Origin: Streptomyces sp. CB02980
GTDB taxonomy: Bacteria; Actinomycetota; Actinomycetes; Streptomycetales; Streptomycetaceae
NCBI RefSeq assembly: GCF_014451325.2
Contig: NZ_JACSCH020000015.1
Coordinates: 1 to 64,000 of the forward strand
DNA: 64,000 nt
Direction: 5' to 3'
Part shown: in pieces, positions 1 through 64,000 of the stretch
How the letters are laid out: each line of letters starts with the position of its first letter
Position numbering within the stretch: position 1 is the stretch's first letter
Made by a program: the position numbers and the translations under genes
Notes under the pieces: generated by a model
What the model was told of the DNA's origin: nothing
The model's input: the letters and a program-made list of their open reading frames with translations, nothing else
Databases searched by the model: none

Positions 1-95
1 ACGATCTTCGCCTCCGCGAGCGCACGCACCGACTCCCGGAGCATGTCGTGCTCCTCGGAGGGCCGATACAGGTCGAAATCAGAAGAACCTGACAC
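1..95 (-). CDS. Acyl-CoA dehydrogenase, N-terminal fragment (runs off the left edge)
   Basis: Only the first 31 codons are inside the window. They read as an N-terminus containing DFDLYRPSEEHDMLRESVR and ALAEAKI, a start typical of acyl-CoA dehydrogenases, FAD enzymes that oxidise acyl-CoA thioesters in fatty-acid or amino-acid catabolism. I chose GTG at 95-93 because GGGAG lies about nine bases upstream; an in-frame GTG two codons earlier is too close to that site. The gene is divergent from the UDP-sugar dehydrogenase at 221. The call rests on the N-terminal motif only; catalytic and FAD-binding parts are outside the window. Confidence 0.65.
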   Translation of the reverse strand, partial: MSGSSDFDLYRPSEEHDMLRESVRALAEAKI

Positions 96-220
96 TCTCA
101 CTCACTCCCACACTGCTAACTACCGTTAAGTAACCCAAAGCGTAGGGCGTGCCCCGGCCTCGGACCAGAGCACGACTATGCTCGGGCAGGCATTCCGCCC
201 GACGTTCACTGGAGACCCGC

Positions 221-1546
221 ATGGCCCTGAAGATCACCGTGATCGGCACCGGCTACCTCGGTGCCACCCACGCCGCGGCCATGGCGGAGATGGGCTTCGA
301 GGTCCTGGGGCTCGATGTCGTCCCCGAGAAGATCGAGCTGCTGTCCTCCGGCCGGGTCCCGATGTACGAGCCGGGCCTGGAGGAACTCCTCGCGAAGCAC
401 GTGGCCGGCATCGAGGGTTCGAGCGGCCGGCTGCGCTTCACCACCTCCTGGGAGGAGGTCGGCGCCTTCGGCGACGTGCACTTCGTCTGTGTGAACACCC
501 CGCAGAAGCACGGCGAGTACGCCTGTGACATGAGCTACGTGGACGCCGCCTTCGCCTCCCTCGCCGAGGTCGTACGCGAAGGGGCCCTGGTCGTCGGCAA
601 GTCGACCGTGCCCGTCGGCTCGGCCGAGCGGCTCGAGGGCGTGCTCCCGGAGGGCGTGGAGCTGGCCTGGAACCCGGAGTTCCTGCGCGAGGGCTTCGCC
701 GTGCAGGACACCCTGCACCCGGACCGGATCGTCGTCGGCGTGCAGGGCGAGCGGGCCGAGAAGCTGCTGCGCGAGGTGTACGCCGAGCCGGTCGGCGACG
801 GTTCGCCCTTCGTGGTGACCGACTTCCCCACCGCAGAGCTGGTGAAGACCTCCGCGAACTCCTTCCTCGCCACCAAGATCTCCTTCATCAACGCGATGGC
901 CGAGGTGTGCGAGGCCGCCGGCGGCGACGTCGCCAAGCTGGCCGAGGCGATCGGGCACGACGACCGGATCGGTGCCAAGTTCCTGCGCGCCGGCATCGGC
1001 TTCGGCGGCGGCTGCCTGCCCAAGGACATCCGGGCCTTCATGGCCCGCGCGGGCGAGCTGGGCGCCGACCAGGCGCTGACCTTCCTCCGCGAGATCGACT
1101 CGATCAACATGCGGCGCCGCGGCCAGATGGTCGAGATGGCGCGCGAGGCCCTCGGCGGCAGCACCTTCCTGGGCCGCCGGGTCGCCGTCCTCGGCGCCAC
1201 CTTCAAGCCGGACTCGGACGACGTCCGCGACTCCCCCGCGCTGAACGTGGCCGGTCAGATACACCTCCAGGGCGGCCAGGTCACCGTCTACGACCCGAAG
1301 GGCATGGACAACGCCCGCCGCCTCTTCCCGACCCTCGGATACGCCGAGTCCGCCCTCGAAGCGGTGCGCGGGGCTGACGTGGTGCTGCACCTGACGGAGT
1401 GGCGCGAGTTCCGCGAGCTCGACCCGGCGTCGCTCGCCGAGGTCGCCGCCTCGCGGGTGATCCTGGACGGCCGCAACGCGCTGGACTCCGAGCGCTGGCG
1501 GGCGGCCGGCTGGACGTACCGGGCGATGGGACGCCCGCGCGCCTGA
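221..1546 (+). CDS. UDP-glucose/UDP-sugar 6-dehydrogenase
   Basis: Oxidises a UDP-hexose to the UDP-hexuronic acid with two NAD+, supplying acidic sugars for cell-surface polymers. The 441-residue protein opens with a Rossmann fold (ITVIGTGYLG, residues 5-14). It has the central NSFLATKISFINA helix and the catalytic motif FGGGCLPKDI with nucleophile Cys265, followed by a C-terminal UDP-binding domain (LGATFKPDSDDVRDSPAL). The start ATG at 221 has GGAG six bases upstream; an in-frame upstream start would add 24 residues that precede the Rossmann fold and look non-homologous. A TATGCT at 175-180 could be a -10 element. It could equally use UDP-mannose or UDP-GlcNAc derivatives; the sequence does not decide. 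Confidence 0.9.
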   Translation: MALKITVIGTGYLGATHAAAMAEMGFEVLGLDVVPEKIELLSSGRVPMYEPGLEELLAKHVAGIEGSSGRLRFTTSWEEVGAFGDVHFVCVNTPQKHGEYACDMSYVDAAFASLAEVVREGALVVGKSTVPVGSAERLEGVLPEGVELAWNPEFLREGFAVQDTLHPDRIVVGVQGERAEKLLREVYAEPVGDGSPFVVTDFPTAELVKTSANSFLATKISFINAMAEVCEAAGGDVAKLAEAIGHDDRIGAKFLRAGIGFGGGCLPKDIRAFMARAGELGADQALTFLREIDSINMRRRGQMVEMAREALGGSTFLGRRVAVLGATFKPDSDDVRDSPALNVAGQIHLQGGQVTVYDPKGMDNARRLFPTLGYAESALEAVRGADVVLHLTEWREFRELDPASLAEVAASRVILDGRNALDSERWRAAGWTYRAMGRPRA

Positions 1547-1560
1547 GCCGGGGACATGGG

Positions 1561-1590
1561 GAAGAGGGGGCGCCACGGCGCCCCCTCTTC
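1561..1590 (+). terminator. Intrinsic-type terminator hairpin
   Basis: A perfect 14-bp inverted repeat (GAAGAGGGGGCGCC and its complement) with a minimal loop, 14 bases after the UDP-sugar dehydrogenase stop. No long T-run follows, as is usual in Streptomyces. Just downstream (1618-1660) a short motif GTCAGGCCCCGCTTCTG is repeated. Confidence 0.8.
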
Positions 1591-1658
1591 CGTTCCCGCG
1601 GTCGGGGGCCGCTCCTGCGGTCAGGCCCCGCTTCTGCCGTCAGGCCCCGCTTCTGCGG

Positions 1659-2591
1659 TCAGGCCGCCACCGGCCTGATGCGGTTCGTCCGCGACAGGAA
1701 CTCCGTCTCGCGCAGCGCCCGCGTCACGTTGGCGTGCGCGAGGCCGACCAGTTCCTGGGCGGTCCAGCCCCGGCGGAGGAGCTCCGCGAAGAGCGGGACG
1801 TAGCCGGCGGCCGGGGCGGTGGGGTGGGAGACGCCCACACAGTGCGAACCCGCCTCCGTGCGCACCCGGTCCAGGACGTCGGCGACGGCGGCCGGGTCGT
1901 CGGTCACCGTGACCATGCAGACGGCGCCGTTCTCGCCGAGCAGGCCCAGGACGTCGTCGGGGAGGCCCTCCGGGGCCGCCCTGGTGAGCAGGGCGGGGGC
2001 GCGGGTGACGGCGAGGGTGCGGCGGACCGTGTCCTGGTCGGCGCCGGAGAGGTCCACGGCCAGGCCGATGCGGTTCATCTCCCGTACCGCCTCGCGGGCG
2101 AAGCGGTCGAAGCGGGTGAGATTGACGGCCCGTACGCCCAGGGCGTGGTACGCCCGCAGGGTCGCGGCGGAGGCGCCGAGCGCCGTCCAGCTGACCGGGC
2201 CGAGCAGGGCGGCGACGCGGCCGCAGTTGCGGACGTGGGCCATCTCGGAGGTCGTGTGGGCGAGGCGCAGGTCCTCGGGGCAGGCGGCGACGAGCGCGCG
2301 GATGGCGTCGATCCGCCGCAGGGTCCCGATGACGCCCGCCGCGTCTTCGCCGGGTCCGACGTGCAGCGACCAGAACTGGGCTCCGGCCTCCGCGGCGCGG
2401 ACGGGCGGGAGGTCTTCCGGGTCGAGGGACCTGGGCAGTTCGGTGTGTCCCTCGACGACGGGCTGGGCCGCCAGGATGGCGCGGGCGCGGGACGTCTCGT
2501 CGAGTGGTGGGGGTGGCTCGGGGGGTGCGGGCTCCCCGGCGGCGGCAGGGACGGTGGAGAGGGTGGGATGGTCGTCTAGCAGTTCCGCCAT
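1659..2591 (-). CDS. Degenerate M19 dipeptidase-like protein lacking metal ligands
   Basis: 310 residues, start ATG at 2591 with GGAG eight bases upstream. It aligns along its length with the intact dipeptidase encoded next door (2740-3966), but the zinc-site residues are replaced. GHNDLP of the paralogue is GHTELP here; KGAEGGHSI has become LGPVSWTAL; VDLSH is VDLSG; IFSHSS is LLTRAA; and IGGDYDG has become VGVSHPT. The fold-defining blocks (AGAQFWSLHV, ATLRAYHALGVRAVNLT, VREMNRIGLAVDLS, LLRRGWTAQELVGLAHANVTRAL) are kept and the frame is open, so this looks like a maintained pseudoenzyme rather than a decaying gene. It lies 148 bases downstream of the dipeptidase. A role as regulator or binding protein is only inference; peptidase activity seems unlikely. 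Confidence 0.75.
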   Translation of the reverse strand: MAELLDDHPTLSTVPAAAGEPAPPEPPPPLDETSRARAILAAQPVVEGHTELPRSLDPEDLPPVRAAEAGAQFWSLHVGPGEDAAGVIGTLRRIDAIRALVAACPEDLRLAHTTSEMAHVRNCGRVAALLGPVSWTALGASAATLRAYHALGVRAVNLTRFDRFAREAVREMNRIGLAVDLSGADQDTVRRTLAVTRAPALLTRAAPEGLPDDVLGLLGENGAVCMVTVTDDPAAVADVLDRVRTEAGSHCVGVSHPTAPAAGYVPLFAELLRRGWTAQELVGLAHANVTRALRETEFLSRTNRIRPVAA

Positions 2592-2701
2592 GGTCTTACT
2601 CCAACTCGGCGATGCAGTACCGCCCCGCCGAATTGGGCGGGGCAGTACCGTCCACCGTGCCACCGGGCCCGTGCGGGGGCTCGGCGGGCTGAGCCGTCCG
2701 G

Positions 2702-2733
2702 GTGAACGCCGGGGCCGGAGCCGGGGCGTTCAC
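2702..2733 (-). terminator. Hairpin immediately after the dipeptidase stop
   Basis: GTGAACGCC and GGCGTTCAC flank a GC-rich loop region only seven bases past the stop of the 2740-3966 gene in its direction of transcription. A second hairpin (GCCCCGCC/GGCGGGGC with repeated GCAGTACCG) lies at about 2613-2640, so the two dipeptidase-like genes may be separate transcripts. Confidence 0.6.
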
Positions 2734-2739
2734 GTGCCG

Positions 2740-3966
2740 TCAGGCGCCCGGCGCGTCCAGGGAGTCGATCGTCGCATTCGACGGTGCCGTACGGCTCCGC
2801 AGGTCGCGCGAGACCGCTTCCGCGTCACGGAGGACGCGGACGGCGTTGGACCAGGTCAGCTTCGCCAGGTCCGGGTGCGACCAGCCGCGGTGCAGCAGCT
2901 CCGCGACCAGGTTCGGGTAGCCCGCGACGTCGTCCAGGCCGGCCGGGGTGAAGGCCGTGCCGTCGTAGTCCCCGCCGATGCCGATGTGGTCGATGCCGGC
3001 CGCCTCGCGCATGTGGTCGAGGTGGTCGGCGACCGTGGCGGCGGTGGCGATCGGACGCGGGTTCGCCTCCTCGAAGGCGCGGTGCAGCTTCATCGCCTCG
3101 GCGGTGGTGTCGAGGTGGTCGAAGCCGTGCGCCCGGAGGTTCTCGTCGGCCCGCGCGGTCCACTCGACGGCCGCGGGGAGGATGAACTTGGGCACGAACG
3201 TGGCCATCGCGACGCCGCCGTTGGCGGGCAGCCGCTCCAGGACGTCGTCCGGGATGTTCCTCGGGTGGTCGCAGACCGCCAGGGCCGAGGAGTGCGAGAA
3301 GATCACCGGCGCGGCCGAGGCGTCGAGCGCGTCCCGCATGGTCGTCGCGGCGACGTGCGACAGGTCGACGAGCATGCCGGAGCGGTTCATCTCGCGGACG
3401 ACCGCACGGCCGAAGGCCGAGAGCCCGCCGACACCGGGCGCGTCGGTCGCCGAGTCCGCCCAGTCGTTGTTGTCGTTGTGGGTGAGCGTCATGTAGCGCA
3501 CGCCGAGGGTGTGCAGGGCGCGCAGGGTGGCGAGGGAGTTGTTGATCGAGTGGCCGCCCTCGGCGCCCTTGAGGGAGGCGATACGGCCCTGCTCGCGGGC
3601 CGCCTCCATGTCGTCGGCCGTCAGGGCCGGGGCGAGGTCGCCCGCGTACCGCTCCAGGAGCTGGTCGACGATGTCGATCTGCTCCAGGGTCGCGCTGACC
3701 GCGTCGTCGCCCGCCAGCCGGCAGGGCACGTACACCGACCAGAACTGGGCGCCGACGCCGCCGGCCCGCAGCCGCTTGAGGTCGGTGTGCAGGGCGCCGG
3801 TCTGGTCCGCGCCGATGTCCATCCGGTCCAGGTCGTACCGGACGTGCTCCCGCAGCGCCCACGGCAGGTCGTTGTGGCCGTCCGCGACGGGGTGGGCGGC
3901 GAGCAGCCCGCGGGCCTCGGCGAGGCGGTCGGCCGCACCGCCGGAGGCCCTGTCCGCGGCGCTCAC
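2740..3966 (-). CDS. Membrane-dipeptidase family (peptidase M19) dipeptidase
   Basis: A 408-residue zinc dipeptidase of the renal-dipeptidase family, cleaving dipeptides (including D-amino-acid or beta-lactam substrates in some members). All expected metal and substrate motifs are present: [10 protein letters not shown] near residue 30, [42 protein letters not shown] and [10 protein letters not shown]. No signal peptide is visible, so it is probably cytoplasmic. The GTG start at 3966 shares GTGA with the purE stop, so it is likely translated as the last gene of a purK-purE-dipeptidase operon. The link between a dipeptidase and purine synthesis is unclear and may reflect only co-transcription. 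Confidence 0.88.
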
Positions 3967-4523
3967 TTGGCGAAGCCGAACGACTCCGCGCCCTCGACCT
4001 TGGCCCGCAGGCGCTTGCCCTTCTCGGTCGCCTGGTCGTTCAGCTCCTGCTGGAACTCCCGCATCCGGGTGAGCAGTTCGGGGTCGTGCGCGGCGAGGAT
4101 GCGGGCCGCGAGCAGGCCCGCGTTCCGCGCGCCGCCGACGGAGACCGTGGCGACCGGCACACCGGCCGGCATCTGCACGATGGAGAGCAGCGAGTCCATG
4201 CCGTCGAGGTACTTCAGCGGCACCGGCACGCCGATGACCGGCAGCGGGGTGACGGAGGCGAGCATGCCGGGAAGGTGGGCGGCGCCGCCCGCGCCCGCGA
4301 TGATCGCCTTGATGCCGCGGCCCGCGGCCTCCTCGCCGTACGCGATCATCTCGCGCGGCATCCGGTGCGCGGAGACGACGTCGACCTCGTACGGGATCTC
4401 GAACTCGTCGAGGGCCTGCGCCGCGGCCTCCATGACGGGCCAGTCGGAGTCGGATCCCATGACGATGCCGATCACGGGGGCGGTGGAGGTGTCGGGGCCT
4501 GTGCCGGGGCTCGTGCTGCTCAC
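3963..4523 (-). CDS. purE: N5-carboxyaminoimidazole ribonucleotide mutase (class I PurE)
   Basis: Converts N5-CAIR to CAIR in de novo purine synthesis, after PurK. 186 residues. The signature blocks are present: [15 protein letters not shown] near the N-terminus, the SAHRMP active-site loop (catalytic His), and [12 protein letters not shown]. Start GTG at 4523 shares GTGA with the purK stop, indicating translational coupling; an extended upstream frame overlaps purK and is not credible. The first about 16 residues (Ser/Thr/Pro-rich) are an unconserved extension. The downstream dipeptidase overlaps the stop by four bases. Confidence 0.95.
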
Positions 4524-5659
4524 TCGGTGATCGTTCCTCGCAGATAGCCGGCGGCGTGACGCGCGCGCTCCAGCACGTCGTCCAGGTCGTCGCCGTAGGT
4601 GTTGACGTGCCCCACCTTGCGGCCGGGCTTCACGTCCTTGCCATACATGTGGATCTTGAGCTGCGGGTCCCTGGCCATGCAGTGCAGGTACGCGGAGTAC
4701 ATGTCCGGGTAGTCGCCGCCCAGGACATTGCACATCACGGTCCACGTCGCGCGCGGGCGCGGATCGCCGAGGGGCAGGTCGAGGACCGCCCGGACGTGGT
4801 TGGCGAACTGCGAGGTGATCGCGCCGTCCTGGGTCCAGTGGCCGGAGTTGTGCGGGCGCATCGCCAGTTCGTTGACGAGGATGCGGCCGTCCGTGGTCTC
4901 GAACAGCTCGACGGCCAGGTGACCGACGACGCCGAGCTCCTTGGCGATGCGCAGGGCCAGCTCCTGGGCCTGTCCGGCGAGCTCGCCGTCGAGGTCGGGG
5001 GCCGGTGCGATCACCGTGTCGCAGACGCCGTCGACCTGCCGGGACTCGACGACCGGGTAGGCGACGGCCTGGCCGTGCGGGGAGCGGACGATGTTCGCGG
5101 CGAGCTCGCGCGCGAAGTCGACCTTCTCCTCGGCGAGGACCGGGACACCGGCCAGGAAGGGGTCGCGGGCGTCCTCGGGCGTACGGACGAACCAGACGCC
5201 CTTGCCGTCGTAGCCGCCGCGCACCGTCTTGAGGATGATCGGGAAGCCGCCGACCTCGGCGGCGAAGGCCGCCGCGTCCTCGGGGTCCGCCACGATGCGG
5301 TGCCGGGGGCTGGGTGCGCCGATCTCGTCGAGCTTGGCGCGCATCACCCCCTTGTCCTGGGCGTGCACCAGCGCGTCGGGCCCGGGGCGGACGGGGATGC
5401 CGTCCGCTTCGAGGGCCCGCAGGTGCTCCGTGGGGACGTGCTCGTGATCGAAGGTGATCACGTCACATCCGCGCGCGAAGTCACGCAGCGTAGCCAGGTC
5501 GCGATAGTCGCCGATGACGACCTCGCTCACCACCTGCGCCGCAGAGTCCTGCGGGGTGTCGCTGAGGAGCTTGAACTTGATGCCGAGGGGGATGCCCGCC
5601 TCGTGGGTCATTCGGGCGAGCTGACCGCCACCGACCATGCCGACTACCGGGAACGTCAC
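4520..5659 (-). CDS. purK: N5-carboxyaminoimidazole ribonucleotide synthase (PurK)
   Basis: An ATP-grasp enzyme that carboxylates AIR with bicarbonate to give N5-CAIR, the substrate of the adjacent PurE. 379 residues from the GTG at 5659. The N-terminal dinucleotide-like fold ([15 protein letters not shown]), the ATP-grasp lid ([15 protein letters not shown]), [14 protein letters not shown] and the C-terminal domain are all recognisable. A TACCCT sits six bases before the GTG, so the transcript may start at the start codon (leaderless); AGAGG directly abuts the GTG, too close for a normal ribosome site. An in-frame GTG at 5713 is an alternative with a non-conserved extension. Operon purK-purE-dipeptidase. 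Confidence 0.93.
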
Positions 5660-5847
5660 CCTCTTAGGGTATCCGCACCATCCGTGAACACTCGTCCGGC
5701 TGTGGTTTGGCACAAGAACGACGCTGGTGGGGAGCCGGTTCGCCCGCGGTTTCCCGGGTACACGGGCGGGTGACAGGAGCGCTGGTTAGCATGGTTGGGT
5801 TGACGTCACCCGGACGTCATCCGGACGGACGGGACAGAGCCATCACC

Positions 5848-6363
5848 ATGAGTGAACCCGGCGCGCTGCGCACGCGACTCGACCGGCTCGCCCGGGAAGT
5901 CGCCAAATTCGGGGTGGTGGGCGGTCTCGGCGTCCTGGTGAACCTCGGCGTCTTCAACATCGTCCGGGGTGCGACGGACATCCCGATGGTCCGGGCCAGC
6001 CTGATCGCCACCGTGGTCGCGATCGTCTTCAACTACGTGGGGTTCCGATACTTCACGTACCGCGACCGGGACAAGTCCGGGCGCACCAAGGAGATGTCGC
6101 TGTTCCTGCTGTTCAGCGTCGTCGGCATGGTCATCGAGAACGGTGTGCTCTACGCGGCGACGTACGGCTTCGGCTGGGACGGCCCGCTCGCGAGCAACTT
6201 CTTCAAGTTCTTCGGCATCGGGATCGGGACGCTGTTCCGCTTCTGGTCGTACCGCACGTGGGTGTTCCGCGCGCTGCCTGCGAAGGAGGCGGTGCAGACC
6301 GCCGAATCGTTCCTGGAGCAGGCGCCGCGGCAGGCGGACCGGCGGCAGCCCGACCGCGTCTGA
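5848..6363 (+). CDS. GtrA-like four-helix membrane protein
   Basis: 171 residues. The GtrA-family core runs from about residue 17 to 145 with four predicted transmembrane helices; KFGVVGGLGVLVNLGVFNIV opens it, and FNYVGFRYFTYRDRD and SYRTWVFR are typical loop motifs. GtrA proteins help flip polyprenyl-linked sugars across the membrane or modify surface polysaccharide; the substrate here is not deducible. The start ATG at 5848 keeps the conserved helix intact; the ribosome site is weak, and an upstream ATG at 5790 would add 19 residues. Convergent with the histidine kinase gene, separated by a strong bidirectional hairpin. Confidence 0.82.
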   Translation: MSEPGALRTRLDRLAREVAKFGVVGGLGVLVNLGVFNIVRGATDIPMVRASLIATVVAIVFNYVGFRYFTYRDRDKSGRTKEMSLFLLFSVVGMVIENGVLYAATYGFGWDGPLASNFFKFFGIGIGTLFRFWSYRTWVFRALPAKEAVQTAESFLEQAPRQADRRQPDRV

Positions 6364-6377
6364 GCCACTGCTCGTCG

Positions 6378-6410
6378 AAACCCCTGGTCAGCACTACTGA
6401 CCAGGGGTTT
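6378..6410. terminator. Bidirectional terminator between GtrA-like gene and histidine kinase
   Basis: A perfect 14-bp stem (AAACCCCTGGTCAG and its complement) with loop CACTA and A/T-rich flanks on both sides. It works symmetrically for the two convergent genes. Confidence 0.88.
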
Positions 6411-6444
6411 CTTCGGTGTCGTGGGCGGGCGGAGCACGCACGCG

Positions 6445-7716
6445 TCAGCGAACGGGGCGCTCTCCCTGCCTGTCCGAGAGGCTGCGGACCTCCCGGCTCA
6501 GGAACAGTGCGAAGACCGGCGGCTGCTGCTGGAGGAGCTCCAGGCGGCCGCCGTCCGCCTCCGCGAGGTCCCTGGCGACCGCCAGGCCGATGCCGGTGGA
6601 GCTGCGGCCGCTGACGGCCCGCTCGAAGATCCGTGCGCCGAGGTCCGCCGGGACGCCCGGGCCCTCGTCGGTGACCTCGATCACCGACTGGTTGCCGGTG
6701 ACGCGGGTCCGCAGGGCGACCGTGCCGCCGCCGTGCATGAGCGAGTTCTCGATCAGGGCCGCGAGGACCTGGGCGACCGCCCCCGGGGTGCCGACGGCCC
6801 GCATGCCCTGCTTGCCGGAGTGGACGATGGCACGCCCCGCGCTGCGGTAGGCGGGCCGCCACTCCTCGATCTGCTGCTTGATGACCTCGTCGAGGTCGAA
6901 GGCGACGGCGGAGCCGGTGCGGGGGTCTCGGGAGTTCGTGAGCAGCCGCTCGACGACGTCGGTGAGCCGCTCGACCTGGGTGAGCGCGATCGTCGCCTCC
7001 TCCTTGACCGTGTCCAGGTCGTCGGCGAGCGCGACCTCCTCCAGGCGCATGGAGAGGGCGGTGAGGGGCGTACGGAGCTGGTGCGAGGCGTCTGCGGCCA
7101 GCCGGCGCTCGGCGGTGAGCATCCGGGCGATGCGCTCGGCGGAGGCGTCCAGGACGTCCGCGACGCGGTCCAGCTCGGGCACCCCGTACCGCTTGTGCCG
7201 GGGTCGCGGGTCGCCGGAGCCGAGACGCTCGGCGGTCTCCGCGAGGTCGGTGAGCGGGGACGTCAGCTTGTTGGCCTGCCGTACGGCGAGGAGGACGGCG
7301 GCGATGACGGCGAGCAGCGCGACCGCGCCGATGATCATGAGGGTGCGGCCGACCTCGGCGGTGACCGCCGAGCGGGACTCCTCGACGACCACGGTCTCGC
7401 CGCGCTCGCCCTCGGCGAGGCCGCGGGTGACGTCGCCCTCCGGGCGGGTGCCGATCTCGATCGTGTCCCGGCCGGGGATGTGGATCTGGGCGTACCGCTT
7501 GGCGCCGCTCTGCTCGGACAGGATGTCCGGGTTCACCGGCTCGCCGCCGATGAGCCGGCTGTCGACGATGGAGACGATGCGGAGCGCCTCCAGGTCCACG
7601 CTCTCCTGGGCGCTGCTGGAGATGGTGCGGGTCTCGACGATGACCAGGGAGACGCCGAAGACGGCGATGACGACGAGGACGACGGCGAGGGTGGAGTTGA
7701 TGAGACGGCGACGCAC
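6445..7716 (-). CDS. Two-component sensor histidine kinase
   Basis: 423 residues, start GTG at 7716 with GGAGG seven bases upstream. Topology: transmembrane helix at about 5-27, an extracytoplasmic sensor segment to about 124, a second helix at about 125-146, a HAMP linker, then the dimerisation helix with phospho-acceptor His212 in DASHQLRTPL. ATPase boxes follow: ALIENSLMHGG (N), DEGPGVP (G1), and TGIGLAVARDLAEADGG (G2). It pairs with the response regulator encoded 51 bases upstream on the same strand. The small external loop suggests it senses an envelope or membrane signal; the actual ligand is unknown. Confidence 0.92.
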   Translation of the reverse strand: MRRRLINSTLAVVLVVIAVFGVSLVIVETRTISSSAQESVDLEALRIVSIVDSRLIGGEPVNPDILSEQSGAKRYAQIHIPGRDTIEIGTRPEGDVTRGLAEGERGETVVVEESRSAVTAEVGRTLMIIGAVALLAVIAAVLLAVRQANKLTSPLTDLAETAERLGSGDPRPRHKRYGVPELDRVADVLDASAERIARMLTAERRLAADASHQLRTPLTALSMRLEEVALADDLDTVKEEATIALTQVERLTDVVERLLTNSRDPRTGSAVAFDLDEVIKQQIEEWRPAYRSAGRAIVHSGKQGMRAVGTPGAVAQVLAALIENSLMHGGGTVALRTRVTGNQSVIEVTDEGPGVPADLGARIFERAVSGRSSTGIGLAVARDLAEADGGRLELLQQQPPVFALFLSREVRSLSDRQGERPVR

Positions 7717-7767
7717 GGTTGCCCTCCGGGCGGGAACGGGAGACGCTCCCGACCTTACGGGCCCCGG

Positions 7768-8445
7768 CTAGCTCTTCTCGAAACGGAAGCCGACGCCTCT
7801 GACCGTGGCGATGTAGCGGGGGTTCGCCGCGTCGTCGCCCAGTTTCTTGCGGAGCCAGGAGATGTGCATGTCCAGGGTCTTCGTGGACGACCACCACGTG
7901 GTGTCCCAGACCTCGCGCATCAGCTGGTCGCGGGTGACGACCCGGCCCGCGTCGCGGACCAGGACCCGCAGCAGGTCGAACTCCTTGGCCGTGAGCTGGA
8001 GCTCCTCGTCGCCCATCCACGCCCGGTGCGACTCGACGTCGATCCGCACGCCGTGGGTCGAGGGGGCGACGACGGGCTCGGTGGAGCCGCGCCGGAGGAG
8101 GGCCCGGACGCGGGCGAGGAGTTCGGCGAGCCGGAACGGCTTGGTGACGTAGTCGTCGGCGCCCGCGTCGAGCCCCACGACCGTGTCGACCTCGTCGGCG
8201 CGGGCGGTGAGCACCAGGATCGGGACGGTGTGGCCCTCGGCGCGCAGTCGCCTGGCGACCTCGAGACCGTCCATGCCGGGCAGGCCCAGGTCGAGGACGA
8301 CCAGGTCCACGCCGCCCTGGAGGCCGGCGTCGAGGGCGGTCGGGCCGTCCTCGCGGACCTCGACCTCGTACCCCTCTCTCCGCAGGGCGCGGGCCAGCGG
8401 CTCCGAGATGGATGCGTCGTCCTCGGCGAGCAGTACACGGGTCAT
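7768..8445 (-). CDS. OmpR/PhoB-family response regulator
   Basis: 225 residues. The receiver domain occupies about 1-115 with acidic pocket AEDD, phospho-acceptor Asp52 and Lys102 in VTKPFR. A winged-helix DNA-binding domain (about 130-222) ends with ISWLRKKLGDD and the wing motif YIATVRGVGFRF. ATG at 8445 is preceded by TACCAT six bases upstream, and no Shine-Dalgarno sequence is evident, so a leaderless transcript is possible. It is co-directional with, and upstream of, the kinase gene. Its targets cannot be read from this window. Confidence 0.93.
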   Translation of the reverse strand: MTRVLLAEDDASISEPLARALRREGYEVEVREDGPTALDAGLQGGVDLVVLDLGLPGMDGLEVARRLRAEGHTVPILVLTARADEVDTVVGLDAGADDYVTKPFRLAELLARVRALLRRGSTEPVVAPSTHGVRIDVESHRAWMGDEELQLTAKEFDLLRVLVRDAGRVVTRDQLMREVWDTTWWSSTKTLDMHISWLRKKLGDDAANPRYIATVRGVGFRFEKS

Positions 8446-8875
8446 GGGGTGATGGTAGTCCGCACGGGTGGGGGGTCGGGGCATGATCCACGGGGATGGA
8501 GGGAACCCTGGGGATCTTGTGGGTATCTTGCACATGACCTTCGAATGACCCTGTGCGGTTGCACCCTCACCTGTGATCCATCTCTCAAGTCCTTTCATAT
8601 CCGGCACTGTCGTGTCGTATGGTGGCTCGACGTCTGTAGCGGTAATCGGGGACCTTTGGCCAGCTTCGCGCGCCAAGGTCCTCTTTCTGCGTGAGGTCGG
8701 CTCAGCCGAACCTTGAGGACAGTGAATGACCTGTGGGCCGGGTCCCGGGACGCGACAACGCATCTCCCGGGGCGTGGATCCCGGCGGAGTCCACTCCGAA
8801 TTCCGCCGGTGCCGGCCTCCCCCACCGGGCGCATCACGCTCACAAGGCGCGCGTCCCGACAGAGCAAGGATCGAC
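8446..8875. other. 430-base intergenic region: divergent promoters and long leader of the peptide transporter
   Basis: No conserved gene is seen. A hairpin at 8650-8681 (GGACCTTTGGC against GCCAAGGTCC, one bulged T) is followed by TCTTTCTG, which looks like an intrinsic terminator or attenuator on the plus strand. A second small stem (CGGC-TCA-GCCG) follows near 8700. A 49-codon reading frame (8545-8694, Cys-rich) runs through the hairpin; I do not call it a gene. Confidence 0.5.
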
Positions 8876-10396
8876 ATGGCGTCCAGCCTGACGAAGGACT
8901 CGGCCGAACCCCTCGGCTACGAGAAGACCTTCCTCGGCCACCCCCGTGGTCTGGCCACTCTCTTCATGACCGAGATGTGGGAGCGCTTCTCCTACTACGG
9001 CATGAGGGCCCTTCTCGTTCTGTACCTGGTCTCCGGCGGCGTGGACGCCGCGACGGGCAGCCAGGGCGGCGGCCTCGCGATGACCGCGGCGACGGCGACG
9101 GCGATCTACTCCGTCTACGTCTCGATGGTCTACCTGATGGCCATGCCCGGCGGCTGGTTCGGCGACCGTGTCTGGGGCGCCCGCAAGACCGTCGCGATCG
9201 CGGCCTCCGTGATCATGCTCGGCCATGTCTCGCTGGCCATCCCCGGCCAGGCGATGTTCTTCGTCGGTCTCGCGCTCGTCGCGGTCGGCTCCGGCCTCCT
9301 GAAGGCCAACATCTCGACGATGGTCGGCCACCTCTACAAGGGCGCGGACGACCCGCGCCGTGACGGTGGCTTCACGCTCTTCTACATCGGCATCAACCTC
9401 GGCGCGTTCTTCGCCCCGCTGGTCATCGGCACCGTCGGCGAGAAGATCAACTGGCACCTCGGCTTCGCCCTCGCCGCCATCGGCATGGGCCTCGGCCTCG
9501 CCGTCTTCCTGATCTTCAGCAAGACGCTGAACCCGAAGAGCAGCGAGGTCCCGAACCCGCTGTCCGCCGCGGAGCGCAAGGCCGTCATCACCAAGGTCGC
9601 CGTCGGCGCCGTCCTGATCGCCGCCTTCTACGGCGCCGTCGTCGCCATGGGCATGTACACCCTGAACTGGGCGATGGTCCCGATCACCCTCGCGGGCCTG
9701 ATCATCCCGGTCGCCGTCCTGGCGCGCATCAAGCGCGACAAGGACCTCGACTCGAGCGAGAAGTCGCGGGTGACCGGCTACATCTGGTTCTTCGTCGCCG
9801 CCGCCATCTTCTGGATGATCTACGACCAGGGCGGCTCGACGCTGTCGCTGTTCGCCGACGCCAAGACCGCCGACACGATCTTCGGCCTCGGCTTCCCCGC
9901 CACCTGGTACCAGTCGCTGAACCCGCTGTTCGTGATGGCGCTCGCCCCGGTCTTCGCCTGGCTGTGGCTGTGGCTGGCCCGGAAGAACCAGGAGCCGAAC
10001 ACCATCGTGAAGTTCGCGATGGGTCTGGTCCTCGTCGGCGCCTCGTTCTTCGTCTTCATCGTCCCGATGAACATGGCGGGCGACGGCACCAAGGTCTCCC
10101 CGATGTGGCTGGTCACGATCTACATGATCCAGACCATCGGTGAGCTGTGCCTCTCCCCCGTCGGCCTCTCCGTCACCACGAAGATGGCGCCGAAGAAGTA
10201 CGCCTCCCAGATGATGGGCGTCTGGTTCCTCGCCGTCACCGCCGGTGACTGCACCACGGGTCTGCTCTCCATCGCGGGCGTGGACCTGAACGGGACAGGG
10301 ATCATCGCCATGCAGGCGACGCTCGCCGTCGCGGCGGGCTTCGCGATCTACATGTACCGCAAGAAGGTCCAGGGGCTCATGGGCAGCGTCCACTGA
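8876..10396 (+). CDS. POT/PTR2-family proton-coupled oligopeptide transporter
   Basis: A 506-residue polytopic symporter importing di/tripeptides with protons. The family signature TEMWERFSYYGMRALLVLYL is near residue 30 and carries the ExxER proton-coupling motif. It is followed by GGWFGDRVWGARK (loop 2-3 signature) and the PTR2 motif FYIGINLGAF; about 14 transmembrane segments are visible. ATG at 8876 has AAGGA five bases upstream. The long leader (8700-8875) with hairpins suggests post-initiation control. It is the last gene before a strong bidirectional terminator. Confidence 0.92.
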   Translation: MASSLTKDSAEPLGYEKTFLGHPRGLATLFMTEMWERFSYYGMRALLVLYLVSGGVDAATGSQGGGLAMTAATATAIYSVYVSMVYLMAMPGGWFGDRVWGARKTVAIAASVIMLGHVSLAIPGQAMFFVGLALVAVGSGLLKANISTMVGHLYKGADDPRRDGGFTLFYIGINLGAFFAPLVIGTVGEKINWHLGFALAAIGMGLGLAVFLIFSKTLNPKSSEVPNPLSAAERKAVITKVAVGAVLIAAFYGAVVAMGMYTLNWAMVPITLAGLIIPVAVLARIKRDKDLDSSEKSRVTGYIWFFVAAAIFWMIYDQGGSTLSLFADAKTADTIFGLGFPATWYQSLNPLFVMALAPVFAWLWLWLARKNQEPNTIVKFAMGLVLVGASFFVFIVPMNMAGDGTKVSPMWLVTIYMIQTIGELCLSPVGLSVTTKMAPKKYASQMMGVWFLAVTAGDCTTGLLSIAGVDLNGTGIIAMQATLAVAAGFAIYMYRKKVQGLMGSVH

Positions 10397-10414
10397 CCTC
10401 CCCCGTACGGCCGT

Positions 10415-10449
10415 GAGGGCCGCCGCACCGATCCGGTGCGGCGGCCCTC
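10415..10449. terminator. Bidirectional terminator (16-bp perfect stem)
   Basis: GAGGGCCGCCGCACCG pairs perfectly with its complement across a three-base loop, between the convergent peptide-transporter gene and the LAETG surface-protein gene. Confidence 0.88.
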
Positions 10450-10468
10450 CGCCGTTTCCGGCCCCGCG

Positions 10469-11965
10469 TCAGCGCCTGAGGCGCGCCCACGGGGTGAAGG
10501 TGAACACGGCGCCGCCGAGCAGGATCACCGTGCCGGCGACGAGGGCGAGGGCGCGCAGGGCGCCGTCGTCCTCGGCGCCGGTCTCCGCGAGGTTCCCGCC
10601 GTCGGAGCCGCCGGAGCCGGAACCGCTCCCGCTGCCGGAGCCCGAGCCGCTGCCCGAGCCCGAGCCGTTGCCGTCGCCGCCCGAGGCGCCGCCCGCCTGC
10701 TTGCTCGTGTCCAGTTCGAGGGAGGCCTGGACGGCGCCCTTCACCTGGCACGGGATGTCCATCCCCGAGCTGCCGAGGGTGACCTTGATGGTCAGCGTGC
10801 CGGGGCTGAGCGTGGACTTACCGGTCGCTCCGGGCTTGTACGTGCCCTTCATGTCCGGCAGGTTCACCGGGTCGCCCAGCTTCAGCGCGGTGGGGTTCGG
10901 GGGTCCCGAGACGTTCACCGTGCCGCTGTCGGATCCGCCGATCTTGATTGCCATGGAGGCCTTGAGGGCTCCCTTGGGGAGGGCGGCGGGGCTGTTCATG
11001 ACGCCCTTGGCCGTCCTGACCGTGAGGTCGTACACACCGCCGTTCTTCTTGGCGTCGATCGTCACCTTGGAGTTGATCGGGTCCGGGCCGGGGGCCTGAC
11101 AGCCGAACGTGACGGAGACCTCCTTGCCGGGGAAGGACGTCTCGCCGCCGCCACCGCCGCTCGCACCGCCGCTGGAGGATCCGCCGGAGGCCGAGCCGGA
11201 ACCCGAGCCGGAGGATCCGCCGGAGGTCGATCCGGAGCCCGAGCCGCCGGATCCGCCGGAGGACGAGGTCGAGGAGCCGCCGGTGTTGTTAGAGCCGCCG
11301 CCGGTCGTGGTCGAGCCGCCCGTGGTGCTGCCGCTCGCGTTGCCGCCCGACGTCGTCGTCGTACCGCCGGTGGTCGTCGTGGACCCGCCGTTCGTGCCGC
11401 CCGTCGTCGTACCGCCGCCACCGGCCGTGACCTTGATCGTGGCCGCGACCGGCACCGTCTCCTTCGGGGCGCACTTCGTGTCCGTCGACAGCGGCTTGGA
11501 CACGTTGATCGTGTACTTGTCGGGGGTGAGGGTGATCTCACCCGCCGCCGTCAGCTTCAGCTTCCCCTTCATCTCGGGCAGCACCATCGGGCTGTTCTTG
11601 GGGATCGGCGGGTTCTTCCGGGGACCCTCCATCGCGACGGTGCCGCTCCCCGCGCCGCCCACGGTGAGGACGCCGGTCGGCTTGACCGTGTCCGCGCCGA
11701 GGTCGAGCACGTCGGGGTTCTTCGAAGCGGCCTGGACCGTCTTCCAGACGATCTCGACCTCGTCGCCGACCTTGGCCTCCGCCGGTGCCGTGATCAGCAC
11801 CTTCGTCGTGCCCTGCACGGGCGGAAGCCCGGAGATGGACGGCGGGATGCACTCCGTCTTGTACGAGACCTCGGCGGCCTGGGCGGGGCCGGCGGAAATC
11901 ATGATCCCCGCGCCGCCGAGCATCAGCGCGACGCCGGCCGCGCTCATCCTCCGTTGCGTACTCAC
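10469..11965 (-). CDS. Secreted two-domain surface protein with LAETG sortase signal
   Basis: 498 residues. A signal peptide ends at about AGPAQAA (residue 31). Two copies of one beta-rich domain (about 32-175 and 285-420) are separated by a roughly 100-residue Gly/Ser/Thr linker rich in TTGG and GSGS. A second SG-repeat stalk precedes the sorting signal: LAETG at 459-463, a hydrophobic helix and the tail RLRR. LAXTG is the motif recognised by class E sortases of high-GC Gram-positives, so it is probably linked to the cell wall. Both domains share the motif GGxxSGTVxVxGPxN with the LPKTG protein of the same operon. GTG at 11965 overlaps the previous stop (GTGA). No known ligand; function unrecognised. 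Confidence 0.82.
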   Translation of the reverse strand: MSTQRRMSAAGVALMLGGAGIMISAGPAQAAEVSYKTECIPPSISGLPPVQGTTKVLITAPAEAKVGDEVEIVWKTVQAASKNPDVLDLGADTVKPTGVLTVGGAGSGTVAMEGPRKNPPIPKNSPMVLPEMKGKLKLTAAGEITLTPDKYTINVSKPLSTDTKCAPKETVPVAATIKVTAGGGGTTTGGTNGGSTTTTGGTTTTSGGNASGSTTGGSTTTGGGSNNTGGSSTSSSGGSGGSGSGSTSGGSSGSGSGSASGGSSSGGASGGGGGETSFPGKEVSVTFGCQAPGPDPINSKVTIDAKKNGGVYDLTVRTAKGVMNSPAALPKGALKASMAIKIGGSDSGTVNVSGPPNPTALKLGDPVNLPDMKGTYKPGATGKSTLSPGTLTIKVTLGSSGMDIPCQVKGAVQASLELDTSKQAGGASGGDGNGSGSGSGSGSGSGSGSGSGGSDGGNLAETGAEDDGALRALALVAGTVILLGGAVFTFTPWARLRR

Positions 11966-13032
11966 GCATGTCCCTTCGTCGTCGGGCTGCTCTCTGGGGC
12001 TGACGGTGCGGAGTCAGGACTGAACCACGGCAGGACCGCGGTCGGTTCGTCGTCCCCCGGACCCCGGAGCGCGGAGTCGCGCGCCGGGTCGGGGGCACGT
12101 GTGCGGAGCCGGGCCAGGGGCGCGGTCCGGGGCCGCGCCCGGGGCCTGGGCCGGGGCCGGGCGGGGCCCGTCGCCGGGCGGACGCGGTCCACCACGGCCA
12201 TCCCGATCCGGAACAGCGCCGCCGGGACGACCACGGCGAGCAGCAGCCAGAAGAGCGTCACGCCCCAGGGCCTGCCGACCCCCCACGGTTGCTCGACCAG
12301 GACCTTTCCCGCGTACCGCACGGAGACCTGGTAGTCGCCGTGCGCGCCCGCCGTCAGTTCGACGGGGAGCCGGACGAGGGCCTTCCTGCCGGGGGCGATC
12401 GTGCCGCGCCACTGCCGTTCCTCGTACTGCGGGGCGAACACGCCGTGGCTGGAGCCGACCTGGAAGACCGGGTCCTTCACGGGGGCGGAGCCGAGGTTGC
12501 CGACGGTGAAGACGACCTCGCGGCTCGGCGGCGCCCCGAACCAGGTGAGGAGGCCGCTGGAGCCGTCGAGGCGTACGGCGGCGAGGACGGCGAGCCGGCC
12601 GTCGCCCGAGGCCTCGGGGAGCGGTGCGACGGGATGCCCGGCGACGGTGAACTCCCGGTCGACGGCGTCTGGTTGGCCGGTCACCCCAGCGACGTGCACC
12701 ACGCAGGGGCAGGGCTTGGGCGGTTCGGCGACCGGGAGTTTCGCGCTGAAGCCGCCCCGGGCGTCGACGGTGGCGGCCCGGCCCTCGGTGTTGGCGCAGG
12801 AGTTGGTGCCGCCGATGACGCCCTTGTCGGGCGCGGCCTGGCCGCAGATCAGCAGCATGAGCAGCGCGCCCGGTTTCCAGCCGCTGCCGCTGACGGTGAC
12901 CTCGCCGCCCTTGCCGCCCTCCGCCTGGGAGAGCTCGACGGCGGGGCCGGGGGCCGCGACGGCGGGGGCGGCCGGGAGGAGACCGAGGCCGAGCACGGTC
13001 ACGAACGCCGCAGCTGTACGCATCCACCTCAT
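11962..13032 (-). CDS. Secreted, membrane-anchored protein with immunoglobulin-like domain
   Basis: 356 residues. A signal peptide (residues 1-27, cleavage near APAVAA) is followed by an Ig/IPT-like domain (about 30-130; VTVSGSGWKPGALLMLLICGQ and four Cys in two pairs: CGQ, NSCANT, PCPC). A second beta domain follows (about 150-250, GNLGSAPVKDPVFQVG). A transmembrane helix at about 262-285 leads into a cytoplasmic Arg/Pro-rich tail of some 70 residues. ATG at 13032 overlaps the upstream stop (ATGA), and its own stop overlaps the LAETG gene. It is the only operon member with a substantial cytoplasmic tail, so it might couple the surface proteins to the cell interior; that is inference. Confidence 0.75.
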   Translation of the reverse strand: MRWMRTAAAFVTVLGLGLLPAAPAVAAPGPAVELSQAEGGKGGEVTVSGSGWKPGALLMLLICGQAAPDKGVIGGTNSCANTEGRAATVDARGGFSAKLPVAEPPKPCPCVVHVAGVTGQPDAVDREFTVAGHPVAPLPEASGDGRLAVLAAVRLDGSSGLLTWFGAPPSREVVFTVGNLGSAPVKDPVFQVGSSHGVFAPQYEERQWRGTIAPGRKALVRLPVELTAGAHGDYQVSVRYAGKVLVEQPWGVGRPWGVTLFWLLLAVVVPAALFRIGMAVVDRVRPATGPARPRPRPRARPRTAPLARLRTRAPDPARDSALRGPGDDEPTAVLPWFSPDSAPSAPESSPTTKGHA

Positions 13033-13952
13033 GTGTTCGCTCCCGCCGGGGCTCGCCTGGTACGGGACCTGCCGCGCCGCCGTACCGCGTGACCGCCGCC
13101 GCCCGCCGCGAGCAGCAGCAGTCCGGCCGCCCCGGCGAGCACCGGGCCCGAGGCGAAGGAGGCCTCGGCGCGGGCGGTGGCCGGGGCCGCGCCGGCGGCG
13201 GTGGCGGTCAGCCGGACGGTGACGGAGTCGAGGGCCGGCGGGTCGGGCCAGGCTTCGGTACGGGTGGCCCGCTGACCGGGCTTCAGGGTGAGCGGCAGGG
13301 GCCGGCCCGGCCGGTCGAGGACGGTGCCGAGGACGCCTTCGGCGCGCACCGCGAGGTGCGGGGCGAGGACGGTGGTGCCCCGGTTGACCAGGGTGTAGCG
13401 GAGGGCGCCGGTCTCGGTGTCGACGTGGACGTCCTCGACGGTGAGCGCGGCGAGCCGGGGGCCGCTGACCCGCAGCCGCAGGTCGACGCGTATCTCCCGG
13501 CCGGCCGCCGAGGCCCGTACCGCCCCCCGGTGTTCGCCGGGCGGGGTGTCCGCGGTGACGGTCACGGCGAACGGCACGTCCGCCCGGGTCCTGGCGGGCA
13601 CGGTCACCGTCCGGGCGGCGAAGGACACCGGTGCGCCCTGCCCGCTGAGCCGTACCGTGAGCGGCCGGGCGCCCGGATTGGTCAGCGACAGGGTGTCCTG
13701 GAGGACGCTCCCGGCCGGGCCCTCCAGATAGGCGTACGGCCGCCCGGCGGCGGGCGCCGCCGACCAGGAGACCGGGGCGTCGGAGGAAGCCGCGGCCCGG
13801 ACGCCGGAGGGGGCCGCGGCTCTGGCGTCGGCGAAAGCCGCGGCCCGGACGCCGGAGGGGGCCGCGGCCCAGGCGCCCGAAGGCGCCGCCGCGACCGCGC
13901 CGACGAGGGCGGTCGCGACGGCCACGAACCCGGTGCGTGCCGCCGTCCGCAT
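13029..13952 (-). CDS. Secreted DUF916/WxL-interacting-like membrane protein
   Basis: 307 residues with an N-terminal signal peptide, an Ala/Pro repeat segment, then two beta-sandwich domains. PYAYLEGPAGSVLQDTLSL near residue 70 and VSFAARTVTVPARTRADVPF resemble the peptidoglycan-binding half of DUF916/WxL-interacting proteins. A C-terminal helix (VLAGAAGLLLLAAGG) with a basic tail anchors it. In Firmicutes such proteins hold WxL surface proteins to the wall. The ATG at 13952 overlaps the upstream stop by one base (TGATG). The family call is by motif resemblance only and needs a profile search. Confidence 0.65.
   Translation of the reverse strand: MRTAARTGFVAVATALVGAVAAAPSGAWAAAPSGVRAAAFADARAAAPSGVRAAASSDAPVSWSAAPAAGRPYAYLEGPAGSVLQDTLSLTNPGARPLTVRLSGQGAPVSFAARTVTVPARTRADVPFAVTVTADTPPGEHRGAVRASAAGREIRVDLRLRVSGPRLAALTVEDVHVDTETGALRYTLVNRGTTVLAPHLAVRAEGVLGTVLDRPGRPLPLTLKPGQRATRTEAWPDPPALDSVTVRLTATAAGAAPATARAEASFASGPVLAGAAGLLLLAAGGGGHAVRRRGRSRTRRAPAGANT
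13787..13868. repeat. Exact 34-bp direct repeat inside the DUF916-like gene
   Basis: Identical 34-base copies at 13787-13820 and 13835-13868, offset 48 bases, so in frame. They encode the duplicated peptide APSGVRAAA in the linker after the signal peptide. This is a likely site of slippage or length polymorphism. Confidence 0.85.
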
Positions 13953-14656
13953 CAGCGAGCCGTGCGCCGCGTGAGCCAGAGGACTCCGGCCGCGCCGGTG
14001 AGGAGGACGGTGCCGCCGAGGGTGCCGAGGGCCACGGCGGAGTCGAGCGGGCCGGTCTTGGGCAGTTCGGCGCCCGTGTTCTCCTCGTCGTCGCCCTCGT
14101 CGGCGGGCGGCGGGGTGTCGGAGCCGCCGGAGAGCCCCGTCACCTCCAGTTCGAGGGAGGGCTTGGGGTTGTTCTTCGGGGTGCAGACGGCCGCGTCCAT
14201 GCCGAGCGCGTGCACGGTCAGCGTCCCGGCCGTGAAGGTGACCTTGCCGTTCTTCTTCGGGGTGTACGTGCCCGTGAGCGTGCCGATCCTGATCGGGGTG
14301 TCGGGCGGGATGGCGGCCGTGTTCGGCGTTCCCTTGACCTTGACGGTGCCGGAGTCGGCACCGCCGAGGACGAGGTCGGCGCGCGGCGTCATGACGCCTT
14401 TGGGCAGCTCGACGGGGCTGTCGGAGACGCCCTTCTCGAACGACATGGTGATCGTGTACGCGCTGCCGTTCTTGACGGCCTTGATGTCGACGGGCGAGAC
14501 GGCACCCTTGGGCCCGATCTTCGTCTCACAGGCGTAGTTGACGTCGACGACGGCCGCCTGGGCGGCCGGCGCGCCGGCGAGCACGGCCGCGCCCGCCACC
14601 GCGACCGCCGCCGTGAGCGCGGCGGTCGTTCTCCTCCGGTTCGGCTCCTTGGACAC
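13952..14656 (-). CDS. Secreted surface protein with LPKTG sortase signal
   Basis: 234 residues: signal peptide, one copy of the beta domain also found twice in the LAETG protein (GGADSGTVKVKGTPN motif), an acidic spacer, then LPKTG at 198-202, a hydrophobic helix and tail RRTAR. This is a standard cell-wall sorting signal. I chose GTG at 14656 because GAGGGG is eight bases upstream; the GTG at 14665 directly abuts that site. It is the first gene of a four-gene operon with overlaps of 1, 4 and 4 bases. No sortase gene is in the window, so a housekeeping sortase elsewhere would be needed. Having both LPKTG and LAETG in one operon is notable. Confidence 0.82.
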   Translation of the reverse strand: MSKEPNRRRTTAALTAAVAVAGAAVLAGAPAAQAAVVDVNYACETKIGPKGAVSPVDIKAVKNGSAYTITMSFEKGVSDSPVELPKGVMTPRADLVLGGADSGTVKVKGTPNTAAIPPDTPIRIGTLTGTYTPKKNGKVTFTAGTLTVHALGMDAAVCTPKNNPKPSLELEVTGLSGGSDTPPPADEGDDEENTGAELPKTGPLDSAVALGTLGGTVLLTGAAGVLWLTRRTAR

Positions 14657-14680
14657 CCCGAGCACCCCTCACCGCAATGA

Positions 14681-14709
14681 AACTGACGGTCTTTCAGATT
14701 GGGCGTCAA
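14681..14709 (-). promoter_or_regulatory. Candidate promoter of the surface-protein operon
   Basis: On the minus strand, TTGACG (14709-14704) and TCAGTT (14686-14681) are separated by 17 bases. This places a start site near 14674 and leaves a short leader that contains GAGGGG. The -10 is a weak match. Confidence 0.5.
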
Positions 14710-14756
14710 GGTACGCCCGGGGCCTTGCGGAGGGAAGAAGAGGGACGGTGAAAGTC

Positions 14757-15176
14757 CTAGGCGGGTGCGGAGAGTTCGGCCCAGACCGTCTTTCCGGGGG
14801 CTCCGGGGGTGCGCTCGATGCCCCAGTCGAGGCAGAGCCGCTGCACGATGAACATGCCGTGGCCGCCCGGGCGCCCCGACCGGTGCGGGGTGCGGGGCGC
14901 GGGAGCTCCGGCGCCCCGGTCGGTGACTTCGAGGCGCAGGGCCTTGGGCAGCCGCAGGACGCGGAGGCGTTCGGGGCCCTCGGCGTGCAGACAGGCGTTG
15001 GTGACGAGCTCGGAGACGACGAGCAGGACGTCCTCCGCGGCGGCCCTGCGGTCGGCGGTGGCGGCCGGCAGCCAGCCCCACTCGTGGAGCGCGGACCGTG
15101 TGAAGTCACGGGCCAGCGGCACGGTGCCGCTGGTCTCGCCGAGGGCGAGCGTACGGACGTCGGAAGCTTGGTCCAT
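14757..15176 (-). CDS. Anti-sigma factor-type serine kinase (RsbW/HATPase_c_2)
   Basis: 139 residues with a GHKL ATPase fold: N-box VVSELVTNACLHA, G1 EVTDRGAGAP and G2 GRPGGHGMFIVQRL. Such proteins bind and inhibit sigma-B/F-type factors and phosphorylate a STAS antagonist to switch partners. It lies 89 bases downstream of a STAS gene and near a divergent sigma-B/F-type sigma factor, which fits a complete partner-switching set. Many Streptomyces carry dozens of free-standing homologues, so cross-talk is possible. From memory this layout resembles the sigI/arsI/prsI locus of S. coelicolor; not verified. Confidence 0.82.
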   Translation of the reverse strand: MDQASDVRTLALGETSGTVPLARDFTRSALHEWGWLPAATADRRAAAEDVLLVVSELVTNACLHAEGPERLRVLRLPKALRLEVTDRGAGAPAPRTPHRSGRPGGHGMFIVQRLCLDWGIERTPGAPGKTVWAELSAPA

Positions 15177-15265
15177 CAGCGCTTCACCTCACCGATCGAC
15201 GGGACAGAGGGCAGGACGTACGGGCGGTACGGGGCCGGGTCGTGGAGGCGGGCCCGGCCGGGGGG

Positions 15266-15634
15266 TCAGCCGGGCAGGGCTGTGGCGAGTGTCTCGTGCA
15301 CCGTGAAGACGGCCTCCGCGCCCGTGATGTGGAACACCCGGGCCACTGCGGGCCGCATCCCCACGAGATGGACGCCACCGCCGGCGGCGTCCGCCCTCAG
15401 CCGGGCGCCGAGGAGCACGTTGAGCCCGGTCGAGTCGCAGAACTCCAGGCCCGAGCAGTCGACGACGAGTCGCGAACGGCCCGCGTCCAGTGCCTGGTCC
15501 AGGGGGGAACGCAGCAGTTCGGCGGTGTAGTGATCGAGCTCACCCACCGGAGCCAGGAGTTCGGTCCGGTCCACGGTCCGGACCTCGACCCGCAACCGCG
15601 CGGGCGGTGCGCTGCCGATGCTCTCGCGGTCCAT
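15266..15634 (-). CDS. STAS-domain anti-sigma factor antagonist
   Basis: 122 residues, a single STAS domain with the phosphorylation-site motif LVVDCSGLEFCDSTGLNVLL; the acceptor is expected at the Ser or Thr of CDSTGL. Unphosphorylated, it would sequester the anti-sigma kinase and free the sigma factor. ATG at 15634 has AGAGG seven bases upstream. It is probably co-transcribed with the kinase gene downstream and is divergent from the sigma factor across 221 bases. That shared region contains CTTGTAGGGTTCG, reminiscent of but not matching a clear GGGTAN -10 of sigma-B-like promoters. Confidence 0.88.
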   Translation of the reverse strand: MDRESIGSAPPARLRVEVRTVDRTELLAPVGELDHYTAELLRSPLDQALDAGRSRLVVDCSGLEFCDSTGLNVLLGARLRADAAGGGVHLVGMRPAVARVFHITGAEAVFTVHETLATALPG

Positions 15635-15855
15635 GGCCGTGCCTCTTCTCGCTCTCGCGGATGCCGACTGACGTGCCTCGAACCCTACAAGCGGGGCGCC
15701 CTCCGATGCACACGAGGTCCACCACATAACGGGACAAAGCGGATTATCGATACTTGCGGCCTTCGCCGTCGAGCAGGTAGGGCTAGTAGGGAACACCCGA
15801 CACGACCGGCTTCGGAGGCGCCGCAAACCGCAGCAAAGACCCACGAAGGAGACCC

Positions 15856-16794
15856 ATGTCACCCCGGCTCGACGCCCCGCGTACCCCCGACGCGCCGTCG
15901 GCAGCAGTCCCCCTGGACCATCCGCTCGACCACCTTGCCGAGCTCTCCCACGAGCTCCCGCACGCACTCCCGCACGACCGGGCGCTCACGCTCCCGTTCG
16001 ACCGGCCGCTCGACGACATCGGACCGGTCGACGCGCGCGCCCTGTCGAAGCAGCTCTTCGCCCGGCTCGCCGAGCTCGAAGAGGGCACCCACGACCACGC
16101 GTACGTCCGCAACACGCTCGTCGAACTCAACCTGGCCCTGGTCAGGTTCGCCGCCGCCCGGTTCGGCACCCGCAGCGAGCCGATGGAGGACATCGTCCAG
16201 GTCGGCACCATCGGCCTCATCAAGGCGATCGACCGCTTCGAGCTCACCCGCGGCGTGGAGTTCCCCACCTTCGCGATGCCCACGATCATCGGCGAGATCA
16301 AGCGCTTCTTCCGCGACACCTCGTGGTCCGTGCACGTGCCGCGCAGGCTCCAGGAGCTGCGGCTCGACCTCGCCAAGGCGGGCGACACCCTCTCCCAGCG
16401 CCTCGACCGCGCGCCGACCGTCGCCGAACTCGCCGCGGAACTCGGCATCGCGCCGGAGGAGGTCGTCGAGGGCATGGCCGCGAGCAACGCGTACACCGCG
16501 AGCTCGCTCGACGCGCAGCCCGACGAGGAGGAGGGCCCCGGCGGCGAGGCCACGCTCGCCGACCGGCTGGGCTACGAGGACCACGGCCTCACCGGGATCG
16601 AGTACATCGCCTCCCTGAAGCCGATGATCGCCTCGCTGCCCGCCCGCGAGCGGCACATCCTCTCCCTCCGCTTCGTCTCCGGCATGACCCAGTCGGAGAT
16701 CGGCATCGAGCTCGGCATCTCGCAGATGCACGTGTCCCGGCTGCTCGCCCGCACCCTCGCGAGGCTGCGCCGGGGGCTCACTCTGGAGGAATGA
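15856..16794 (+). CDS. RNA polymerase sigma factor, SigB/SigF/SigG family
   Basis: 312 residues. Region 2 (EDIVQVGTIGLIKAIDRF, then GVEFPTFAMPTIIGEIKRFFRD) and region 3 (VHVPRRLQELRLDL) are conserved. Region 4 ends with TQSEIGIELGISQMHVSRLL. ATG at 15856 follows AAGGAG at the ideal distance. A roughly 50-residue unconserved Pro/His/Leu-rich N-terminus precedes the core, and there is an acidic insert (DEEEGPGGE) between regions 3 and 4. The divergent STAS and anti-sigma genes are its likely controllers. It probably directs a stress or developmental regulon; the regulon is not visible here. Confidence 0.92.
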   Translation: MSPRLDAPRTPDAPSAAVPLDHPLDHLAELSHELPHALPHDRALTLPFDRPLDDIGPVDARALSKQLFARLAELEEGTHDHAYVRNTLVELNLALVRFAAARFGTRSEPMEDIVQVGTIGLIKAIDRFELTRGVEFPTFAMPTIIGEIKRFFRDTSWSVHVPRRLQELRLDLAKAGDTLSQRLDRAPTVAELAAELGIAPEEVVEGMAASNAYTASSLDAQPDEEEGPGGEATLADRLGYEDHGLTGIEYIASLKPMIASLPARERHILSLRFVSGMTQSEIGIELGISQMHVSRLLARTLARLRRGLTLEE

Positions 16795-16828
16795 CCTCCA
16801 CCGGCTTCCCCGAGCCGCCAAAATGGCT

Positions 16829-16877
16829 GCGGAAAGGGCCCGTTCACGGTCTTTCGACCCGTGACGGGCCCTTCCGC
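16829..16877 (+). terminator. Terminator downstream of the sigma factor gene
   Basis: Long stem GCGGAA..GGGCCCG..TCACGG against CCGTGA..CGGGCCC..TTCCGC with single-base bulges and loop TCTTTCGAC, 35 bases after the sigma factor stop. Confidence 0.75.
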
Positions 16878-16997
16878 ATGCCGCGTCCCGAGCCACTCCC
16901 GCGGTCGCTCGCGCGACCAACCGCGCGACCGGGACGCCTTGTTGACGCGGCGTCCGGAATGGGCCACATTGAGCCCCGGGGTTCAGGGGGGAATCAC

Positions 16998-18224
16998 ATG
17001 TTTTCTGCGTACGCGGAACTGGAAGAACGCATGCGCGGCCGGCTCGGGGGCAGGGAGTGCCTCTACGTGCCGTCGTGCCGCTTCGGGCTCTACCTCGCGC
17101 TGCGGCACTGGTGCCGGCCCGGCGGCAAGGTGCTGATGTCACCGGTCAACGACGACGTCATCTTCTTCGTCGTCCTGGCCGCCGGGCTCCGCCCCGTCCA
17201 GGCACCGCTCGACCCCCGGGACGGCTCGATCGACACGGCCGCCGTGCCCGAGTCCGTCTGGCGGGACCTCTCCGCCGTCCTCACCACCAATCTGTACGGG
17301 AACCCCGACCCGGTTCCCGAGCTGCGGGGCCACTGCGACCGGCTCGGCATCCCGCTGATCGAGGACGCGGCCCACGCGATCGGCTCCACCGCCGGCGGGC
17401 GCCCGGTCGGCACGTACGGCGAGGCGTCCGTCTTCAGCCTCTCGAAGCACACCGGCGCCAAGACCGGCGGCTTCCTGACCCTCGCCGACCCGGCGCTGCG
17501 CGAGGAACTCGCCGCCGCCCGCGAGGCCTTGCTGCACCCGACCCGCCCCACCGCCGAACTCGCCCACCTGGTACGGCCCTACGCCGAGTCCACCCTGCGC
17601 GGACTGCGCCTGGTCGGGGCCGCGCGGGCGGCCGTCCGGCGGCTCGGCCTCGAGGAACGGGAGGAGATCCGGATGCCGCTCCGCGCCGGGGAGCTGACCC
17701 GGGCCCTCACGGCGGCGCCCGCACTCGAACCCTTCCACTCCTGGGTCCGGGTCGACATGCACGACTACCGGCTGCGGCCCGGCGCCGGCCGGCTCCGCCG
17801 CACCACCCGCAGGTTCGCCCGGCTCGACGACGTCCTCGACGCCCACCGGGCGGGCACCGCCCTGCTCCTGGCCGGCGAGTACGGCACGGCGGAGGTGTTC
17901 CCGGGCGGCGTGCCGGAGGAGCCCCCGACCGGCACGCCGCCGCAGCCGCTCTACCGGGTTCCGCTGCTCGTCGACGACCGGGACGCGGCCGTCGCCGCCC
18001 TCGCCCGGCGCCGGATCACCACCGGCTATCTCTACGACCCGCCGCTCGACAGCTACGCGGGAGAGGCCTTCACGGACCCCTCCCCCGCGCCGGAACCGGC
18101 CGCCTGGTTCGCCCGGCACGCCCTGCCGGTGGACCCGCGCCGGGCGGCCGAGGCCCTCGCGGTACTGCGCGGCGCCGGGATCCGCCCGGCGCGCCCGTCG
18201 ATGGTCCCCGGCGGGTCACGGTGA
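16998..18224 (+). CDS. DegT/DnrJ/EryC1/StrS-family PLP aminotransferase-like protein
   Basis: 408 residues. The fold-type I PLP core is recognisable: IEDAAHAIGS with the ring-stacking Asp123, and FSLSKHTGAKTGGF with the probable Schiff-base Lys150. The family transaminates nucleotide-linked keto-sugars for deoxy-amino sugars in surface polysaccharides or antibiotics. It is somewhat divergent (the usual GEGG is AKTGG), so substrate and even activity are uncertain. ATG at 16998 has GGGGGGAA five bases upstream. Its stop overlaps the next start (GTGA), tying it to the flippase gene. It opens the polysaccharide cluster. Confidence 0.8.
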   Translation: MFSAYAELEERMRGRLGGRECLYVPSCRFGLYLALRHWCRPGGKVLMSPVNDDVIFFVVLAAGLRPVQAPLDPRDGSIDTAAVPESVWRDLSAVLTTNLYGNPDPVPELRGHCDRLGIPLIEDAAHAIGSTAGGRPVGTYGEASVFSLSKHTGAKTGGFLTLADPALREELAAAREALLHPTRPTAELAHLVRPYAESTLRGLRLVGAARAAVRRLGLEEREEIRMPLRAGELTRALTAAPALEPFHSWVRVDMHDYRLRPGAGRLRRTTRRFARLDDVLDAHRAGTALLLAGEYGTAEVFPGGVPEEPPTGTPPQPLYRVPLLVDDRDAAVAALARRRITTGYLYDPPLDSYAGEAFTDPSPAPEPAAWFARHALPVDPRRAAEALAVLRGAGIRPARPSMVPGGSR

Positions 18225-20416
18225 CGGAGACGGTACGGCTGCGGGGGTCCGACCGGGACGACGCGGCAGGCACGGCTGGCACGGCGAACTGCGCACCGGC
18301 GTCGGCCGGGGCGAAGGACGGCAAGGGGCCGGGCTCCGACTCGCGCTCGGGCTCACGCCCCGACTCGGGAGCCGACTCGGGCTCCGACTCCGCCGAAAAC
18401 TCCATGTTCCGCAACGCCTATGCCCTGATGCTCTCCACCGGCGTCTCGGCCGCCCTCGGGCTCGGCTTCTGGCTGATCGCCGCCCGCTACTACTCGGAGG
18501 AGGCCGTCGGCCAGGGCTCCGCCGCCATCGCCGCACAGCGGATGCTCGCCTCGATCACGGCGACCACCCTGTCCGGCGCGGTCGTCCGGTACGTGCCGCG
18601 GGCCGGCCGCGCCACCGGCCCGCTGGTCGTGCGCCTGTACCTGTTCAGCACGGTCGTCGTCGCCGTGGCCTGCGGGATCTTCCTGCTCACCCTCGACCTG
18701 TGGGGGCCCTCGTACGCCCCGCTCGGCACCGTCTCCGCCGGGATCTTCTTCACCGCGTCCGCGGTCGGCTGGGCCCTGCTCACCCTCCAGGACGGAGTGC
18801 TCACCGGGCTGAGACGCGCGATCTGGGTCCCCGTCGGCAACGCCGTCTTCTCGCTCGGCAAGCTCGTCCTGCTCGTCCTCCTGGCGACCGCCGTGCCGAT
18901 CCTCGGCGTCTTCGTCTCCTGGGCGGCGGCGATCGTGCTCTCCGTCCTGCCGCTGGGCTGGCTCGTGTTCCGCCGCCTCATCCCCCAGCAGGCCCGTGCC
19001 GACCGGGACCGCGAGCCGCCGAGCATGCGGGAGATCGGCCGGTTCATCGCCGGGGACTCCGTCGGCGCCTTCTTCAGCCTCATCATGATCAGCCTGCTGC
19101 CGGTGATGGTCGCCGTCCGCTTCGACGCCGCCCACAACGCCTTCTTCTACACGGCGTACACCGTCGGCGGCACCATGGAGTTCATGGCCATCAACATGGC
19201 CTCCTCGCTCACCGCGCACGCCTCGCACAGCCCCGAGTCCCTCGCCGAGGGGGTGCGGGGCGCGCTGCGCCGCATGGTGCTGCTGCTCGTCCCCGTCGTC
19301 CTCGTCCTCGTCGTCTTCGCGCCGCTGATCCTGGCCCCCTTCGGCCAGGGCTACCAGGACAACGGCTCCACCGTGCTGCGGCTCCTCGCCGCCGCGGCAC
19401 TGCCCCGGGTCGCCGTCGAGCTCTACATCGGCGTGCTGCGGGTCCAGGGCCGTACGGGCATGCTCGCCGTCCTCCAGGGCGCCATGTGCGTCCTCGTGCT
19501 CGGCAGCGCGGCCGTGCTGCTCGGCCCGTACGGCATCAGCGGGGCAGGGATCGCCGTCCTCGGCGCGATGACCCTGATGGCGGTGGCCTGCGTGCCGGGC
19601 CTGCGGGCCACCCTCAAGGGCCGGACACCGGCCGAGCGCCCCCGGGCGGCGGCCCGGGTGAAGGAGCGCGAGGAGGACGGGTACGGCACCAACTGGGCGC
19701 GGGAGAGCGCCTATCTGCGGGGCGCGCACGAGTCGGTGACGCCGGCCTTCGGCATCCCGGTGTACGTGCCCCGGCAGCGTGACGACGAGCCCGCGGGCCC
19801 GCTCGCACGGCCCCTGCCGCCCCCGGCGTCCCGGCCCGAGACGCCGGACGCGCCCGACCGTTGGGGGACCTGGCTGTGGCCGGCGCTCGGCCTGGCGGCC
19901 GGTCTCTTCTGGTTCCCGCTCGCCCGGTCCGGCGAGCTGGACGTGGCGACGCTGTCCGGCACCGGACTGCTCGCCGCGCTGCCCCCGGTCACCCTCCTCG
20001 CCGGCCTGCTCCTGGTCGCCCTCCAGGGCGCGGCCGTCGGACTCCGCTTCTTCCGGCCCGCGTTCGCCGGGGCGGTCCTGCTCGCCACCTTCCTGGCCCT
20101 GCACACGGCGCCGCCGCTGCTCGGCCTGCGGCCGGCCGACGCGGCGGGTCCCGGGGCGACGCTCCTGGGCGAAGGCGTCGAGCGGGCGGTCGTCCCGATC
20201 GCGCTGCAGGCGCTGAGCCTGCTCCTGACGGCCGTGCTGCTGCGGGTGGTCGGGGTGGGCGCGCGGGTCACGGCCGGTGTGGTGTGGGTCCTGGTCTGGG
20301 CGGGCTGGGCGGGTCAGCAGGCCTTCGCCACCGCCCCGCTCCCGCTCTTCCTGGGCCTGGCCGGCGGCACGATGGCGGTGTGCGCCTTCCGGGGCCTGAC
20401 GTCGGGGCGCCGCTGA
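18221..20416 (+). CDS. Wzx/MATE-like polysaccharide flippase with extra C-terminal membrane domain
   Basis: 731 residues. Residues 1-60 are disordered and Ser/Gly/Asp-rich (SGSDS-type repeats). Residues about 64-470 hold 12 or so helices of the polysaccharide-transporter superfamily; ALGLGFWLIAARYYSEEAVGQ is the typical first helix and substrate loop. A roughly 90-residue hydrophilic linker follows, then a second hydrophobic block (about 548-728) with four to five helices that I do not recognise. It presumably flips a lipid-linked glycan made by the neighbouring enzymes. GTG at 18221 overlaps the aminotransferase stop (GTGA). The C-terminal module has no assigned function and may be a fusion. 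Confidence 0.8.
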   Translation: MTETVRLRGSDRDDAAGTAGTANCAPASAGAKDGKGPGSDSRSGSRPDSGADSGSDSAENSMFRNAYALMLSTGVSAALGLGFWLIAARYYSEEAVGQGSAAIAAQRMLASITATTLSGAVVRYVPRAGRATGPLVVRLYLFSTVVVAVACGIFLLTLDLWGPSYAPLGTVSAGIFFTASAVGWALLTLQDGVLTGLRRAIWVPVGNAVFSLGKLVLLVLLATAVPILGVFVSWAAAIVLSVLPLGWLVFRRLIPQQARADRDREPPSMREIGRFIAGDSVGAFFSLIMISLLPVMVAVRFDAAHNAFFYTAYTVGGTMEFMAINMASSLTAHASHSPESLAEGVRGALRRMVLLLVPVVLVLVVFAPLILAPFGQGYQDNGSTVLRLLAAAALPRVAVELYIGVLRVQGRTGMLAVLQGAMCVLVLGSAAVLLGPYGISGAGIAVLGAMTLMAVACVPGLRATLKGRTPAERPRAAARVKEREEDGYGTNWARESAYLRGAHESVTPAFGIPVYVPRQRDDEPAGPLARPLPPPASRPETPDAPDRWGTWLWPALGLAAGLFWFPLARSGELDVATLSGTGLLAALPPVTLLAGLLLVALQGAAVGLRFFRPAFAGAVLLATFLALHTAPPLLGLRPADAAGPGATLLGEGVERAVVPIALQALSLLLTAVLLRVVGVGARVTAGVVWVLVWAGWAGQQAFATAPLPLFLGLAGGTMAVCAFRGLTSGRR

Positions 20417-20433
20417 GCGCGGCTGCTCGCGGG

Positions 20434-21495
20434 TCAGCGGTCCGGTACGTCCTGCCGGAAGTACGGGTCCCGCCCGGCGATCCGGTAACCCTCCAGGCCG
20501 GGCCCGGAGTCGACGGTCAGATCGCAGCCGGCCCCGGGCACGGCCCGGTTCCAGTGCACGTACGCCCGCGCCTCCGGCAGGGTCGGCGCCACCTTCGGGA
20601 TCGCGGTGTACCAGTCGCGCTGCCGCTCGGGCCTCTTCGGGTCGGGGGCGGTGGAGAACTCGGAGAGCATGATCGGCTTGTCGTCGGAGATGTTCCTCCG
20701 GAGCCAGTCGTAGCTGGGGCGCTGGCTCCGCTCGAAGTCGAGCCAGTCCGGCGACTTGTGGCAGAGGTAGTAGTTGTACTGGTCCATGCCGATCCAGTCG
20801 ACGTAGTCGTCGCCCGGGTAGAGCGCCTTCATCTGCTCGGCGTTGCCGAGCCAGCCGGAGACGGTCCACACCCACACCACGTTGGTGACGCCCAGCTTCC
20901 GGAAGCGGTCGTGGAGGTGGCGGTAGGCGGCGACGTACTCCTCGGGGGTCCCGGCGCCCTCGGGGATGCGGAAGTCCGCCTCCTGGTCGAAGGAGAAGAA
21001 GACCCGCTTGCCGTACTCCTTGATCCGCCGGGCCTGCGGGTCGATGACGGAGGTGTCGTACCGCCCCGAGGCGATGTTCTTCCAGCCGAGCTGTCTCTCG
21101 GTCCAGTTGGCGTGGTGCTTCTCGGTCCACACGGTGGACTCCCAGGCCAGCATGAGGAGTCGCTCGCGGCCGAGTTCACGCTCGTCGGGGGTGAGCAGTT
21201 CGCCGTCGGCCCTGCTCCCCGACATGTCGTGGTACGTGTACACGAGGTCGAGCTTGCGGCCGATCTTCTTCTCGAAGGCGTACACGGGCCGGGTGAGCGA
21301 GCTGTCCTCGTCGTGCGGGATGTACGCGCCCCACCAGGCCCCGCACGGGGCGACGAGGGCGGCGTCGGGGGTGCAGCGGTCGTCGCCCTCGGCGAGGGTC
21401 GACCAGACCCCGATGCCGGCGGTCAGCGCGCCGACCGCGGCGAGCGCGATCGCGAGCCGGGTCCAGGGGCCGGCCTGGGCGTGCCGCCCGGTCAT
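20434..21495 (-). CDS. Secreted or membrane-tethered GH26-like glycoside hydrolase
   Basis: 353 residues. A single N-terminal helix (about 12-30) serves as signal anchor, followed by a TIM-barrel domain like family 26 endo-beta-mannanases/lichenases. FFSFDQEADF (Glu172) and KPIMLSEFST (Glu279) are the likely acid/base and nucleophile; IGMDQYNYY lies between. It would trim or process the exported polysaccharide outside the cell. ATG at 21495 shares ATGA with the stop of the small membrane protein upstream. It converges on the flippase gene with only 17 bases between. Substrate not deducible; beta-1,3 or beta-1,4 glycans are possible. Confidence 0.8.
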   Translation of the reverse strand: MTGRHAQAGPWTRLAIALAAVGALTAGIGVWSTLAEGDDRCTPDAALVAPCGAWWGAYIPHDEDSSLTRPVYAFEKKIGRKLDLVYTYHDMSGSRADGELLTPDERELGRERLLMLAWESTVWTEKHHANWTERQLGWKNIASGRYDTSVIDPQARRIKEYGKRVFFSFDQEADFRIPEGAGTPEEYVAAYRHLHDRFRKLGVTNVVWVWTVSGWLGNAEQMKALYPGDDYVDWIGMDQYNYYLCHKSPDWLDFERSQRPSYDWLRRNISDDKPIMLSEFSTAPDPKRPERQRDWYTAIPKVAPTLPEARAYVHWNRAVPGAGCDLTVDSGPGLEGYRIAGRDPYFRQDVPDR

Positions 21496-21956
21496 CCGCC
21501 CCCACCGGTCCCTCGTTTGCGGAACTGCGGCGCGCGGAACCGGAGCGTGCGGGTCCGGGAGGGGCGGGCGCCGTCGCGCTCGACGGCCCCGCGCGTGGCG
21601 GCCGGCAGCGGGACTCCGGGCAGGGCGGCGACGACGCTCACGAAGAGGGCGAGGACGACGAGGAAGACGGTCAGCGAGAAGGCCTTCGCGAGGAACAGGG
21701 TGGTCGCGACGAGGGTGGCCACGGACAGACTGACCGGCGCGGCCAGCGCCAGCGCCTCGAGACGGGCGCCGGGGCGCAGTCCGAGCGGCTGCGGGAGCAG
21801 GAGGGCCAGGCCGGGCGCGAGCACGACGAAGGCGAGGACGGGGATCCAGCGCGCCGGGGAGCCGCCGGGGAGCGCGGTCGCCGCGAGGGCGACCCATCCG
21901 GAGGCCGCGAGCGCGGCTCTGCGCTGGACACGTGGGGTCAGGCGTGGGTGGGCCAT
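21492..21956 (-). CDS. Small polytopic membrane protein of unknown function
   Basis: 154 residues with about four hydrophobic helices (residues 14-28, 36-55, 66-90, 95-115) and a basic cytoplasmic C-terminus. No recognised family; it resembles an isolated segment of large glycosyltransferase-associated membrane proteins. ATG at 21956 is chosen because the region upstream is repeat-rich and not conserved. Its stop overlaps the GH26-like start, so the two are likely co-translated and may act together in processing or exporting the polysaccharide (inference). Confidence 0.65.
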   Translation of the reverse strand: MAHPRLTPRVQRRAALAASGWVALAATALPGGSPARWIPVLAFVVLAPGLALLLPQPLGLRPGARLEALALAAPVSLSVATLVATTLFLAKAFSLTVFLVVLALFVSVVAALPGVPLPAATRGAVERDGARPSRTRTLRFRAPQFRKRGTGGGG

Positions 21957-22057
21957 GGCGTACCTGCTCCTCGTACGGGTGGGCGACGGGCGTGTCGTCG
22001 GCGGGGTGTTCGGCCAGCGGCGGGCGGTCGTGCTCGGCCGGTGGCGGGCGGTCGTGT

Positions 22058-24076
22058 TCAGCCGGTGGTGGTGGGCCGGTAGCGCAGGACGAGCCCGTAC
22101 CTGCTCTCCTCCACGACCGCGAACAGCGGCGATGCCTTGAGCGCCGTGCCGAGGCGGTCGAAGCCGCCCGCCGGGAGGTAGCCCTCGCCGATGACGGCCT
22201 CGCCCTGGGTGGGGGTGAGGATCACATAGGCCGGGCGGCCCGCGGGGATGCCGCCGGCGAGGTAGCCGGCCGGGTCCTTCAGCATGCGGAGGTTCTCGTC
22301 GACCTCCTGCTCGGTGAAGAACCAGCGCTCGTAGTGGTCGTAGCGGTAGTACGAGTCGGCGAACGCGCCGGTCGCGGCGAGGATCAGCGCCCCCTCGGGC
22401 GCCCGGTCGAAGGCGCGGCGGGTGAGGGCGGTCTCGCCGGGCGGTGCGTAGTGCATGCCCTCCTTGCCGTAGTACGAGGGCAGGAAGCCGGCGAGCATGG
22501 CGACGAGGGTGAGGGGCAGCGCGACGGTGGCCGTGCGGCGGGCGATCGTGGCGGCGCGGCTCGCGGCCCCGGCGGCGGGGACGAGCGCGGCGGCCGCGAA
22601 GAAGGCGGCGCCGGGAAGACCGAAGAGGTAGACCCGGAAGATCATCTCGCCGCCGTAGTCGTTCACGGCGAACATCGGAAGGGGCGCCGCGGCGGTGAGC
22701 AGCAGCGGCAGCGCGCTGCGGACCAGCCTGCGGCGGAGGAGCACGGCGGCGGCGGCGAGACCGCCGAGGGCGAGCACCATCAGGATGTTGGCGCTGCCGA
22801 CGAGTTCGGGGCCCGGCCCGGTGGGGTCGCCCGCGAAGCCGGGGCGCGAGTTGCCGAGCAGGTCGCCGGCCTTCTCGCGCAGGGTGCCGAGCGTGTCGAG
22901 GAACAGCTCCCGGCCCATGGTCAGGTTCCAGACCAGCATGATCAGCCCGGTGACGGCGAGGAGCCCCAGGTTGCGGTAGCGCCGGGTGAGGCAGAGGGCG
23001 AAGAGGCTCGCGCACAGCATCACCGGGGTGAGCTGGTGCGAGGCGTTGATGGTGGCGATGATCGGGACGAGGAAGAGGACCGCGACGGCCCGCTGCCGGG
23101 TGGTCGTGGGCGGCGGTACGGCCGCGGCGGCCGGGTCGAGCGTGGCGCGGTCGCGGAGTGTGCCCGCCGATCCGGGCAGGACGAAGTGCCGGACGACGAC
23201 GGCGAAGACGGTGAGGTAGAGCAGGTACGAGAAGCCCTGCGGGGAGAGGTAGTCCTGGCCCACCCAGTTCGCGAGCTGGAAGATCCACACACCGGTCCAC
23301 ACGAGGCGCCAGTCGTCGCTGAACGTGCGGTAGACGAGGATCAGGACGGGGACGGTCAGCAGACCGAGCGCGACGGGCGCCCAGTTGATGAACGAGGCGG
23401 CGGCGTCCACCCCGAAGGCACGGACGAGGGCGGCGTCCAGCGAGAAGAAGCCGGGCCACTGGTCATAGGCGGACATGCCGCCGGAGAGCTCGGTCCCCGG
23501 GTGGACGGCGCCCTGGTCGAGCAGCCTGCTGATGATCGCGTCGTGCTTGGACGCCCAGGCGTAGCGGACGGTGTCGTAGAGGATCGCGGGCGGCGCCTTG
23601 AGGGCGACGAGCATGGCGGCGCAGTAGGTGGCCGGCCAGAGGGGCGCGGTGCCGGCGCGGCGCAGGGTGATGACGAAACCGCAGGTGAGGATGGCGAGGG
23701 CGGCGTAGAAGGTGAGGGGGAAGCGGTCGAGGAGACCGAACTCGTCCATGCCCCGGAAGTCGATGCCGGGCAGCGCCCAGAGCCAGAGGGCGCCGGCGAC
23801 GAGGAGGGGGACGAGGTTGAGGGCGTCGGGGGAACGGAGGACGGCGGCGAACCGGCCCCGGGGGGCGGTGGCCCGCTCCCCTGCCGCCGGGCCCTTTGCC
23901 GCCCCGTCTTTTGCCGCCCGGTCTTTTGCCGCCCGGCCCCCGGCCTCCCGCTCCCCGGCCTCCCGCACTCCTGCCTCCCGCACTCCTGCCTCCCGGTCCT
24001 CCGCCTCCCGGTCCGTGGCGGAGGGCTGCGGTGGCACACCGCTCCCGGTCACCGGTGCGGGCCCCTGACGCTGCAC
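22058..24076 (-). CDS. Large polytopic membrane protein, probable lipid-sugar-dependent glycosyltransferase
   Basis: 672 residues. The N-terminal 75 residues carry imperfect Arg/Glu/Ala hexad repeats (REAGVREAGVREAGEREAGG, then AAKDRAAKDGAAKG). About 12-13 transmembrane helices follow. The first external loop (FRGMDEFGLLDRFPL) has an acidic pair as in GT-C transferases, and a C-terminal extracytoplasmic domain holds SYYRYDHYERWFF. GTG at 24076 has a GGGGAG site five bases upstream; a longer frame reaching 24313 overlaps the upstream stop region and is unlikely. The GT-C assignment is by topology only. The repeat segment varies at DNA level (CCTCCCGCACTCCTG copies near 23960) and may be length-variable. 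Confidence 0.7.
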   Translation of the reverse strand: MQRQGPAPVTGSGVPPQPSATDREAEDREAGVREAGVREAGEREAGGRAAKDRAAKDGAAKGPAAGERATAPRGRFAAVLRSPDALNLVPLLVAGALWLWALPGIDFRGMDEFGLLDRFPLTFYAALAILTCGFVITLRRAGTAPLWPATYCAAMLVALKAPPAILYDTVRYAWASKHDAIISRLLDQGAVHPGTELSGGMSAYDQWPGFFSLDAALVRAFGVDAAASFINWAPVALGLLTVPVLILVYRTFSDDWRLVWTGVWIFQLANWVGQDYLSPQGFSYLLYLTVFAVVVRHFVLPGSAGTLRDRATLDPAAAAVPPPTTTRQRAVAVLFLVPIIATINASHQLTPVMLCASLFALCLTRRYRNLGLLAVTGLIMLVWNLTMGRELFLDTLGTLREKAGDLLGNSRPGFAGDPTGPGPELVGSANILMVLALGGLAAAAVLLRRRLVRSALPLLLTAAAPLPMFAVNDYGGEMIFRVYLFGLPGAAFFAAAALVPAAGAASRAATIARRTATVALPLTLVAMLAGFLPSYYGKEGMHYAPPGETALTRRAFDRAPEGALILAATGAFADSYYRYDHYERWFFTEQEVDENLRMLKDPAGYLAGGIPAGRPAYVILTPTQGEAVIGEGYLPAGGFDRLGTALKASPLFAVVEESRYGLVLRYRPTTTG

Positions 24077-24195
24077 GGCCTCTCCCCCCACGAACTGTCC
24101 TTTTCGACGAAGTACAGGAAGGTACTTCGGTCTTGTTCGGGCTTTCAACTGCCGGTCGGATCGCCGGAGTCGTCGATCTTCGGAGACACCGGCAC

Positions 24196-25005
24196 TCAGC
24201 CGGCGAACTCGGGCCCCTTCACCAGGGCACGGGCTCTGCGGTACATCCGCCAGCCGACCGTGGGCAGCGAGTCGGGGTACGGCGCGGCCTTCGCTCCGCG
24301 CCCCTCCATCCACTGCTCGACGTCGGCGACGGTGTGACCGCGGCGCAGGATCAGCCGGGCGATGCGGTAGATCTCGTCGCTCCCGGAGCTGAGCGCGTGC
24401 CGGACGGCGACGGCCGAGGTGTACCCGGCGGCCGCGGCGGCCCGCCGTACGGCCGGGCTGTTGTAGCCGTGCGGGTAGGCGAGATGGCGGACCTCGTGCC
24501 CGAGGACGTCCTCCAGCACCGCCTTGGACTCGCGCAGTTCCCGGCGGAGCGCGGCCGGTGCGAGGGTGTCGAGCTGCGGGTGGGTGGCGGTGTGCGCGCC
24601 GACCTCCATCCCGTACTGCTCAAGGAGCGGCGCCTGGGCGAGGGTCATCATCGGCGCGGGCGGCAGCAGACAGGGCCGGCCGCGGGTGATGGCCCCGGTG
24701 GTGAGGTACGCGGTGGACGGCAGACCGCGGGCGGCGAGGGCCTCGGCGGTCGGCCCCACCAGATCGGCGAAGCCGTCGTCGAAGGTGAGGACGACGGGCC
24801 GGGGCGGCAGCGGGGCGCCGGTGGCGAAGTACGCGGCGAGGGTGCCGACGGTGACGGCGGTGCGGCCGCTGGCGACGATCGCGTCGAGCTGGGCGGCGAA
24901 CTCCTTGGGGGAGACGGTGAATTCGGCGATCCAGTCCGGGGGGTCCTCCATCACGGCGTGGTAGAGGAGGACGGGTATGCGCGAGCGCGCGGCGGTGCCG
25001 GTCAT
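24196..25005 (-). CDS. Polysaccharide deacetylase (CE4/NodB family)
   Basis: 269 residues. The NodB motifs are present: TFDDGF (Asp76/Asp77; catalytic base and metal ligand) and HTATHPQL (His138/His142 metal ligands), plus RHLAYPHG. It removes N- or O-acetyl groups from a polysaccharide. No signal peptide is visible, so action on a cytoplasmic lipid-linked intermediate or export by other means is possible. ATG at 25005 overlaps the glycosyltransferase stop (ATGA), implying coupled synthesis. Confidence 0.88.
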   Translation of the reverse strand: MTGTAARSRIPVLLYHAVMEDPPDWIAEFTVSPKEFAAQLDAIVASGRTAVTVGTLAAYFATGAPLPPRPVVLTFDDGFADLVGPTAEALAARGLPSTAYLTTGAITRGRPCLLPPAPMMTLAQAPLLEQYGMEVGAHTATHPQLDTLAPAALRRELRESKAVLEDVLGHEVRHLAYPHGYNSPAVRRAAAAAGYTSAVAVRHALSSGSDEIYRIARLILRRGHTVADVEQWMEGRGAKAAPYPDSLPTVGWRMYRRARALVKGPEFAG

Positions 25006-26363
25006 CGGGTCACCGCCGAACCGCCGCGCGGTGCCTGCACGCGAGCCGTGGCGCGGGCCCGCGTACGGGCCTGGGTGCGGGCCTTGGCGTATCCGATCGG
25101 GCCGTAGAGCATGCCGCGCCGCTCCAGCCGGGAGAGGGAGGCGGGCCAGGGGTGGTGCTGGGTGCCGTGCTCGCCGGGAACGCCGCCCTCGGGGGTCTCC
25201 CCCCGCTGGGCGGTCATGGTCCGGGCGTACGCGAGGCCCCGCGGCAGCCGGGCGAGCAGGGCGGGCAGCAGGCGGGGGCTGCGTACCAGGGTGGCGGTGA
25301 GGTACGCGGTGAGCCCGGCGCCGTAGCCGTACGCCTGGTTCCGCAGGTCCTGCCAGGTGTCGCGGTGGTGGTGCCAGACGAGGGCCTCGGAGGTGTAGCG
25401 GAGGCGGAAGCCGGCGGCGAGGACGGCGACGAAGGCGTACAGGTCGTCGCCGCCGCGTGCGGCGGTCCCGGTACCGGTCGCCGGGTCGAAGCCGCCGGCC
25501 CGGCGGAGGGCGTCGGCGCGGAAGGCCATGTTGGCGCCGGAGCCGAAGCTGCCGGCGGTGAAGGGGAAGAGCGGCTCGTCGGCGGGCGGTTGAGCCGGAT
25601 CGTAGAGACGGGGCGCGAAGCCCTTGGCGAAGCCGCCGTGGGATTCGAGGAGGATCTGGGCGGGGGTGCCGAGGCGCGCGGGCAGGATCAGGCCGGTGAC
25701 GCAGCCGAGGCCGGGATCGGTGGCGAAGGGCGCGGTGAGGGCGCTCAGCCAGCGCGGGTCGGCGATCACGTCGTCGTCGGTGAAGGCGACGACGGCCCCC
25801 TCGGCGGCGGCGAGGCCGGTGTTGTGGGCGGTGGCGAGACCGGGGGTGTCCTCGCGCACGTACCGGACGCGGTCGGCGTACTCGGCGTACTTCCGGGTGA
25901 CGAGCTCGTGGGTGTCGGTGGTGCGGGGCGCGTTGTCGACGACGATCAGCTCGAAGTCCGGGTGGTCCTGGGCGAGCAGCGAGTCGAGGGCGCGGGCGAG
26001 GGACTCGGGGCGCTCGCGGGTGGCGACGACGACGGAGGTACGCGGCGGAGCGGGCGCGTCGAGCACGTCGAGCGCGGGAGGCCGGGCGGCGGCGAGGCGT
26101 TCGGCGTCGGTCCCGGGCCTCCCCGCTTCGGCGAGCCGTCGCCGGGCGAGGGCGGCGAGCACCTCGGCGGGGTCCTCACCGGCGGGGACGGTCCCGACGA
26201 CGGTGGCGGCGGGCCGGCCCCTGAGCCGTACGAGCGCGTAGACGTCACCGGGCACGACGGCCGGCGCGCCGGGCGCGGGCCGGAAGCCGAGGACGGGCCC
26301 GTCGGGCGCGTCGAGATCGAGCTCGGCGACGGAGAGGGGCCGGGGGGCGGGGGTGCTGCTCAT
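25002..26363 (-). CDS. Family 2 glycosyltransferase
   Basis: 453 residues. An unusual roughly 105-residue N-terminal domain precedes the GT-A fold, which opens with TSVVVATRERPESLARALDS. The DXD-type motif is AFTDDDVIAD, the acceptor region is NMAFRADALRRAGGFD, and GGDDLYAF follows. No transmembrane segments are evident beyond weak C-terminal hydrophobic stretches. ATG at 26363 has GGGGAG seven bases upstream. Its stop overlaps the deacetylase start. It probably adds hexose residues to the glycan of this cluster. Confidence 0.88.
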   Translation of the reverse strand: MSSTPAPRPLSVAELDLDAPDGPVLGFRPAPGAPAVVPGDVYALVRLRGRPAATVVGTVPAGEDPAEVLAALARRRLAEAGRPGTDAERLAAARPPALDVLDAPAPPRTSVVVATRERPESLARALDSLLAQDHPDFELIVVDNAPRTTDTHELVTRKYAEYADRVRYVREDTPGLATAHNTGLAAAEGAVVAFTDDDVIADPRWLSALTAPFATDPGLGCVTGLILPARLGTPAQILLESHGGFAKGFAPRLYDPAQPPADEPLFPFTAGSFGSGANMAFRADALRRAGGFDPATGTGTAARGGDDLYAFVAVLAAGFRLRYTSEALVWHHHRDTWQDLRNQAYGYGAGLTAYLTATLVRSPRLLPALLARLPRGLAYARTMTAQRGETPEGGVPGEHGTQHHPWPASLSRLERRGMLYGPIGYAKARTQARTRARATARVQAPRGGSAVTR

Positions 26364-26521
26364 CGGGGGTCTCCCCAGAGACGTACGGAGGCGGGTGCGG
26401 CGGGTGCGACATGGGGGGCGGCTAGGGCGTGCGGGGCAGACGGGGCGGATGGGGCTCGTTCGGCGGGCGGGCCGGGTACGGCGGGCGCCCGCCGGCCACG
26501 CGCGGACGCGGCCGCGTACCC

Positions 26522-26611
<90 letters not shown>

Positions 26612-26639
26612 CGACGCGGCCGGCGGCGCCGTGGTGGGG

Positions 26640-27731
26640 CTAACGGTGGCCCCGCAGGCGGGCGAGACCGTTGAGGACCGCGCGCCCCCGGGCCGCGAGG
26701 GCCGGCCGGGTGCGGACGAAGCGGTGCACGCGCAGCGGGGGCTCCCGGCGCAGCCAGTGCACCGCGCCCAGCACACCCGGCCGGACGACGGCACCCTCGT
26801 ACACCGTCAACTCCCCCGTCTTCAGGGCGTCCTTGTACTCGGCGGCGCCGCGCCCCAGGTCCAGCATCCCGATCCCGGCGGCGGCCGCGGCCTCGGCCAT
26901 CCGCAGATGGAGGACGAGCCCCGGCGAGTACTTCGCGAACTCGGGGTCGTACGCCGGGAACCAGCAGGACAGCACGGTCCGGGACCGCAGCCCGAAGTGG
27001 GCGGCGATCGGGCGCTCCCCCACGTACAGCACGGACAGGACTCCGGAGCAGCCGGGCGTACGGAGCGTGTGGAGGCGGCGGACGAGCACGCTGATCCACT
27101 CCTGGGCGAAGCGGTCGCCGCGGCCGGTCCTGCGGTACTGGGCGGACTTCCACGCCATGAGGGTGCGCAGGGCCGCCGGATCGCGCTCGTCGAAGACGAA
27201 ACGCACCTCGCCGTCGGCCTGGCGGCCGAGCTTGCGCTCCTTGGCGAGGGTGGTCTTGAGGAACTTGGGCGACTGGACGCGGAGCAGGGCCTCGTAGGCC
27301 GCGTACCCCTCGCCGACGTCGATCACGGGCGAGGCGAACGACTCGGTGGCGGCGCCCTCGAAGACCGGCTGCCCGTCCTCCAGGTTGTCGAACTGCCAGA
27401 CGGCGAGACCACAGGCGCGCAGCAACGCCCGTGCGCCCGGCCGCAGTCCGGAGCGCAGGACCGCTCCCTGACTGTCGGAGACCCCGAAACCGATCGCGCG
27501 GCCCCCGCCGAGCAGGCCCTTCTCGTACGGGAAGAAGCCGACCGGCTCGCCGTCCTCCCACCAGACGGCGACCCGCGAGCGCGGGCGGACCTCGGCGACC
27601 GCGCGGGTGAACTCCGGTTCCATGAAGGGGTTCGCGGGCCCGCCGGCTTTGGCGCGCAGCTCCCGCCATGCCTCGGTCTCGCGCTCGCCCAGCTCCCCCG
27701 GCCGCACGACGCGCACGCTCACAGCACTCAC
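26640..27731 (-). CDS. GNAT-fold N-acyltransferase, CelD/BcsL type
   Basis: 363 residues with two related GNAT-like halves. PVGFFPYEK in the N-terminal half and VGERPIAAHFGLRSR in the C-terminal half mark the acetyltransferase strands; LVLHLRMAEAAAAAGIGMLDLGRG is the typical end of the fold. CelD/BcsL-like proteins accompany cellulose and exopolysaccharide clusters and are thought to acylate sugars or peptides. Start GTG at 27731 is kept; a GTG at 27722 with AGGTGA six bases upstream is equally plausible. Divergent from the kinase-like gene at 27847. A 276-base repeat-bearing gap separates it from the glycosyltransferase. Confidence 0.8.
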   Translation of the reverse strand: MSAVSVRVVRPGELGERETEAWRELRAKAGGPANPFMEPEFTRAVAEVRPRSRVAVWWEDGEPVGFFPYEKGLLGGGRAIGFGVSDSQGAVLRSGLRPGARALLRACGLAVWQFDNLEDGQPVFEGAATESFASPVIDVGEGYAAYEALLRVQSPKFLKTTLAKERKLGRQADGEVRFVFDERDPAALRTLMAWKSAQYRRTGRGDRFAQEWISVLVRRLHTLRTPGCSGVLSVLYVGERPIAAHFGLRSRTVLSCWFPAYDPEFAKYSPGLVLHLRMAEAAAAAGIGMLDLGRGAAEYKDALKTGELTVYEGAVVRPGVLGAVHWLRREPPLRVHRFVRTRPALAARGRAVLNGLARLRGHR

Positions 27732-27846
27732 CTGCCGACCCCCCGGTCTACCCCCTGAGCACTACCAGGACAGGACGGTACCGGTCCGTGGTCACCCGTG
27801 GCAGGGATACTGGGCCTTTCCGTGACCAACCCGTGAAGGAGGGGAC

Positions 27847-28542
27847 ATGACGGGGATCCATGGTGATCAAGAGGCTCGTGAGGTGGCCGAGTTGGAGATC
27901 ATCGGGTGGGGCAGGACCGCGGACGTGTACGCGCTGCCGGGGGACGAGGCGTGGGTCCTGCGGCGCAACCGGGACGGCGGCGGCACTGCGCGGGAGGCCG
28001 AGGTCATGACGCGGCTGGCGCACCAGGGCTACCCGGTCCCGGCGGTGCTGCGCGCGGAGGGGCCCGATCTGGTGATGGAGCGCCTCACCGGGCCCTCGCT
28101 CCTGGACGCCCTGCTGGCCGGCACGTACGAACCGGAGCCGGCGGGCGCGCTGATCGCGGACCTGCTGGCGAGGCTGCACGCGCTGCCGGGGTCGCCGCCG
28201 GCGCATCTGGACCTGCACCCCGGAAACGTCCTTCTGACGCCCGACCGGGGCCCTGTCGTCATCGACTGGGAGACGGCCGAGGAGGGTCACCCGCCGGGCC
28301 TCGACCACGCGATGTCGGCGCTGCTCCTCGCGGAGGTGGCGGTCTCCCCGGCCCCGTACGCCCCGGGCGCCCGGGCGGGCCTGGCCGCGCTCCTGTCGGC
28401 CGCGACGGCCCCGGTCCTGCCGCACGTCGGCACGGCCCGGGTCCGCCGCGCGGCGGACCCGGGCCTGACGGAGGGGGAGGTCGCGGCGCTGGGCGCGGCG
28501 GCGGAACTGGTGACGGAGCTGGCGGCGTCCCGGGCTGCCTGA
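27847..28542 (+). CDS. Aminoglycoside phosphotransferase-like kinase
   Basis: 231 residues, shorter than usual APH proteins (about 260-300). The protein-kinase-like fold shows ADVYALPGDEAWVLRR at the N-lobe and the Brenner motif AHLDLHPGNVLL with catalytic Asp; VVIDWETAEEG supplies the metal-binding Asp. ATG at 27847 follows GGAGGGG. It could phosphorylate a small metabolite or sugar; resistance function is not implied. The compact N-lobe is the odd feature. Single gene with its own terminator. Confidence 0.8.
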   Translation: MTGIHGDQEAREVAELEIIGWGRTADVYALPGDEAWVLRRNRDGGGTAREAEVMTRLAHQGYPVPAVLRAEGPDLVMERLTGPSLLDALLAGTYEPEPAGALIADLLARLHALPGSPPAHLDLHPGNVLLTPDRGPVVIDWETAEEGHPPGLDHAMSALLLAEVAVSPAPYAPGARAGLAALLSAATAPVLPHVGTARVRRAADPGLTEGEVAALGAAAELVTELAASRAA

Positions 28543-28622
28543 GCGGCGAGTTCACACAGTCCGCCGGGCAGCGCCCCCGCGGAAATCCGGTGGCCCGCCG
28601 CCCGGCGCCGTCGGTACCGTCG

Positions 28623-28651
28623 GGGCCCCGCGGACCGCGTCCGCGGGGCCC
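28623..28651 (+). terminator. Terminator after the kinase-like gene
   Basis: Perfect 13-bp stem GGGCCCCGCGGAC with a three-base loop, 80 bases past the stop. Confidence 0.78.
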
Positions 28652-28673
28652 TGCGTGAGAGAGAGTGAACACC

Positions 28674-29030
28674 GTGACCGCCGCCCACCGCCCGACGACG
28701 ACTCTGTGGCGCCCCACCGGCCCGACCGAGCTGGACCTCGTGCGGGAGCTGGAGTGGCGGGCCTGGCCGCCGCGGCTGCCGGAGCAGCCGATCTTCTACC
28801 CGGTCCTCAACGAGGAGTACGCGGTGATGATCGCGCGCGACTGGAACGTCAGGCACGACGGCGCCGGCTTCGTCACGCGCTTCGAGGTCGACACGGAGTT
28901 CCTACGCAGGTACCCGGTCCAGCAGGCGGGCGGGCGGACGATCCTGGAGCTGTGGGTGCCGGCCGAGGAGCTCGACGAGTTCAACGCGCACCTCGTGGGC
29001 GAGATCGAGCTGGTTCACGAGTTCCGCTGA
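28674..29030 (+). CDS. Conserved hypothetical protein (ADP-ribosylation/crystallin J1-annotated family)
   Basis: 118 residues. The segment PRLPEQPIFYPVLNEEYAV and later FVTRFEVDTEFLRRYPVQ match, from memory, a small actinobacterial family often labelled ADP-ribosylation/crystallin J1. No catalytic residues for that chemistry are evident and the label is probably inherited. GTG at 28674 is preferred because GAGAGAG lies nine bases upstream; GTG at 28665 abuts it. Likely cytosolic, function unknown. Confidence 0.65.
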   Translation: MTAAHRPTTTLWRPTGPTELDLVRELEWRAWPPRLPEQPIFYPVLNEEYAVMIARDWNVRHDGAGFVTRFEVDTEFLRRYPVQQAGGRTILELWVPAEELDEFNAHLVGEIELVHEFR

Positions 29031-29054
29031 ACGCCGGCTCGCTAGGGTGCGGTC

Positions 29055-29180
29055 ATGGGAGCACTGACGACCGCCGTACACGAGCGCGAGGAAGCCGCCC
29101 GGTTCCCCGCCCGGCCCGGCGGCTTCGAACGCGAGAACGAGCCCTACGAGCCGCACCTGCAGGTCGGGAGCCACCGATGA
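29055..29180 (+). CDS. 41-residue small protein translationally coupled to a VOC-family gene
   Basis: Opens MGALTTAVHEREEAARFP and ends HLQVGSHR. It is supported by three points: codon bias like neighbouring genes, an ATGA overlap of its stop with the next start, and a TAGGGT element six bases before the ATG that would give a leaderless transcript. It has no known domain and may be the remnant of a longer gene. It may also simply lead ribosomes to the VOC gene. Confidence 0.5.
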   Translation: MGALTTAVHEREEAARFPARPGGFERENEPYEPHLQVGSHR

Positions 29181-29527
29181 CGATCCGCCGCGCGGTCCCC
29201 AACCTCCACACCGCCTCCCCCGGGGAGAACCGCGACTTCTACGCGCTGCTCGGGTTCGAGGCGGTGATGGACCACGGCTGGATCACCACCCTCGCCTCCC
29301 CTTCGGCCCCCACGGCCCAGATCAGCCTGATAACCCACGACCTGACCGCACCGGTCGCCCCGGACCTCAGCGTGGAGGTCGACGACGTGGACGCGGCGTA
29401 CGCGACGGTCCGCGCGTCGGGCGCCGAGATCGTCCACCCCCTGACCGACGAACCCTGGGGCGTGCGGCGCTTCTTCACCCGCGACCCGGACGGCCGTGTG
29501 ATCAACGTCCTGAGCCACCGGTCCTAG
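29177..29527 (+). CDS. Glyoxalase/bleomycin-resistance (VOC) family protein
   Basis: 116 residues, one VOC unit with paired beta-alpha-beta-beta-beta modules. ENRDFYALLGFEAVMDHGW opens it, and AEIVHPLTDEPWGVRRFFTRDPDGRVINV style motifs close it (WGVRRFFTRDPDG). It would bind a metal or a small ligand as a dimer. Start ATG at 29177 overlaps the stop of the 41-residue frame. The substrate is unknown. A weak hairpin (29528-29555) follows before the convergent lipoprotein gene. Confidence 0.82.
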   Translation: MTIRRAVPNLHTASPGENRDFYALLGFEAVMDHGWITTLASPSAPTAQISLITHDLTAPVAPDLSVEVDDVDAAYATVRASGAEIVHPLTDEPWGVRRFFTRDPDGRVINVLSHRS

Positions 29528-29576
29528 GGTGTGTCCTGCCGATCAGGCCGGACACCCCTGGCGTTCCCGGGCCCGG

Positions 29577-30317
29577 TCACGACCCGTTCGGCTTCCGCTT
29601 CACCTCGGTGACGTCCACGCTCTGCGTCACCGGCGCCCCGAAGGGTTCCGCGAGCACCGTGTCGGCGGTCGAGACGACCTCCACGACCAGGTTGTCGATC
29701 ACGCCCGTGGAGCGGAGGTCGAGTCGCACCCGGGGCCTGCCTCCGTGGTCCGGCATCCGGTGAATGGCCTCGGGCAGGTAGTCCAGAGCGATCAGCGCCT
29801 TGCGCAGCTCCGCGTAGTCGGCCGGGCCCGCGCCGTCGAACGCGTTCAGGATGCGATCGACGTGTGCGTGCCCGACGCAGGCGCCGAGAGGGGACAGGAC
29901 CGTCTCCACGGCAGGCTCGGAGGACGGCGGCTCGGTGGCGTCGCCGGGCAGCGGAGCCGGCGGGGCGCTCCGTGTCGGCTGCTCCTCCGGAGCCGGCTCG
30001 GCGAGGTCGTCGGTCGACGGGAGGGCGGGCAACTCGGGCATGGTGCCGGGCTCGCACGTGTTCGTGATGCGGATCTCCAGCGCCATCGACCTGACCGCCG
30101 GGTCGGGGTGCTCCGCCAGGGCTTCCGGCGGGACCATCCGCTCCGGGGTCGCCGTCGGCTTCGGCTTCGCCGTGGCGGTGGCGGTGGCGGTGGTGTCGAC
30201 GGCGGACACCTTCGCCTGGGCCTTGCCCGTGGCGTCCGCGGTACCGCAGGCGGACACGGCCATGCCGCCGAGCGCGGCTGCCAGGACGATCTTCGTGAAG
30301 CGGGTCGCGTTCCTCAT
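29577..30317 (-). CDS. Putative lipoprotein of unknown function
   Basis: 246 residues. The N-terminus has a lipoprotein signal with lipobox VSAC (Cys about residue 24), followed by an Ala/Thr/Pro-rich tether (TATATATAKPKPTATPE). The globular part is about 85-246 with two Cys (NTCEPG and GACVGH) that may pair. No family recognised. ATG at 30317 places the signal peptide correctly; no strong ribosome site is seen. The gene stands alone, convergent with the VOC gene. Confidence 0.7.
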   Translation of the reverse strand: MRNATRFTKIVLAAALGGMAVSACGTADATGKAQAKVSAVDTTATATATAKPKPTATPERMVPPEALAEHPDPAVRSMALEIRITNTCEPGTMPELPALPSTDDLAEPAPEEQPTRSAPPAPLPGDATEPPSSEPAVETVLSPLGACVGHAHVDRILNAFDGAGPADYAELRKALIALDYLPEAIHRMPDHGGRPRVRLDLRSTGVIDNLVVEVVSTADTVLAEPFGAPVTQSVDVTEVKRKPNGS

Positions 30318-30424
30318 GCGGGAATCATGCGAGCGGGCGATGCCCGCCCACATGAGTACCTCTACTCAACGCATCCTGTGATCAACCGGACCGCCCGGCG
30401 CCACTTCGGCGCCTCGTCACGCCC

Positions 30425-31672
30425 TCAGGCCACCCGTACGCCCGCCCGCCAGACCTCCGTCACCAGCGGGACGCCCGGGCGGTACGCCAGGTGCACGTGG
30501 GACGGGGCGTCGAGGAAGGTGAGGTCCGCGCGCGCGCCCGGCGTCAGCCGGCCGACGTCCGTGCGGCGCAGGGCCGCCGCGCCGCCCGCCGTGGCCGACC
30601 AGACCGCCTCGTCCGGGGTCATGCCCATGTCCCGTACCGCGAGGGCGATGCAGAAGGGGACCGAGGACGTGAAGGACGAGCCCGGGTTGCAGTCCGTGGA
30701 CAGGGCGACCGTCACGCCCGCGTCCAGGAGGCGGCGCGCGTTCGGCCACTCCGCGCGGGTGGAGAACTCCGCGCCCGGGAGGAGGGTCGCGACCGTCGAT
30801 CCGTTCGCCAGCGCGTCCACGTCAGCGTCCGTCAGGTGCGTGCAGTGGTCCGCGCTCGCCGCGTCCAGCTCCACCGCGAGCTGGACGCCGGGGCCGTACG
30901 TGAGCTGGTTCGCGTGCACCCGGGGGTGCAGGCCCTTCGCCTTGCCTGCGGTCAGGATCGCGCGCGCCTGGTCGCCGTCGAACGCGCCCTTCTCGCAGAA
31001 GACGTCCACCCAACGGGCGTACGGGGCACACGCGTCCAGCATCTCGCCCGTCACCAGGTCCACGTACGCGGCCGGGTCGTCGGCGTAGTCGGGGGAGACG
31101 ATGTGCGCGCCGAGGTACGTGACCTCGTCGGTGTGCTCGGCCGCGATGCGCAGCGCACGTGCCTCGTCCTCGACCGTGAGGCCGTAGCCCGACTTGGTCT
31201 CGAAGGTCGTCGTGCCCTGGCGGAGGGCCTCGCGGAGGTAGCGGGCGACGTTCGCGGAGAGCTCGGCGTCGGTCGCCGCGCGGGTCGCCGCGACCGTGGT
31301 GCGGATGCCGCCGGCCTTGTAGGGCCGGCCGGACATGCGGGCGCTGAACTCGGCGGTGCGGTCGCCCGCGAAGACGAGGTGGGAGTGGGAGTCCACGAAG
31401 CCGGGGATCACCGCCCGTCCACCGGCGTCGACCCGGTTGTCAGTGGCCGGTGCTTTGCTGGATTCACCGACCCAGACCACGCGGTCGCCGTCCATGACGA
31501 CGGCCGCGTCCTGGATCAGACCCAGGGCACTTCCATCACCGAGGGAGGGATCGTTCGTGACGAGGCTGGCGATGTTGACGATGGCGGTGGCGGTCGTCGC
31601 CACGGCGCTGTTCGCGCTCGTGGGGGCGGAGCTCGCCACCGGGTTGTTCGTCGCCGCGGGTCCGGTGTTCAT
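30425..31672 (-). CDS. hutI: Imidazolonepropionase
   Basis: Hydrolyses imidazolone-5-propionate to N-formimino-L-glutamate in histidine degradation. 415 residues of the amidohydrolase superfamily: metal motif [38 protein letters not shown] and STDCNPGSS. The first about 45 residues are a Thr/Ala/Ser/Asn-rich extension ([17 protein letters not shown]) not needed for the fold. ATG at 31672 with AAGGAG 12 bases upstream (long spacing). Last gene of the hutU-M20-hutF-hutI operon, 26 bases after hutF. Confidence 0.93.
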
Positions 31673-31698
31673 CGTGAGAGGTGTCTCCTTCAGGCGCT

Positions 31699-33039
31699 TC
31701 AGCCGCGCAGTGCGGCGATCGAGTCCGCGAGGGCACGGGGCACGTCCGGCACGGTCTGGTGGACCCCGTCCCGTACGACGTGACGTCCGCCCACGACCGT
31801 GTGCCGGACGTCCGCTGCCGACGCTGCGAATACCGCCGTCTCGGCTGCCAGACGCGGTACCGGTCCCGCTGTCCTGACCGAGTCGAGCGCGATCGTCGTG
31901 AAGTCGGCGAGGGCGCCGGCCTCCAGGGTGCCCGCGTCCGCCCAGCCGAGGGCCGCGTGACCGTCCGCCGTGGCCGCGCGGAGGAGGGCCGCCGCCGTCC
32001 AGTGGCCCCGGGTGCGGGTGCGGAGGCGTTCGTTCAGTTCCATCGCGCGCGCCTCCTCCAGGAGGTCGATCACCGCGTGGCTGTCGCTGCCCAGGGACAG
32101 CGGGGAGCCGGCCCGCTGGAGGGCTACGGCCGGGCCGATGCCGTCGGCCAGGTCCCGTTCCGTCGTGGGGCACATGCACGTGCCGGTGGACGTCGAGCCG
32201 ATCAGGGCGATGTCGGCATCGGTCATGTGGGTGTTGTGGACGCCCGTCGTCCGGGCGCCGAGCACTCCGTGGTCGGCCAGGAGCTGGGTGGGCGTGCGGC
32301 CGTGGGCCGCCAGGCAGGCGTCGTTCTCGGCGGTCTGCTCCGAGAGGTGGACGTGGAGGGGGGCCTGCCGGTCCTGGGCCCAGCGGGCCACCGTCGACAG
32401 CTGGTCCGCCGGGACCGCGCGTACCGAGTGGATCGCCGCCCCGATCCGTACGCCGTCCCGTTCCTTCAGGCCGCTCGCCCGCTCGGCCCAGGCCTCGGCC
32501 GTGCCGTCGGAGAAGCGGAGCTGGTGCCGGTCGGGTGCGGCGCCGAAGCCGGCGGAGAGGTACGCCGTGTCGAGGAGGGTGATGCGGATGCCCGCCTCGC
32601 CGGCGGCGGCGATCAGGGCCTCGCCCATGGCGTTGGGGTCGGCGTACGGGGTGCCGCCGGGCGCGTGGTGGAGGTAGTGGAACTCGCCGACGGCGGTGAT
32701 GCCCGCCAGCGCCATCTCCGCGTACACGGCGCGGGCGAGGGCGAAGTAGCTGTCGGGGGTGAGGCGTTGGGCCACGTTGTACATGACCTCGCGCCAGGTC
32801 CAGAACGTGCCGGAGCCGACCTGGACCGTGCCGCGCAGGGCGCGGTGGAAGGCGTGCGAGTGGGCGTTCGCCAGGCCCGGGATCGTCAGGCCGCGCAGCA
32901 CGACGGCGCCGGGCGGCGGGGCGTCGACCCCGGTGCGGACGGCGGTGACGCGGCCGTCCGAGGAGACCTCGAGGGCCACGCCCGGCTCGACGTTCGTGTC
33001 GAGCCAGGCGTGTTCCAGCCAGTACGTCGTCAGCGGCAC
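31699..33039 (-). CDS. hutF: Formimidoylglutamate deiminase
   Basis: Converts N-formimino-glutamate to N-formyl-glutamate with ammonia release. 446 residues, amidohydrolase superfamily. [12 protein letters not shown] is the metal motif; [23 protein letters not shown] and [10 protein letters not shown] are characteristic of HutF. GTG at 33039 has GAGGAG just upstream and overlaps the end of the M20 gene by 10 bases. Its presence implies the formylglutamate branch, which needs a deformylase; no HutG homologue is in the operon. Confidence 0.9.
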
Positions 33040-34247
33040 GCCAGCTCCTCCAGTACGTCGGCGAGTGCGAGGACCCCGGCCACGCAGTCGTCCTCGGCCG
33101 CGAACTCGGCCGGGGAGTGCGAGACGCCGGTGGGGTTCCGTACGAACAGCATGGCGGTCGGAATCGATTCGGAGAGGATTCCCGCGTCGTGTCCGGCACC
33201 GGTACCGAGGACCGGGACCTTTCCGGACTCACCCAGGATCCGGGACAGCTCGTCGCGCAGGGCGTGCGAGAAGTCCACGATCGGGGTGAAGGACTCCCGG
33301 ACGACCGTGAGGTCGATGCCGTGCCGCTGGGCGTAGTCGCGGGCCGCCGTCTCGACGCCCGCCACGACCGTGTCGAGCGCGTCCTGGTCGGCGGCGCGGG
33401 CGTCGAGCCAGCCGCGGACCAGGGACGGGATGGCGTTGACGCCGTTCGGCTCGACCGCGATCTTGCCGAAGGTGGCGACGGCGCCCGCGAGCTCCGCCTC
33501 GCGGCGGGCGGCGAGGACCGTCTCCGCGTAGGTGAGCATCGGGTCGCGGCGGTCGACCAGGCGGGTGGTGCCCGCGTGGTTGGCCTCGCCCGCGAAGTCG
33601 TACCGCCAGCGGCCGTGCGGCCAGATGGAGGAGGCGATGCCGACGGAGTCCCCGGACAGGTCGAGGGCGCGGCCCTGCTCGACGTGGAGTTCGACGAACG
33701 CGCCGATGCGGGAGAGCCGTTCGGGGTCGGCGCCGATGGTCGAGGGGTCGTGGCCGGCCGCCTCCATGGCCTGCGGGAGGCTGATGCCGGAGGCGTCGCG
33801 GAGCTCGTACGCCTGCTCCTTCGTCAGCCGGCCGGCGGTGAGGCGGGAGCCGACGCAGGCGAGGCCGAAGCGGGCGCCCTCTTCGTCGCCGAAGTTGGTG
33901 ATGGCGAGCGGGCGCTTGAACGAGACGCCGCGCGAACGGAGTTCGTCGAGGGCGGCGAAGGCGGAGACGACACCCAGGGGGCCGTCGAAGGCGCCGCCGT
34001 CCGGGACGGAGTCCAGGTGGGAGCCGGTGACGACGGCGTCCCCCGCGGCGGGGTCGCCGAGCCAGGCCCACTGGTTGCCGTTGCGGTCGGTCTCGACGTC
34101 CATGCGGCGGGCCTCGGCCTGCATGCGGAACCAGAGGCGGCAGTCGGCGTCGGCCTCGGTCCAGGCGTAGCGCCGGTAGCCGCCCGAGGCGGCGCTGCGG
34201 CCGATGGGCCGCAGCGACCGCCACATGGCGTCGAAGCTCGCGCTCAC
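33030..34247 (-). CDS. M20-family amidohydrolase (allantoate/N-carbamoyl amidohydrolase type) in the hut operon
   Basis: 405 residues of the allantoate amidohydrolase/beta-ureidopropionase group. Zinc motifs: [43 protein letters not shown] and [10 protein letters not shown] with dimer lid; [11 protein letters not shown] near the end. GTG at 34247 shares GTGA with the hutU stop. Annotation by homology would be allantoate deiminase, but its place between hutU and hutF suggests it hydrolyses N-formyl-L-glutamate to glutamate and formate, the step otherwise done by HutG. That is inference from context. Confidence 0.85.
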
Positions 34248-35908
34248 GCGTCGTCGCCCTCGCGCATCGGGACGCGGACGCCGCGCTCGTCGGCGACCCG
34301 CTCCGCGATGTCGTAGCCCGCGTCGACGTGGCGGATGACGCCCATGCCGGGGTCGTTCGTCAGGACGCGGCGGATCTTCTCGCCCGCGAGCTTCGTGCCG
34401 TCGGCCACCGAGACCTGACCGGCGTGGATGGAACGGCCCATGCCGACGCCGCCGCCGTGGTGGATGGAGACCCAGGACGCGCCGGAGGCGACGTTCACCA
34501 TGGCGTTGAGGAGCGGCCAGTCGGCGATGGCGTCGGAGCCGTCGAGCATGGCCTCGGTCTCGCGGTACGGGGAGGCCACCGAGCCGCAGTCGAGGTGGTC
34601 GCGGCCGATCGCGAGGGGCGCGGCGAGGGTGCCGTTGCCGACCATGTCGTTGAACATGTCGCCGGCCTTGTCGCGCTCGCCCTGGCCGAGCCAGCAGATG
34701 CGGGCGGGCAGGCCCTGGAAGTGGACGCGCTCGCCGGCCATCTTGATCCAGCGGTGCAGGGACTCGTTCTCCGGGAAGAGGTCGAGGATCGCCTTGTCCG
34801 TCTTGTGGATGTCCGAGGCCTCGCCGGACAGGGCCGCCCAGCGGAACGGGCCCTTGCCCTCGCAGAACAGCGGGCGGATGTACGCCGGGACGAAGCCGGG
34901 GAAGGCGAACGCGCGGTCGTAACCGGCCAGCTGGGCCTCGCCGCGGATCGAGTTGCCGTAGTCGAAGACCTCGGCGCCCGCGTCCATGAAGCCGACCATG
35001 GCCTCGACGTGCTTGGCCATCGACTCGCGGGCGCGGGTCGTGAACCCGGCCGGGTCCTTGGCGGCGGCGTCGGCCATGTCGTCGAAGGCGATGCCGACCG
35101 GGAGGTAGGCGAGCGGGTCGTGGGCGCTCGTCTGGTCGGTGACGATGTCGATCGGGGCGCCCTCGGCGAGCATCTGCGGGAGCAGCTCGGCGGCGTTGCC
35201 GAGGAGGCCGATGGAGAGCGGGCGGCGGGCGTCGCGGGCCTCGGTCGCCAGCTGGAGGGCGTGGGCCGGGTTGTCGGCCTTGACGTCCAGGTAGCGGTGC
35301 TCGATGCGGCGCTCGATGGCGCGCGGGTCGACGTCGATGCAGATCGCGACGCCGTCGTTCATCGTCACGGCGAGGGGCTGGGCGCCGCCCATGCCGCCGA
35401 GGCCGGCGGTGAGGGTGATCGTGCCGGCCAGGGTGCCGTTGAACTTCTTGGCCGCGACGGCCGCGAAGGTCTCGTACGTGCCCTGGAGGATGCCCTGGGT
35501 GCCGATGTAGATCCAGGACCCGGCGGTCATCTGGCCGTACATGGTGAGGCCGAGCTGCTCCAGGCGCCGGAACTCCTCCCAGTTGGCCCAGTCGCCGACC
35601 AGGTTGGAGTTGGCGATGAGGACGCGCGGGGCCCACTCGTGGGTCTGCATGACGCCGACGGGGCGGCCGGACTGGACGAGCATCGTCTCGTCCTGCTTCA
35701 GCGTCCGGAGCGTGCGGACCATGGCGTCGAAGGAGCGCCAGTCGCGGGCGGCCTTGCCGGTGCCGCCGTAGACGACGAGCTTGTCGGGGTGCTCGGCGAC
35801 CTCGGGGTCGAGGTTGTTCTGGAGCATCCGGAGGGCGGCCTCCTGCTGCCACCCCAGGGCGCTCAGTTCCGTACCGCGCGGGGCCCGTACGGGGCGGGGT
35901 CCTGACAT
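34244..35908 (-). CDS. hutU: Urocanate hydratase
   Basis: Adds water to urocanate using tightly bound NAD+ as electrophile to give imidazolonepropionate. 554 residues, near the family length. [16 protein letters not shown] is the NAD motif; [15 protein letters not shown] holds the conserved Cys of the active site, and [19 protein letters not shown] is the signature near the C-terminus. ATG at 35908 has GGAGG about eight bases upstream. First gene of the operon; hutH is not in the window. Confidence 0.95.
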
Positions 35909-35943
35909 GGCGGTGCCTCCTCGAATGTCGTTCAGATATTCAC

Positions 35944-35972
35944 ATCCTGGCGTCTTGAATAGTTGTAGTCAA
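35944..35972 (-). promoter_or_regulatory. hutU: Promoter of the hut operon with overlapping inverted repeat
   Basis: TTGACT (35972-35967) and CAGGAT (35949-35944) lie 17 bases apart on the minus strand, giving a leader of about 29 bases. GTTGTAGTCAAC overlaps the -35 as a 4-bp inverted repeat around TAGT; the wider TTGA..TCAA symmetry spans 18 bases, a plausible repressor site. Confidence 0.65.
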
Positions 35973-36011
35973 CAGCTGCGGGGCCGCACGTCCCGGTGAT
36001 GGGATGGACAC

Positions 36012-37358
36012 ATGGCCTCCTCCCGCCGCGATCTCGCCGTCCGCGCCGCCGTCGACCAAGGACTCCTCTCCTCCGCCGAACCGGTCGTCGCCCTCCTCGA
36101 CACCGCCGGCATCCGCACCTCCGCAGCCGCCCTGACCAGCGCGTTCGCCGCCGTCACCGACGCGCCCGTGCTGCACGCCTTCGCCGTCAAGGCCACCCCT
36201 CTCGTCCCCGTGCTCCGCCTTCTGCACGAGGCCGGGCTCGGCGTCGAGGTCGCGAGCCCCGGCGAGCTGGCCCTCGCGCGCGCCGCCGGAGTCCCACCCG
36301 CCGAAACCGTGCTCGACTCCCCCGCCAAGACCCCCGCCGAGCTGCGCCAGGCCCTCGCGCTCGGCATCGCCGTCAACGCCGACAACCTCCAGGAACTGGC
36401 CAGGCTCGACGCGCTCGTCGCCTCCGCGCCCACCGCCTCACCGCTCGGGATCCGGGTGAACCCGCAGGTCGGAGCCGGTTCCATCGGCGCCCTCTCGACC
36501 GCGACCGCCACCTCCAAGTTCGGCGTGGCACTCCGCGACGAGGGCGCCCGCAAGGCCGTCGTCCAGGCCTACCTGGAGCGGCCCTGGCTGACCCGGCTGC
36601 ACACCCACACCGGCTCCCAGGGCGTCCCGCTCGCCCTGATGGCCGAAGGCGTCGGGGAGGCGTACGCGCTCGCCGAGGAGATCAACCGCACGGTCGGCCG
36701 GCAGCAGATCGACACCCTCGACATCGGTGGCGGCCTGCCGGTCAACTTCCACTCCGACGAGGAGACGCCGACGTACGCGGAGTACGCCCGGCTGCTCGCC
36801 GACACCGTCCCCGGGCTCTTCGACGGCCGCTACGGCCTGGTGACCGAGTTCGGCCGATCGCTGCTCGCCAAGCACGGCACGGTCCTCGCCCGGGTGGAGT
36901 ACACCAAGACCTCCGGCGGCCGCCCCATCGCCGTCACCCACGCGGGCGTACAGCTGGCCACCCGGACGGTCTACGCCCCCGACGCCTGGCCGCTGCGCGT
37001 CCTCGCCTACGACTCCGAGGGCCGCCCCCGCACCGGGGAGACCACCGTCCAGGACGTGGCGGGCCCCGCCTGCTTCGCCGGGGACCTGCTCGCCACCGGG
37101 CGGGAGCTGCCGCTGCTGCACCAGGGCGACGTGGTCGCCGTCCCGGACACCGGCGCCTACTACTTCGCCCACCACTACGCGTACAACAGCCTGCCCCGGC
37201 CGGGCATCCACGGCTTCACGGTGACGGAGAACGGCGGCGGGGACGGGGGTGAGGGCGGCGACGGGGTGGTCGCCTTCACGACCGTACGGAAGCCCCAGAC
37301 GCTCGCGGAGATCGTCGCCGAGTCGGGCGGGGCGCACGCGAACGCCCTCGTCGGGTAG
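36012..37358 (+). CDS. PLP-dependent amino-acid decarboxylase (diaminopimelate decarboxylase-like, fold III)
   Basis: 448 residues. The alanine-racemase-fold barrel carries AFAVKATP (PLP Lys near residue 60), HTHTGSQG, DIGGGLPVNF (phosphate loop) and EFGRSLLAKHG. The C-terminal beta domain carries GPACFAGD with the partner-site Cys and DTGAYYFAHHYAYN. It may decarboxylate meso-diaminopimelate or a related diamino acid, but the organism should have lysA elsewhere, so a different substrate (for example in histidine/polyamine metabolism) is possible. Divergent from hutU across 103 bases, so it could share the hut regulator. Confidence 0.82.
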   Translation: MASSRRDLAVRAAVDQGLLSSAEPVVALLDTAGIRTSAAALTSAFAAVTDAPVLHAFAVKATPLVPVLRLLHEAGLGVEVASPGELALARAAGVPPAETVLDSPAKTPAELRQALALGIAVNADNLQELARLDALVASAPTASPLGIRVNPQVGAGSIGALSTATATSKFGVALRDEGARKAVVQAYLERPWLTRLHTHTGSQGVPLALMAEGVGEAYALAEEINRTVGRQQIDTLDIGGGLPVNFHSDEETPTYAEYARLLADTVPGLFDGRYGLVTEFGRSLLAKHGTVLARVEYTKTSGGRPIAVTHAGVQLATRTVYAPDAWPLRVLAYDSEGRPRTGETTVQDVAGPACFAGDLLATGRELPLLHQGDVVAVPDTGAYYFAHHYAYNSLPRPGIHGFTVTENGGGDGGEGGDGVVAFTTVRKPQTLAEIVAESGGAHANALVG

Positions 37359-37390
37359 CGCGGGCCGTGCGTCGCGGTTTCGATGAAGCC

Positions 37391-37876
37391 ATGACTGGAA
37401 CGGGAACCGGCTCGAACACCACGACCGTCGTCGTCGAGCGGCGGGTCGACGCCTCCCCCGGGCGGGTCTGGGAGTCGATCACCGACCTGCCGGACATGCC
37501 CCGCGTCCTCTCGGGCGTCCAGCGGGTCGAGGTGCTCACCGAGGGCGGCTTCGCCGTGGGCACCCGCTGGCGCGAGACCCGGCGGATGCTGGGCAAGGAG
37601 GCCACCGAGGAGATGCTGGTGACGGAGTGCGAGCCGCCGGACCGGTACGTCACGGTCGCCGACTCGCACGGCATGCACTACGTCTCCGAGATCACCCTCA
37701 CGCCCGACGGAGCGGGGGCGACCACCCTGCGGATGACGTTCTCCGCCCGGCCCTCCCGCGGCCGCCGGCAGGGCTTCCTGGGGCGGCTGATGGCCCGCTT
37801 CGGCGCGAAGGCGGTCGCCAAGGCGCTCGCGAAGGACCTGTCCGAGATCGCGAACGCGGTGGAATCGAAGACCTGA
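37391..37876 (+). CDS. SRPBCC (polyketide cyclase/START-like) family protein
   Basis: 161 residues with a START-like fold: VVERRVDASPGRVWESITDL at the start, HGMHYVSEITLTPDGAG mid-strand and a long amphipathic C-terminal helix (FGAKAVAKALAKDLSEI). Such proteins bind hydrophobic ligands in a central pocket. ATG at 37391, 32 bases after the decarboxylase stop. Function unassigned. Confidence 0.8.
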   Translation: MTGTGTGSNTTTVVVERRVDASPGRVWESITDLPDMPRVLSGVQRVEVLTEGGFAVGTRWRETRRMLGKEATEEMLVTECEPPDRYVTVADSHGMHYVSEITLTPDGAGATTLRMTFSARPSRGRRQGFLGRLMARFGAKAVAKALAKDLSEIANAVESKT

Positions 37877-38028
37877 CGGTCGACCTGACAGACAATCCCG
37901 GCCCGATTGCCGTCGAGTGCTGGCATGTTCCGATGGAAAATGCCAGAACGCCCCCCGGAGGCGGCTGCGTTCAGTAACGTCACCGTCACTGCCGCACGTT
38001 CGCACGCCGCATCGGGAGGGGAATCCGC

Positions 38029-38421
38029 GTGCCCGGAATCGACGAGTGCCTTCTGGAGGCCATGGCCCTGCCGGGCGCTCGCGGGGCCTCCCTGGTCGAC
38101 TGGACCAGCGGGCTCGCCCTCGGGACGGCGGGTGACTCACCGGTCGGCGACCATGAGACGACGGCCGCCGAGACCGCCGAACTCGCGCGCGCCGCCGCCG
38201 AGTTCGACTCGTTCGCGGCCGCCGGGGAGGACCCCGGCGGCGAACCGCCCGTCGAGGACCTGATCGTCACCACCCGCGCCGGCTACCACGTCCTGCGCTT
38301 CGTCGAGACGTCCTTCGACAGCAGCGTCTTCCTCCACCTCTGGCTCGACCGCGACACCGGCAACCTCGCCCTCGCCCGCATACGCCTCCGCGACCTCGCC
38401 GAACGGCTGGTCCTGGGATGA
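38029..38421 (+). CDS. MglB/roadblock-like small protein (operon member 1)
   Basis: 130 residues. It shares blocks with the last protein of the operon (39762): GARGASLVDWTSGLALGT against GAIGAALVDYTSGMALGT, VEDLIVTTRAGYHVLRF against IEDILITLGTHYHLIRL, and FLHLWLDRDTGNLALARIRL against FLYLALSKDRANLAMARHQL. An Ala/Glu-rich insert separates the halves. It resembles roadblock/LC7 (MglB-type) folds that dimerise and act on small GTPases, but no GTPase is encoded nearby. GTG at 38029 follows GGGAGGGGA. Its stop overlaps the next start (ATGA). Confidence 0.7.
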   Translation: MPGIDECLLEAMALPGARGASLVDWTSGLALGTAGDSPVGDHETTAAETAELARAAAEFDSFAAAGEDPGGEPPVEDLIVTTRAGYHVLRFVETSFDSSVFLHLWLDRDTGNLALARIRLRDLAERLVLG

Positions 38422-39212
38422 GCGCGCCCGGAGCGACCGCCGTCGCCACCCCCGTCTCCCCGATGCTGGTCCGGCTCGCCGCCGAGAAGGCCACCGGCGC
38501 CCTGCTCCGCGACCACGGCACGCTCTACCTCGTCGACGGCCGCGTCGTGCACGCCGAGAGCCCCGCCGCCCCCGGCGTCGACGTCCTCCTCACCACCGGC
38601 GGACGGCTGCCCCGCGAGGGCTGGGACGAGGCCGTCGACCGGGCCGGCGCCCACCGCGCCGTCGGCCGCTTCCTCGTCGACAGCGGCCGGCTCCACGACG
38701 GCGAGCTGGAGATCTGCCACCTCGGCGCCGTCTTCGACGCGGCCTTCTTCGCTCTCTCCCCCACCAGCGGACCGACCCGCTTCCGGTACGGGGTGGGGCA
38801 CTGGTTCGGGACGGTGCGGCCGGTGTCGGCCGAGGCGGTCGAGCGCGAGACGGTACGCCGCCGTGAACTCCTCGACGCCGTCTGGCCGTACGCCGCCGTG
38901 GACGCCTCCCCCGTCGTGCCGCGCCGCGCCGCCCCCGGCCAGACCGTGGGGGCGCGCCAGCGGGCCCTGCTCGCCGTCGCGGACGGACAGCGGACCCCGG
39001 CGGAGCTCGCCCTGGTGCTCGGCCGCCCCGCCTTCCACACCCTCCTCGACGTCCGGCGGCTCGCGGCCGCCGGGCTCGTCGAGACGCCGCTCGACCCCAC
39101 CCCCGTACCGCTGCCACCGCCCTTGCCTGCCCTGTTACCGGCTCTGCCGGTGGCCGATCCCGACATCGCCCTGCTGCGCCGGCTCCGTGACGCCCTGGAG
39201 GCACACCTGTGA
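38418..39212 (+). CDS. PATAN/DUF4388-like regulatory protein with winged-helix region and TTA codon
   Basis: 264 residues. The N-terminal part (about 12-130) resembles the PATAN/DUF4388 domain: KATGALLRDHGTLYLVDGR, VHAESPAAPGVDVLL and GRFLVDSGRLHDGELE. A helix-turn-helix-like segment (ARQRALLAVADGQRTPAELA, LLDVRRLAAAGLVETPL) follows at about 175-225. A Pro/Leu-rich stretch holds a TTA leucine codon at 39135-39137 (residue 240), dependent on the bldA tRNA for efficient translation. It overlaps both neighbours (ATGA, GTGA). It probably scaffolds or regulates the two roadblock-like partners; no enzymatic motif is seen. Confidence 0.7.
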   Translation: MSAPGATAVATPVSPMLVRLAAEKATGALLRDHGTLYLVDGRVVHAESPAAPGVDVLLTTGGRLPREGWDEAVDRAGAHRAVGRFLVDSGRLHDGELEICHLGAVFDAAFFALSPTSGPTRFRYGVGHWFGTVRPVSAEAVERETVRRRELLDAVWPYAAVDASPVVPRRAAPGQTVGARQRALLAVADGQRTPAELALVLGRPAFHTLLDVRRLAAAGLVETPLDPTPVPLPPPLPALLPALPVADPDIALLRRLRDALEAHL

Positions 39213-39253
39213 TGAGGCGTGCCCTGCGCCTGCGCGCCGAAAGGAAACAGCTC

Positions 39254-39646
39254 ATGACGGCAGAAGCCGAGGTCCTCGGCGAGCTCAGACGGCTGCGGGC
39301 CCGGCTGCCCCAGCTGACCGGAGCGCTCGCGGCCAGTGCCGACGGGCTCGTCCTGGCCCACGACACCGTGGACGGCGAGGCGGAGAGCGTGGCCGCGCTG
39401 ACCGCGGCGGCGCTCGGCGTCGGCCAGCGACTGACCGACAGCACCGGCCAGGGCCGGTTCCGGGAGCTGCTGGTACGCGGCGAGAACGGCTACGTGGCGA
39501 CGTACGCGGCGGGCGGCTCGGCCGTCCTGACGCTGCTCGCCGAGCCCCGGATCAACGTCGGGCGGCTCCATCTGGAGGCCCGCAGGTCCAGCGTCCGGAT
39601 AGGCGAACTCGTCGACGGCGCGCTGGAGCGCAGAGACCTGAACTGA
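39254..39646 (+). CDS. Roadblock/LC7-domain protein (operon member 3)
   Basis: 130 residues from the ATG at 39254, preceded by AAAGGAAA six to eight bases upstream. An in-frame GTG at 39209 overlapping the previous stop (GTGA) would add 15 basic residues; both starts are possible. Fold markers: LPQLTGALAASADGLVLAHD (typical first strand of roadblock proteins), SVAALTAAALGVGQRL, and RGENGYVATYAAGGSAVLTLLAEPRINVGRL-type strands (GYVATYAAGGSAVLTLLAE). In Streptomyces conservons a roadblock protein (CvnB) works with a kinase-like CvnA and GTPase CvnD; neither is present here. Confidence 0.8.
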   Translation: MTAEAEVLGELRRLRARLPQLTGALAASADGLVLAHDTVDGEAESVAALTAAALGVGQRLTDSTGQGRFRELLVRGENGYVATYAAGGSAVLTLLAEPRINVGRLHLEARRSSVRIGELVDGALERRDLN

Positions 39647-39653
39647 CGCACCG

Positions 39654-39733
39654 CACCACAAGAAACACCACGAAGAAGCACCACGACAAGCACCACGAGA
39701 AGCACCACGCAGAACGAGCACCACGCAGAAGAC
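39654..39733. repeat. Degenerate CACCACGA(A)/(C)AAG tandem repeat upstream of the last roadblock gene
   Basis: Six CACCAC boxes at 39654, 39666, 39679, 39691, 39703 and 39719, spaced 12, 13, 12, 12 and 16 bases. They fill the gap between operon members 3 and 4, and the region is A/C-rich compared with its surroundings. It could be a variable spacer or a leader structure for 39762. Confidence 0.7.
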
Positions 39734-39761
39734 CCGTACACGAAAAGGAAGTGCGACACCC

Positions 39762-40133
39762 ATGGCGAACACCGAGACCTCCCTCAAGGAAGCGGCCTCC
39801 ATCGAAGGCGCCATCGGCGCTGCCCTCGTCGACTACACCAGCGGCATGGCGCTCGGCACGATCGGCGGCGGCAAGGAGCTCGACCTCAACGTCGCCGCGG
39901 CCGGCAACACCGACGTCGTCCGGGCCAAGGTCCGGGCGATGGAGATGCTGGGGCTCAACGACGAGATCGAGGACATCCTGATCACCCTCGGGACCCACTA
40001 CCACCTGATCCGGCTGCTGAAGGGGCGCGGCACCAACGGCCTCTTCCTCTACCTGGCCCTGTCCAAGGACCGGGCGAACCTGGCGATGGCCCGCCACCAG
40101 CTGAAGAAGATCGAGGCCGAGCTGGAGGTCTGA
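39762..40133 (+). CDS. MglB/roadblock-like small protein (operon member 4)
   Basis: 123 residues, paralogue of the 38029 product (shared blocks given there). IEGAIGAALVDYTSGMALGT and MEMLGLNDEIEDILITLG are its most distinctive parts. ATG at 39762 has AAAAGGAAG upstream. The separation from gene 3 by 115 repeat-rich bases and its own strong ribosome site suggest it can be translated independently of the TTA-containing gene. Convergent with the RpiR regulator, 22 bases apart. Confidence 0.72.
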   Translation: MANTETSLKEAASIEGAIGAALVDYTSGMALGTIGGGKELDLNVAAAGNTDVVRAKVRAMEMLGLNDEIEDILITLGTHYHLIRLLKGRGTNGLFLYLALSKDRANLAMARHQLKKIEAELEV

Positions 40134-40155
40134 CCGGCTTCGCGGGCGCGGGGGC

Positions 40156-41001
40156 CTATTCGACGAACAGGCCCCGCGCCGCCGCCTTCGTGTCGAACTC
40201 CTCCAGGCGCGCCTGCGCGTCAGGGAGTTCGTCGGCCATGGCCTCCAGGAGGACCCGGCCGAGCATCATCGGCGCACACGCGGTGTCGAAGGCGAGCCCG
40301 GTGCCGACGGCGGCCGGGATGAGCAGGTCGCTGTGGGCGGCGACGGGCGCGAACGCCGACTCGGCGACGGTCACGACCGTGAGCCCGGCCGCACGCGCGT
40401 ACTCCAGGGCCTCGACGACCTCCCGCGGGTGCCGGGGCAGCGCGAAGCACAGCAGGGCCGTGGCCCCGGCGCGTACGGCGGCGTCGACGCGGTCCGTGAG
40501 CATGGAGCCGGCCTCGTCGAGGAGCCGGACGTCCGGGTGCACCTTGGCGGCGAAGTAGGCGAAGCCGCGCGCCTGCGAGGAGGCGGCCCGCAGGCCGAGC
40601 ACGGGCAGCGGGCGGGAGCGGGCGAGCAGCCGGCCGGCCCGCTCGACGGGCGCGGGGTCGGCGAGGAGTCCGGCCAGGTGCCTGAGGTTCTCGATCTCGG
40701 CGAGGACGGCCTGCTGGTACTCGTTGAGCGCCTCGTCCTCCCCCTCGGCCGTATCGGGCTCGGGGGGCGCGACCTCGCGCAGATGGCGGCGGAGCGCCGG
40801 GTACCCGTCGAACCCGAGGGCGACGGCGAAGCGGGTGACGGAGGGCTGGCTGACCCCGGCGAGCTCGGCGAGCTCGACGCTGGACAGGAAGGGCACGTCA
40901 CCGGCGCGCCGCACCATGCAGTGCGCGATCCGCCGCTGTGTCGGCGTCAGCCGGTGCCCCTCGAAGAGCGCCTGCAGCCGACCGGCCGGGCTGTCGCTCA
41001 T
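40156..41001 (-). CDS. MurR/RpiR-family transcriptional regulator with SIS domain
   Basis: 281 residues. An N-terminal HTH_6 domain (about 1-75; LTPTQRRIAHCMVRRAGD, SSVELAELAGVSQPSVTRFA) is followed by a SIS domain (about 125-260; LPVLGLRAASSQARGFAYF, ALLCFALPRHPREVVEAL) that binds phosphosugars in relatives. ATG at 41001. A perfect TGCATA-AGGA-TATGCA palindrome lies 43 bases upstream of the start and overlaps a TATCCT -10-like element, a likely autoregulatory operator. The effector is unknown; no sugar genes adjoin it, and proximity to hut or cysteine genes is not proof of control. Confidence 0.88.
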   Translation of the reverse strand: MSDSPAGRLQALFEGHRLTPTQRRIAHCMVRRAGDVPFLSSVELAELAGVSQPSVTRFAVALGFDGYPALRRHLREVAPPEPDTAEGEDEALNEYQQAVLAEIENLRHLAGLLADPAPVERAGRLLARSRPLPVLGLRAASSQARGFAYFAAKVHPDVRLLDEAGSMLTDRVDAAVRAGATALLCFALPRHPREVVEALEYARAAGLTVVTVAESAFAPVAAHSDLLIPAAVGTGLAFDTACAPMMLGRVLLEAMADELPDAQARLEEFDTKAAARGLFVE

Positions 41002-41044
41002 GCCGCCGCCCCCTCTCTCTCACCTATTCACCCGCGAAGGGCTC
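41002..41044. other. Leader of the RpiR gene
   Basis: Pyrimidine-rich on the plus strand; on the minus strand it supplies GAGGGGG before the ATG. Nothing else is seen. The 509-base gap to the cystathionine beta-synthase stop is filled by the palindrome, the minisatellite and two hairpins listed next. Confidence 0.4.
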
Positions 41045-41060
41045 TGCATAAGGATATGCA
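41045..41060. promoter_or_regulatory. 16-bp palindrome TGCATAAGGATATGCA, probable RpiR operator
   Basis: Perfect 6-bp arms (TGCATA/TATGCA) around AGGA. It overlaps TATCCT on the minus strand, a plausible -10 of the regulator gene. Such AT-rich symmetry is rare in this GC-rich region. Confidence 0.6.
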
Positions 41061-41080
41061 GCGGGTGCTCAGGAGAGAAG

Positions 41081-41240
41081 CGCGAGGGGGAAGCCCGGCA
41101 GGGAAACCGCGAGGGGGAAGCCCGGCAGGGAAACCGCGAGGGGAAGCCCGGCAGGGAAACCGCGAGGGGAAGCCCGGCAGGGAAACCGCGAGCGGGAGAC
41201 CCGGCGGGGAAACCGCCGGGAAGCCCGGCAGGGAAGCCCG
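41081..41240. repeat. Minisatellite of 26-27-bp units
   Basis: Five successive near-identical units starting at 41081, 41108, 41135, 41161 and 41187 (lengths 27, 27, 26, 26, 27), then a decayed sixth. The unit core is AAGCCCGGCAGGGAAACCGC. The first two units are identical, and the third and fourth are identical and lack one G. The fifth has several changes. Units are contiguous without spacers. Confidence 0.92.
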
Positions 41241-41260
41241 GCCGGGCCGGAAGAAGTCGG

Positions 41261-41316
41261 CGCGGGGACCGCCGCACCCCCGAAACGGGGGGGGCGGGAC
41301 GACGGCGGTCCCCGCG
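41261..41316. terminator. Very stable nested hairpin
   Basis: A 14-bp outer stem CGCGGGGACCGCCG with perfect complement encloses an inner CCCCCG-AAA-CGGGGG stem. It can stop transcripts coming from the cystathionine beta-synthase gene before the minisatellite. Confidence 0.72.
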
Positions 41317-41433
41317 AGGACACGGGCCCGGGTCAGGGCCGGCCTCCGCGTCCGCGGCGTCGTCAGGAGTCCGGGAGCCGCTCCGGAAGTCCGTGACGCC
41401 GACAACCACCAATGTGCCGGACGCGTGTTAAGC

Positions 41434-41491
41434 GGGTGCTGCGCGAACGTGTCGCGCTCGTACCGATTGCGCGAACGCGCCCGCAGCACCC
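41434..41491 (-). terminator. Hairpin 20 bases past the cystathionine beta-synthase stop
   Basis: GGGTGCTGCG pairs with CGCAGCACCC; the loop contains further GCGCGAAC/GCGCGAAC elements. Likely the primary terminator of the gene. Confidence 0.65.
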
Positions 41492-41510
41492 ACGGCACCG
41501 GCCCGGGGAA

Positions 41511-42902
41511 CTACTTCGCGCCGCCGTTGGCCAGGAAGGCCAGCAGGTCCTGGCGGCTGACGACGCCGGTCGGCTTGCCCTCCACCAGGACGATCGCCGC
41601 GTCGGCGGCCTCGCCGAGGACGGACATCAGGTCGGCGACCGGCTCGCCGGAGCCGACCTGCGGCAGCGGCGCGCTCATGTGGCGCTCCAGCGGGTCCTCC
41701 AGGGAGGCGCGCTGGGTGAAGAGCGCGTCGAGCAGCTCGCGCTCGACGACCGAGCCGACGACCTCGGCGGCCATCACGTCGGGGTGGCCGGCGCCGGGCT
41801 TCACGATGGGCATCTGGGAGACGCCGTACTCGCGGAGCACCTCGATGGCCTGGCCGACGGTCTCGTCCGGGTGCATGTGGACGAGGGAGGGCATGGTGCC
41901 GCCCTCCTTGTGGCGCAGGACGTCGGCGACGGTGGCCGTGGAGGTGTCCTCCAGGAAGCCGTAGTCGGCCATCCACTCGTCGCTGAAGATCTTCGACATG
42001 TAGCCGCGGCCCGAGTCCGGCAGCAGGACGACGACGACGTCGTCCGGACCGAGCTCCTTGGCGACCTCGAGCGCGGCCACGACGGCCATGCCGCAGGAAC
42101 CGCCGACGAGGAGGCCCTCCTCCTTGGCGAGGCGGCGGGTCATCTGGAACGAGTCCTTGTCGGACACGGCGACGATCCGGTCCGTGACGTTCCGGTCGTA
42201 CGCGGTCGGCCAGAAGTCCTCACCGACGCCCTCGACCAGGTACGGGCGGCCCGATCCGCCCGAGTAGACCGAGCCCTCCGGGTCGGCGCCGATGACCTGC
42301 ACGGAGCCGCCGCTGGCCTCCTTGAGGTAGTTGCCGGTGCCGGAGATCGTGCCACCGGTGCCGACGCCCGCGACGAAGTGGGTGATCTTCCCCTCCGTCT
42401 GCTCCCAGAGCTCGGGACCGGTGGTCTCGTAGTGGGAGCGCGGGTTGTTCGGGTTGGAGTACTGGTCGGGCTTCCAGGCACCGGGCGTCTCACGGACCAG
42501 GCGGTCCGAGACGTTGTAGTACGAGTCCGGGTGCTCCGGGTCGACCGCCGTGGGGCAGACGACGACCTCGGCGCCGTAGGCCCTCAGTACGTTGATCTTG
42601 TCGAGGGACACCTTGTCGGGGCAGACGAAGATGCACTTGTAGCCCTTCGTCTGCGCCACGATCGCCAGGCCGACGCCGGTGTTGCCGGACGTGGGCTCGA
42701 CGATGGTTCCGCCGGGCTTGAGCTCACCGCTCTGCTCGGCCGCCTCGATCATCCGCAGGGCGATCCGGTCCTTGACCGAGCCTCCGGGGTTGAAGTACTC
42801 GACCTTGGCCAGAACGGTCGCCTGAATACCCGCTGTGACGCTGTTGAGCTTCACCAGCGGGGTGTTGCCGACGAGGCTGATCATCGAGTCGTGGAATTGC
42901 AC
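41511..42902 (-). CDS. Cystathionine beta-synthase
   Basis: Condenses serine (or O-acetylserine) with homocysteine to cystathionine in transsulfuration. 463 residues. The PLP domain (1-320) has LVGNTPLVKL, FNPGGSVKDRIA with PLP Lys, VEPTSGNTGVGLA and GVGTGGTISGTG. A pair of CBS domains (about 335-460; PSLVHMHPDETVGQAI, LVEGKPTGVVSRQDLLAF) follows, which bind adenosyl ligands in relatives. GTG at 42902 has GGAG six bases upstream. A single-domain cysteine synthase is excluded by the CBS pair. Confidence 0.93.
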   Translation of the reverse strand: MQFHDSMISLVGNTPLVKLNSVTAGIQATVLAKVEYFNPGGSVKDRIALRMIEAAEQSGELKPGGTIVEPTSGNTGVGLAIVAQTKGYKCIFVCPDKVSLDKINVLRAYGAEVVVCPTAVDPEHPDSYYNVSDRLVRETPGAWKPDQYSNPNNPRSHYETTGPELWEQTEGKITHFVAGVGTGGTISGTGNYLKEASGGSVQVIGADPEGSVYSGGSGRPYLVEGVGEDFWPTAYDRNVTDRIVAVSDKDSFQMTRRLAKEEGLLVGGSCGMAVVAALEVAKELGPDDVVVVLLPDSGRGYMSKIFSDEWMADYGFLEDTSTATVADVLRHKEGGTMPSLVHMHPDETVGQAIEVLREYGVSQMPIVKPGAGHPDVMAAEVVGSVVERELLDALFTQRASLEDPLERHMSAPLPQVGSGEPVADLMSVLGEAADAAIVLVEGKPTGVVSRQDLLAFLANGGAK

Positions 42903-43005
42903 CGTAATCTCCGGGGTCTCCGTAATGGTGTGGCCAGCGTATGCGTAGTCGGAGCGGGTTACGGGGCAGTTAGACCCTGAACGGCTTGAAGGAGGTGACG
43001 GCCCC

Positions 43006-44031
43006 ATGTCGAGGGCGAGGGTGGCGCGGCGGATCGCGGCGGGTGCGGCGTACGGCGGCGGGAGCATCGGACTGCTGGGTGTGGCGGCGGTGGGCGTCCT
43101 GCTGGCCGAGATGCAGATCGCGAAGCGGACGGTGGGCGGCGGCGCGGCCCCCCTGCCGCCGGGGGCGGACGGCCTCTACGGCCGCGCGTTCGGCACGGCC
43201 GACCCGCTGCGGCTGGCCCTTCTGGGTGATTCCACGGCGGCGGGTCAGGGGGTGCGCCGCTCGGGCCAGACGCCGGGCGCGCTGCTCGCCTCGGGGCTCG
43301 CGGCGGTGGCCGAGCGGCCGGTGGTGCTGCGGAACGTGGCGCTCTCCGGCGCCCGCTCGGACGACCTGGAGCGCCAGGTGTCGCTGCTGCTGGCCCAGCC
43401 GCTCGGGCCGCCGGACGTCTGCGTGATCATGATCGGCGCGAACGACGTGACGCACCGGATGCCGCCGACGGAGTCGGTACGGCTCCTGGCGTCGGCGGTC
43501 CGGCGGCTGCGGACGGCCGGGGCGGAGGTGGTGGTCGGGACCTGCCCGGACCTCGGCACGATCGAGCCGGTCTACCAGCCGCTGCGCTGGCTGGCCCGGC
43601 GGGCCTCCCGCCAGCTGGCGGCGGCGCAGACGATCGTGGTGATCGAGCAGGGCGGGCGGACGGTGTCGCTGGGCGACCTGCTCGGGCCCGAGTTCGCGGC
43701 GAACCCTCGCGAGATGTTCGGGGTGGACAACTTCCACCCCTCGGCGGAGGGGTACGCGACGGCGGCGATGGCCGTGCTGCCGACGATGTGCGCGGTGCTG
43801 GGGGTGTGGCCGGAGACGGACCGCCTGGAACCGGCGCGGCGGGAGAACATGCTGCCGGTCGCGAAGGCGGCGGCGGAGGCGGCGAAGGAGGCGGGCACGG
43901 AGGTCACGGGCGCCCGCGCCCCCTGGGCCCTCCTGAAGCACCGCCGCCGGCGGCGTCTGCCGGTCGCGGCGGACGCGTCGCCGGAGGCTCAGGGGGAAGG
44001 GGCCACGGAGACACCGGCCTCCACCAACTGA
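43006..44031 (+). CDS. SGNH/GDSL-family hydrolase
   Basis: 341 residues. An N-terminal hydrophobic helix (about 14-36) anchors it or acts as an uncleaved signal. The catalytic blocks are ALLGDSTAAGQGV (nucleophile Ser), VIMIGANDVTH (oxyanion Asn) and VDNFHPSAEGYATAA (Asp/His). The C-terminal about 70 residues are Ala/Arg-rich and unconserved. ATG at 43006 is preceded by AGGAGGTGA, an almost perfect anti-16S match. Its stop codon overlaps a TetR-like palindrome upstream of the thiolase. It probably hydrolyses an acyl or acetyl ester at the membrane. Confidence 0.87.
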   Translation: MSRARVARRIAAGAAYGGGSIGLLGVAAVGVLLAEMQIAKRTVGGGAAPLPPGADGLYGRAFGTADPLRLALLGDSTAAGQGVRRSGQTPGALLASGLAAVAERPVVLRNVALSGARSDDLERQVSLLLAQPLGPPDVCVIMIGANDVTHRMPPTESVRLLASAVRRLRTAGAEVVVGTCPDLGTIEPVYQPLRWLARRASRQLAAAQTIVVIEQGGRTVSLGDLLGPEFAANPREMFGVDNFHPSAEGYATAAMAVLPTMCAVLGVWPETDRLEPARRENMLPVAKAAAEAAKEAGTEVTGARAPWALLKHRRRRRLPVAADASPEAQGEGATETPASTN

Positions 44032-44043
44032 GCGCTCGCTTAG
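44029..44043. promoter_or_regulatory. Candidate TetR-family operator upstream of the thiolase gene
   Basis: TGAGCGCTCGCTTAG reads on the other strand as CTAAGCGAGCGCTCA, with AGCG/CGCT symmetry. This pattern is common in sites of TetR repressors of fatty-acid genes. It overlaps the SGNH gene stop, 100 bases before the thiolase start. Confidence 0.4.
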
Positions 44044-44143
44044 AAAAGAGGTCCGCATCACATGCCCAGGCCGGTGACCCCATGCGGTACGTACGGGTAA
44101 CTTCCCTTTCAGTCCGCTCACTCCGCACCCTCATGGAGCCGTG

Positions 44144-45364
44144 ATGCCCGAAGCCGTGATCGTCTCGACCGCCCGCTCGCCCATCGGCCGGGCCTTCAAG
44201 GGCTCCCTCAAGGACCTGCGGGCGGACGACCTCACCGCGACCATCGTCCAGGCCGCCCTGGCGAAGGTGCCGGAGCTGGACCCGCGCGACATCGACGACC
44301 TGATGCTGGGCTGCGGTCTGCCCGGCGGCGAGCAGGGCAACAACCTGGGCCGGATCGTGTCCGTGCGGATGGGCATGGACCACCTGCCGGGCTGCACGAT
44401 CACCCGCTACTGCTCCTCCTCGCTGCAGACCTCCCGCATGGCGCTGCACGCGATCAAGGCGGGCGAGGGCGACGTCTTCATCTCGGCCGGTGTCGAGATG
44501 GTGTCCAGCTTCGTCCGCGGCAACTCGGACTCGCTGCCCGACACCCACAACCCGTTCTTCGCCGAGGCCGAGGCCCGCACCGTCGAGGTCGCCGCCTCCG
44601 AGGGCTCCACCTGGCACGACCCGCGCGAGGACGGCATCGTCCCGGACGCGTACATCGCGATGGGCCAGACCGCCGAGAACCTGGCCCGCCTGAAGGGCAT
44701 CAGCCGCCAGGAGATGGACGAGTTCGGCGTACGGTCGCAGAACCTCGCCGAGCAGGCCATCAAGAACGGCTTCTGGGAGCGCGAGATCACCCCGGTGACG
44801 CTGCCGGACGGCACCGTCGTCTCCACGGACGACGGCCCGCGCGCCGGCGTCACCCTGGAGGGCGTGCAGGGCCTCAAGCCGGTCTTCCGCCCCGACGGCC
44901 TGGTCACCGCCGCCAACTGCTGCCCGCTGAACGACGGCGCCGCCGCGCTCGTCATCATGTCGGACACGAAGGCCCGCGAGCTCGGCCTGACCCCGCTCGC
45001 CCGCATCGTCTCCACCGGCGTCTCCGGCCTCTCCCCCGAGATCATGGGCCTCGGCCCGGTCGAGGCGTCGAAGCAGGCCCTCAAGCGCGCCGGCCTGACC
45101 ATCGGCGACATCGACCTGGCCGAGCTCAACGAGGCCTTCGCGGCCCAGGTGATCCCGTCCTACCAGGACCTGGGCCTGGACCTGGACAAGGTGAACGTCA
45201 ACGGTGGCGCCATCGCCGTCGGCCACCCCTTCGGCATGACCGGCGCCCGGATCACCGGCACGCTGATCAACAGCCTCCAGTTCCACGACAAGCAGTTCGG
45301 CCTGGAGACCATGTGCGTCGGCGGCGGCCAGGGCATGGCCATGGTGATCGAGCGGCTGAGCTGA
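44144..45364 (+). CDS. Acetyl-CoA C-acyltransferase (thiolase)
   Basis: 406 residues. Catalytic Cys in [13 protein letters not shown] (slightly atypical of the usual CSG), and the second motifs [17 protein letters not shown] and GGGQGMA with the second Cys in MCVGGGQG. It cleaves 3-ketoacyl-CoA in beta-oxidation or condenses acetyl-CoA. ATG at 44144 has GGAG five bases upstream; the GTG at 44141 is too close. It stands as its own transcript with a terminator about 200 bases downstream. Partner beta-oxidation genes are not adjacent. Confidence 0.92.
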
Positions 45365-45752
45365 GCCGCAGCGGAGGGTAGGGGTCGCCTGAGGAACGAA
45401 GGCGGCACCTGCCCGCAGCGGAGGCGAAGCTCAGCGCGACCAAAGAAGCGAGCGCCTGTCGTAGGGCCGAGGCCCGGACCGGGCGCCTGTCGTAGGGCGG
45501 GGAGTGCGCCGGTGCGCGTCTCCTCGTACCGAGGCCTCCAACCGCTTCGCGTCCGAGCCGTGACCGAATCTCCCCCAGGATGTGACCTACATCCCGGGGG
45601 AGTTCGTTTTCCCAGGTCAGAGCCGTTTCGGGACTAAACACCTGGTAGAAATACCTGTCCAATTCGTGACGTAATGCACTGACAGCGAGCCCCACCCCAG
45701 GACAAGCTGATGTAGGAAGTCGGGGGATCGACTCGGAATCGGGAGTACGTCA
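45365..45752. other. 388-base intergenic region with repeat and leader
   Basis: No gene seen. The motif GCGCCTGTCGTAGGGC occurs twice, near 45449 and 45483. The intrinsic terminator at 45570-45610 is listed separately. Between 45611 and 45752 the sequence is A/T-richer and should hold the promoter for the next gene, but no convincing -35/-10 pair could be fixed. Confidence 0.5.
45570..45610 (+). terminator. Intrinsic terminator with T-rich tail
   Basis: CTCCCCC-A-GGATGT pairs with ACATCC-C-GGGGGAG across loop GACCT; TTCGTTTT follows. It is one of the few hairpins in the window with a real T tract. It lies about 205 bases after the thiolase stop. Confidence 0.8.
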
Positions 45753-46607
45753 GTGAGCGCCATGCCTCTTGCCCTGCTGCTGACCACGGCCGCTGCCACG
45801 GCCGTGGGCGCCGCCGCCCTGCACGCAGTCCACGGTCTCCGCAAGCAGGTCACCGCCCTGCGGAGCGAGCTGGCGGCCGGCCATGGCGTCACGGTCCCCG
45901 CGGCCCGCACCGCCACGCCCGCCGCCGAGATACGGGCCGCGGTCGCGGAGGCGCTGGCCGAGGAGCGCGAGCGCGAGCTCGCCGAGGCGCGGGCCTTCTG
46001 GGCCGCGCAGGAGGCCCGGGACGCGGCCGACGCCCCGTCCCTGCTGGGCGGTCTCGGCGGCCCGGTCGACGACGGCACCTTCTTCGTCCCGCGCCAGGCG
46101 GACTTCGTGGGCCTGGAGGCGATGGCCCTGGAGGCCATGGAGGCGGAGGCGGCCGCGCTCGACGGCTCCGACGCCCTGGACCCGCTCGACTCGATCGACG
46201 CCTTCGAGGAGTACCCGGAGGACTCGGCCGAGCTGGCCGCGGCCCGCCGCCGGCACCCCTCGCACCCGGACTTCGTGCCGGTGCAGACCCCCGTCGTCAC
46301 CGACCACGAGCGGACCGTGGCCCGCCTCGAGGAGCTGGCCGACACCGCCACCGCGCTGACCGACGTGCGTCCGGGTCCGCTCGGCACGCTCGACGTGTAC
46401 GTCTTCGCGGACGGCACGACGCTCTGTATGACCCCCGGGCACCGCGAGACCGCGGAGCGCCTCGCGGAGGCCCTGCGCTCCGGTCGTACGCCGGTGCTGC
46501 TCGGCGGCTCGGGCGTCTCGGGCGCCTTCGCCCTCACCTTCTCGTACGGCGAGGCGGACGACGAGAACGTCTACATCCTGGCGGACCGCGTCATCGCGTC
46601 CCTTTGA
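45753..46607 (+). CDS. Membrane-anchored hypothetical protein
   Basis: 284 residues. One N-terminal transmembrane helix (about 5-22) leads into a coiled-coil-like Ala/Glu/Arg region (EIRAAVAEALAEERERELAEA, split here as AEALAEERERELAEA). Acidic low-complexity segments follow (EAMEAEAAALDGSDALDPLD), and the C-terminal domain (about 195-284; DVYVFADGTTLCMTPGHRETA, VYILADRVIASL) looks folded. GTG at 45753 with GGGAG seven bases upstream. No recognised family; probably actinobacteria-specific. Confidence 0.68.
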   Translation: MSAMPLALLLTTAAATAVGAAALHAVHGLRKQVTALRSELAAGHGVTVPAARTATPAAEIRAAVAEALAEERERELAEARAFWAAQEARDAADAPSLLGGLGGPVDDGTFFVPRQADFVGLEAMALEAMEAEAAALDGSDALDPLDSIDAFEEYPEDSAELAAARRRHPSHPDFVPVQTPVVTDHERTVARLEELADTATALTDVRPGPLGTLDVYVFADGTTLCMTPGHRETAERLAEALRSGRTPVLLGGSGVSGAFALTFSYGEADDENVYILADRVIASL

Positions 46608-46654
46608 TCCTGTACCCCTCGCACCGCTCGGCCCCCGGGGGCCTCACCGGCTTC

Positions 46655-46698
46655 GAGGCGCTGCGGCGGCCTCCGACCGCCGGCCTCGGGAGCGCCTC
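46655..46698. terminator. Hairpin between convergent genes
   Basis: GAGGCGCT..GGCGG pairs with CCGCC..AGCGCCTC, located between the plus-strand gene ending at 46607 and the minus-strand gene ending at 46720. Confidence 0.55.
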
Positions 46699-46719
46699 GC
46701 CCTGATGCACCGGGCGGCG

Positions 46720-47049
46720 CTACAGCCCCGAGCGCTCCGCCGCCTCACGGACCAGTCCCACGGCCTCTGCCAGTTCCCCCTCGCGGGAGTCGGCCGGGGC
46801 CGTTCGCAGGATCTCGGCCAGATCGTTCCCGGCGACGACCAGCTGGTCGGCCACGGTGAAGACCCCCGCGTCCGGCATCGTCCTCGGCTCCCGCTCCGGG
46901 TCCTCGGCGCGCTGGGCGCGCACCGCGAGCTCGCGGGCGAGGGCAAGTCCCTCGGCCGCCGCGCCGCGCTGGAGGCGGCTCTGCGGGGCGGCCCGCAGCC
47001 GGTCGGCGAAGCGTTCGACGGCGGCGGTCAGTTCACTCGTATCGCGCAC
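46720..47049 (-). CDS. Small alpha-helical hypothetical protein
   Basis: 109 residues, mostly helical and amphipathic, Ala/Arg/Glu-rich (TAAVERFADRLRAAPQSRL, VFTVADQLVVAGNDLAEIL). No signal or membrane segment. GTG at 47049. No family recognised; coding support is the codon bias and convergent arrangement. Confidence 0.6.
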   Translation of the reverse strand: MRDTSELTAAVERFADRLRAAPQSRLQRGAAAEGLALARELAVRAQRAEDPEREPRTMPDAGVFTVADQLVVAGNDLAEILRTAPADSREGELAEAVGLVREAAERSGL

Positions 47050-47167
47050 CCCGCGACCCTACGCGCCGTCCCTGGCCTCTTGCCAACGGGCGAACACTTG
47101 GGCACGGTGACGTGAAGAAGTGCCAGGAGTACGAGGAGCACACGGTACGACGCGTCCGGAGGCGCCG

Positions 47168-47398
47168 ATGTCCCACACATTCTCCGAAGAGACCCACCGC
47201 AACATGCTGGCCCGCATCCCGGGCCGCACCGGTCGTGAGATCGCCGACTGGATGCGCACCGTCGAGGAGGGCCCCTCCCTCCTCCGATTCGAGGAACGGG
47301 TGAGCTGGCTCCGCGGGGCCCACGAGCTGGCGTACGGCCACGCGAAGGCGATCCTGCACGAGTACGACCTGCGGCGGGCGGCCCGGAGACTGCTCTGA
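47168..47398 (+). CDS. DUF4287-like small protein
   Basis: 76 residues starting MSHTFSEETHRNMLARIP; GREIADWMRTVEEGPSLL and AYGHAKAILHEYDLRR are typical of the DUF4287 family of short helical proteins. ATG at 47168 follows GGAGG at five bases. An upstream in-frame start at 47120 lacks a ribosome site. Function unknown. Confidence 0.72.
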   Translation: MSHTFSEETHRNMLARIPGRTGREIADWMRTVEEGPSLLRFEERVSWLRGAHELAYGHAKAILHEYDLRRAARRLL

Positions 47399-47463
47399 GG
47401 TCCGAGCACCACCTCGTCCGACGGGGGAGGTCAGAGCACCGCCTCCGTCCCGACCGGGAACGC

Positions 47464-47502
47464 GGAAGGGCCCGCCCGGCACGAAGCCGGACGGGCCCTT
47501 CC
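47464..47502. terminator. Bidirectional terminator before the Bax-inhibitor-like gene
   Basis: GGAAGGGCCCG pairs with CGGGCCCTTCC, extended by CCGGC/GCCGG across loop ACGAA. It serves two convergent genes. Confidence 0.85.
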
Positions 47503-47519
47503 CCCCGAGTCGGGACGCG

Positions 47520-48422
47520 TCAGTCGTCGCCCTGCAGGATCGACAGCAGACGCAGCATCTCCAGGTAGATCCACACCAGGGTCATGGTGAGACCGAAGGC
47601 GGCCAGCCAGGCCTCCTCGCGCGGCGCGCCGTAGGTCACGCCGTCCTCGACCTGCTTGAAGTCGAGGGCGAGGAAGCAGGCACCGAGGATGATGCCGATG
47701 ACACCGAAGAGGATGCCGAGGCCACCGCTGCGGAAGCCGAGGCCGTCACCGCCGGCGAAGACGGCGAACAGCAGGTTGGTCACCATGAGGAGCATGAAGC
47801 CCATCGCGGCGGCCATCACGAAGCCGTAGAAGCGCCGGTTGACCCGGATCCAGCCCATCTTGTAGGCGATCAGGACGCCGGCGAAGACCGCCATCGTGCC
47901 GAGGACCGCCTGGATGACCACGCCGTCGGCGATGTACGTCGAGACGGCGGCCGAGATCACTCCGAGGAAGACGCCCTCGAAGGCCGCGTAGCTCAGGATG
48001 AGCGCCGGCGACGGCTTGCGCTTGAAGGACTGCACGAGCGACAGCACCAGGGCGACCAGGGCGGCGCCGATGGCGATGCCGTAGGACTTGCCCAGGTTGG
48101 CGGGGTCGACCGGCAGGAGCAGCCAGGCCAGGACGGCGGTGAGCACGACCGTACCGAGCGTCATGGCCGTACGGCTCACGACGTCGTCGATCGTCATCAC
48201 GTTGCCGCGGGCCTGCTGCGGGGCGCCGAGCTGCGTGTCCTGCGGGGCGTACGGGTTGGTGGCGTACGGGTTCGTCGCGCCCTCGGCATACGGGTTGCCG
48301 GTGGCGTACGGGTTGGTTCCGACGACGGGGCCCCCGGCCTGCGGCTGCTGGCCGTTGAAGCCCGCCGTGCCGTTGTCGCGGCTGAACCCCCGTCGCGAGA
48401 AGACCGGGTTGCTGCTCCTCAT
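47520..48422 (-). CDS. Bax inhibitor-1/YccA-family membrane protein
   Basis: 300 residues. A cytoplasmic N-terminus with NPYA repeats (GTNPYATGNPYAEGATNPYA) is followed by seven transmembrane helices from about residue 85. The family blocks are GVFLGVISAAVSTYI, YGFVMAAAMGFMLLMV and the C-terminal ALDFKQVEDGVTYGAPREEAW. BI-1 proteins act as pH-sensitive calcium leaks in some bacteria. ATG at 48422 is preceded by GGAGGAG. The four NPYA units may bind a partner; they are also a slippage-prone region. Confidence 0.9.
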   Translation of the reverse strand: MRSSNPVFSRRGFSRDNGTAGFNGQQPQAGGPVVGTNPYATGNPYAEGATNPYATNPYAPQDTQLGAPQQARGNVMTIDDVVSRTAMTLGTVVLTAVLAWLLLPVDPANLGKSYGIAIGAALVALVLSLVQSFKRKPSPALILSYAAFEGVFLGVISAAVSTYIADGVVIQAVLGTMAVFAGVLIAYKMGWIRVNRRFYGFVMAAAMGFMLLMVTNLLFAVFAGGDGLGFRSGGLGILFGVIGIILGACFLALDFKQVEDGVTYGAPREEAWLAAFGLTMTLVWIYLEMLRLLSILQGDD

Positions 48423-48620
48423 CTCACTCCTCCATGGCGTGCCGCACGCGCGCGGCCTCGCGTCAAGAGTAATGCGTAGGCAAAAGAAACTCTCTAGTGC
48501 TCGGGGAGGATCTTTTCCCGTACGTTTTCGATCTTCGCGCGGTCCGTCGCGGGGTCGCGAGGGCTCGCTCGGTGAGTGAGGGGCTCCGCCGGGCCACAGG
48601 TGTGACACCTGGGGCCCGGG

Positions 48621-48705
48621 TGGTGCCCGGAACCGGACTCGAACCGGTACGGCCCGAAGGCCAGCGAGGTTTAAGCTCGCCGTGTCTGCATTCCACCATC
48701 CGGGC
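48621..48705 (-). tRNA. bldA: tRNA-Leu(UAA), the bldA developmental tRNA
   Basis: An 85-base tRNA with encoded CCA. Acceptor GCCCGGA pairs with TCCGGGC, and the T arm is ACCGG-TTCGAGT-CCGGT. The anticodon stem is GCGAG/CTCGC with loop CTTAAAC, giving anticodon UAA (48673-48671). There is a long variable arm (TGGCC..GGCC) as expected of a class II tRNA. In Streptomyces this is the only tRNA that reads UUA efficiently; its gene is bldA, required for aerial growth and many antibiotic regulators. The sequence matches my memory of S. coelicolor bldA with minor differences in the variable arm. Confidence 0.95.
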
Positions 48706-49080
48706 GTCGCGAAGCTCCGCGTTGGCACATGAGCCTATCCGGGGCGCTTCCCCCGTTCAGCGGAACATCCTCCCGATGTTGTCTTATTTTATTGACGTCT
48801 GAGGGTGCGTCAGTGCAGGTGAGGGCTATTTCGCCGAACTGTGACAGGGGTCGCAGGCGCAAAGCCGCACCCCCTGGAATGACGAAAAGTCGTCGCACGT
48901 GTGTCACGTCGGCGTGAACCCGGCTCTCAGGGACGCCGTCATACCTCAGGAGGAGGATCGGGGTCCCCGGTCCGACTCGAGACTGCCTTGGGAACGGGCA
49001 TGTGGGCGGACGATCCGAGCGCGAACGCTCGACACGATGGAGGGGTTCCCGCAGAAGCCCCGCAGTGACAGGAGTCCCTC
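48706..49080. other. 375-base divergent control region between bldA and the ABC exporter
   Basis: No gene seen. It contains an A/T-rich block (48780-48800, with TTATTTTATTGACG), unusual for this DNA. On the plus strand TTGACG is followed 18 bases later by CAGGTG, a weak promoter candidate for the exporter. On the minus strand the same A/T block lies about 80-95 bases upstream of bldA. A 5-bp stem (GCACC/GGTGC-like) near 48870 was not convincing. Confidence 0.45.
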
Positions 49081-49851
49081 GTGACCACCACCCCCACCGT
49101 GTCCCGCGCCACCGCGGTGGCCGCCCGCGCCACGGATCTCTCGAAGGTCTACGGACACGGCGAGACCCAGGTCGTCGCGCTCGATCACGTCACCGTGGAC
49201 TTCCGCCAGGGCGAGTTCACCGCGATCATGGGCCCCTCCGGCTCCGGCAAGTCGACGCTCATGCACTGCGTCGCCGGCCTCGACTCCTTCTCCTCCGGCT
49301 CGGTCCGGATCGGCGAGACGGAGCTCTCCACCCTGAAGGACAAGCAGCTCACCCAGCTGCGCCGGGACAAGATCGGCTTCATCTTCCAGGCCTTCAACCT
49401 GCTGCCGACGCTGACGGCCCTGGAGAACATCACGCTGCCGATGGACATCGCCGGCCGCAAGCCCGACAAGCAGTGGGTCCAGCAGGTCATCGACATGCTC
49501 GGAATCTCCGCCCGGCTCAGCCACCGCCCCACGGAGCTCTCCGGCGGCCAGCAGCAGCGCGTGGCCGTGGCCCGCGCCCTCGCCTCCCGCCCCGAGATCA
49601 TCTTCGGTGACGAGCCGACCGGAAACCTGGACTCCCGCTCGGGCGCCGAGGTCCTCGGCTTCCTCCGCAACTCGGTCCGCGAGCTGGGCCAGACCGTCGT
49701 CATGGTCACCCACGACGCGGTCGCCGCCTCCTACGCGGACCGCGTGATCTTCCTCGCCGACGGCCGGATCGTCGACGAGATGCTGCACCCGACGGCGGAC
49801 GGCGTGCTCGACCGCATGAAGGCCTTCGACGCCAAGGGCCGTACGAGCTGA
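49081..49851 (+). CDS. ABC transporter ATP-binding protein (MacB/LolD type)
   Basis: 256 residues. Walker A GPSGSGKSTL, Q-loop FIFQAFNLLPTLTALEN, signature LSGGQQQRVAVARAL, Walker B IIFGDEPTGNLDSRSG and H-loop VTHDA. It belongs to the o228/MacB-FtsE clan that powers mechanotransmission rather than bulk transport. GTG at 49081 has AGGAG six bases upstream. The permease gene follows 88 bases downstream; the pair forms a complete exporter, probably acting on lipids, peptides or envelope signals. Confidence 0.94.
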   Translation: MTTTPTVSRATAVAARATDLSKVYGHGETQVVALDHVTVDFRQGEFTAIMGPSGSGKSTLMHCVAGLDSFSSGSVRIGETELSTLKDKQLTQLRRDKIGFIFQAFNLLPTLTALENITLPMDIAGRKPDKQWVQQVIDMLGISARLSHRPTELSGGQQQRVAVARALASRPEIIFGDEPTGNLDSRSGAEVLGFLRNSVRELGQTVVMVTHDAVAASYADRVIFLADGRIVDEMLHPTADGVLDRMKAFDAKGRTS

Positions 49852-49939
49852 CGCCGTAGCGCCGGAACCGGACCCGAACCGGTACGGCCCGCGCCCCGCG
49901 CTCCCGCCCGCCGCCCCTCCCTTCCTCCAGGACACACCC

Positions 49940-52471
49940 ATGTTCCGTACCGCCCTGCGCAACGTCCTCGCGCACAAGGCGAGACTGCTGATGACCGTCC
50001 TCGCCGTGATGCTCGGCGTGGCCTTCGTCTCCGGCACCCTCGTCTTCACCGACACCCTCTCCAACGCCTTCCGCAACCAGTCGGCGAAGAGCTACGACGA
50101 CGTCGCCGTCGCCGTCGAGATGTACCCGTCCGCCGAGGAGGCCCGGAAGACCCCCGGCCTCTCCCAGCAGGTCGTCGACAAGGTCGCGAAGCTCGACGGG
50201 GTCGCCTCCGTCTCCCCCCGCGTCGACGGCTTCGCCGGTGTTCCCGACAAGGACGGCAAGCTGATCGGCGTCGGCTGGTCCAACAAGGGCACCAACTTCG
50301 CCCCGGGCAAGGACGGCAAGGACCGCTCGTACGCCTTCACCTCCGGGAACGGCCCGGCCTCGGCCGGTCAGATCGCGCTCGACAAGGACACCGCCGACAA
50401 GGGCGGCTACAAGGTCGGTGACACCGTCCGCGTCGCCACCAACGGACCGGTGAAGGAGTACGAGCTCTCCGGTGTCTTCACCACCGAGGACGGCGCCGTC
50501 AACGCCGGCGGCAGCCTGGTCGTCTTCGCCCCCGCCGTCGCCCAGAAGCTCTACCTGAAGCCCGGCTACTTCCAGAACCTGACCGTCACCGCCACCCCCG
50601 GCGCCGACGCGGAGAAGCTCCGCGACCAGGTCCTGACGGTCGTCCCCAAGTCCGCCACCGCGCAGACCGGCACCGACCTCGCCGCGCAGCAGGCCAAGGA
50701 CATCGAGTCCGGCCTCGGCGCGCTCAACCAGGTCCTGCTCGGCTTCGCCGGCATCGCGCTCTTCGTCGGGATCTTCCTGATCTCCAACACCTTCACCATG
50801 CTGGTCGCGCAGCGCACCAAGGAACTTGCGCTGATGCGCGCCGTCGGCGCCTCGCGCAAGCAGATCACCCGCTCCGTCCTCGCCGAGGCCGGTCTGGTCG
50901 GCCTGGTCGCCTCTGCCGTCGGCTACGTGCTCGGCATCGGTCTGGCCGTCTCGCTCCGCTCGGCCATGAGCGCCTTCGACATGAAGATCCCGGCCGGTGA
51001 CCTCGTCCTCGGCACCACCCCGGTCCTCACCGCCTTCCTCGTCGGCGTCCTGATCACGATGTTCGCCGCCTGGCTGCCCGGCCGCCGCGCCGCGAAGATC
51101 CCGCCGGTCGCCGCCATGAGCAGCGTCCACGCCACCGCGAGCACCAAGTCGCTCGTCGTCCGGAACTCCATCGGCGCGGCGTTCACCGCACTCGGTGCCG
51201 TGCTCATCGTGCTCGGCGCCGGCCAGGGCGGCGACGACGGTCGCATGCTGATCGCGGGCGGCGCGTTCCTCACCCTCATCGGTGTGATCGTGCTGATCCC
51301 GTTCCTGTCCCGGCCCGTGATCGCCGTGATCCGCCCGGCCTTCGTGAACCTCTTCGGGGTCTCCGGCAAGCTCGCCGGCCTCAACGCGGTCCGCAACCCG
51401 CGCCGCACCGGCGCCACCGCCTCCGCGCTCGCCATCGGTCTGACCCTGGTCACCGGTCTCTCGGTACTCGGCGCCACGGTCGGCTCGGCCCTGGACAAGA
51501 TGACGACCGACCAGATCAAGGCCGACTACATGGTCTCGATGGCCAGCGGCACCAGCCTCAGCCAGGAGGCCCTGACGGCCCTGGAGAAGGCCCCGGGCGT
51601 CACCGCGGTCTCCCCGCAGCAGAACGGCGCGTTCGAGCTCAAGGGCTCGTTCGTCTCGGCCTCCGGTGTCACCCCCGGCGACATCGAGAAGGTCCTCAAG
51701 CTCGACGTCGTGAACGGCTCGATGGCCTCCCTCGGCCAGGGCAGGATCGCCGTCGACGACAAGACCGCCGCCAAGCGCGGCCTGAAGGTCGGCGACACCG
51801 TCCCCGTCGAGTGGCTCGACAAGCAGAAGGGCAAGCTGACCGTCGGCGCGGTCTACAAGGGCAGCGAGTTCGTCTCGCCGGTCCTGATCGACACCAAGCT
51901 GGTCAGCGCGCACGACGACCAGGCGGGCATCCAGCAGATCTTCGTCTCGACGGAGGGCGGTCCGAGCGCCGCCCACGAGAAGGCCCTGTCGAAGGCCATG
52001 GGCGACAACCCGGCGATCACGGTGATGGACCAGAAGGACATCCGTGACCTCTTCGGCGGCCAGATCAACATGCTCCTGAACATCGTCTACGGTCTGCTCG
52101 CGATGGCCCTGGTGATCGCGGTCCTCGGTGTCGTCAACACCCTGGCCATGTCCGTCTTCGAGCGTCAGCAGGAGATCGGCATGCTGCGGGCGATCGGTCT
52201 CGACCGGCGCCGGGTGAAGCGGATGGTCCGTCTGGAGGCCGTGGTCATCTCGGTGTTCGGCGCGGTCGTCGGCATCGGCCTCGGCTCCTTCCTCGGCTGG
52301 GCGATCGGCGAGACCTTCAAGAACAGCCTGCCGGGCTACTCCCTGGTCCTGCCCTGGGACCGGATCGGGATCTTCCTGGTCCTGGCCGCCCTGGTCGGCG
52401 TCCTCGCCTCCCTGTGGCCGGCCCGCAGCGCGGCCCGGCTGAACATGCTCGCCGCCATCAAGGCCGAGTGA
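49940..52471 (+). CDS. FtsX/MacB-type ABC transporter permease
   Basis: 843 residues with the duplicated layout of large actinobacterial FtsX-like permeases. Helix 1 at about 17-37 is followed by an external MacB periplasmic-core-like domain (about 40-260), then an FtsX block of three helices (about 265-385; LALMRAVGASRKQITRSVL is the coupling helix). A central helix pair (about 405-460), a second external domain (about 500-690) and a final FtsX block (about 710-843; IGMLRAIGLDRRRVKRMVRL) complete it. ATG at 49940. Works with the upstream ATPase. Confidence 0.92.
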   Translation: MFRTALRNVLAHKARLLMTVLAVMLGVAFVSGTLVFTDTLSNAFRNQSAKSYDDVAVAVEMYPSAEEARKTPGLSQQVVDKVAKLDGVASVSPRVDGFAGVPDKDGKLIGVGWSNKGTNFAPGKDGKDRSYAFTSGNGPASAGQIALDKDTADKGGYKVGDTVRVATNGPVKEYELSGVFTTEDGAVNAGGSLVVFAPAVAQKLYLKPGYFQNLTVTATPGADAEKLRDQVLTVVPKSATAQTGTDLAAQQAKDIESGLGALNQVLLGFAGIALFVGIFLISNTFTMLVAQRTKELALMRAVGASRKQITRSVLAEAGLVGLVASAVGYVLGIGLAVSLRSAMSAFDMKIPAGDLVLGTTPVLTAFLVGVLITMFAAWLPGRRAAKIPPVAAMSSVHATASTKSLVVRNSIGAAFTALGAVLIVLGAGQGGDDGRMLIAGGAFLTLIGVIVLIPFLSRPVIAVIRPAFVNLFGVSGKLAGLNAVRNPRRTGATASALAIGLTLVTGLSVLGATVGSALDKMTTDQIKADYMVSMASGTSLSQEALTALEKAPGVTAVSPQQNGAFELKGSFVSASGVTPGDIEKVLKLDVVNGSMASLGQGRIAVDDKTAAKRGLKVGDTVPVEWLDKQKGKLTVGAVYKGSEFVSPVLIDTKLVSAHDDQAGIQQIFVSTEGGPSAAHEKALSKAMGDNPAITVMDQKDIRDLFGGQINMLLNIVYGLLAMALVIAVLGVVNTLAMSVFERQQEIGMLRAIGLDRRRVKRMVRLEAVVISVFGAVVGIGLGSFLGWAIGETFKNSLPGYSLVLPWDRIGIFLVLAALVGVLASLWPARSAARLNMLAAIKAE

Positions 52472-52498
52472 CCGAGTAACGGAAGCAGCGGTACGAAA

Positions 52499-52530
52499 GG
52501 GCCGGTCTCCCCACCCGGGGAGGCCGGCCC
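52499..52530 (+). terminator. Terminator after the ABC permease gene
   Basis: GGGCCGG-T-CTCCCC pairs with GGGGAG-G-CCGGCCC across loop ACCC, 28 bases past the stop; an 18-bp tandem repeat starts at its 3' end. Confidence 0.78.
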
Positions 52531-52602
52531 TTCGGCGTACGTCGGCCCTTCGGCGTACGTCGGCCCTTCGGCGTACGTCGGCCCTTCGGCGTACGTCAGG
52601 CC
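52531..52602. repeat. Four tandem copies of an 18-bp unit
   Basis: Unit TTCGGCGTACGTCGGCCC at 52531, 52549 and 52567 (identical) and a fourth copy at 52585 ending in TCAGGCC. The fourth copy runs into the stop codon of the methyltransferase gene on the minus strand (52596-52598), so the array abuts or invades its 3' end. Confidence 0.92.
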
Positions 52603-53903
52603 TTCTCGTTCCAGACCCGCGGCCGCAGCGCCGTGCCGCTCTTCCCCGACACCGGGGTCTTCACGGCGAGGAACTGGTTCACACCGATCCGGTTGCGCTC
52701 GAAGGAGACGGCGGATGCCGCCATGTAGAGCCGCCAGATCCTCGCCCGGCCCGGTGAGGTGAGCCGGACCGCCCGGTCCCACCCGCGCTCCAGGTTGGCC
52801 ACCCAGCGGCGCAGGGTCAGGGCGTAGTGCTCGCGGATCGCCTCCACGTCCCTGACCTCGAAGCCGGCGTCCTCCAGGGTGCTCAGCGTGCGGCCCATGG
52901 GGGCGAGTTCGCCGTCGGGGAAGACGTACGCGTCGATGAAGACGTCGACCTCGTACGCCTCCTCGTCGGGCTCGGGGCGCCGCGAGATCTGATGGTTGAG
53001 GAGCCGTCCGCCGGACTTGAGGAGCCCGTACAGGATGTCGGCGTACTCCCGGTACCGGACGGCGCCGACGTGCTCGGCCATGCCGATCGAGGAGATCGCG
53101 TCGAACGGGCCGTCCGTGACGTCCCGGTAGTCCTGGACGCGGATCTCGATCAGGTCGGTCAGCCCCTCGTCGGCGATCCGCTTGCGGGCGTACGCGGCCT
53201 GCTCGCGGGAGAGGGTGATGCCGACGACCCTGGCCCCGTACTCCCGGGCCGCGTGGAGGGCCATGGAGCCCCATCCGCAGCCCACGTCGAGGAGCCGGTC
53301 GCCCTCCTTCAGGTTCAGCTTGCGGGCGATCAGGTCCAGCTTGTCGCGCTGGGCGTCCTCCAGGGTCGCGTCGGGGCCGTCGGAGGCCCAGTACGCGCAC
53401 GAGTAGACCATCGACGGGCCGAGCACCAGCTCGTAGAAGTCGTTGCCCACGTCGTAGTGGTGGCTGATCGCCTGCTTGTCACGGCGCCGGGTGTGCCGGC
53501 CGCCGCTGCGGCCGCGCATCTCCTCGGCCGGCGGCTGCGGCGGCAGCGGCGGGCCGGCCAGTTTCAGCAGGGCGCGGGCGGCGGCGCGCAGCCGCGGGTC
53601 GCGCGCGGACGCGAGCAGCCCCCTGGTGTCCTCGTCACGCTCCCAGAGCAGGCCGGAGATCCCGTCCAGAAGCTCGTAGAGGTCTCCCTCGACGTCCAGC
53701 TCCCCGGCCACCCAGGCGCGGGCCAGGCCCAGTTCGCCGGGCTTCCAGATCATCCTCCGCAGGGCGCGGCGATCGCGGACGATCAGGACGGGGCCGCCCA
53801 CTGGACCGGCTTCACTGCCGTCCCAGGCTCGCAGTCGGACCGGGAGCGGTCCGCCCAGCAGCTCCTCGGCGAGAGTCGTCAGCCGCGACGCGGCGTCGGC
53901 CAT
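52596..53903 (-). CDS. Cyclopropane-fatty-acyl-phospholipid synthase-family methyltransferase
   Basis: 435 residues. An N-terminal domain (about 1-120; VLIVRDRRALRRMIWKPGELG) binds lipid in relatives; the SAM-methyltransferase domain has LLDVGCGWGSMALHAA and ISSIGMAEHVG, and the C-terminal motif MAASAVSFERNRIGVNQFL is typical of the family. It transfers a methyl or methylene group from SAM to unsaturated acyl chains of phospholipids. ATG at 53903 has GGAGG eight bases upstream. Other mycolic-type modifications are possible, but a single-copy CFA-like role is most likely. Confidence 0.87.
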   Translation of the reverse strand: MADAASRLTTLAEELLGGPLPVRLRAWDGSEAGPVGGPVLIVRDRRALRRMIWKPGELGLARAWVAGELDVEGDLYELLDGISGLLWERDEDTRGLLASARDPRLRAAARALLKLAGPPLPPQPPAEEMRGRSGGRHTRRRDKQAISHHYDVGNDFYELVLGPSMVYSCAYWASDGPDATLEDAQRDKLDLIARKLNLKEGDRLLDVGCGWGSMALHAAREYGARVVGITLSREQAAYARKRIADEGLTDLIEIRVQDYRDVTDGPFDAISSIGMAEHVGAVRYREYADILYGLLKSGGRLLNHQISRRPEPDEEAYEVDVFIDAYVFPDGELAPMGRTLSTLEDAGFEVRDVEAIREHYALTLRRWVANLERGWDRAVRLTSPGRARIWRLYMAASAVSFERNRIGVNQFLAVKTPVSGKSGTALRPRVWNEKA

Positions 53904-54011
53904 GGTGCACACCTCCGTGATCTCGTGCCCCAGAAATGCTCGTCACCAAGGGAACACCGTCCGTAGGCGTTTGCAGTCCCGGCACAGCGCAATCAGTCGG
54001 CAAAACACGCG

Positions 54012-54047
54012 AAGGGCCGTCCGCACCACGGATGGCGGACGGCCCTT
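54012..54047. terminator. Terminator between NADH dehydrogenase and the methyltransferase gene
   Basis: Perfect 13-bp stem AAGGGCCGTCCGC with a ten-base loop; TTTT follows on the plus side. It would stop ndh transcripts. Downstream of it, GTACTGCTG-like triplet repeats occupy 54060-54100. Confidence 0.82.
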
Positions 54048-54113
54048 TTACGGCCTTGCGTGTACTGCTGGTACTGCTGGTACTGCCTGTGCTGCTGGTG
54101 CGGCGGTGACCGC

Positions 54114-55493
54114 TCAGGAGGCCTTGGCCTTCTCCTGCGCCGGGGCGGCCGGCGCGGGGGCGGGCTTGGCGGCCTCGTAGAACTCCTCGCGCGGAGTCTC
54201 CATGGCGCCGAGGGAGACGACCTCGCGCTTGAGGAACATCGCGAGGGTCCAGTCGGCGAAGACACGGATCTTGCGGTTCCAGGTCGGCATCGCCATGCCG
54301 TGGTAGCCACGGTGCATGTACCAGGCGAGACGGCCCTTGAGCTTGATCTTCACCTTGCCGACGACGATCATCGCGACGCCCTTGTGCAGGCCGAGGCCGG
54401 CGACGGCGCCCTTGTTGGCGTGGCTGTACTCGGCCTGCGGGAAGCCGCGCATGCCGGCCACCACGTTGTCACCGAGGACCTTGGCCTGGCGCAGGGCGTG
54501 CTGGGCGTTCGGCGGGCACCAGGCGTTCGGGTTGCCCGCCTTGCGGCCGACCATGTCCGGGACCTGGGCGTTGTCGCCCGCGGCCCACGCGTAGTCGAGG
54601 CCGTTGATCTGGAGCTTCTCGTTGCAGTCCACGTGGCCGCGGGGGCCGAGCGGCAGACCGAAGCGGGAGAGCGCCGGGTTCGGCTTCACGCCGGCGGTCC
54701 ACACGATCGTGTTGGAGTCGACCTCGAGGCCGTTCTTCAGCACGACGTGGCCGTCGACGCAGGAGTCCATGGAGGTCTCGAGGTAGATCTCGATCCCGCG
54801 GCTCTCCAGGTGCTCCTTGCCGTACTGGCCGAGCTTGGGGCCCACCTCGGGGAGGATCTTGTCGGCCGCGTCGACCAGGACGAAGCGCATGTCCTCGCGC
54901 GACACGTTCTGGTAGTACTTCGCGGCGTCCCGGGCCAGGTCCTCGACCTCGCCGATGGTCTCCGCGCCGGCGAAGCCGCCGCCCACGAAGACGAAGGTCA
55001 GCGCCTTGCGGCGGACCTCCTCGTCCGTGGTCGAGTCGGCCTTGTCGAGCTGCTCGAGGACGTGGTTGCGCAGGCCGATGGCCTCCTCGATGCCCTTCAT
55101 ACCGATGCCCTGCTCGGCGAGGCCGGGGATCGGGAAGGTACGGGAGACGGCGCCCATCGCGATGACGAGGTAGTCGAAAGGCAGCTCGTACGCCTCGCCG
55201 ACGAGCGGCGCGATCGTGGCGACCTTGCGGTCCTGGTCGATGGTGGTGACCCGGCCGGTGAGCACCTCGGCTCCGCGCACGACGCGTCGCAGCGGGACGA
55301 CGACGTGGCGCGGCGAGATGCTGCCGGCGGCGGCTTCGGGGAGGAAGGGCTGGTAGGTCATGTACGACCGCGGGTCGACGACCGTGACGGTCGCCTCCGC
55401 GTAGCGCATCTTCTTGAGGATGCGCCGAGCTGCGTACAGGCCTACGTACCCGCCGCCTACTACGAGGATCCTGGGACGCTCCGTGGTGCTCAT
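54114..55493 (-). CDS. ndh: Type II NADH:quinone oxidoreductase (NDH-2)
   Basis: Oxidises NADH and reduces menaquinone without pumping protons, at the cytoplasmic membrane face. 459 residues. FAD-binding ILVVGGGYVGLYAARR at the start, the second Rossmann motif FVFVGGGFAGAETIGE for NADH, and AWAAGDNAQVPD near the FAD end. A C-terminal amphipathic membrane anchor (RKIRVFADWTLAMFLKREV) is followed by a Pro/Ala tail. ATG at 55493. The long 370-base upstream region contains a near-consensus Rex-type site, consistent with NADH-responsive control. Confidence 0.9.
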   Translation of the reverse strand: MSTTERPRILVVGGGYVGLYAARRILKKMRYAEATVTVVDPRSYMTYQPFLPEAAAGSISPRHVVVPLRRVVRGAEVLTGRVTTIDQDRKVATIAPLVGEAYELPFDYLVIAMGAVSRTFPIPGLAEQGIGMKGIEEAIGLRNHVLEQLDKADSTTDEEVRRKALTFVFVGGGFAGAETIGEVEDLARDAAKYYQNVSREDMRFVLVDAADKILPEVGPKLGQYGKEHLESRGIEIYLETSMDSCVDGHVVLKNGLEVDSNTIVWTAGVKPNPALSRFGLPLGPRGHVDCNEKLQINGLDYAWAAGDNAQVPDMVGRKAGNPNAWCPPNAQHALRQAKVLGDNVVAGMRGFPQAEYSHANKGAVAGLGLHKGVAMIVVGKVKIKLKGRLAWYMHRGYHGMAMPTWNRKIRVFADWTLAMFLKREVVSLGAMETPREEFYEAAKPAPAPAAPAQEKAKAS

Positions 55494-55632
55494 GAGATCG
55501 AGTATCCACCCCTCCTGAGGGGGGTGCTCGTGCGCCCCTTCACAAGGTCTTCGGACACCTCTGCTACACTCCGCCGCCCACGTGATCCATGTCATGGTGG
55601 TGCAAAGGAACCGGAGTGCGGGGGCGAACGTT

Positions 55633-55649
55633 GTTCACCCCTTGTGAAC
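55633..55649. promoter_or_regulatory. Inverted repeat GTTCAC-CCCTT-GTGAAC
   Basis: Perfect 6-bp arms 140-155 bases upstream of ndh. The half-sites are those of Rex but in the opposite orientation to the consensus; it may bind Rex or another redox regulator, or form a hairpin. Confidence 0.4.
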
Positions 55650-55734
55650 TGGCCCGGAGAGCCTCCGTTAACGCTGAACCGCGAGGCCCGTTCACGCGAT
55701 GGAAACAACGAGCGAATCGGCCTCCACACCTGCG

Positions 55735-55798
55735 AAAGGGCCCTGAGGCACCACCCGAAGGGCCCAAAGACCCCCCTCGGACGCCATCAGGGCCCTTT
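55735..55798 (-). terminator. Terminator of the ppx operon
   Basis: AAAGGGCCCTGA pairs with TCAGGGCCCTTT across 40 bases that contain a second GGGCCC element, about 65 bases downstream of the ppx stop. Confidence 0.7.
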
Positions 55799-55801
55799 TC
55801 C

Positions 55802-55819
55802 TTGTGAAGAACTTCACGA
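55802..55819. promoter_or_regulatory. Rex-operator-like palindrome
   Basis: TTGTGAA-GAAC-TTCACGA matches the Rex consensus TTGTGAAnnnnTTCACAA at all but one position. It is about 310 bases upstream of ndh and just after the ppx stop, far for direct repression, so its target is uncertain. Confidence 0.55.
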
Positions 55820-55863
55820 ACTTTCCCGACGACATGTCGCCGGGGGCCGTCGATAGGTGCCCA

Positions 55864-56778
55864 CTATGCGACGGATAGGGCGATCCCATCGAGGATGTCG
55901 TGCTCGCTGACGACGACCTCGTGGGCTCCAACCCGCTCGACGATCTCCCTCAGGACGATCGCGCCGGCGATGATCACGTCGACCCGACCGGGGTGGATGA
56001 CGGGGATCGCGGCCCGCTCGGCGTGGGTGGAGGCGAGCAGCCGGTCGGTGACCTCGGCGACCTGGGCGGCGGAGATCCGGGCGTGGTGGATCTTCTCGGA
56101 GTCGTACTCCGGGAGCCCGAGGGCGATGGCGGCGACCGTGGTGACAGAGCCGGCGAGCCCGACGAGGGTCTCGGCGGTGTCGATCGGGACGGTCTCGGCC
56201 GCCAGGTCGAGCGCGGCCCGGACGTCGGCGCGGATCGCGTCGGCCTCCTCGGCGGTCGGCGGGTCGTGCCGGACGTGCCGCTCGGTGAGCCGGACGCAGC
56301 CGATGTCGACGGAGCGGGCCGCCTCGACGTGCCGGTTGCCGACGACGAACTCGGTCGAGCCGCCGCCGATGTCCACGACCAGACGGCGGTCGTCGCCGTG
56401 CAGCTCGCCGGTGGCGCCGGTGAAGGAGAACGCGGCCTCCTGGTCGCCGGTGATCACCTCGGGTTCGACACCGAGGATCTCCACGACCCCGTTCACGAAG
56501 TCCGCGCGGTTCTCGGCGTCGCGGGAGGCGGAGGTGGCGACGAAGCGCACCTTCTCGGCGCCCAGCTCCTTGATGACCTCGGCGTACGCGCGGCAGGCGG
56601 CGAAGGTCCGCTCCAGGGCCTCGGGGGCGAGCCGGCCGGTCTTGTCGACGCCCTGCCCGAGCCGGACGATCGTCATCCGCCGGTCCAGCTCGATCAGGTC
56701 ACCCGTGTCGGGGTGGACATCGGCGACGAGGAGGCGGATGGAGTTCGTACCGCAGTCGATTCCGGCGACCCGGGTCAC
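55864..56778 (-). CDS. Exopolyphosphatase/guanosine-pentaphosphatase (Ppx/GppA) family
   Basis: 304 residues, the short one-domain form. ASKHA-fold motifs: GIDCGTNSIRLL (phosphate 1), VVDIGGGSTEFV (phosphate 2) and GLAGSVTTVAAIALGL. It hydrolyses polyphosphate or converts pppGpp to ppGpp. GTG at 56778 shares GTGA with the DUF501 stop, the conserved actinobacterial arrangement DUF501-Ppx. Start upstream of this would overlap DUF501 without conservation. Confidence 0.9.
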   Translation of the reverse strand: MTRVAGIDCGTNSIRLLVADVHPDTGDLIELDRRMTIVRLGQGVDKTGRLAPEALERTFAACRAYAEVIKELGAEKVRFVATSASRDAENRADFVNGVVEILGVEPEVITGDQEAAFSFTGATGELHGDDRRLVVDIGGGSTEFVVGNRHVEAARSVDIGCVRLTERHVRHDPPTAEEADAIRADVRAALDLAAETVPIDTAETLVGLAGSVTTVAAIALGLPEYDSEKIHHARISAAQVAEVTDRLLASTHAERAAIPVIHPGRVDVIIAGAIVLREIVERVGAHEVVVSEHDILDGIALSVA

Positions 56779-57326
56779 TCCGCCCCCTCCTTCTTCTCCT
56801 CGTCCTTGTCCACGCACGGCGTGACGCAGGCGCCCTTCGCCCACCACTCCGGCAGCATCGCGAGCGCCTCGTCGCCGAACGGGTTCACACCCGGTCCGGC
56901 GGCCAGCGAGTGGCCGACGAGGACGTGCAGGCACTTCACCCGGTCCGGCATGCCGCCGGCGCTCGGGAAGCCCTTGAGGACCTCGATGGCGTCACGGCGC
57001 GCGATGTAGTCCTCGTGCGCGGCCCGGTAGGCGGCGGCGAGCTCCGGGTCGGTGGCGAGCCGGGCCTGCATCTCCTTCATGACCCCGTTGGCCTCCAGGG
57101 TCCCGATGGCCGAGGCCGCCCGGGGGCAGGTCAGGTAGTACGTGGTCGGGAACGGCGTGCCGTCGGGGAGCCGGGGCGCGGTCTCGACGACGTCCGGGTT
57201 GCCGCACGGGCAGCGGTGCGCGATGGCGCGCAGGCCGCGGGGCGGCCGGCCGAGCTGGAGCTCGAAGGCGGCGATGTCCCGCTCGGTGGGCTCGGTGCGT
57301 TCGGTCTGCGGAGGGGGCGTTTCCAT
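56775..57326 (-). CDS. DUF501 protein
   Basis: 183 residues. AFELQLGRPPRGLRAIAHRC opens the family domain; RCPCGNPDVVETAPRLPDG and YYLTCPRA carry conserved Cys residues that may bind metal. A further C-x-C-like pair lies in WAKGACVTPCVDKDEE. Function unknown; it always travels with Ppx, DivIC and enolase genes in actinobacteria, as here. ATG at 57326, 41 bases after the FtsB/DivIC gene. Confidence 0.88.
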   Translation of the reverse strand: METPPPQTERTEPTERDIAAFELQLGRPPRGLRAIAHRCPCGNPDVVETAPRLPDGTPFPTTYYLTCPRAASAIGTLEANGVMKEMQARLATDPELAAAYRAAHEDYIARRDAIEVLKGFPSAGGMPDRVKCLHVLVGHSLAAGPGVNPFGDEALAMLPEWWAKGACVTPCVDKDEEKKEGAE

Positions 57327-57367
57327 GTGTGTTTCGGTTGCCTTGCTCGTCTGGTGCGGAGGAGGGG

Positions 57368-57838
57368 TCAGGGGCGGTCGGCGTGGTCGACGCCGTCCCA
57401 GAGGTTGTCGTACCAGGGGCGGTCCGCCGCGCCCTGGTCGCCGCGGGGCCGTTGCTCCGCGTCGGGGTCGTTCACGGTGAAGCCGGTCTCGCCGGGCAGC
57501 ACGTAGTGGAGGTGCTCGCGGGCGAGGCGGCGGACGTAGGCCGGGTCCTGGAGGCGGGCCTTCTCGTCCCTGAGTTCCTCGACCCGGCGGGCGGCCTCGG
57601 CGGCCCTGCGCTCCTGCTCGGCGATCTCGCCCTGCTGGGAGACGTAGCTCCGCATCGGGTAGGCGAGCGCCACGACGAGGGAGCAGACGACCAGGGCGAG
57701 GAAGGCCGCGCGGCCGGTGAGCCGGGAGCGGCGGGCCTGGCGGCGGGTCTGGGAGCGGTAGACACGGGCGGCGGTCTGCTCGCCGAGCAGTCTGATCCGG
57801 GTCGCGGTGGAGAACCGGTCCCGGTCCTTCGCGGCCAT
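57368..57838 (-). CDS. FtsB/DivIC-family septum formation protein
   Basis: 156 residues. A basic cytoplasmic N-terminus of about 43 residues, one transmembrane helix (about 44-63, AAFLALVVCSLVVALAY), then a coiled coil (GEIAEQERRAAEAARRVEEL) and the FtsB signature DPAYVRRLAREHLHYVLPGE. It is a bitopic part of the FtsQLB-like divisome complex. ATG at 57838. Lies between enolase and DUF501, as in other Streptomyces, in the same direction. Confidence 0.9.
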   Translation of the reverse strand: MAAKDRDRFSTATRIRLLGEQTAARVYRSQTRRQARRSRLTGRAAFLALVVCSLVVALAYPMRSYVSQQGEIAEQERRAAEAARRVEELRDEKARLQDPAYVRRLAREHLHYVLPGETGFTVNDPDAEQRPRGDQGAADRPWYDNLWDGVDHADRP

Positions 57839-57956
57839 GTCGTGTCGCCTCCCCTGTTCACGCGGACGTCCCCGCACACGGTACGGGACCGAGTACGGGG
57901 ACGTACGGAAGCCGCCCTGCGGAGGGGCTCAGCCGTCGATCAGCCTTGCGGGGTGA

Positions 57957-59494
<1,538 letters not shown>

Positions 59495-59537
59495 CCCCGG
59501 CCCGACGCGCACGGGGGATGGGCGCGTCGGGCCGGGG
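59495..59537 (-). terminator. Terminator after the Rpf/LysM gene
   Basis: Perfect 16-bp stem CCCCGGCCCGACGCGC with complement, 62 bases beyond the stop. Confidence 0.82.
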
Positions 59538-59599
59538 TGGTCACCGCGGGAGGGTCGGAGGGGCCGCGTGAGCCGCCGGACTCACGCGAGCCGCCGGGC

Positions 59600-60328
59600 T
59601 CACTTCAGGTGAAGCTGCTGGCCCGGGTAGATGAGGTCGGCGTTCTCGACGACGTCCTTGTTCAGCTCGAAGAGCTTGGCCCAGCCGCCCTTGACGCCGT
59701 GCGCCTGGGCGATCTTGCTGAGGGTGTCGCCGGCCACGACCTTGTACTCGCCGTCACCCTTCTTGACCTTCTTGCCGGTCGGGGTGGTGACGGTCTTCTT
59801 CGCGGCGGCCTGCGGAGCGGCCTGCTGCTGCGTGGCCTTCTTCGGGGCCTGGCGCTGCTCGCTGCGGGTGGTCGGCTGCTCGGCCTTCCGCTCCTGCTGC
59901 TGCGGCTGCTGGGTGCTCTGCTGCGGCGCGCTCTCGGCGGCGCCACCGTCGTACGAGGCACCGGAGAGGCCCACGCCACAGGACGGCCAGGCACCCTTGC
60001 CCTGGCCCGCGAGGACCTTCTCGGCAATGGTGATCTGCTGGGACTTCGACGCCTGGTTGGCGGTCGGGGCGTAGGCGGTGCCGCCGTACGCGGCCCAGGT
60101 GGAGGCCGAGAACTGCAGGCCGCCGTAGTAGCCGTTGCCCGTGTTGATGGACCAGTTGCCGCCGGACTCGCACGCGGCGACGGTGTCCCACTCGGAGGCC
60201 GTGGCGGCCGAGGCGGTGCCCGCGGTCATCAGCGGGGCGGCCACGGCGACACCGGTGACGCCGACGAGCGTGACGACCTGGGTGGCCTTGGAGGGACGAC
60301 GGTGTTTGCCCTTACCGGAAAACAGCAT
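59600..60328 (-). CDS. rpfA: Resuscitation-promoting factor-like muralytic protein with LysM (RpfA type)
   Basis: 242 residues: signal peptide (cleavage near GTASAATA), a transglycosylase-like Rpf domain (about 40-115; WDTVAACESGGNW with the catalytic Glu, NGYYGGLQFSASTWAAYGG), a Gln/Lys-rich linker, then a C-terminal LysM (GDGEYKVVAGDTLSKIAQAHG). Secreted peptidoglycan lytic enzyme used in spore germination. ATG at 60328 with AGGAG upstream. Preceded by a ydaO-type c-di-AMP riboswitch, the known arrangement for Streptomyces rpfA. Confidence 0.9.
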   Translation of the reverse strand: MLFSGKGKHRRPSKATQVVTLVGVTGVAVAAPLMTAGTASAATASEWDTVAACESGGNWSINTGNGYYGGLQFSASTWAAYGGTAYAPTANQASKSQQITIAEKVLAGQGKGAWPSCGVGLSGASYDGGAAESAPQQSTQQPQQQERKAEQPTTRSEQRQAPKKATQQQAAPQAAAKKTVTTPTGKKVKKGDGEYKVVAGDTLSKIAQAHGVKGGWAKLFELNKDVVENADLIYPGQQLHLK

Positions 60329-60340
60329 GGAGATTCTCCT

Positions 60341-60480
60341 CACCGACGCCTGTGAGGTGAGCTGTCGGGTTCGGGCCGGAAAGTTGCCCGGCCGCGTGTC
60401 CTAGCACGCGGCTTCACCCCAAGCCGTTCACCGGCCGTCTGTCTCAACGGCCGGGACCGGCACTTACCTTGGGTCCCCCA
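60341..60480 (-). ncRNA. Cyclic-di-AMP (ydaO/yuaA-type) riboswitch
   Basis: On the minus strand the leader contains, in order, GGGGGACCCAAGGT, CTTGGGGTGAAGCCGCG, a paired GCGTGCTAGGACACGC arm, CCCGAACCCGACAGCTCACC and CAGGCGTCGGTGAGGAG before the start codon. These are the conserved blocks of the ydaO class as seen upstream of Streptomyces rpfA, from memory. High c-di-AMP turns expression off in characterised cases. The boundaries are approximate. Confidence 0.87.
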
Positions 60481-60763
60481 CTCCTGCCTTCGGCGCTTGC
60501 GCGACGACTGTTCCCATCGGCCGACGGCAGGATTCGGCGTTTCGGTCGACGGGGCCCGCGGTGGCGAGCGGTGACGACCGTAGACACAGACCCACCGGAA
60601 GTTCAAAGAGGCGTATTGCGGAAATAACGCCCCTACTTGCCTTCCGGTGGGGGGTGTTTGTGCAGGTGAGAGGCGACGGAAGCAAAGTTTGCGGGCGGAA
60701 CACGCCAGTTGGGGCGAAGAGACCCATGTCTCACTTGCCCAGAACCGGACATACGCCCCCGAA
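60481..60763. other. Promoter region of the riboswitch transcript and end of the second Rpf gene
   Basis: No gene. An imperfect inverted repeat GGCGTATT..AATAACGCC at 60610-60632 could end transcripts of the upstream Rpf gene. A -10/-35 for the riboswitch RNA should lie near 60500-60600 but could not be fixed. Confidence 0.45.
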
Positions 60764-61879
60764 TCACTCCGCCGACGCGGTCGAACCGTTCGTCAGGTCG
60801 AGGGCCTGACCAGGGAGGATGAGGTCCGGATCGAGGCCCACGGTCTGCCGGTTGGCGTCGTAGAGGGCGGTCCAGCCTCCGGGGAGTTCGTTCTCCTGTG
60901 CAATGTCGGACAGATTGTCGCCCGGCTGTACGAGGTAGGAGTCCGAGTTGCCCTGACTGTCCGTTGCGTCCGATTCCTTCGAGGCGTCAGCCGGAGACTT
61001 CTTCAGGGGGTTTTCAGTCAGCTTGCTATCAGATGAAGCATGTCTACCTGAATCGACAGAACTGTCCGGGTTGCCGGTTTCCTCCGGGGCGGCGTCGCCC
61101 CGGTGCTTCCCGGTTCCGGGAGTGGCCGACGACACGTCATCCGTCGGCCCGCCGGGCGTGGGGGCTCCCGGGGCACCGGGCGTACCGGGCGTAACCGGCG
61201 TAACGGACTGATCGGGCGTGCCCGGAGTGGTGGGCACGGTCGGGTGGCCCGGGTCGGTCGACACGGAGGGGCTCGCCGGGGTCGTCGGCGCGACGGGAGC
61301 GGTCGGCGAGACGGGAGTGGCGGGCGCGGTGGGCGAAGCCGTCTCCGTGGCCTTCTTCGCGTCCTTGGACTCCTTGGACTCCTTCGCCTCCGCCGAGGAT
61401 CCCTCGGAGGTCCCGGGAAGGCCGGTGGTCCAGTTCGACTCGGGAACCGGCCCCGTGGGGGCCTTGGGGACGCTCGCGGGGCCGGGGTCCACGCCGGGCG
61501 AGGTGCCGTCGTTCGTCAGGCCGGCGATCGGCGCGCAGGTGGCCCACTCGGTGGAGCCCTTGGCAAGGGCCTTCTCGGCCACCGCGATCTGCTGGGCACG
61601 GCTGGCCAGGTCGGGGCTGGGCGCGTACGTCAGGCCGCCGTTCCGCTCCCAGCTGTCCTGGGTGAACTGGAGCCCGCCGTACATGCCGTTGCCGAAGTTG
61701 GCGCTCCACTGGCCGCCGGACTCGCATTCGGCGACCCGGTCCCAGGTGGCTGCGTCGGCGGCGGAGGCGGACCCGGTGGCGAGCAGCGGCAGCGCCATGG
61801 CGGAGCCGGTCACACCCGCGGCGACGACGATTGCGGGGGCCTGACGGGGGCGACGGTGACGTCCGTTCCCGGAACGCAT
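60764..61879 (-). CDS. Second Rpf-domain muralytic protein with long linker and LysM
   Basis: 371 residues. Signal peptide (cleavage near GSASAADA), Rpf domain (about 44-120; WDRVAECESGGQWSANFGNG, GGLQFTQDSWERNGG) with catalytic Glu. A roughly 180-residue disordered linker rich in TP, Ser, Lys and Asp (APTTPASPSVSTDPG, VTPVTPGTPGAPG) leads to a C-terminal LysM (SYLVQPGDNLSDIAQENELP). ATG at 61879. No c-di-AMP riboswitch is visible upstream, so the tandem paralogues may be expressed at different times. The linker could span the wall. Confidence 0.88.
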   Translation of the reverse strand: MRSGNGRHRRPRQAPAIVVAAGVTGSAMALPLLATGSASAADAATWDRVAECESGGQWSANFGNGMYGGLQFTQDSWERNGGLTYAPSPDLASRAQQIAVAEKALAKGSTEWATCAPIAGLTNDGTSPGVDPGPASVPKAPTGPVPESNWTTGLPGTSEGSSAEAKESKESKDAKKATETASPTAPATPVSPTAPVAPTTPASPSVSTDPGHPTVPTTPGTPDQSVTPVTPGTPGAPGAPTPGGPTDDVSSATPGTGKHRGDAAPEETGNPDSSVDSGRHASSDSKLTENPLKKSPADASKESDATDSQGNSDSYLVQPGDNLSDIAQENELPGGWTALYDANRQTVGLDPDLILPGQALDLTNGSTASAE

Positions 61880-62029
61880 AGGAGCGCCTTTCGCGTGACG
61901 ACTGTGTGGACGACCCGAGTTGCCGAACGTGGCCGAATTACTCAACCACGTTGACGAACCGGGCTGACGGGGAAGGTAGCCGTATTCGAACGCTCATCAC
62001 AAGTCGATGCACCCGCGATCACGTGAAGA

Positions 62030-63349
62030 TCACAGTTCTGATGGCTCGTCACTTCGTGGAGGTCGTGCGGAAGGGGAGAACTCCACCGGAAGCGTGCGCA
62101 ATCCGCGCATGATGAGCCCTCCGCGCCACCGCAGTTCCTCCGGATCGGCGGCAAGTCGCAGGTCCGGCAGCCGAGTCAGCAGGGTGGCGAGCGCGGTCTG
62201 TCCTTCGAGCCGCGCGAGCGGCGCGCCCAGGCAGTAGTGGATGCCGTGCCCGTACCCGAGGTGCTGGTTGTCGCGCCGGGCCAGGTCCAGGGTGTCCGGC
62301 CCGTCGAACCGCTCCGGGTCCCGGTCCGCGGCGGCGAGCACCACGAGGACGGGGTCGCCCGCCGGGATGTCCTGCCCGCCGATGGTCAGCGGCTCGGTCG
62401 CGTACCGCCAGGTGGCCATCTCCACCGGCCCGTCGAACCGCAGCAGCTCCTCGATCCCGGTCTCCAGGAGCCCGGTCTCCCCCGCCGCGATCGACGTCTG
62501 GAGCAGCTCGCGCTGCGCGGGGTGGCGCAGGAGCTGGTACATGCCGTTGCCGATGAGGTTGACGGTCGTCTCGAAGCCGGCGAAGAGAAGGATGAAGGCC
62601 ATGGCGGCGGCCTCGTTCTCGGTGAGGTGCTCGCCGTGGTCGGAGGCCTTGATGAGCCCCGAGATGAGGTCGTCGGCCCCTTCCTGCCGCAGGCCTTCAC
62701 GCTTCCGGTGGATCAGCTCGGCGAGATAGCCGCGCATCTTCTTCACCGACCGCGCGACCCCGCCGCGCGGGCCGCCGCCGTGCCGGATCATCATCCCGGC
62801 CCAGTCGCGGAAGTCGTCCTGGTCCTCCTCGGGCACGCCGAGCAGGTCGCAGATCGCGTAGATGGGGAGCGGGAAGGCGAACTCGTGGATGAGGTCCGCG
62901 CTCCCCTTCTCCACGAAGGAGTCGATGAGCCGGTCGGTCAACTCCTGCACGCGCGGGGTGAACTCGGCGACCCGGCGCGGGGTGAAGGCCTTCGAGACGA
63001 GCCGCCGCAGCCGGGTGTGGTCCGGCGGGTCGATGTTGAGCAGATGCGTCATCAGCTCGGCCTTGCGCTCGCCCGGAATGCCCGTCTTCCCCTTGGCGTG
63101 CGGGGACTCGTCGTGGTGCGCGGGGTTCTTGGAGAGCCGCTGGTCGGCGAGGGCCTGCCGGGCGTCCCCGTACCGCGTCACCAGCCAGGCTTCCACCCCG
63201 CTGGGCAGCGTCGTCCGGTGCACGGGCGCGTGCTCGCGGAGCCAGGCGTACGCGGGATACGGATCGCTCGCGAACTCCCAGGTGAAGAGCTCGGGCGCGG
63301 GGGGCGACACGGGGCAGGAGGCGGGACCGGTTCCGGGGGTGGTGCTCAC
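62030..63349 (-). CDS. Cytochrome P450 (CYP105/107-like)
   Basis: 439 residues. I-helix LLFAGFETTVNLIG, K-helix EELLRF (ExxR), and heme loop LGYGHGIHYCLGAPLARLEG with the thiolate Cys near residue 375. A soluble class I monooxygenase needing ferredoxin and reductase from elsewhere. GTG at 63349; TACGGT six bases upstream suggests a leaderless transcript. Alone, with no biosynthetic genes alongside, it may be a catabolic or housekeeping P450. Divergent from the flavohemoprotein. Confidence 0.92.
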   Translation of the reverse strand: MSTTPGTGPASCPVSPPAPELFTWEFASDPYPAYAWLREHAPVHRTTLPSGVEAWLVTRYGDARQALADQRLSKNPAHHDESPHAKGKTGIPGERKAELMTHLLNIDPPDHTRLRRLVSKAFTPRRVAEFTPRVQELTDRLIDSFVEKGSADLIHEFAFPLPIYAICDLLGVPEEDQDDFRDWAGMMIRHGGGPRGGVARSVKKMRGYLAELIHRKREGLRQEGADDLISGLIKASDHGEHLTENEAAAMAFILLFAGFETTVNLIGNGMYQLLRHPAQRELLQTSIAAGETGLLETGIEELLRFDGPVEMATWRYATEPLTIGGQDIPAGDPVLVVLAAADRDPERFDGPDTLDLARRDNQHLGYGHGIHYCLGAPLARLEGQTALATLLTRLPDLRLAADPEELRWRGGLIMRGLRTLPVEFSPSARPPRSDEPSEL

Positions 63350-63433
63350 TCCCCGACCGTACAGGGCGGTCCGGAAGGTGAGGTCTGTCGGATCCTGTGA
63401 TCAAGAAGGGGGTGGTGCCCTAGATTCTTGTCA

Positions 63434-64000
63434 GTGGATCCTCAGATGCTCAGAAGCACGTTCGCGGTCGTCGAGAGACGGGCCGAACACGCCGTCACCT
63501 TCTTCTACTCGCATCTTTTCTGGAACAACCCCGCCATGCGCGAGCTGTTCCCCGAGGACATGCAGCCCCAGCGGGACCGGCTCTTCGCCGCGCTCACCCA
63601 TGTGGTGACCCATCTGGAGTCTCCGGGCCTCGCCGAGTACCTGGGGCAGCTGGGCCGCGACCACCGCAAGTTCCTCGCCTCCCCCGCGCTCTACGCCGCC
63701 GTCGGGTCGAGCCTGCTCGCCGCCTTCGCGCACGCCGCCGGGGCCGCCTGGAGCCTGGAGGCCGAGAAGGCCTGGACCGAGGCGTACGGGCACGTCGCCG
63801 ATCTGATGCTGGCGGGCGCCGAGGAGGCGGCCGGGGCCGGGGAGCCGGCCTGGTGGGACGCGGACGTCGTCCGGCACGAGCGGTACGGCGAGGACCTGGC
63901 CGTCCTCACCCTGCGGCCCCGGCAGCCCTTGCCCTTCCTCCCCGGCCAGTACGTCAGCGTCAGCTCGCTGCGCGTCCCGCGCGTCTGGCGCACCTACTCC
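63434..64000 (+). CDS. Flavohemoprotein / globin-reductase, N-terminal part (runs off the right edge)
   Basis: 189 codons are inside the window. The globin domain (about 1-135) begins MLRSTFAVVERRAEHAVTFF, with a Tyr at the B10-like position (FFYSHLF) and the proximal His in QLGRDHRKFLA. From about residue 140 the FAD-binding reductase fold starts (LTLRPRQPLPFLPGQYVSVS). It would convert NO to nitrate or act as a reductase. GTG at 63434 follows TAGATT by seven bases, a leaderless pattern. The divergent P450 lies 84 bases away; shared control is possible. Confidence 0.85.
   Translation, partial: MDPQMLRSTFAVVERRAEHAVTFFYSHLFWNNPAMRELFPEDMQPQRDRLFAALTHVVTHLESPGLAEYLGQLGRDHRKFLASPALYAAVGSSLLAAFAHAAGAAWSLEAEKAWTEAYGHVADLMLAGAEEAAGAGEPAWWDADVVRHERYGEDLAVLTLRPRQPLPFLPGQYVSVSSLRVPRVWRTYS

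Follow-up and report, generated by a model that had tools for sequence, protein, structure and literature searches.

A conserved four-gene roadblock/PATAN operon of Streptomyces resembling the regulatory part of a Ras-type switch that lacks its GTPase gene

The window analysed here, a stretch of 64,000 nucleotides from Streptomyces sp. CB02980, carries four consecutive forward-strand genes, whose lengths (130, 264, 130 and 123 aa) and positions in a preliminary description of the DNA were reproduced. P1 (38029..38421, GTG start) encodes a divergent roadblock protein of 130 aa, a paralogue of P4. P2 (38418..39212) encodes a 264-aa protein with a DUF4388/PATAN region (about residues 14-150) followed, at about 160-264, by a putatively CvnC-like winged helix and an end helix. 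P3 (39254..39646, ATG start with AAAGGA upstream) encodes a canonical MglB-type roadblock protein of 130 aa, for which an alternative longer frame begins at a GTG at 39209, and P4 (39762..40133) encodes a second divergent roadblock protein of 123 aa, the most widespread of the four. The first three genes had been described as overlapping or coupled. This holds for P1 and P2, which overlap by 4 bases both here and in 64 of the 77 relatives (69 of the 77 show an overlap of 1-4 bases), but P2 and P3 are separated by 41 bases. With starts chosen by script, this gap spans 38-193 bases across the 77 relatives and the P3-P4 gap, 115 bases in the window, spans 6-206. Comparing the genes with their counterparts in five relatives (20 gene-by-relative pairs) gave dN/dS values of 0.05-0.43, so all four are genes under purifying selection.

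Of 562 relatives the 80 best were used, which are all close (80-98% in P4), and 77 of these loci have the complete P1-P2-P3-P4 set. Two of the incomplete loci (L099 and L124) are truncated at a contig end, and the third (L120) holds P4 and an ArsR-type gene. The set is present in most Streptomyces sampled and is retained even where the flanking genes are entirely different from those of the window. Given the 77 complete loci, the P1-P2 overlap and this persistence despite differing flanks, the four genes are a unit, and the neighbourhood survey, named beforehand as a test of whether they are kept together, spoke for the set. Flanking genes were considered as a functional clue and rejected, since the window flanks represent inherited synteny and differ in other lineages. 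ArsR-type genes lie near P4 copies at nine places. Counting P1 or solitary copies, the P4 family was matched in 131 of 150 genomes of the genus and 76 of 296 genomes of the class.

P3 matched Robl_LC7 with 66.1 bits (Pfam cut-off 23), in agreement with its earlier designation as a canonical roadblock/LC7 protein, and its profile matches included PDB 7f8m, CvnB5 (3leq) and MglB. Nevertheless, the CvnB clade in the tree (99/96) comprised nine rows, eight from this genome and one from L191, and no P3, so P3 need not recognise CvnD, the conservon-type GTPase. Furthermore, P3 is the sole one of the genome's 11 roadblock genes without an adjacent CvnD; the GTPases of this superfamily found in the genome were nine CvnD-type proteins, each next to one of the other roadblock genes. 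Searches of the window's contig with PF03029 and the GTPase profile A5 detected no CvnD-type GTPase (150/166 and 150/187 first-look candidates scored), and the six scanned proteins neighbouring the operon included no GTPase and no kinase, as the preliminary description had it. Across 121 loci examined, a CvnD homologue occurred in four: in L191 and L177 it belongs to a conservon, which neighbours a solitary P4 or a P2-P3 pair, and L189 and L195 are of a P4-GTPase type. Two CvnA queries against the loci of 140 relatives, a set to which the window did not belong, matched only their own sources, L191 and L177.

P1 and P4, previously described as paralogous MglB-like proteins, are 36% identical over 119 aa (E 1e-22). 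By sequence they are divergent: P1 reached 14.4 bits against Robl_LC7, under the Pfam cut-off of 23, a Pfam scan of P4 gave no match, and of the 79 rows in the P4/P1 alignment, 5 matched Robl_LC7 at E<=0.1. The AlphaFold (AF2) model of P4 (pLDDT 89.8) resembled MglC, MglB, Ragulator and S. avermitilis roadblock structures in a Foldseek search against the PDB (E 4e-6 to 2e-5), with MglC 7ct3 as top match (E 3.7e-6), which bears out the earlier description. The search returned 91 PDB chains at E<=0.001, and nearly all of the 50 listed are named MglB, MglC, roadblock, p14/MP1 or Ragulator/LAMTOR. P4 is thus predicted from its model to have a roadblock fold. When P3 was compared by profile with P1 and with the joint P4/P1 alignment, no relationship emerged (0.1%; the alignments were thin), so the fold common to P3 and P1/P4 rests on the structure model. 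P4 was also considered as a CvnF and rejected, because CvnF proteins are described as GAF-domain proteins (PMC13343842).

P2 had been described as a PATAN/DUF4388-like protein with a helix-turn-helix segment, and both parts were recovered. Its 19 bits against DUF4388 fall under the Pfam cut-off of 25. At E<=0.1, 47 of the 54 members of the P2 alignment matched this model, and comparison with a profile of four DUF4388-type proteins (two were scanned, both over the cut-off with 50.5 and 84.8 bits) gave 98.9% (E 3.6e-17) over 207 columns spanning PATAN and winged helix. The N-terminal part alone reached 97.0% against the same four proteins. In the AF2 model (pLDDT 88.5), a winged helix lies at about 153-225 (best Z 8.2), and the best structural match was a chain of the KICSTOR-GATOR1 complex at that Z, a value that unrelated folds also reach. 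Foldseek gave no PDB match for the P2 model at E<=0.001, and a second structural search mostly matched the winged helix; the PATAN part had no structural match, which is not evidence for a new fold. The P2 C-terminus aligned with eight CvnC proteins in profile-profile comparison (83.7%, E 8e-6), with an hhalign score of 37.0 against 21.5 or less for 61 other protein clusters (62 of 65 control clusters scored, one being P2 itself; clusters of more than 600 residues skipped). DUF742 was matched by 8 of the 54 alignment members (best E 0.005). An HMM of the eight CvnC proteins did not separate P2 from background, and the C-termini of the four DUF4388-type proteins, which come from outside Streptomyces, matched CvnC weakly on their own (9.7%). 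As only the profile-profile comparison separated P2 and the four DUF4388 C-termini matched weakly, we regard the putative link between the P2 C-terminus and CvnC as moderate.

These features bear on two alternative readings. The P2 winged helix might bind DNA or RNA polymerase and be gated by the roadblock proteins, whatever the GTPase history of the operon. The winged helix is predicted at high confidence, HTH_47, a winged-helix model, was matched by 8 of 54 alignment members, and DNA binding has been suggested for CvnC proteins (PMC8510531); winged helices, however, also make protein contacts, as the KICSTOR-GATOR1 match recalls, and no conserved flanking gene points to a regulon, leaving such a transcriptional or effector role unlikely. 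The operon could also be a decayed conservon, reduced by deletion of its kinase and GTPase genes, as its MglB-like P3 and CvnC-like P2 end would allow and as has been described for some orphan MglBs (PMC4316618). This reading, already weakened by the position of P3 outside the well-supported CvnB clade, is hard to square with the dN/dS values, the presence of the set in most Streptomyces sampled, the PATAN domain of P2 and the separate history of P4, and we consider it highly improbable.

The relatives of the operon in other actinobacteria point towards a GTPase. A small GTPase adjoins P4 in 17 genomes; among 61 P4 places on 60 fetched stretches, eight combined P4, GTPase and a roadblock gene, the last being present in all eight fetched P4-GTPase loci. 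Among sampled genomes of one order, a P4 lay within 3 kb of 17 of the 19 high-scoring GTPase places and of none of the 50 CvnD-like ones; since all eight sequences of profile A5 came from genomes that were searched again, this bit-score gap arises partly by construction, and 9 of 11 high-scoring places were near P4 when the eight profile-building places were excluded. A second form, an operon of roadblock, DUF4388/winged helix and GTPase genes, was found in all four loci retrieved from genomes in which P4 had not been matched. In 20 other genomes, 90 of 119 roadblock places were paired with a GTPase and 19 had neither GTPase nor P4 within 3 kb. The P4 tree requires three changes of the GTPase label, two of them forced by well-supported branches. 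The families that carry the two GTPase-bearing forms are not the ones that carry the four-gene set, and this distribution is therefore compatible with GTPase loss and with separate assembly alike.

The preliminary description had offered two alternatives, action on a distant GTPase or a self-contained scaffold. The GTPase-adjacent relatives favour the former, and the latter is its main rival: P4, P1 and P3 would form roadblock layers that, with P2, make a signalling or polarity complex or sensor using no small GTPase, P4 or P1 now occupying the GTPase's place beside P3. In line with it, sets with P2 and P4 did not overlap with GTPase cassettes (no GTPase within 3.2 kb of 92 P2-bearing P4 loci, no P2 at eight GTPase-bearing P4 loci), although this exclusivity is confounded with taxonomy. 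Solitary P4 is also encoded by genomes in which no such GTPase was detected. The equation of a missing CvnD with a missing GTPase, drawn from PF03029 and small genomes, was rejected because that search missed the P4-linked GTPases of L189 and L195. Absence was re-tested with a profile built from P4-linked GTPases, and 8 of 32 P4-bearing genomes of one order had no superfamily GTPase at E<=1e-10, among them G614 with its 1060 contigs. Two genomes with solitary P4, G527 and G573, also lacked a Robl_LC7 match in a search that was not exhaustive, having overlooked the roadblock gene at L195 (genome G444). Nevertheless, the GTPase-less genomes have no P1, P2 or P3 at the fetched loci and speak for P4 only, whereas the P2-bearing genomes tested, this genome and ten outside the genus (G354, G361, G419, G429, G456, G561, G568, G582, G694 and G707), all retain at least four GTPases. 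We judge this GTPase-free reading possible but less probable than action in trans.

We therefore favour, with about an even chance of being right, a reading of the operon as the regulatory half of a small-GTPase module (MglA/CvnD-type), its own GTPase having been lost and CvnD proteins being its probable targets in trans. Its grounds are that the same kinds of parts adjoin a GTPase in other actinobacteria, that the four genes form a unit, that two of the proteins echo conservon parts (P2 through its C-terminus, P3 as an MglB relative), that the genome holds nine CvnD and the ten other P2-bearing genomes their own GTPases, and that MglC, the top match of P4, binds MglB 2:4 (PMC7949163). Against it stand the P4 genes without any of these partners (20 of 61 places on the fetched stretches), the GTPase-less genomes, the placement of P3 apart from the CvnB clade and the orphan roadblock genes outside this set (19/119). 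Under this GTPase-module reading, P3 would form an MglB-type dimer, and P1 and P4 may associate with one another, with P3 or with both, building up layers by analogy with MglC and MglB. The PATAN domain and CvnC-like winged helix of P2 would connect this assembly to an output. Such a complex might tune the nucleotide state or placement of at least one of the nine CvnD-type GTPases encoded elsewhere, and several conservons could be linked through it. The comparisons themselves show the identities of the genes, the roadblock fold predicted for P4, the conservation of the operon, its lack of a local GTPase and, elsewhere, cassettes in which similar parts do come with a GTPase. From these we infer a past loss of the GTPase, as opposed to its never having been there, and likewise the complexes, the action in trans and its targets.

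A broader scenario would have a roadblock toolkit reshuffled across actinobacteria into roadblock-DUF4388/winged helix-GTPase, P4-GTPase-roadblock and P1-P2-P3-P4 arrangements, the last with roadblocks replacing the GTPase to give a Ras-type complex without its own, or any, GTPase. In addition, CvnC would be a shortened DUF4388-winged helix protein, and conservons and the operon would both stem from one roadblock-PATAN-GTPase module with the order B-C-D. Taken jointly, these steps are speculative, and we put perhaps one chance in a few on them. The similarity between CvnC and DUF4388 proteins proposes an origin for CvnC, a conservon protein of debated function. Through the operon, one orphan MglB group gains partners, and the operon's relatives show which GTPase family such partners retain. 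Streptomyces conservons control development and specialised metabolism, and a trans-acting hub over several CvnD, if true, would alter how they are read. The four-protein set is small enough for reconstitution.

Compared with known systems, the operon shares with conservons (CvnA-D) its actinobacterial setting, an MglB-type roadblock protein and, in P2, a putative CvnC-like winged helix with an end helix. Unlike them it has no CvnA kinase and no CvnD GTPase, its P3 branches apart from the CvnB proteins, and it adds a PATAN domain and two divergent roadblock proteins. The Myxococcus MglA/MglB system with MglC likewise has several roadblock paralogues, with P4 modelled like MglC and P3 aligning with MglB, but the operon lacks an MglA-type GTPase and P2 has no counterpart in the MglA/MglB/MglC complex; a further 188-residue protein, RomY, is described as stimulating the GAP activity of MglB (PMC9481161). 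The supposition that MglA/MglB systems always include a GTPase does not hold, as 328 of 749 MglB homologues lack a coupled MglA (PMC4316618). P2 resembles PATAN/DUF4388 proteins in its N-terminal domain but is divergent, falling under the Pfam cut-off, and fused to the CvnC-like winged helix. The preliminary description knew of no described system with this gene set. Among the open-access papers searched, none was listed as describing P1-P2-P3-P4, but PATAN genes near MglA/MglB are in print (PMC4316618, citing Makarova 2006), as is an exclusively orphan clade of actinobacterial MglB relatives, coupled to no GTPase and without conservon flanks, none of the orphans being characterised as of 2014 (Wuichet and Sogaard-Andersen 2014, PMC4316618). 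Likened by description, this clade probably includes P3; the available text of that paper does not name the P1/P2/P4 partners or the GTPase-bearing relatives. Orphan actinobacterial MglBs had thus been noted in 2014, the partner set P1/P2/P4 around an MglB-type P3 goes beyond that text, and the four proteins together resemble the regulatory part of a bacterial Ras-type switch minus its GTPase gene.

The open reading frames P1 (38029-38421), P2 (38418-39212), P3 (39254-39646) and P4 (39762-40133) agree in length with the four genes previously described; their genome comprises 9.07 Mb in 85 contigs, with the window at the start of its contig, and almost all of its named relatives belong to Streptomyces. 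P3 is a predicted canonical roadblock protein, as the preliminary description had proposed (66 bits against a Pfam cut-off of 23), and PDB matches of its profile included an archaeal roadblock (7f8m), CvnB5 (3leq) and MglB. P4 had no match in Pfam, and its AlphaFold2 model (pLDDT 89.8, built from 79 sequences) points to a roadblock fold, with MglC, MglB and Ragulator as top structural matches; P1 is 36% identical to P4, in line with the suggestion of two paralogous MglB-like proteins. The N-terminal half of P2 is a predicted divergent DUF4388/PATAN domain (19 bits against DUF4388, which matched 47 of 54 P2 alignment members at E ≤ 0.1, best 5.9e-6), and its C-terminal half is modeled as a winged helix (pLDDT 88.5; residues 153-225, Z up to 8.2 in structure comparison) followed by a last helix, so that the suspected PATAN/DUF4388-like protein with a helix-turn-helix was also borne out.

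In the window, P1 and P2 overlap by the four bases ATGA. Using script-chosen gene starts in 77 relatives, they overlapped by 4 bases in 64 and by 1 base in five; P2 and P3 were separated by 38-193 bases in all 77, and P3 and P4 by 6-206 bases. The earlier view of the first three genes as overlapping or coupled therefore holds for the P1-P2 overlap and fails for a P2-P3 overlap. Nei-Gojobori-type dN/dS was 0.05-0.43 in 20 comparisons of these genes with five relatives. Much of the P3-P4 gap is occupied by five copies of a 12-base tandem repeat, GCACCACGAGAA (39653-39714), which is not a conserved element, since only 2 of the 77 relatives carried at least three copies of CACCACG.

The four genes stay together despite a changed neighbourhood. 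Among the best 80 of 562 relatives, 77 loci carried P1, P2 and P3 in that order within 3.2 kb of P4; two exceptions were contig-end cuts (L099 and L124), and L120 had P4 with an ArsR-type gene. At least 13 of 65 loci (L074, L081, L084, L091, L102, L107, L109, L122, L126, L129, L134, L173, and L212) carried the set between flanks matching none of the window's neighbouring genes. Of 197 genomes from the order, 168 had a match to P2, and of 150 from the genus, 131 had one to the P4 family, counting P1 or solitary copies. Across 296 genomes sampled from the class, each of the 40 with a strong P2 match (E < 1e-20) also had P4, which lay within 3 kb of 43 of the 45 strong P2 places; the other two belong to a second Streptomyces P2-P3 pair (L267 and L268). 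This pair is followed by a protein of 137-142 amino acids (L267, 6469-6882; L268, 4298-4726), roadblock-like by eye, whose L267 copy had no Pfam match. Two P2 matches (G377:C4:4000-4713 and G465:C5:431598-432293) contain one TAA within the matched frame.

In the window's genome, 11 roadblock genes were found, at 12 places because one of them is split, together with nine CvnD-type GTPases (150 of 166 first-look candidates scored). For ten of the 11, such a GTPase lies no further than about 1.2 kb from the gene start, and P3 is the only exception, consistent with the reported lack of a GTPase in the set. A profile of other actinobacterial GTPases added two weak matches, inside frames of 832 and 1044 residues (150 of 187 candidates scored). 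Another 20 P4-bearing genomes gave 119 roadblock places above the cut-off: a PF03029 GTPase lay within 3 kb of 90, P4 of 10, both of none and neither of 19; thus, orphan roadblock genes besides P3 exist. CvnD homologues occurred in 4 of 121 loci, two with conservons (L191 and L177) and two with P4 beside a roadblock and a small GTPase gene (L189 and L195).

The latter arrangement recurred in L243, and these three small GTPases have a P-loop and a GTPGQ motif; P4 of L189 and L195 is 42% identical to that of the window. Five loci (L249, L257, L258, L260, and L261) carry a P4-GTPase-roadblock cassette with P4 first (57-62% identity). PF03029 was the best Pfam family of three GTPases scanned, that of L243 falling just under the cut-off. 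Among 32 P4-bearing genomes in 198 of one order, 17 of 19 GTPase places above 140 bits, in 17 genomes, lay within 3 kb of P4 (9 of 11 without the places of the eight GTPases, from these same genomes, that built the profile), and none of 50 CvnD-like places, all at or below 125.5 bits, was near P4; the adjoining roadblock gene was checked in eight fetched loci. No GTPase reached E ≤ 1e-10 in eight of these 32 genomes.

The P2 profile matched 68 genomes of the class-wide sample, 28 of them only weakly. All four loci fetched from these 28 (L263-L266), whose genomes have no P4 match, were roadblock-DUF4388/winged helix-GTPase operons; both DUF4388 proteins scanned of the four exceeded the Pfam cut-off (50.5 and 84.8 bits), and P2 aligned with the four over 207 columns (probability 98.9%). 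These operons, the P4-led cassettes and the P1-P4 sets are therefore three arrangements of one toolkit. Across 141 P4 places in 140 loci, which are not independent, arrangement tracked family: P2 was at 92, none with a GTPase, and a GTPase at 8, none with P2.

Variant P4 loci were also observed. In L192 (G171:C1:852100-872000; region 8773-18675), a variant cassette with P4 divergent from P1-P2-P3 has an ECF-type sigma/zinc-finger pair on one side and, on the other, genes for HD-domain, peptide deformylase and terpene synthase proteins by Pfam, neighbours we take to include sigR/rsrA and epi-isozizaene synthase. Streptomyces also has a second P4 copy apart from P1-P3, accompanied by an ArsR-type regulator gene (L120, L191, L196-L198, and L207-L209) that lies directly downstream in at least some of these loci and was assigned by Pfam for L191; there, a conservon follows, with one 633-residue frame combining kinase-like and CvnB-like parts. 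In L246 and L251, a second protein resembling P2 (in L246 at 8696-9580, 294 residues, no Pfam match) is encoded on the far side of P4, which therefore lies between two P2-type genes, and tandem P4-P4 pairs occur in L247 and L253 (family f57, five P4 places per genome).

PMC4316618 reports 328 of 749 MglB homologues uncoupled from MglA, places a small, exclusively orphan actinobacterial MglB clade apart from the conservons, notes PATAN genes in the vicinity of some MglA genes, and states that no orphan MglB had been characterised. Among the open-access papers listed for roadblock, PATAN/DUF4388, MglB and conservons, none described P1-P2-P3-P4; DUF4388 by itself led to one paper, on nitrite reductases, and orphan roadblock LC7 proteins of Streptomyces to none. 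According to PMC7949163, MglB dimers act on MglA, and the further roadblock protein MglC binds MglB at 2:4, its dimer sitting between two MglB dimers; PMC13343842 describes MfpD (a CvnB) as a GAP and MfpC (a CvnC) as a likely GEF. Analogy with these systems would have P3 contact a GTPase, P1/P4 bridge or store P3 dimers, and P2 serve as an effector or exchange partner. We give even chances to CvnD proteins as the likeliest targets, because every GTPase of the superfamily found in the genome is CvnD-type and each of the 11 tested genomes with P2 (its own and 10 others) has at least four GTPases. A role free of any GTPase, for which solitary P4 in genomes without a detected GTPase speaks, seems to us less likely.

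The conservon (kinase-like CvnA, roadblock CvnB, DUF742 CvnC, and GTPase CvnD) is one system for comparison, and its order CvnB-CvnC-CvnD is that of L263-L266. In profile-profile comparison, the P2 C-terminus aligned with eight CvnC over 74 columns spanning the winged helix and final helix (28% identity, 83.7%, E 8e-6), rising to 93.7% with the four DUF4388 proteins added; the score was 37.0, whereas the 61 remaining protein clusters from these loci scored 21.5 at best and an ArsR control 12.5. However, a plain HMM of CvnC did not separate P2 from background, DUF742 matched 8 of 54 P2 alignment members at a level (best E 0.005) equal to a generic winged-helix model, and the four DUF4388 C-termini alone reached 9.7% against CvnC. 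In the tree, nine CvnB rows form their own clade (99/96) and P3 falls outside it, with P3 of four-gene sets (96/96) and the roadblocks of five P4-GTPase cassettes (96/99) grouping separately. Since P3 does not group with CvnB, the operon appears not to be simply a broken conservon.
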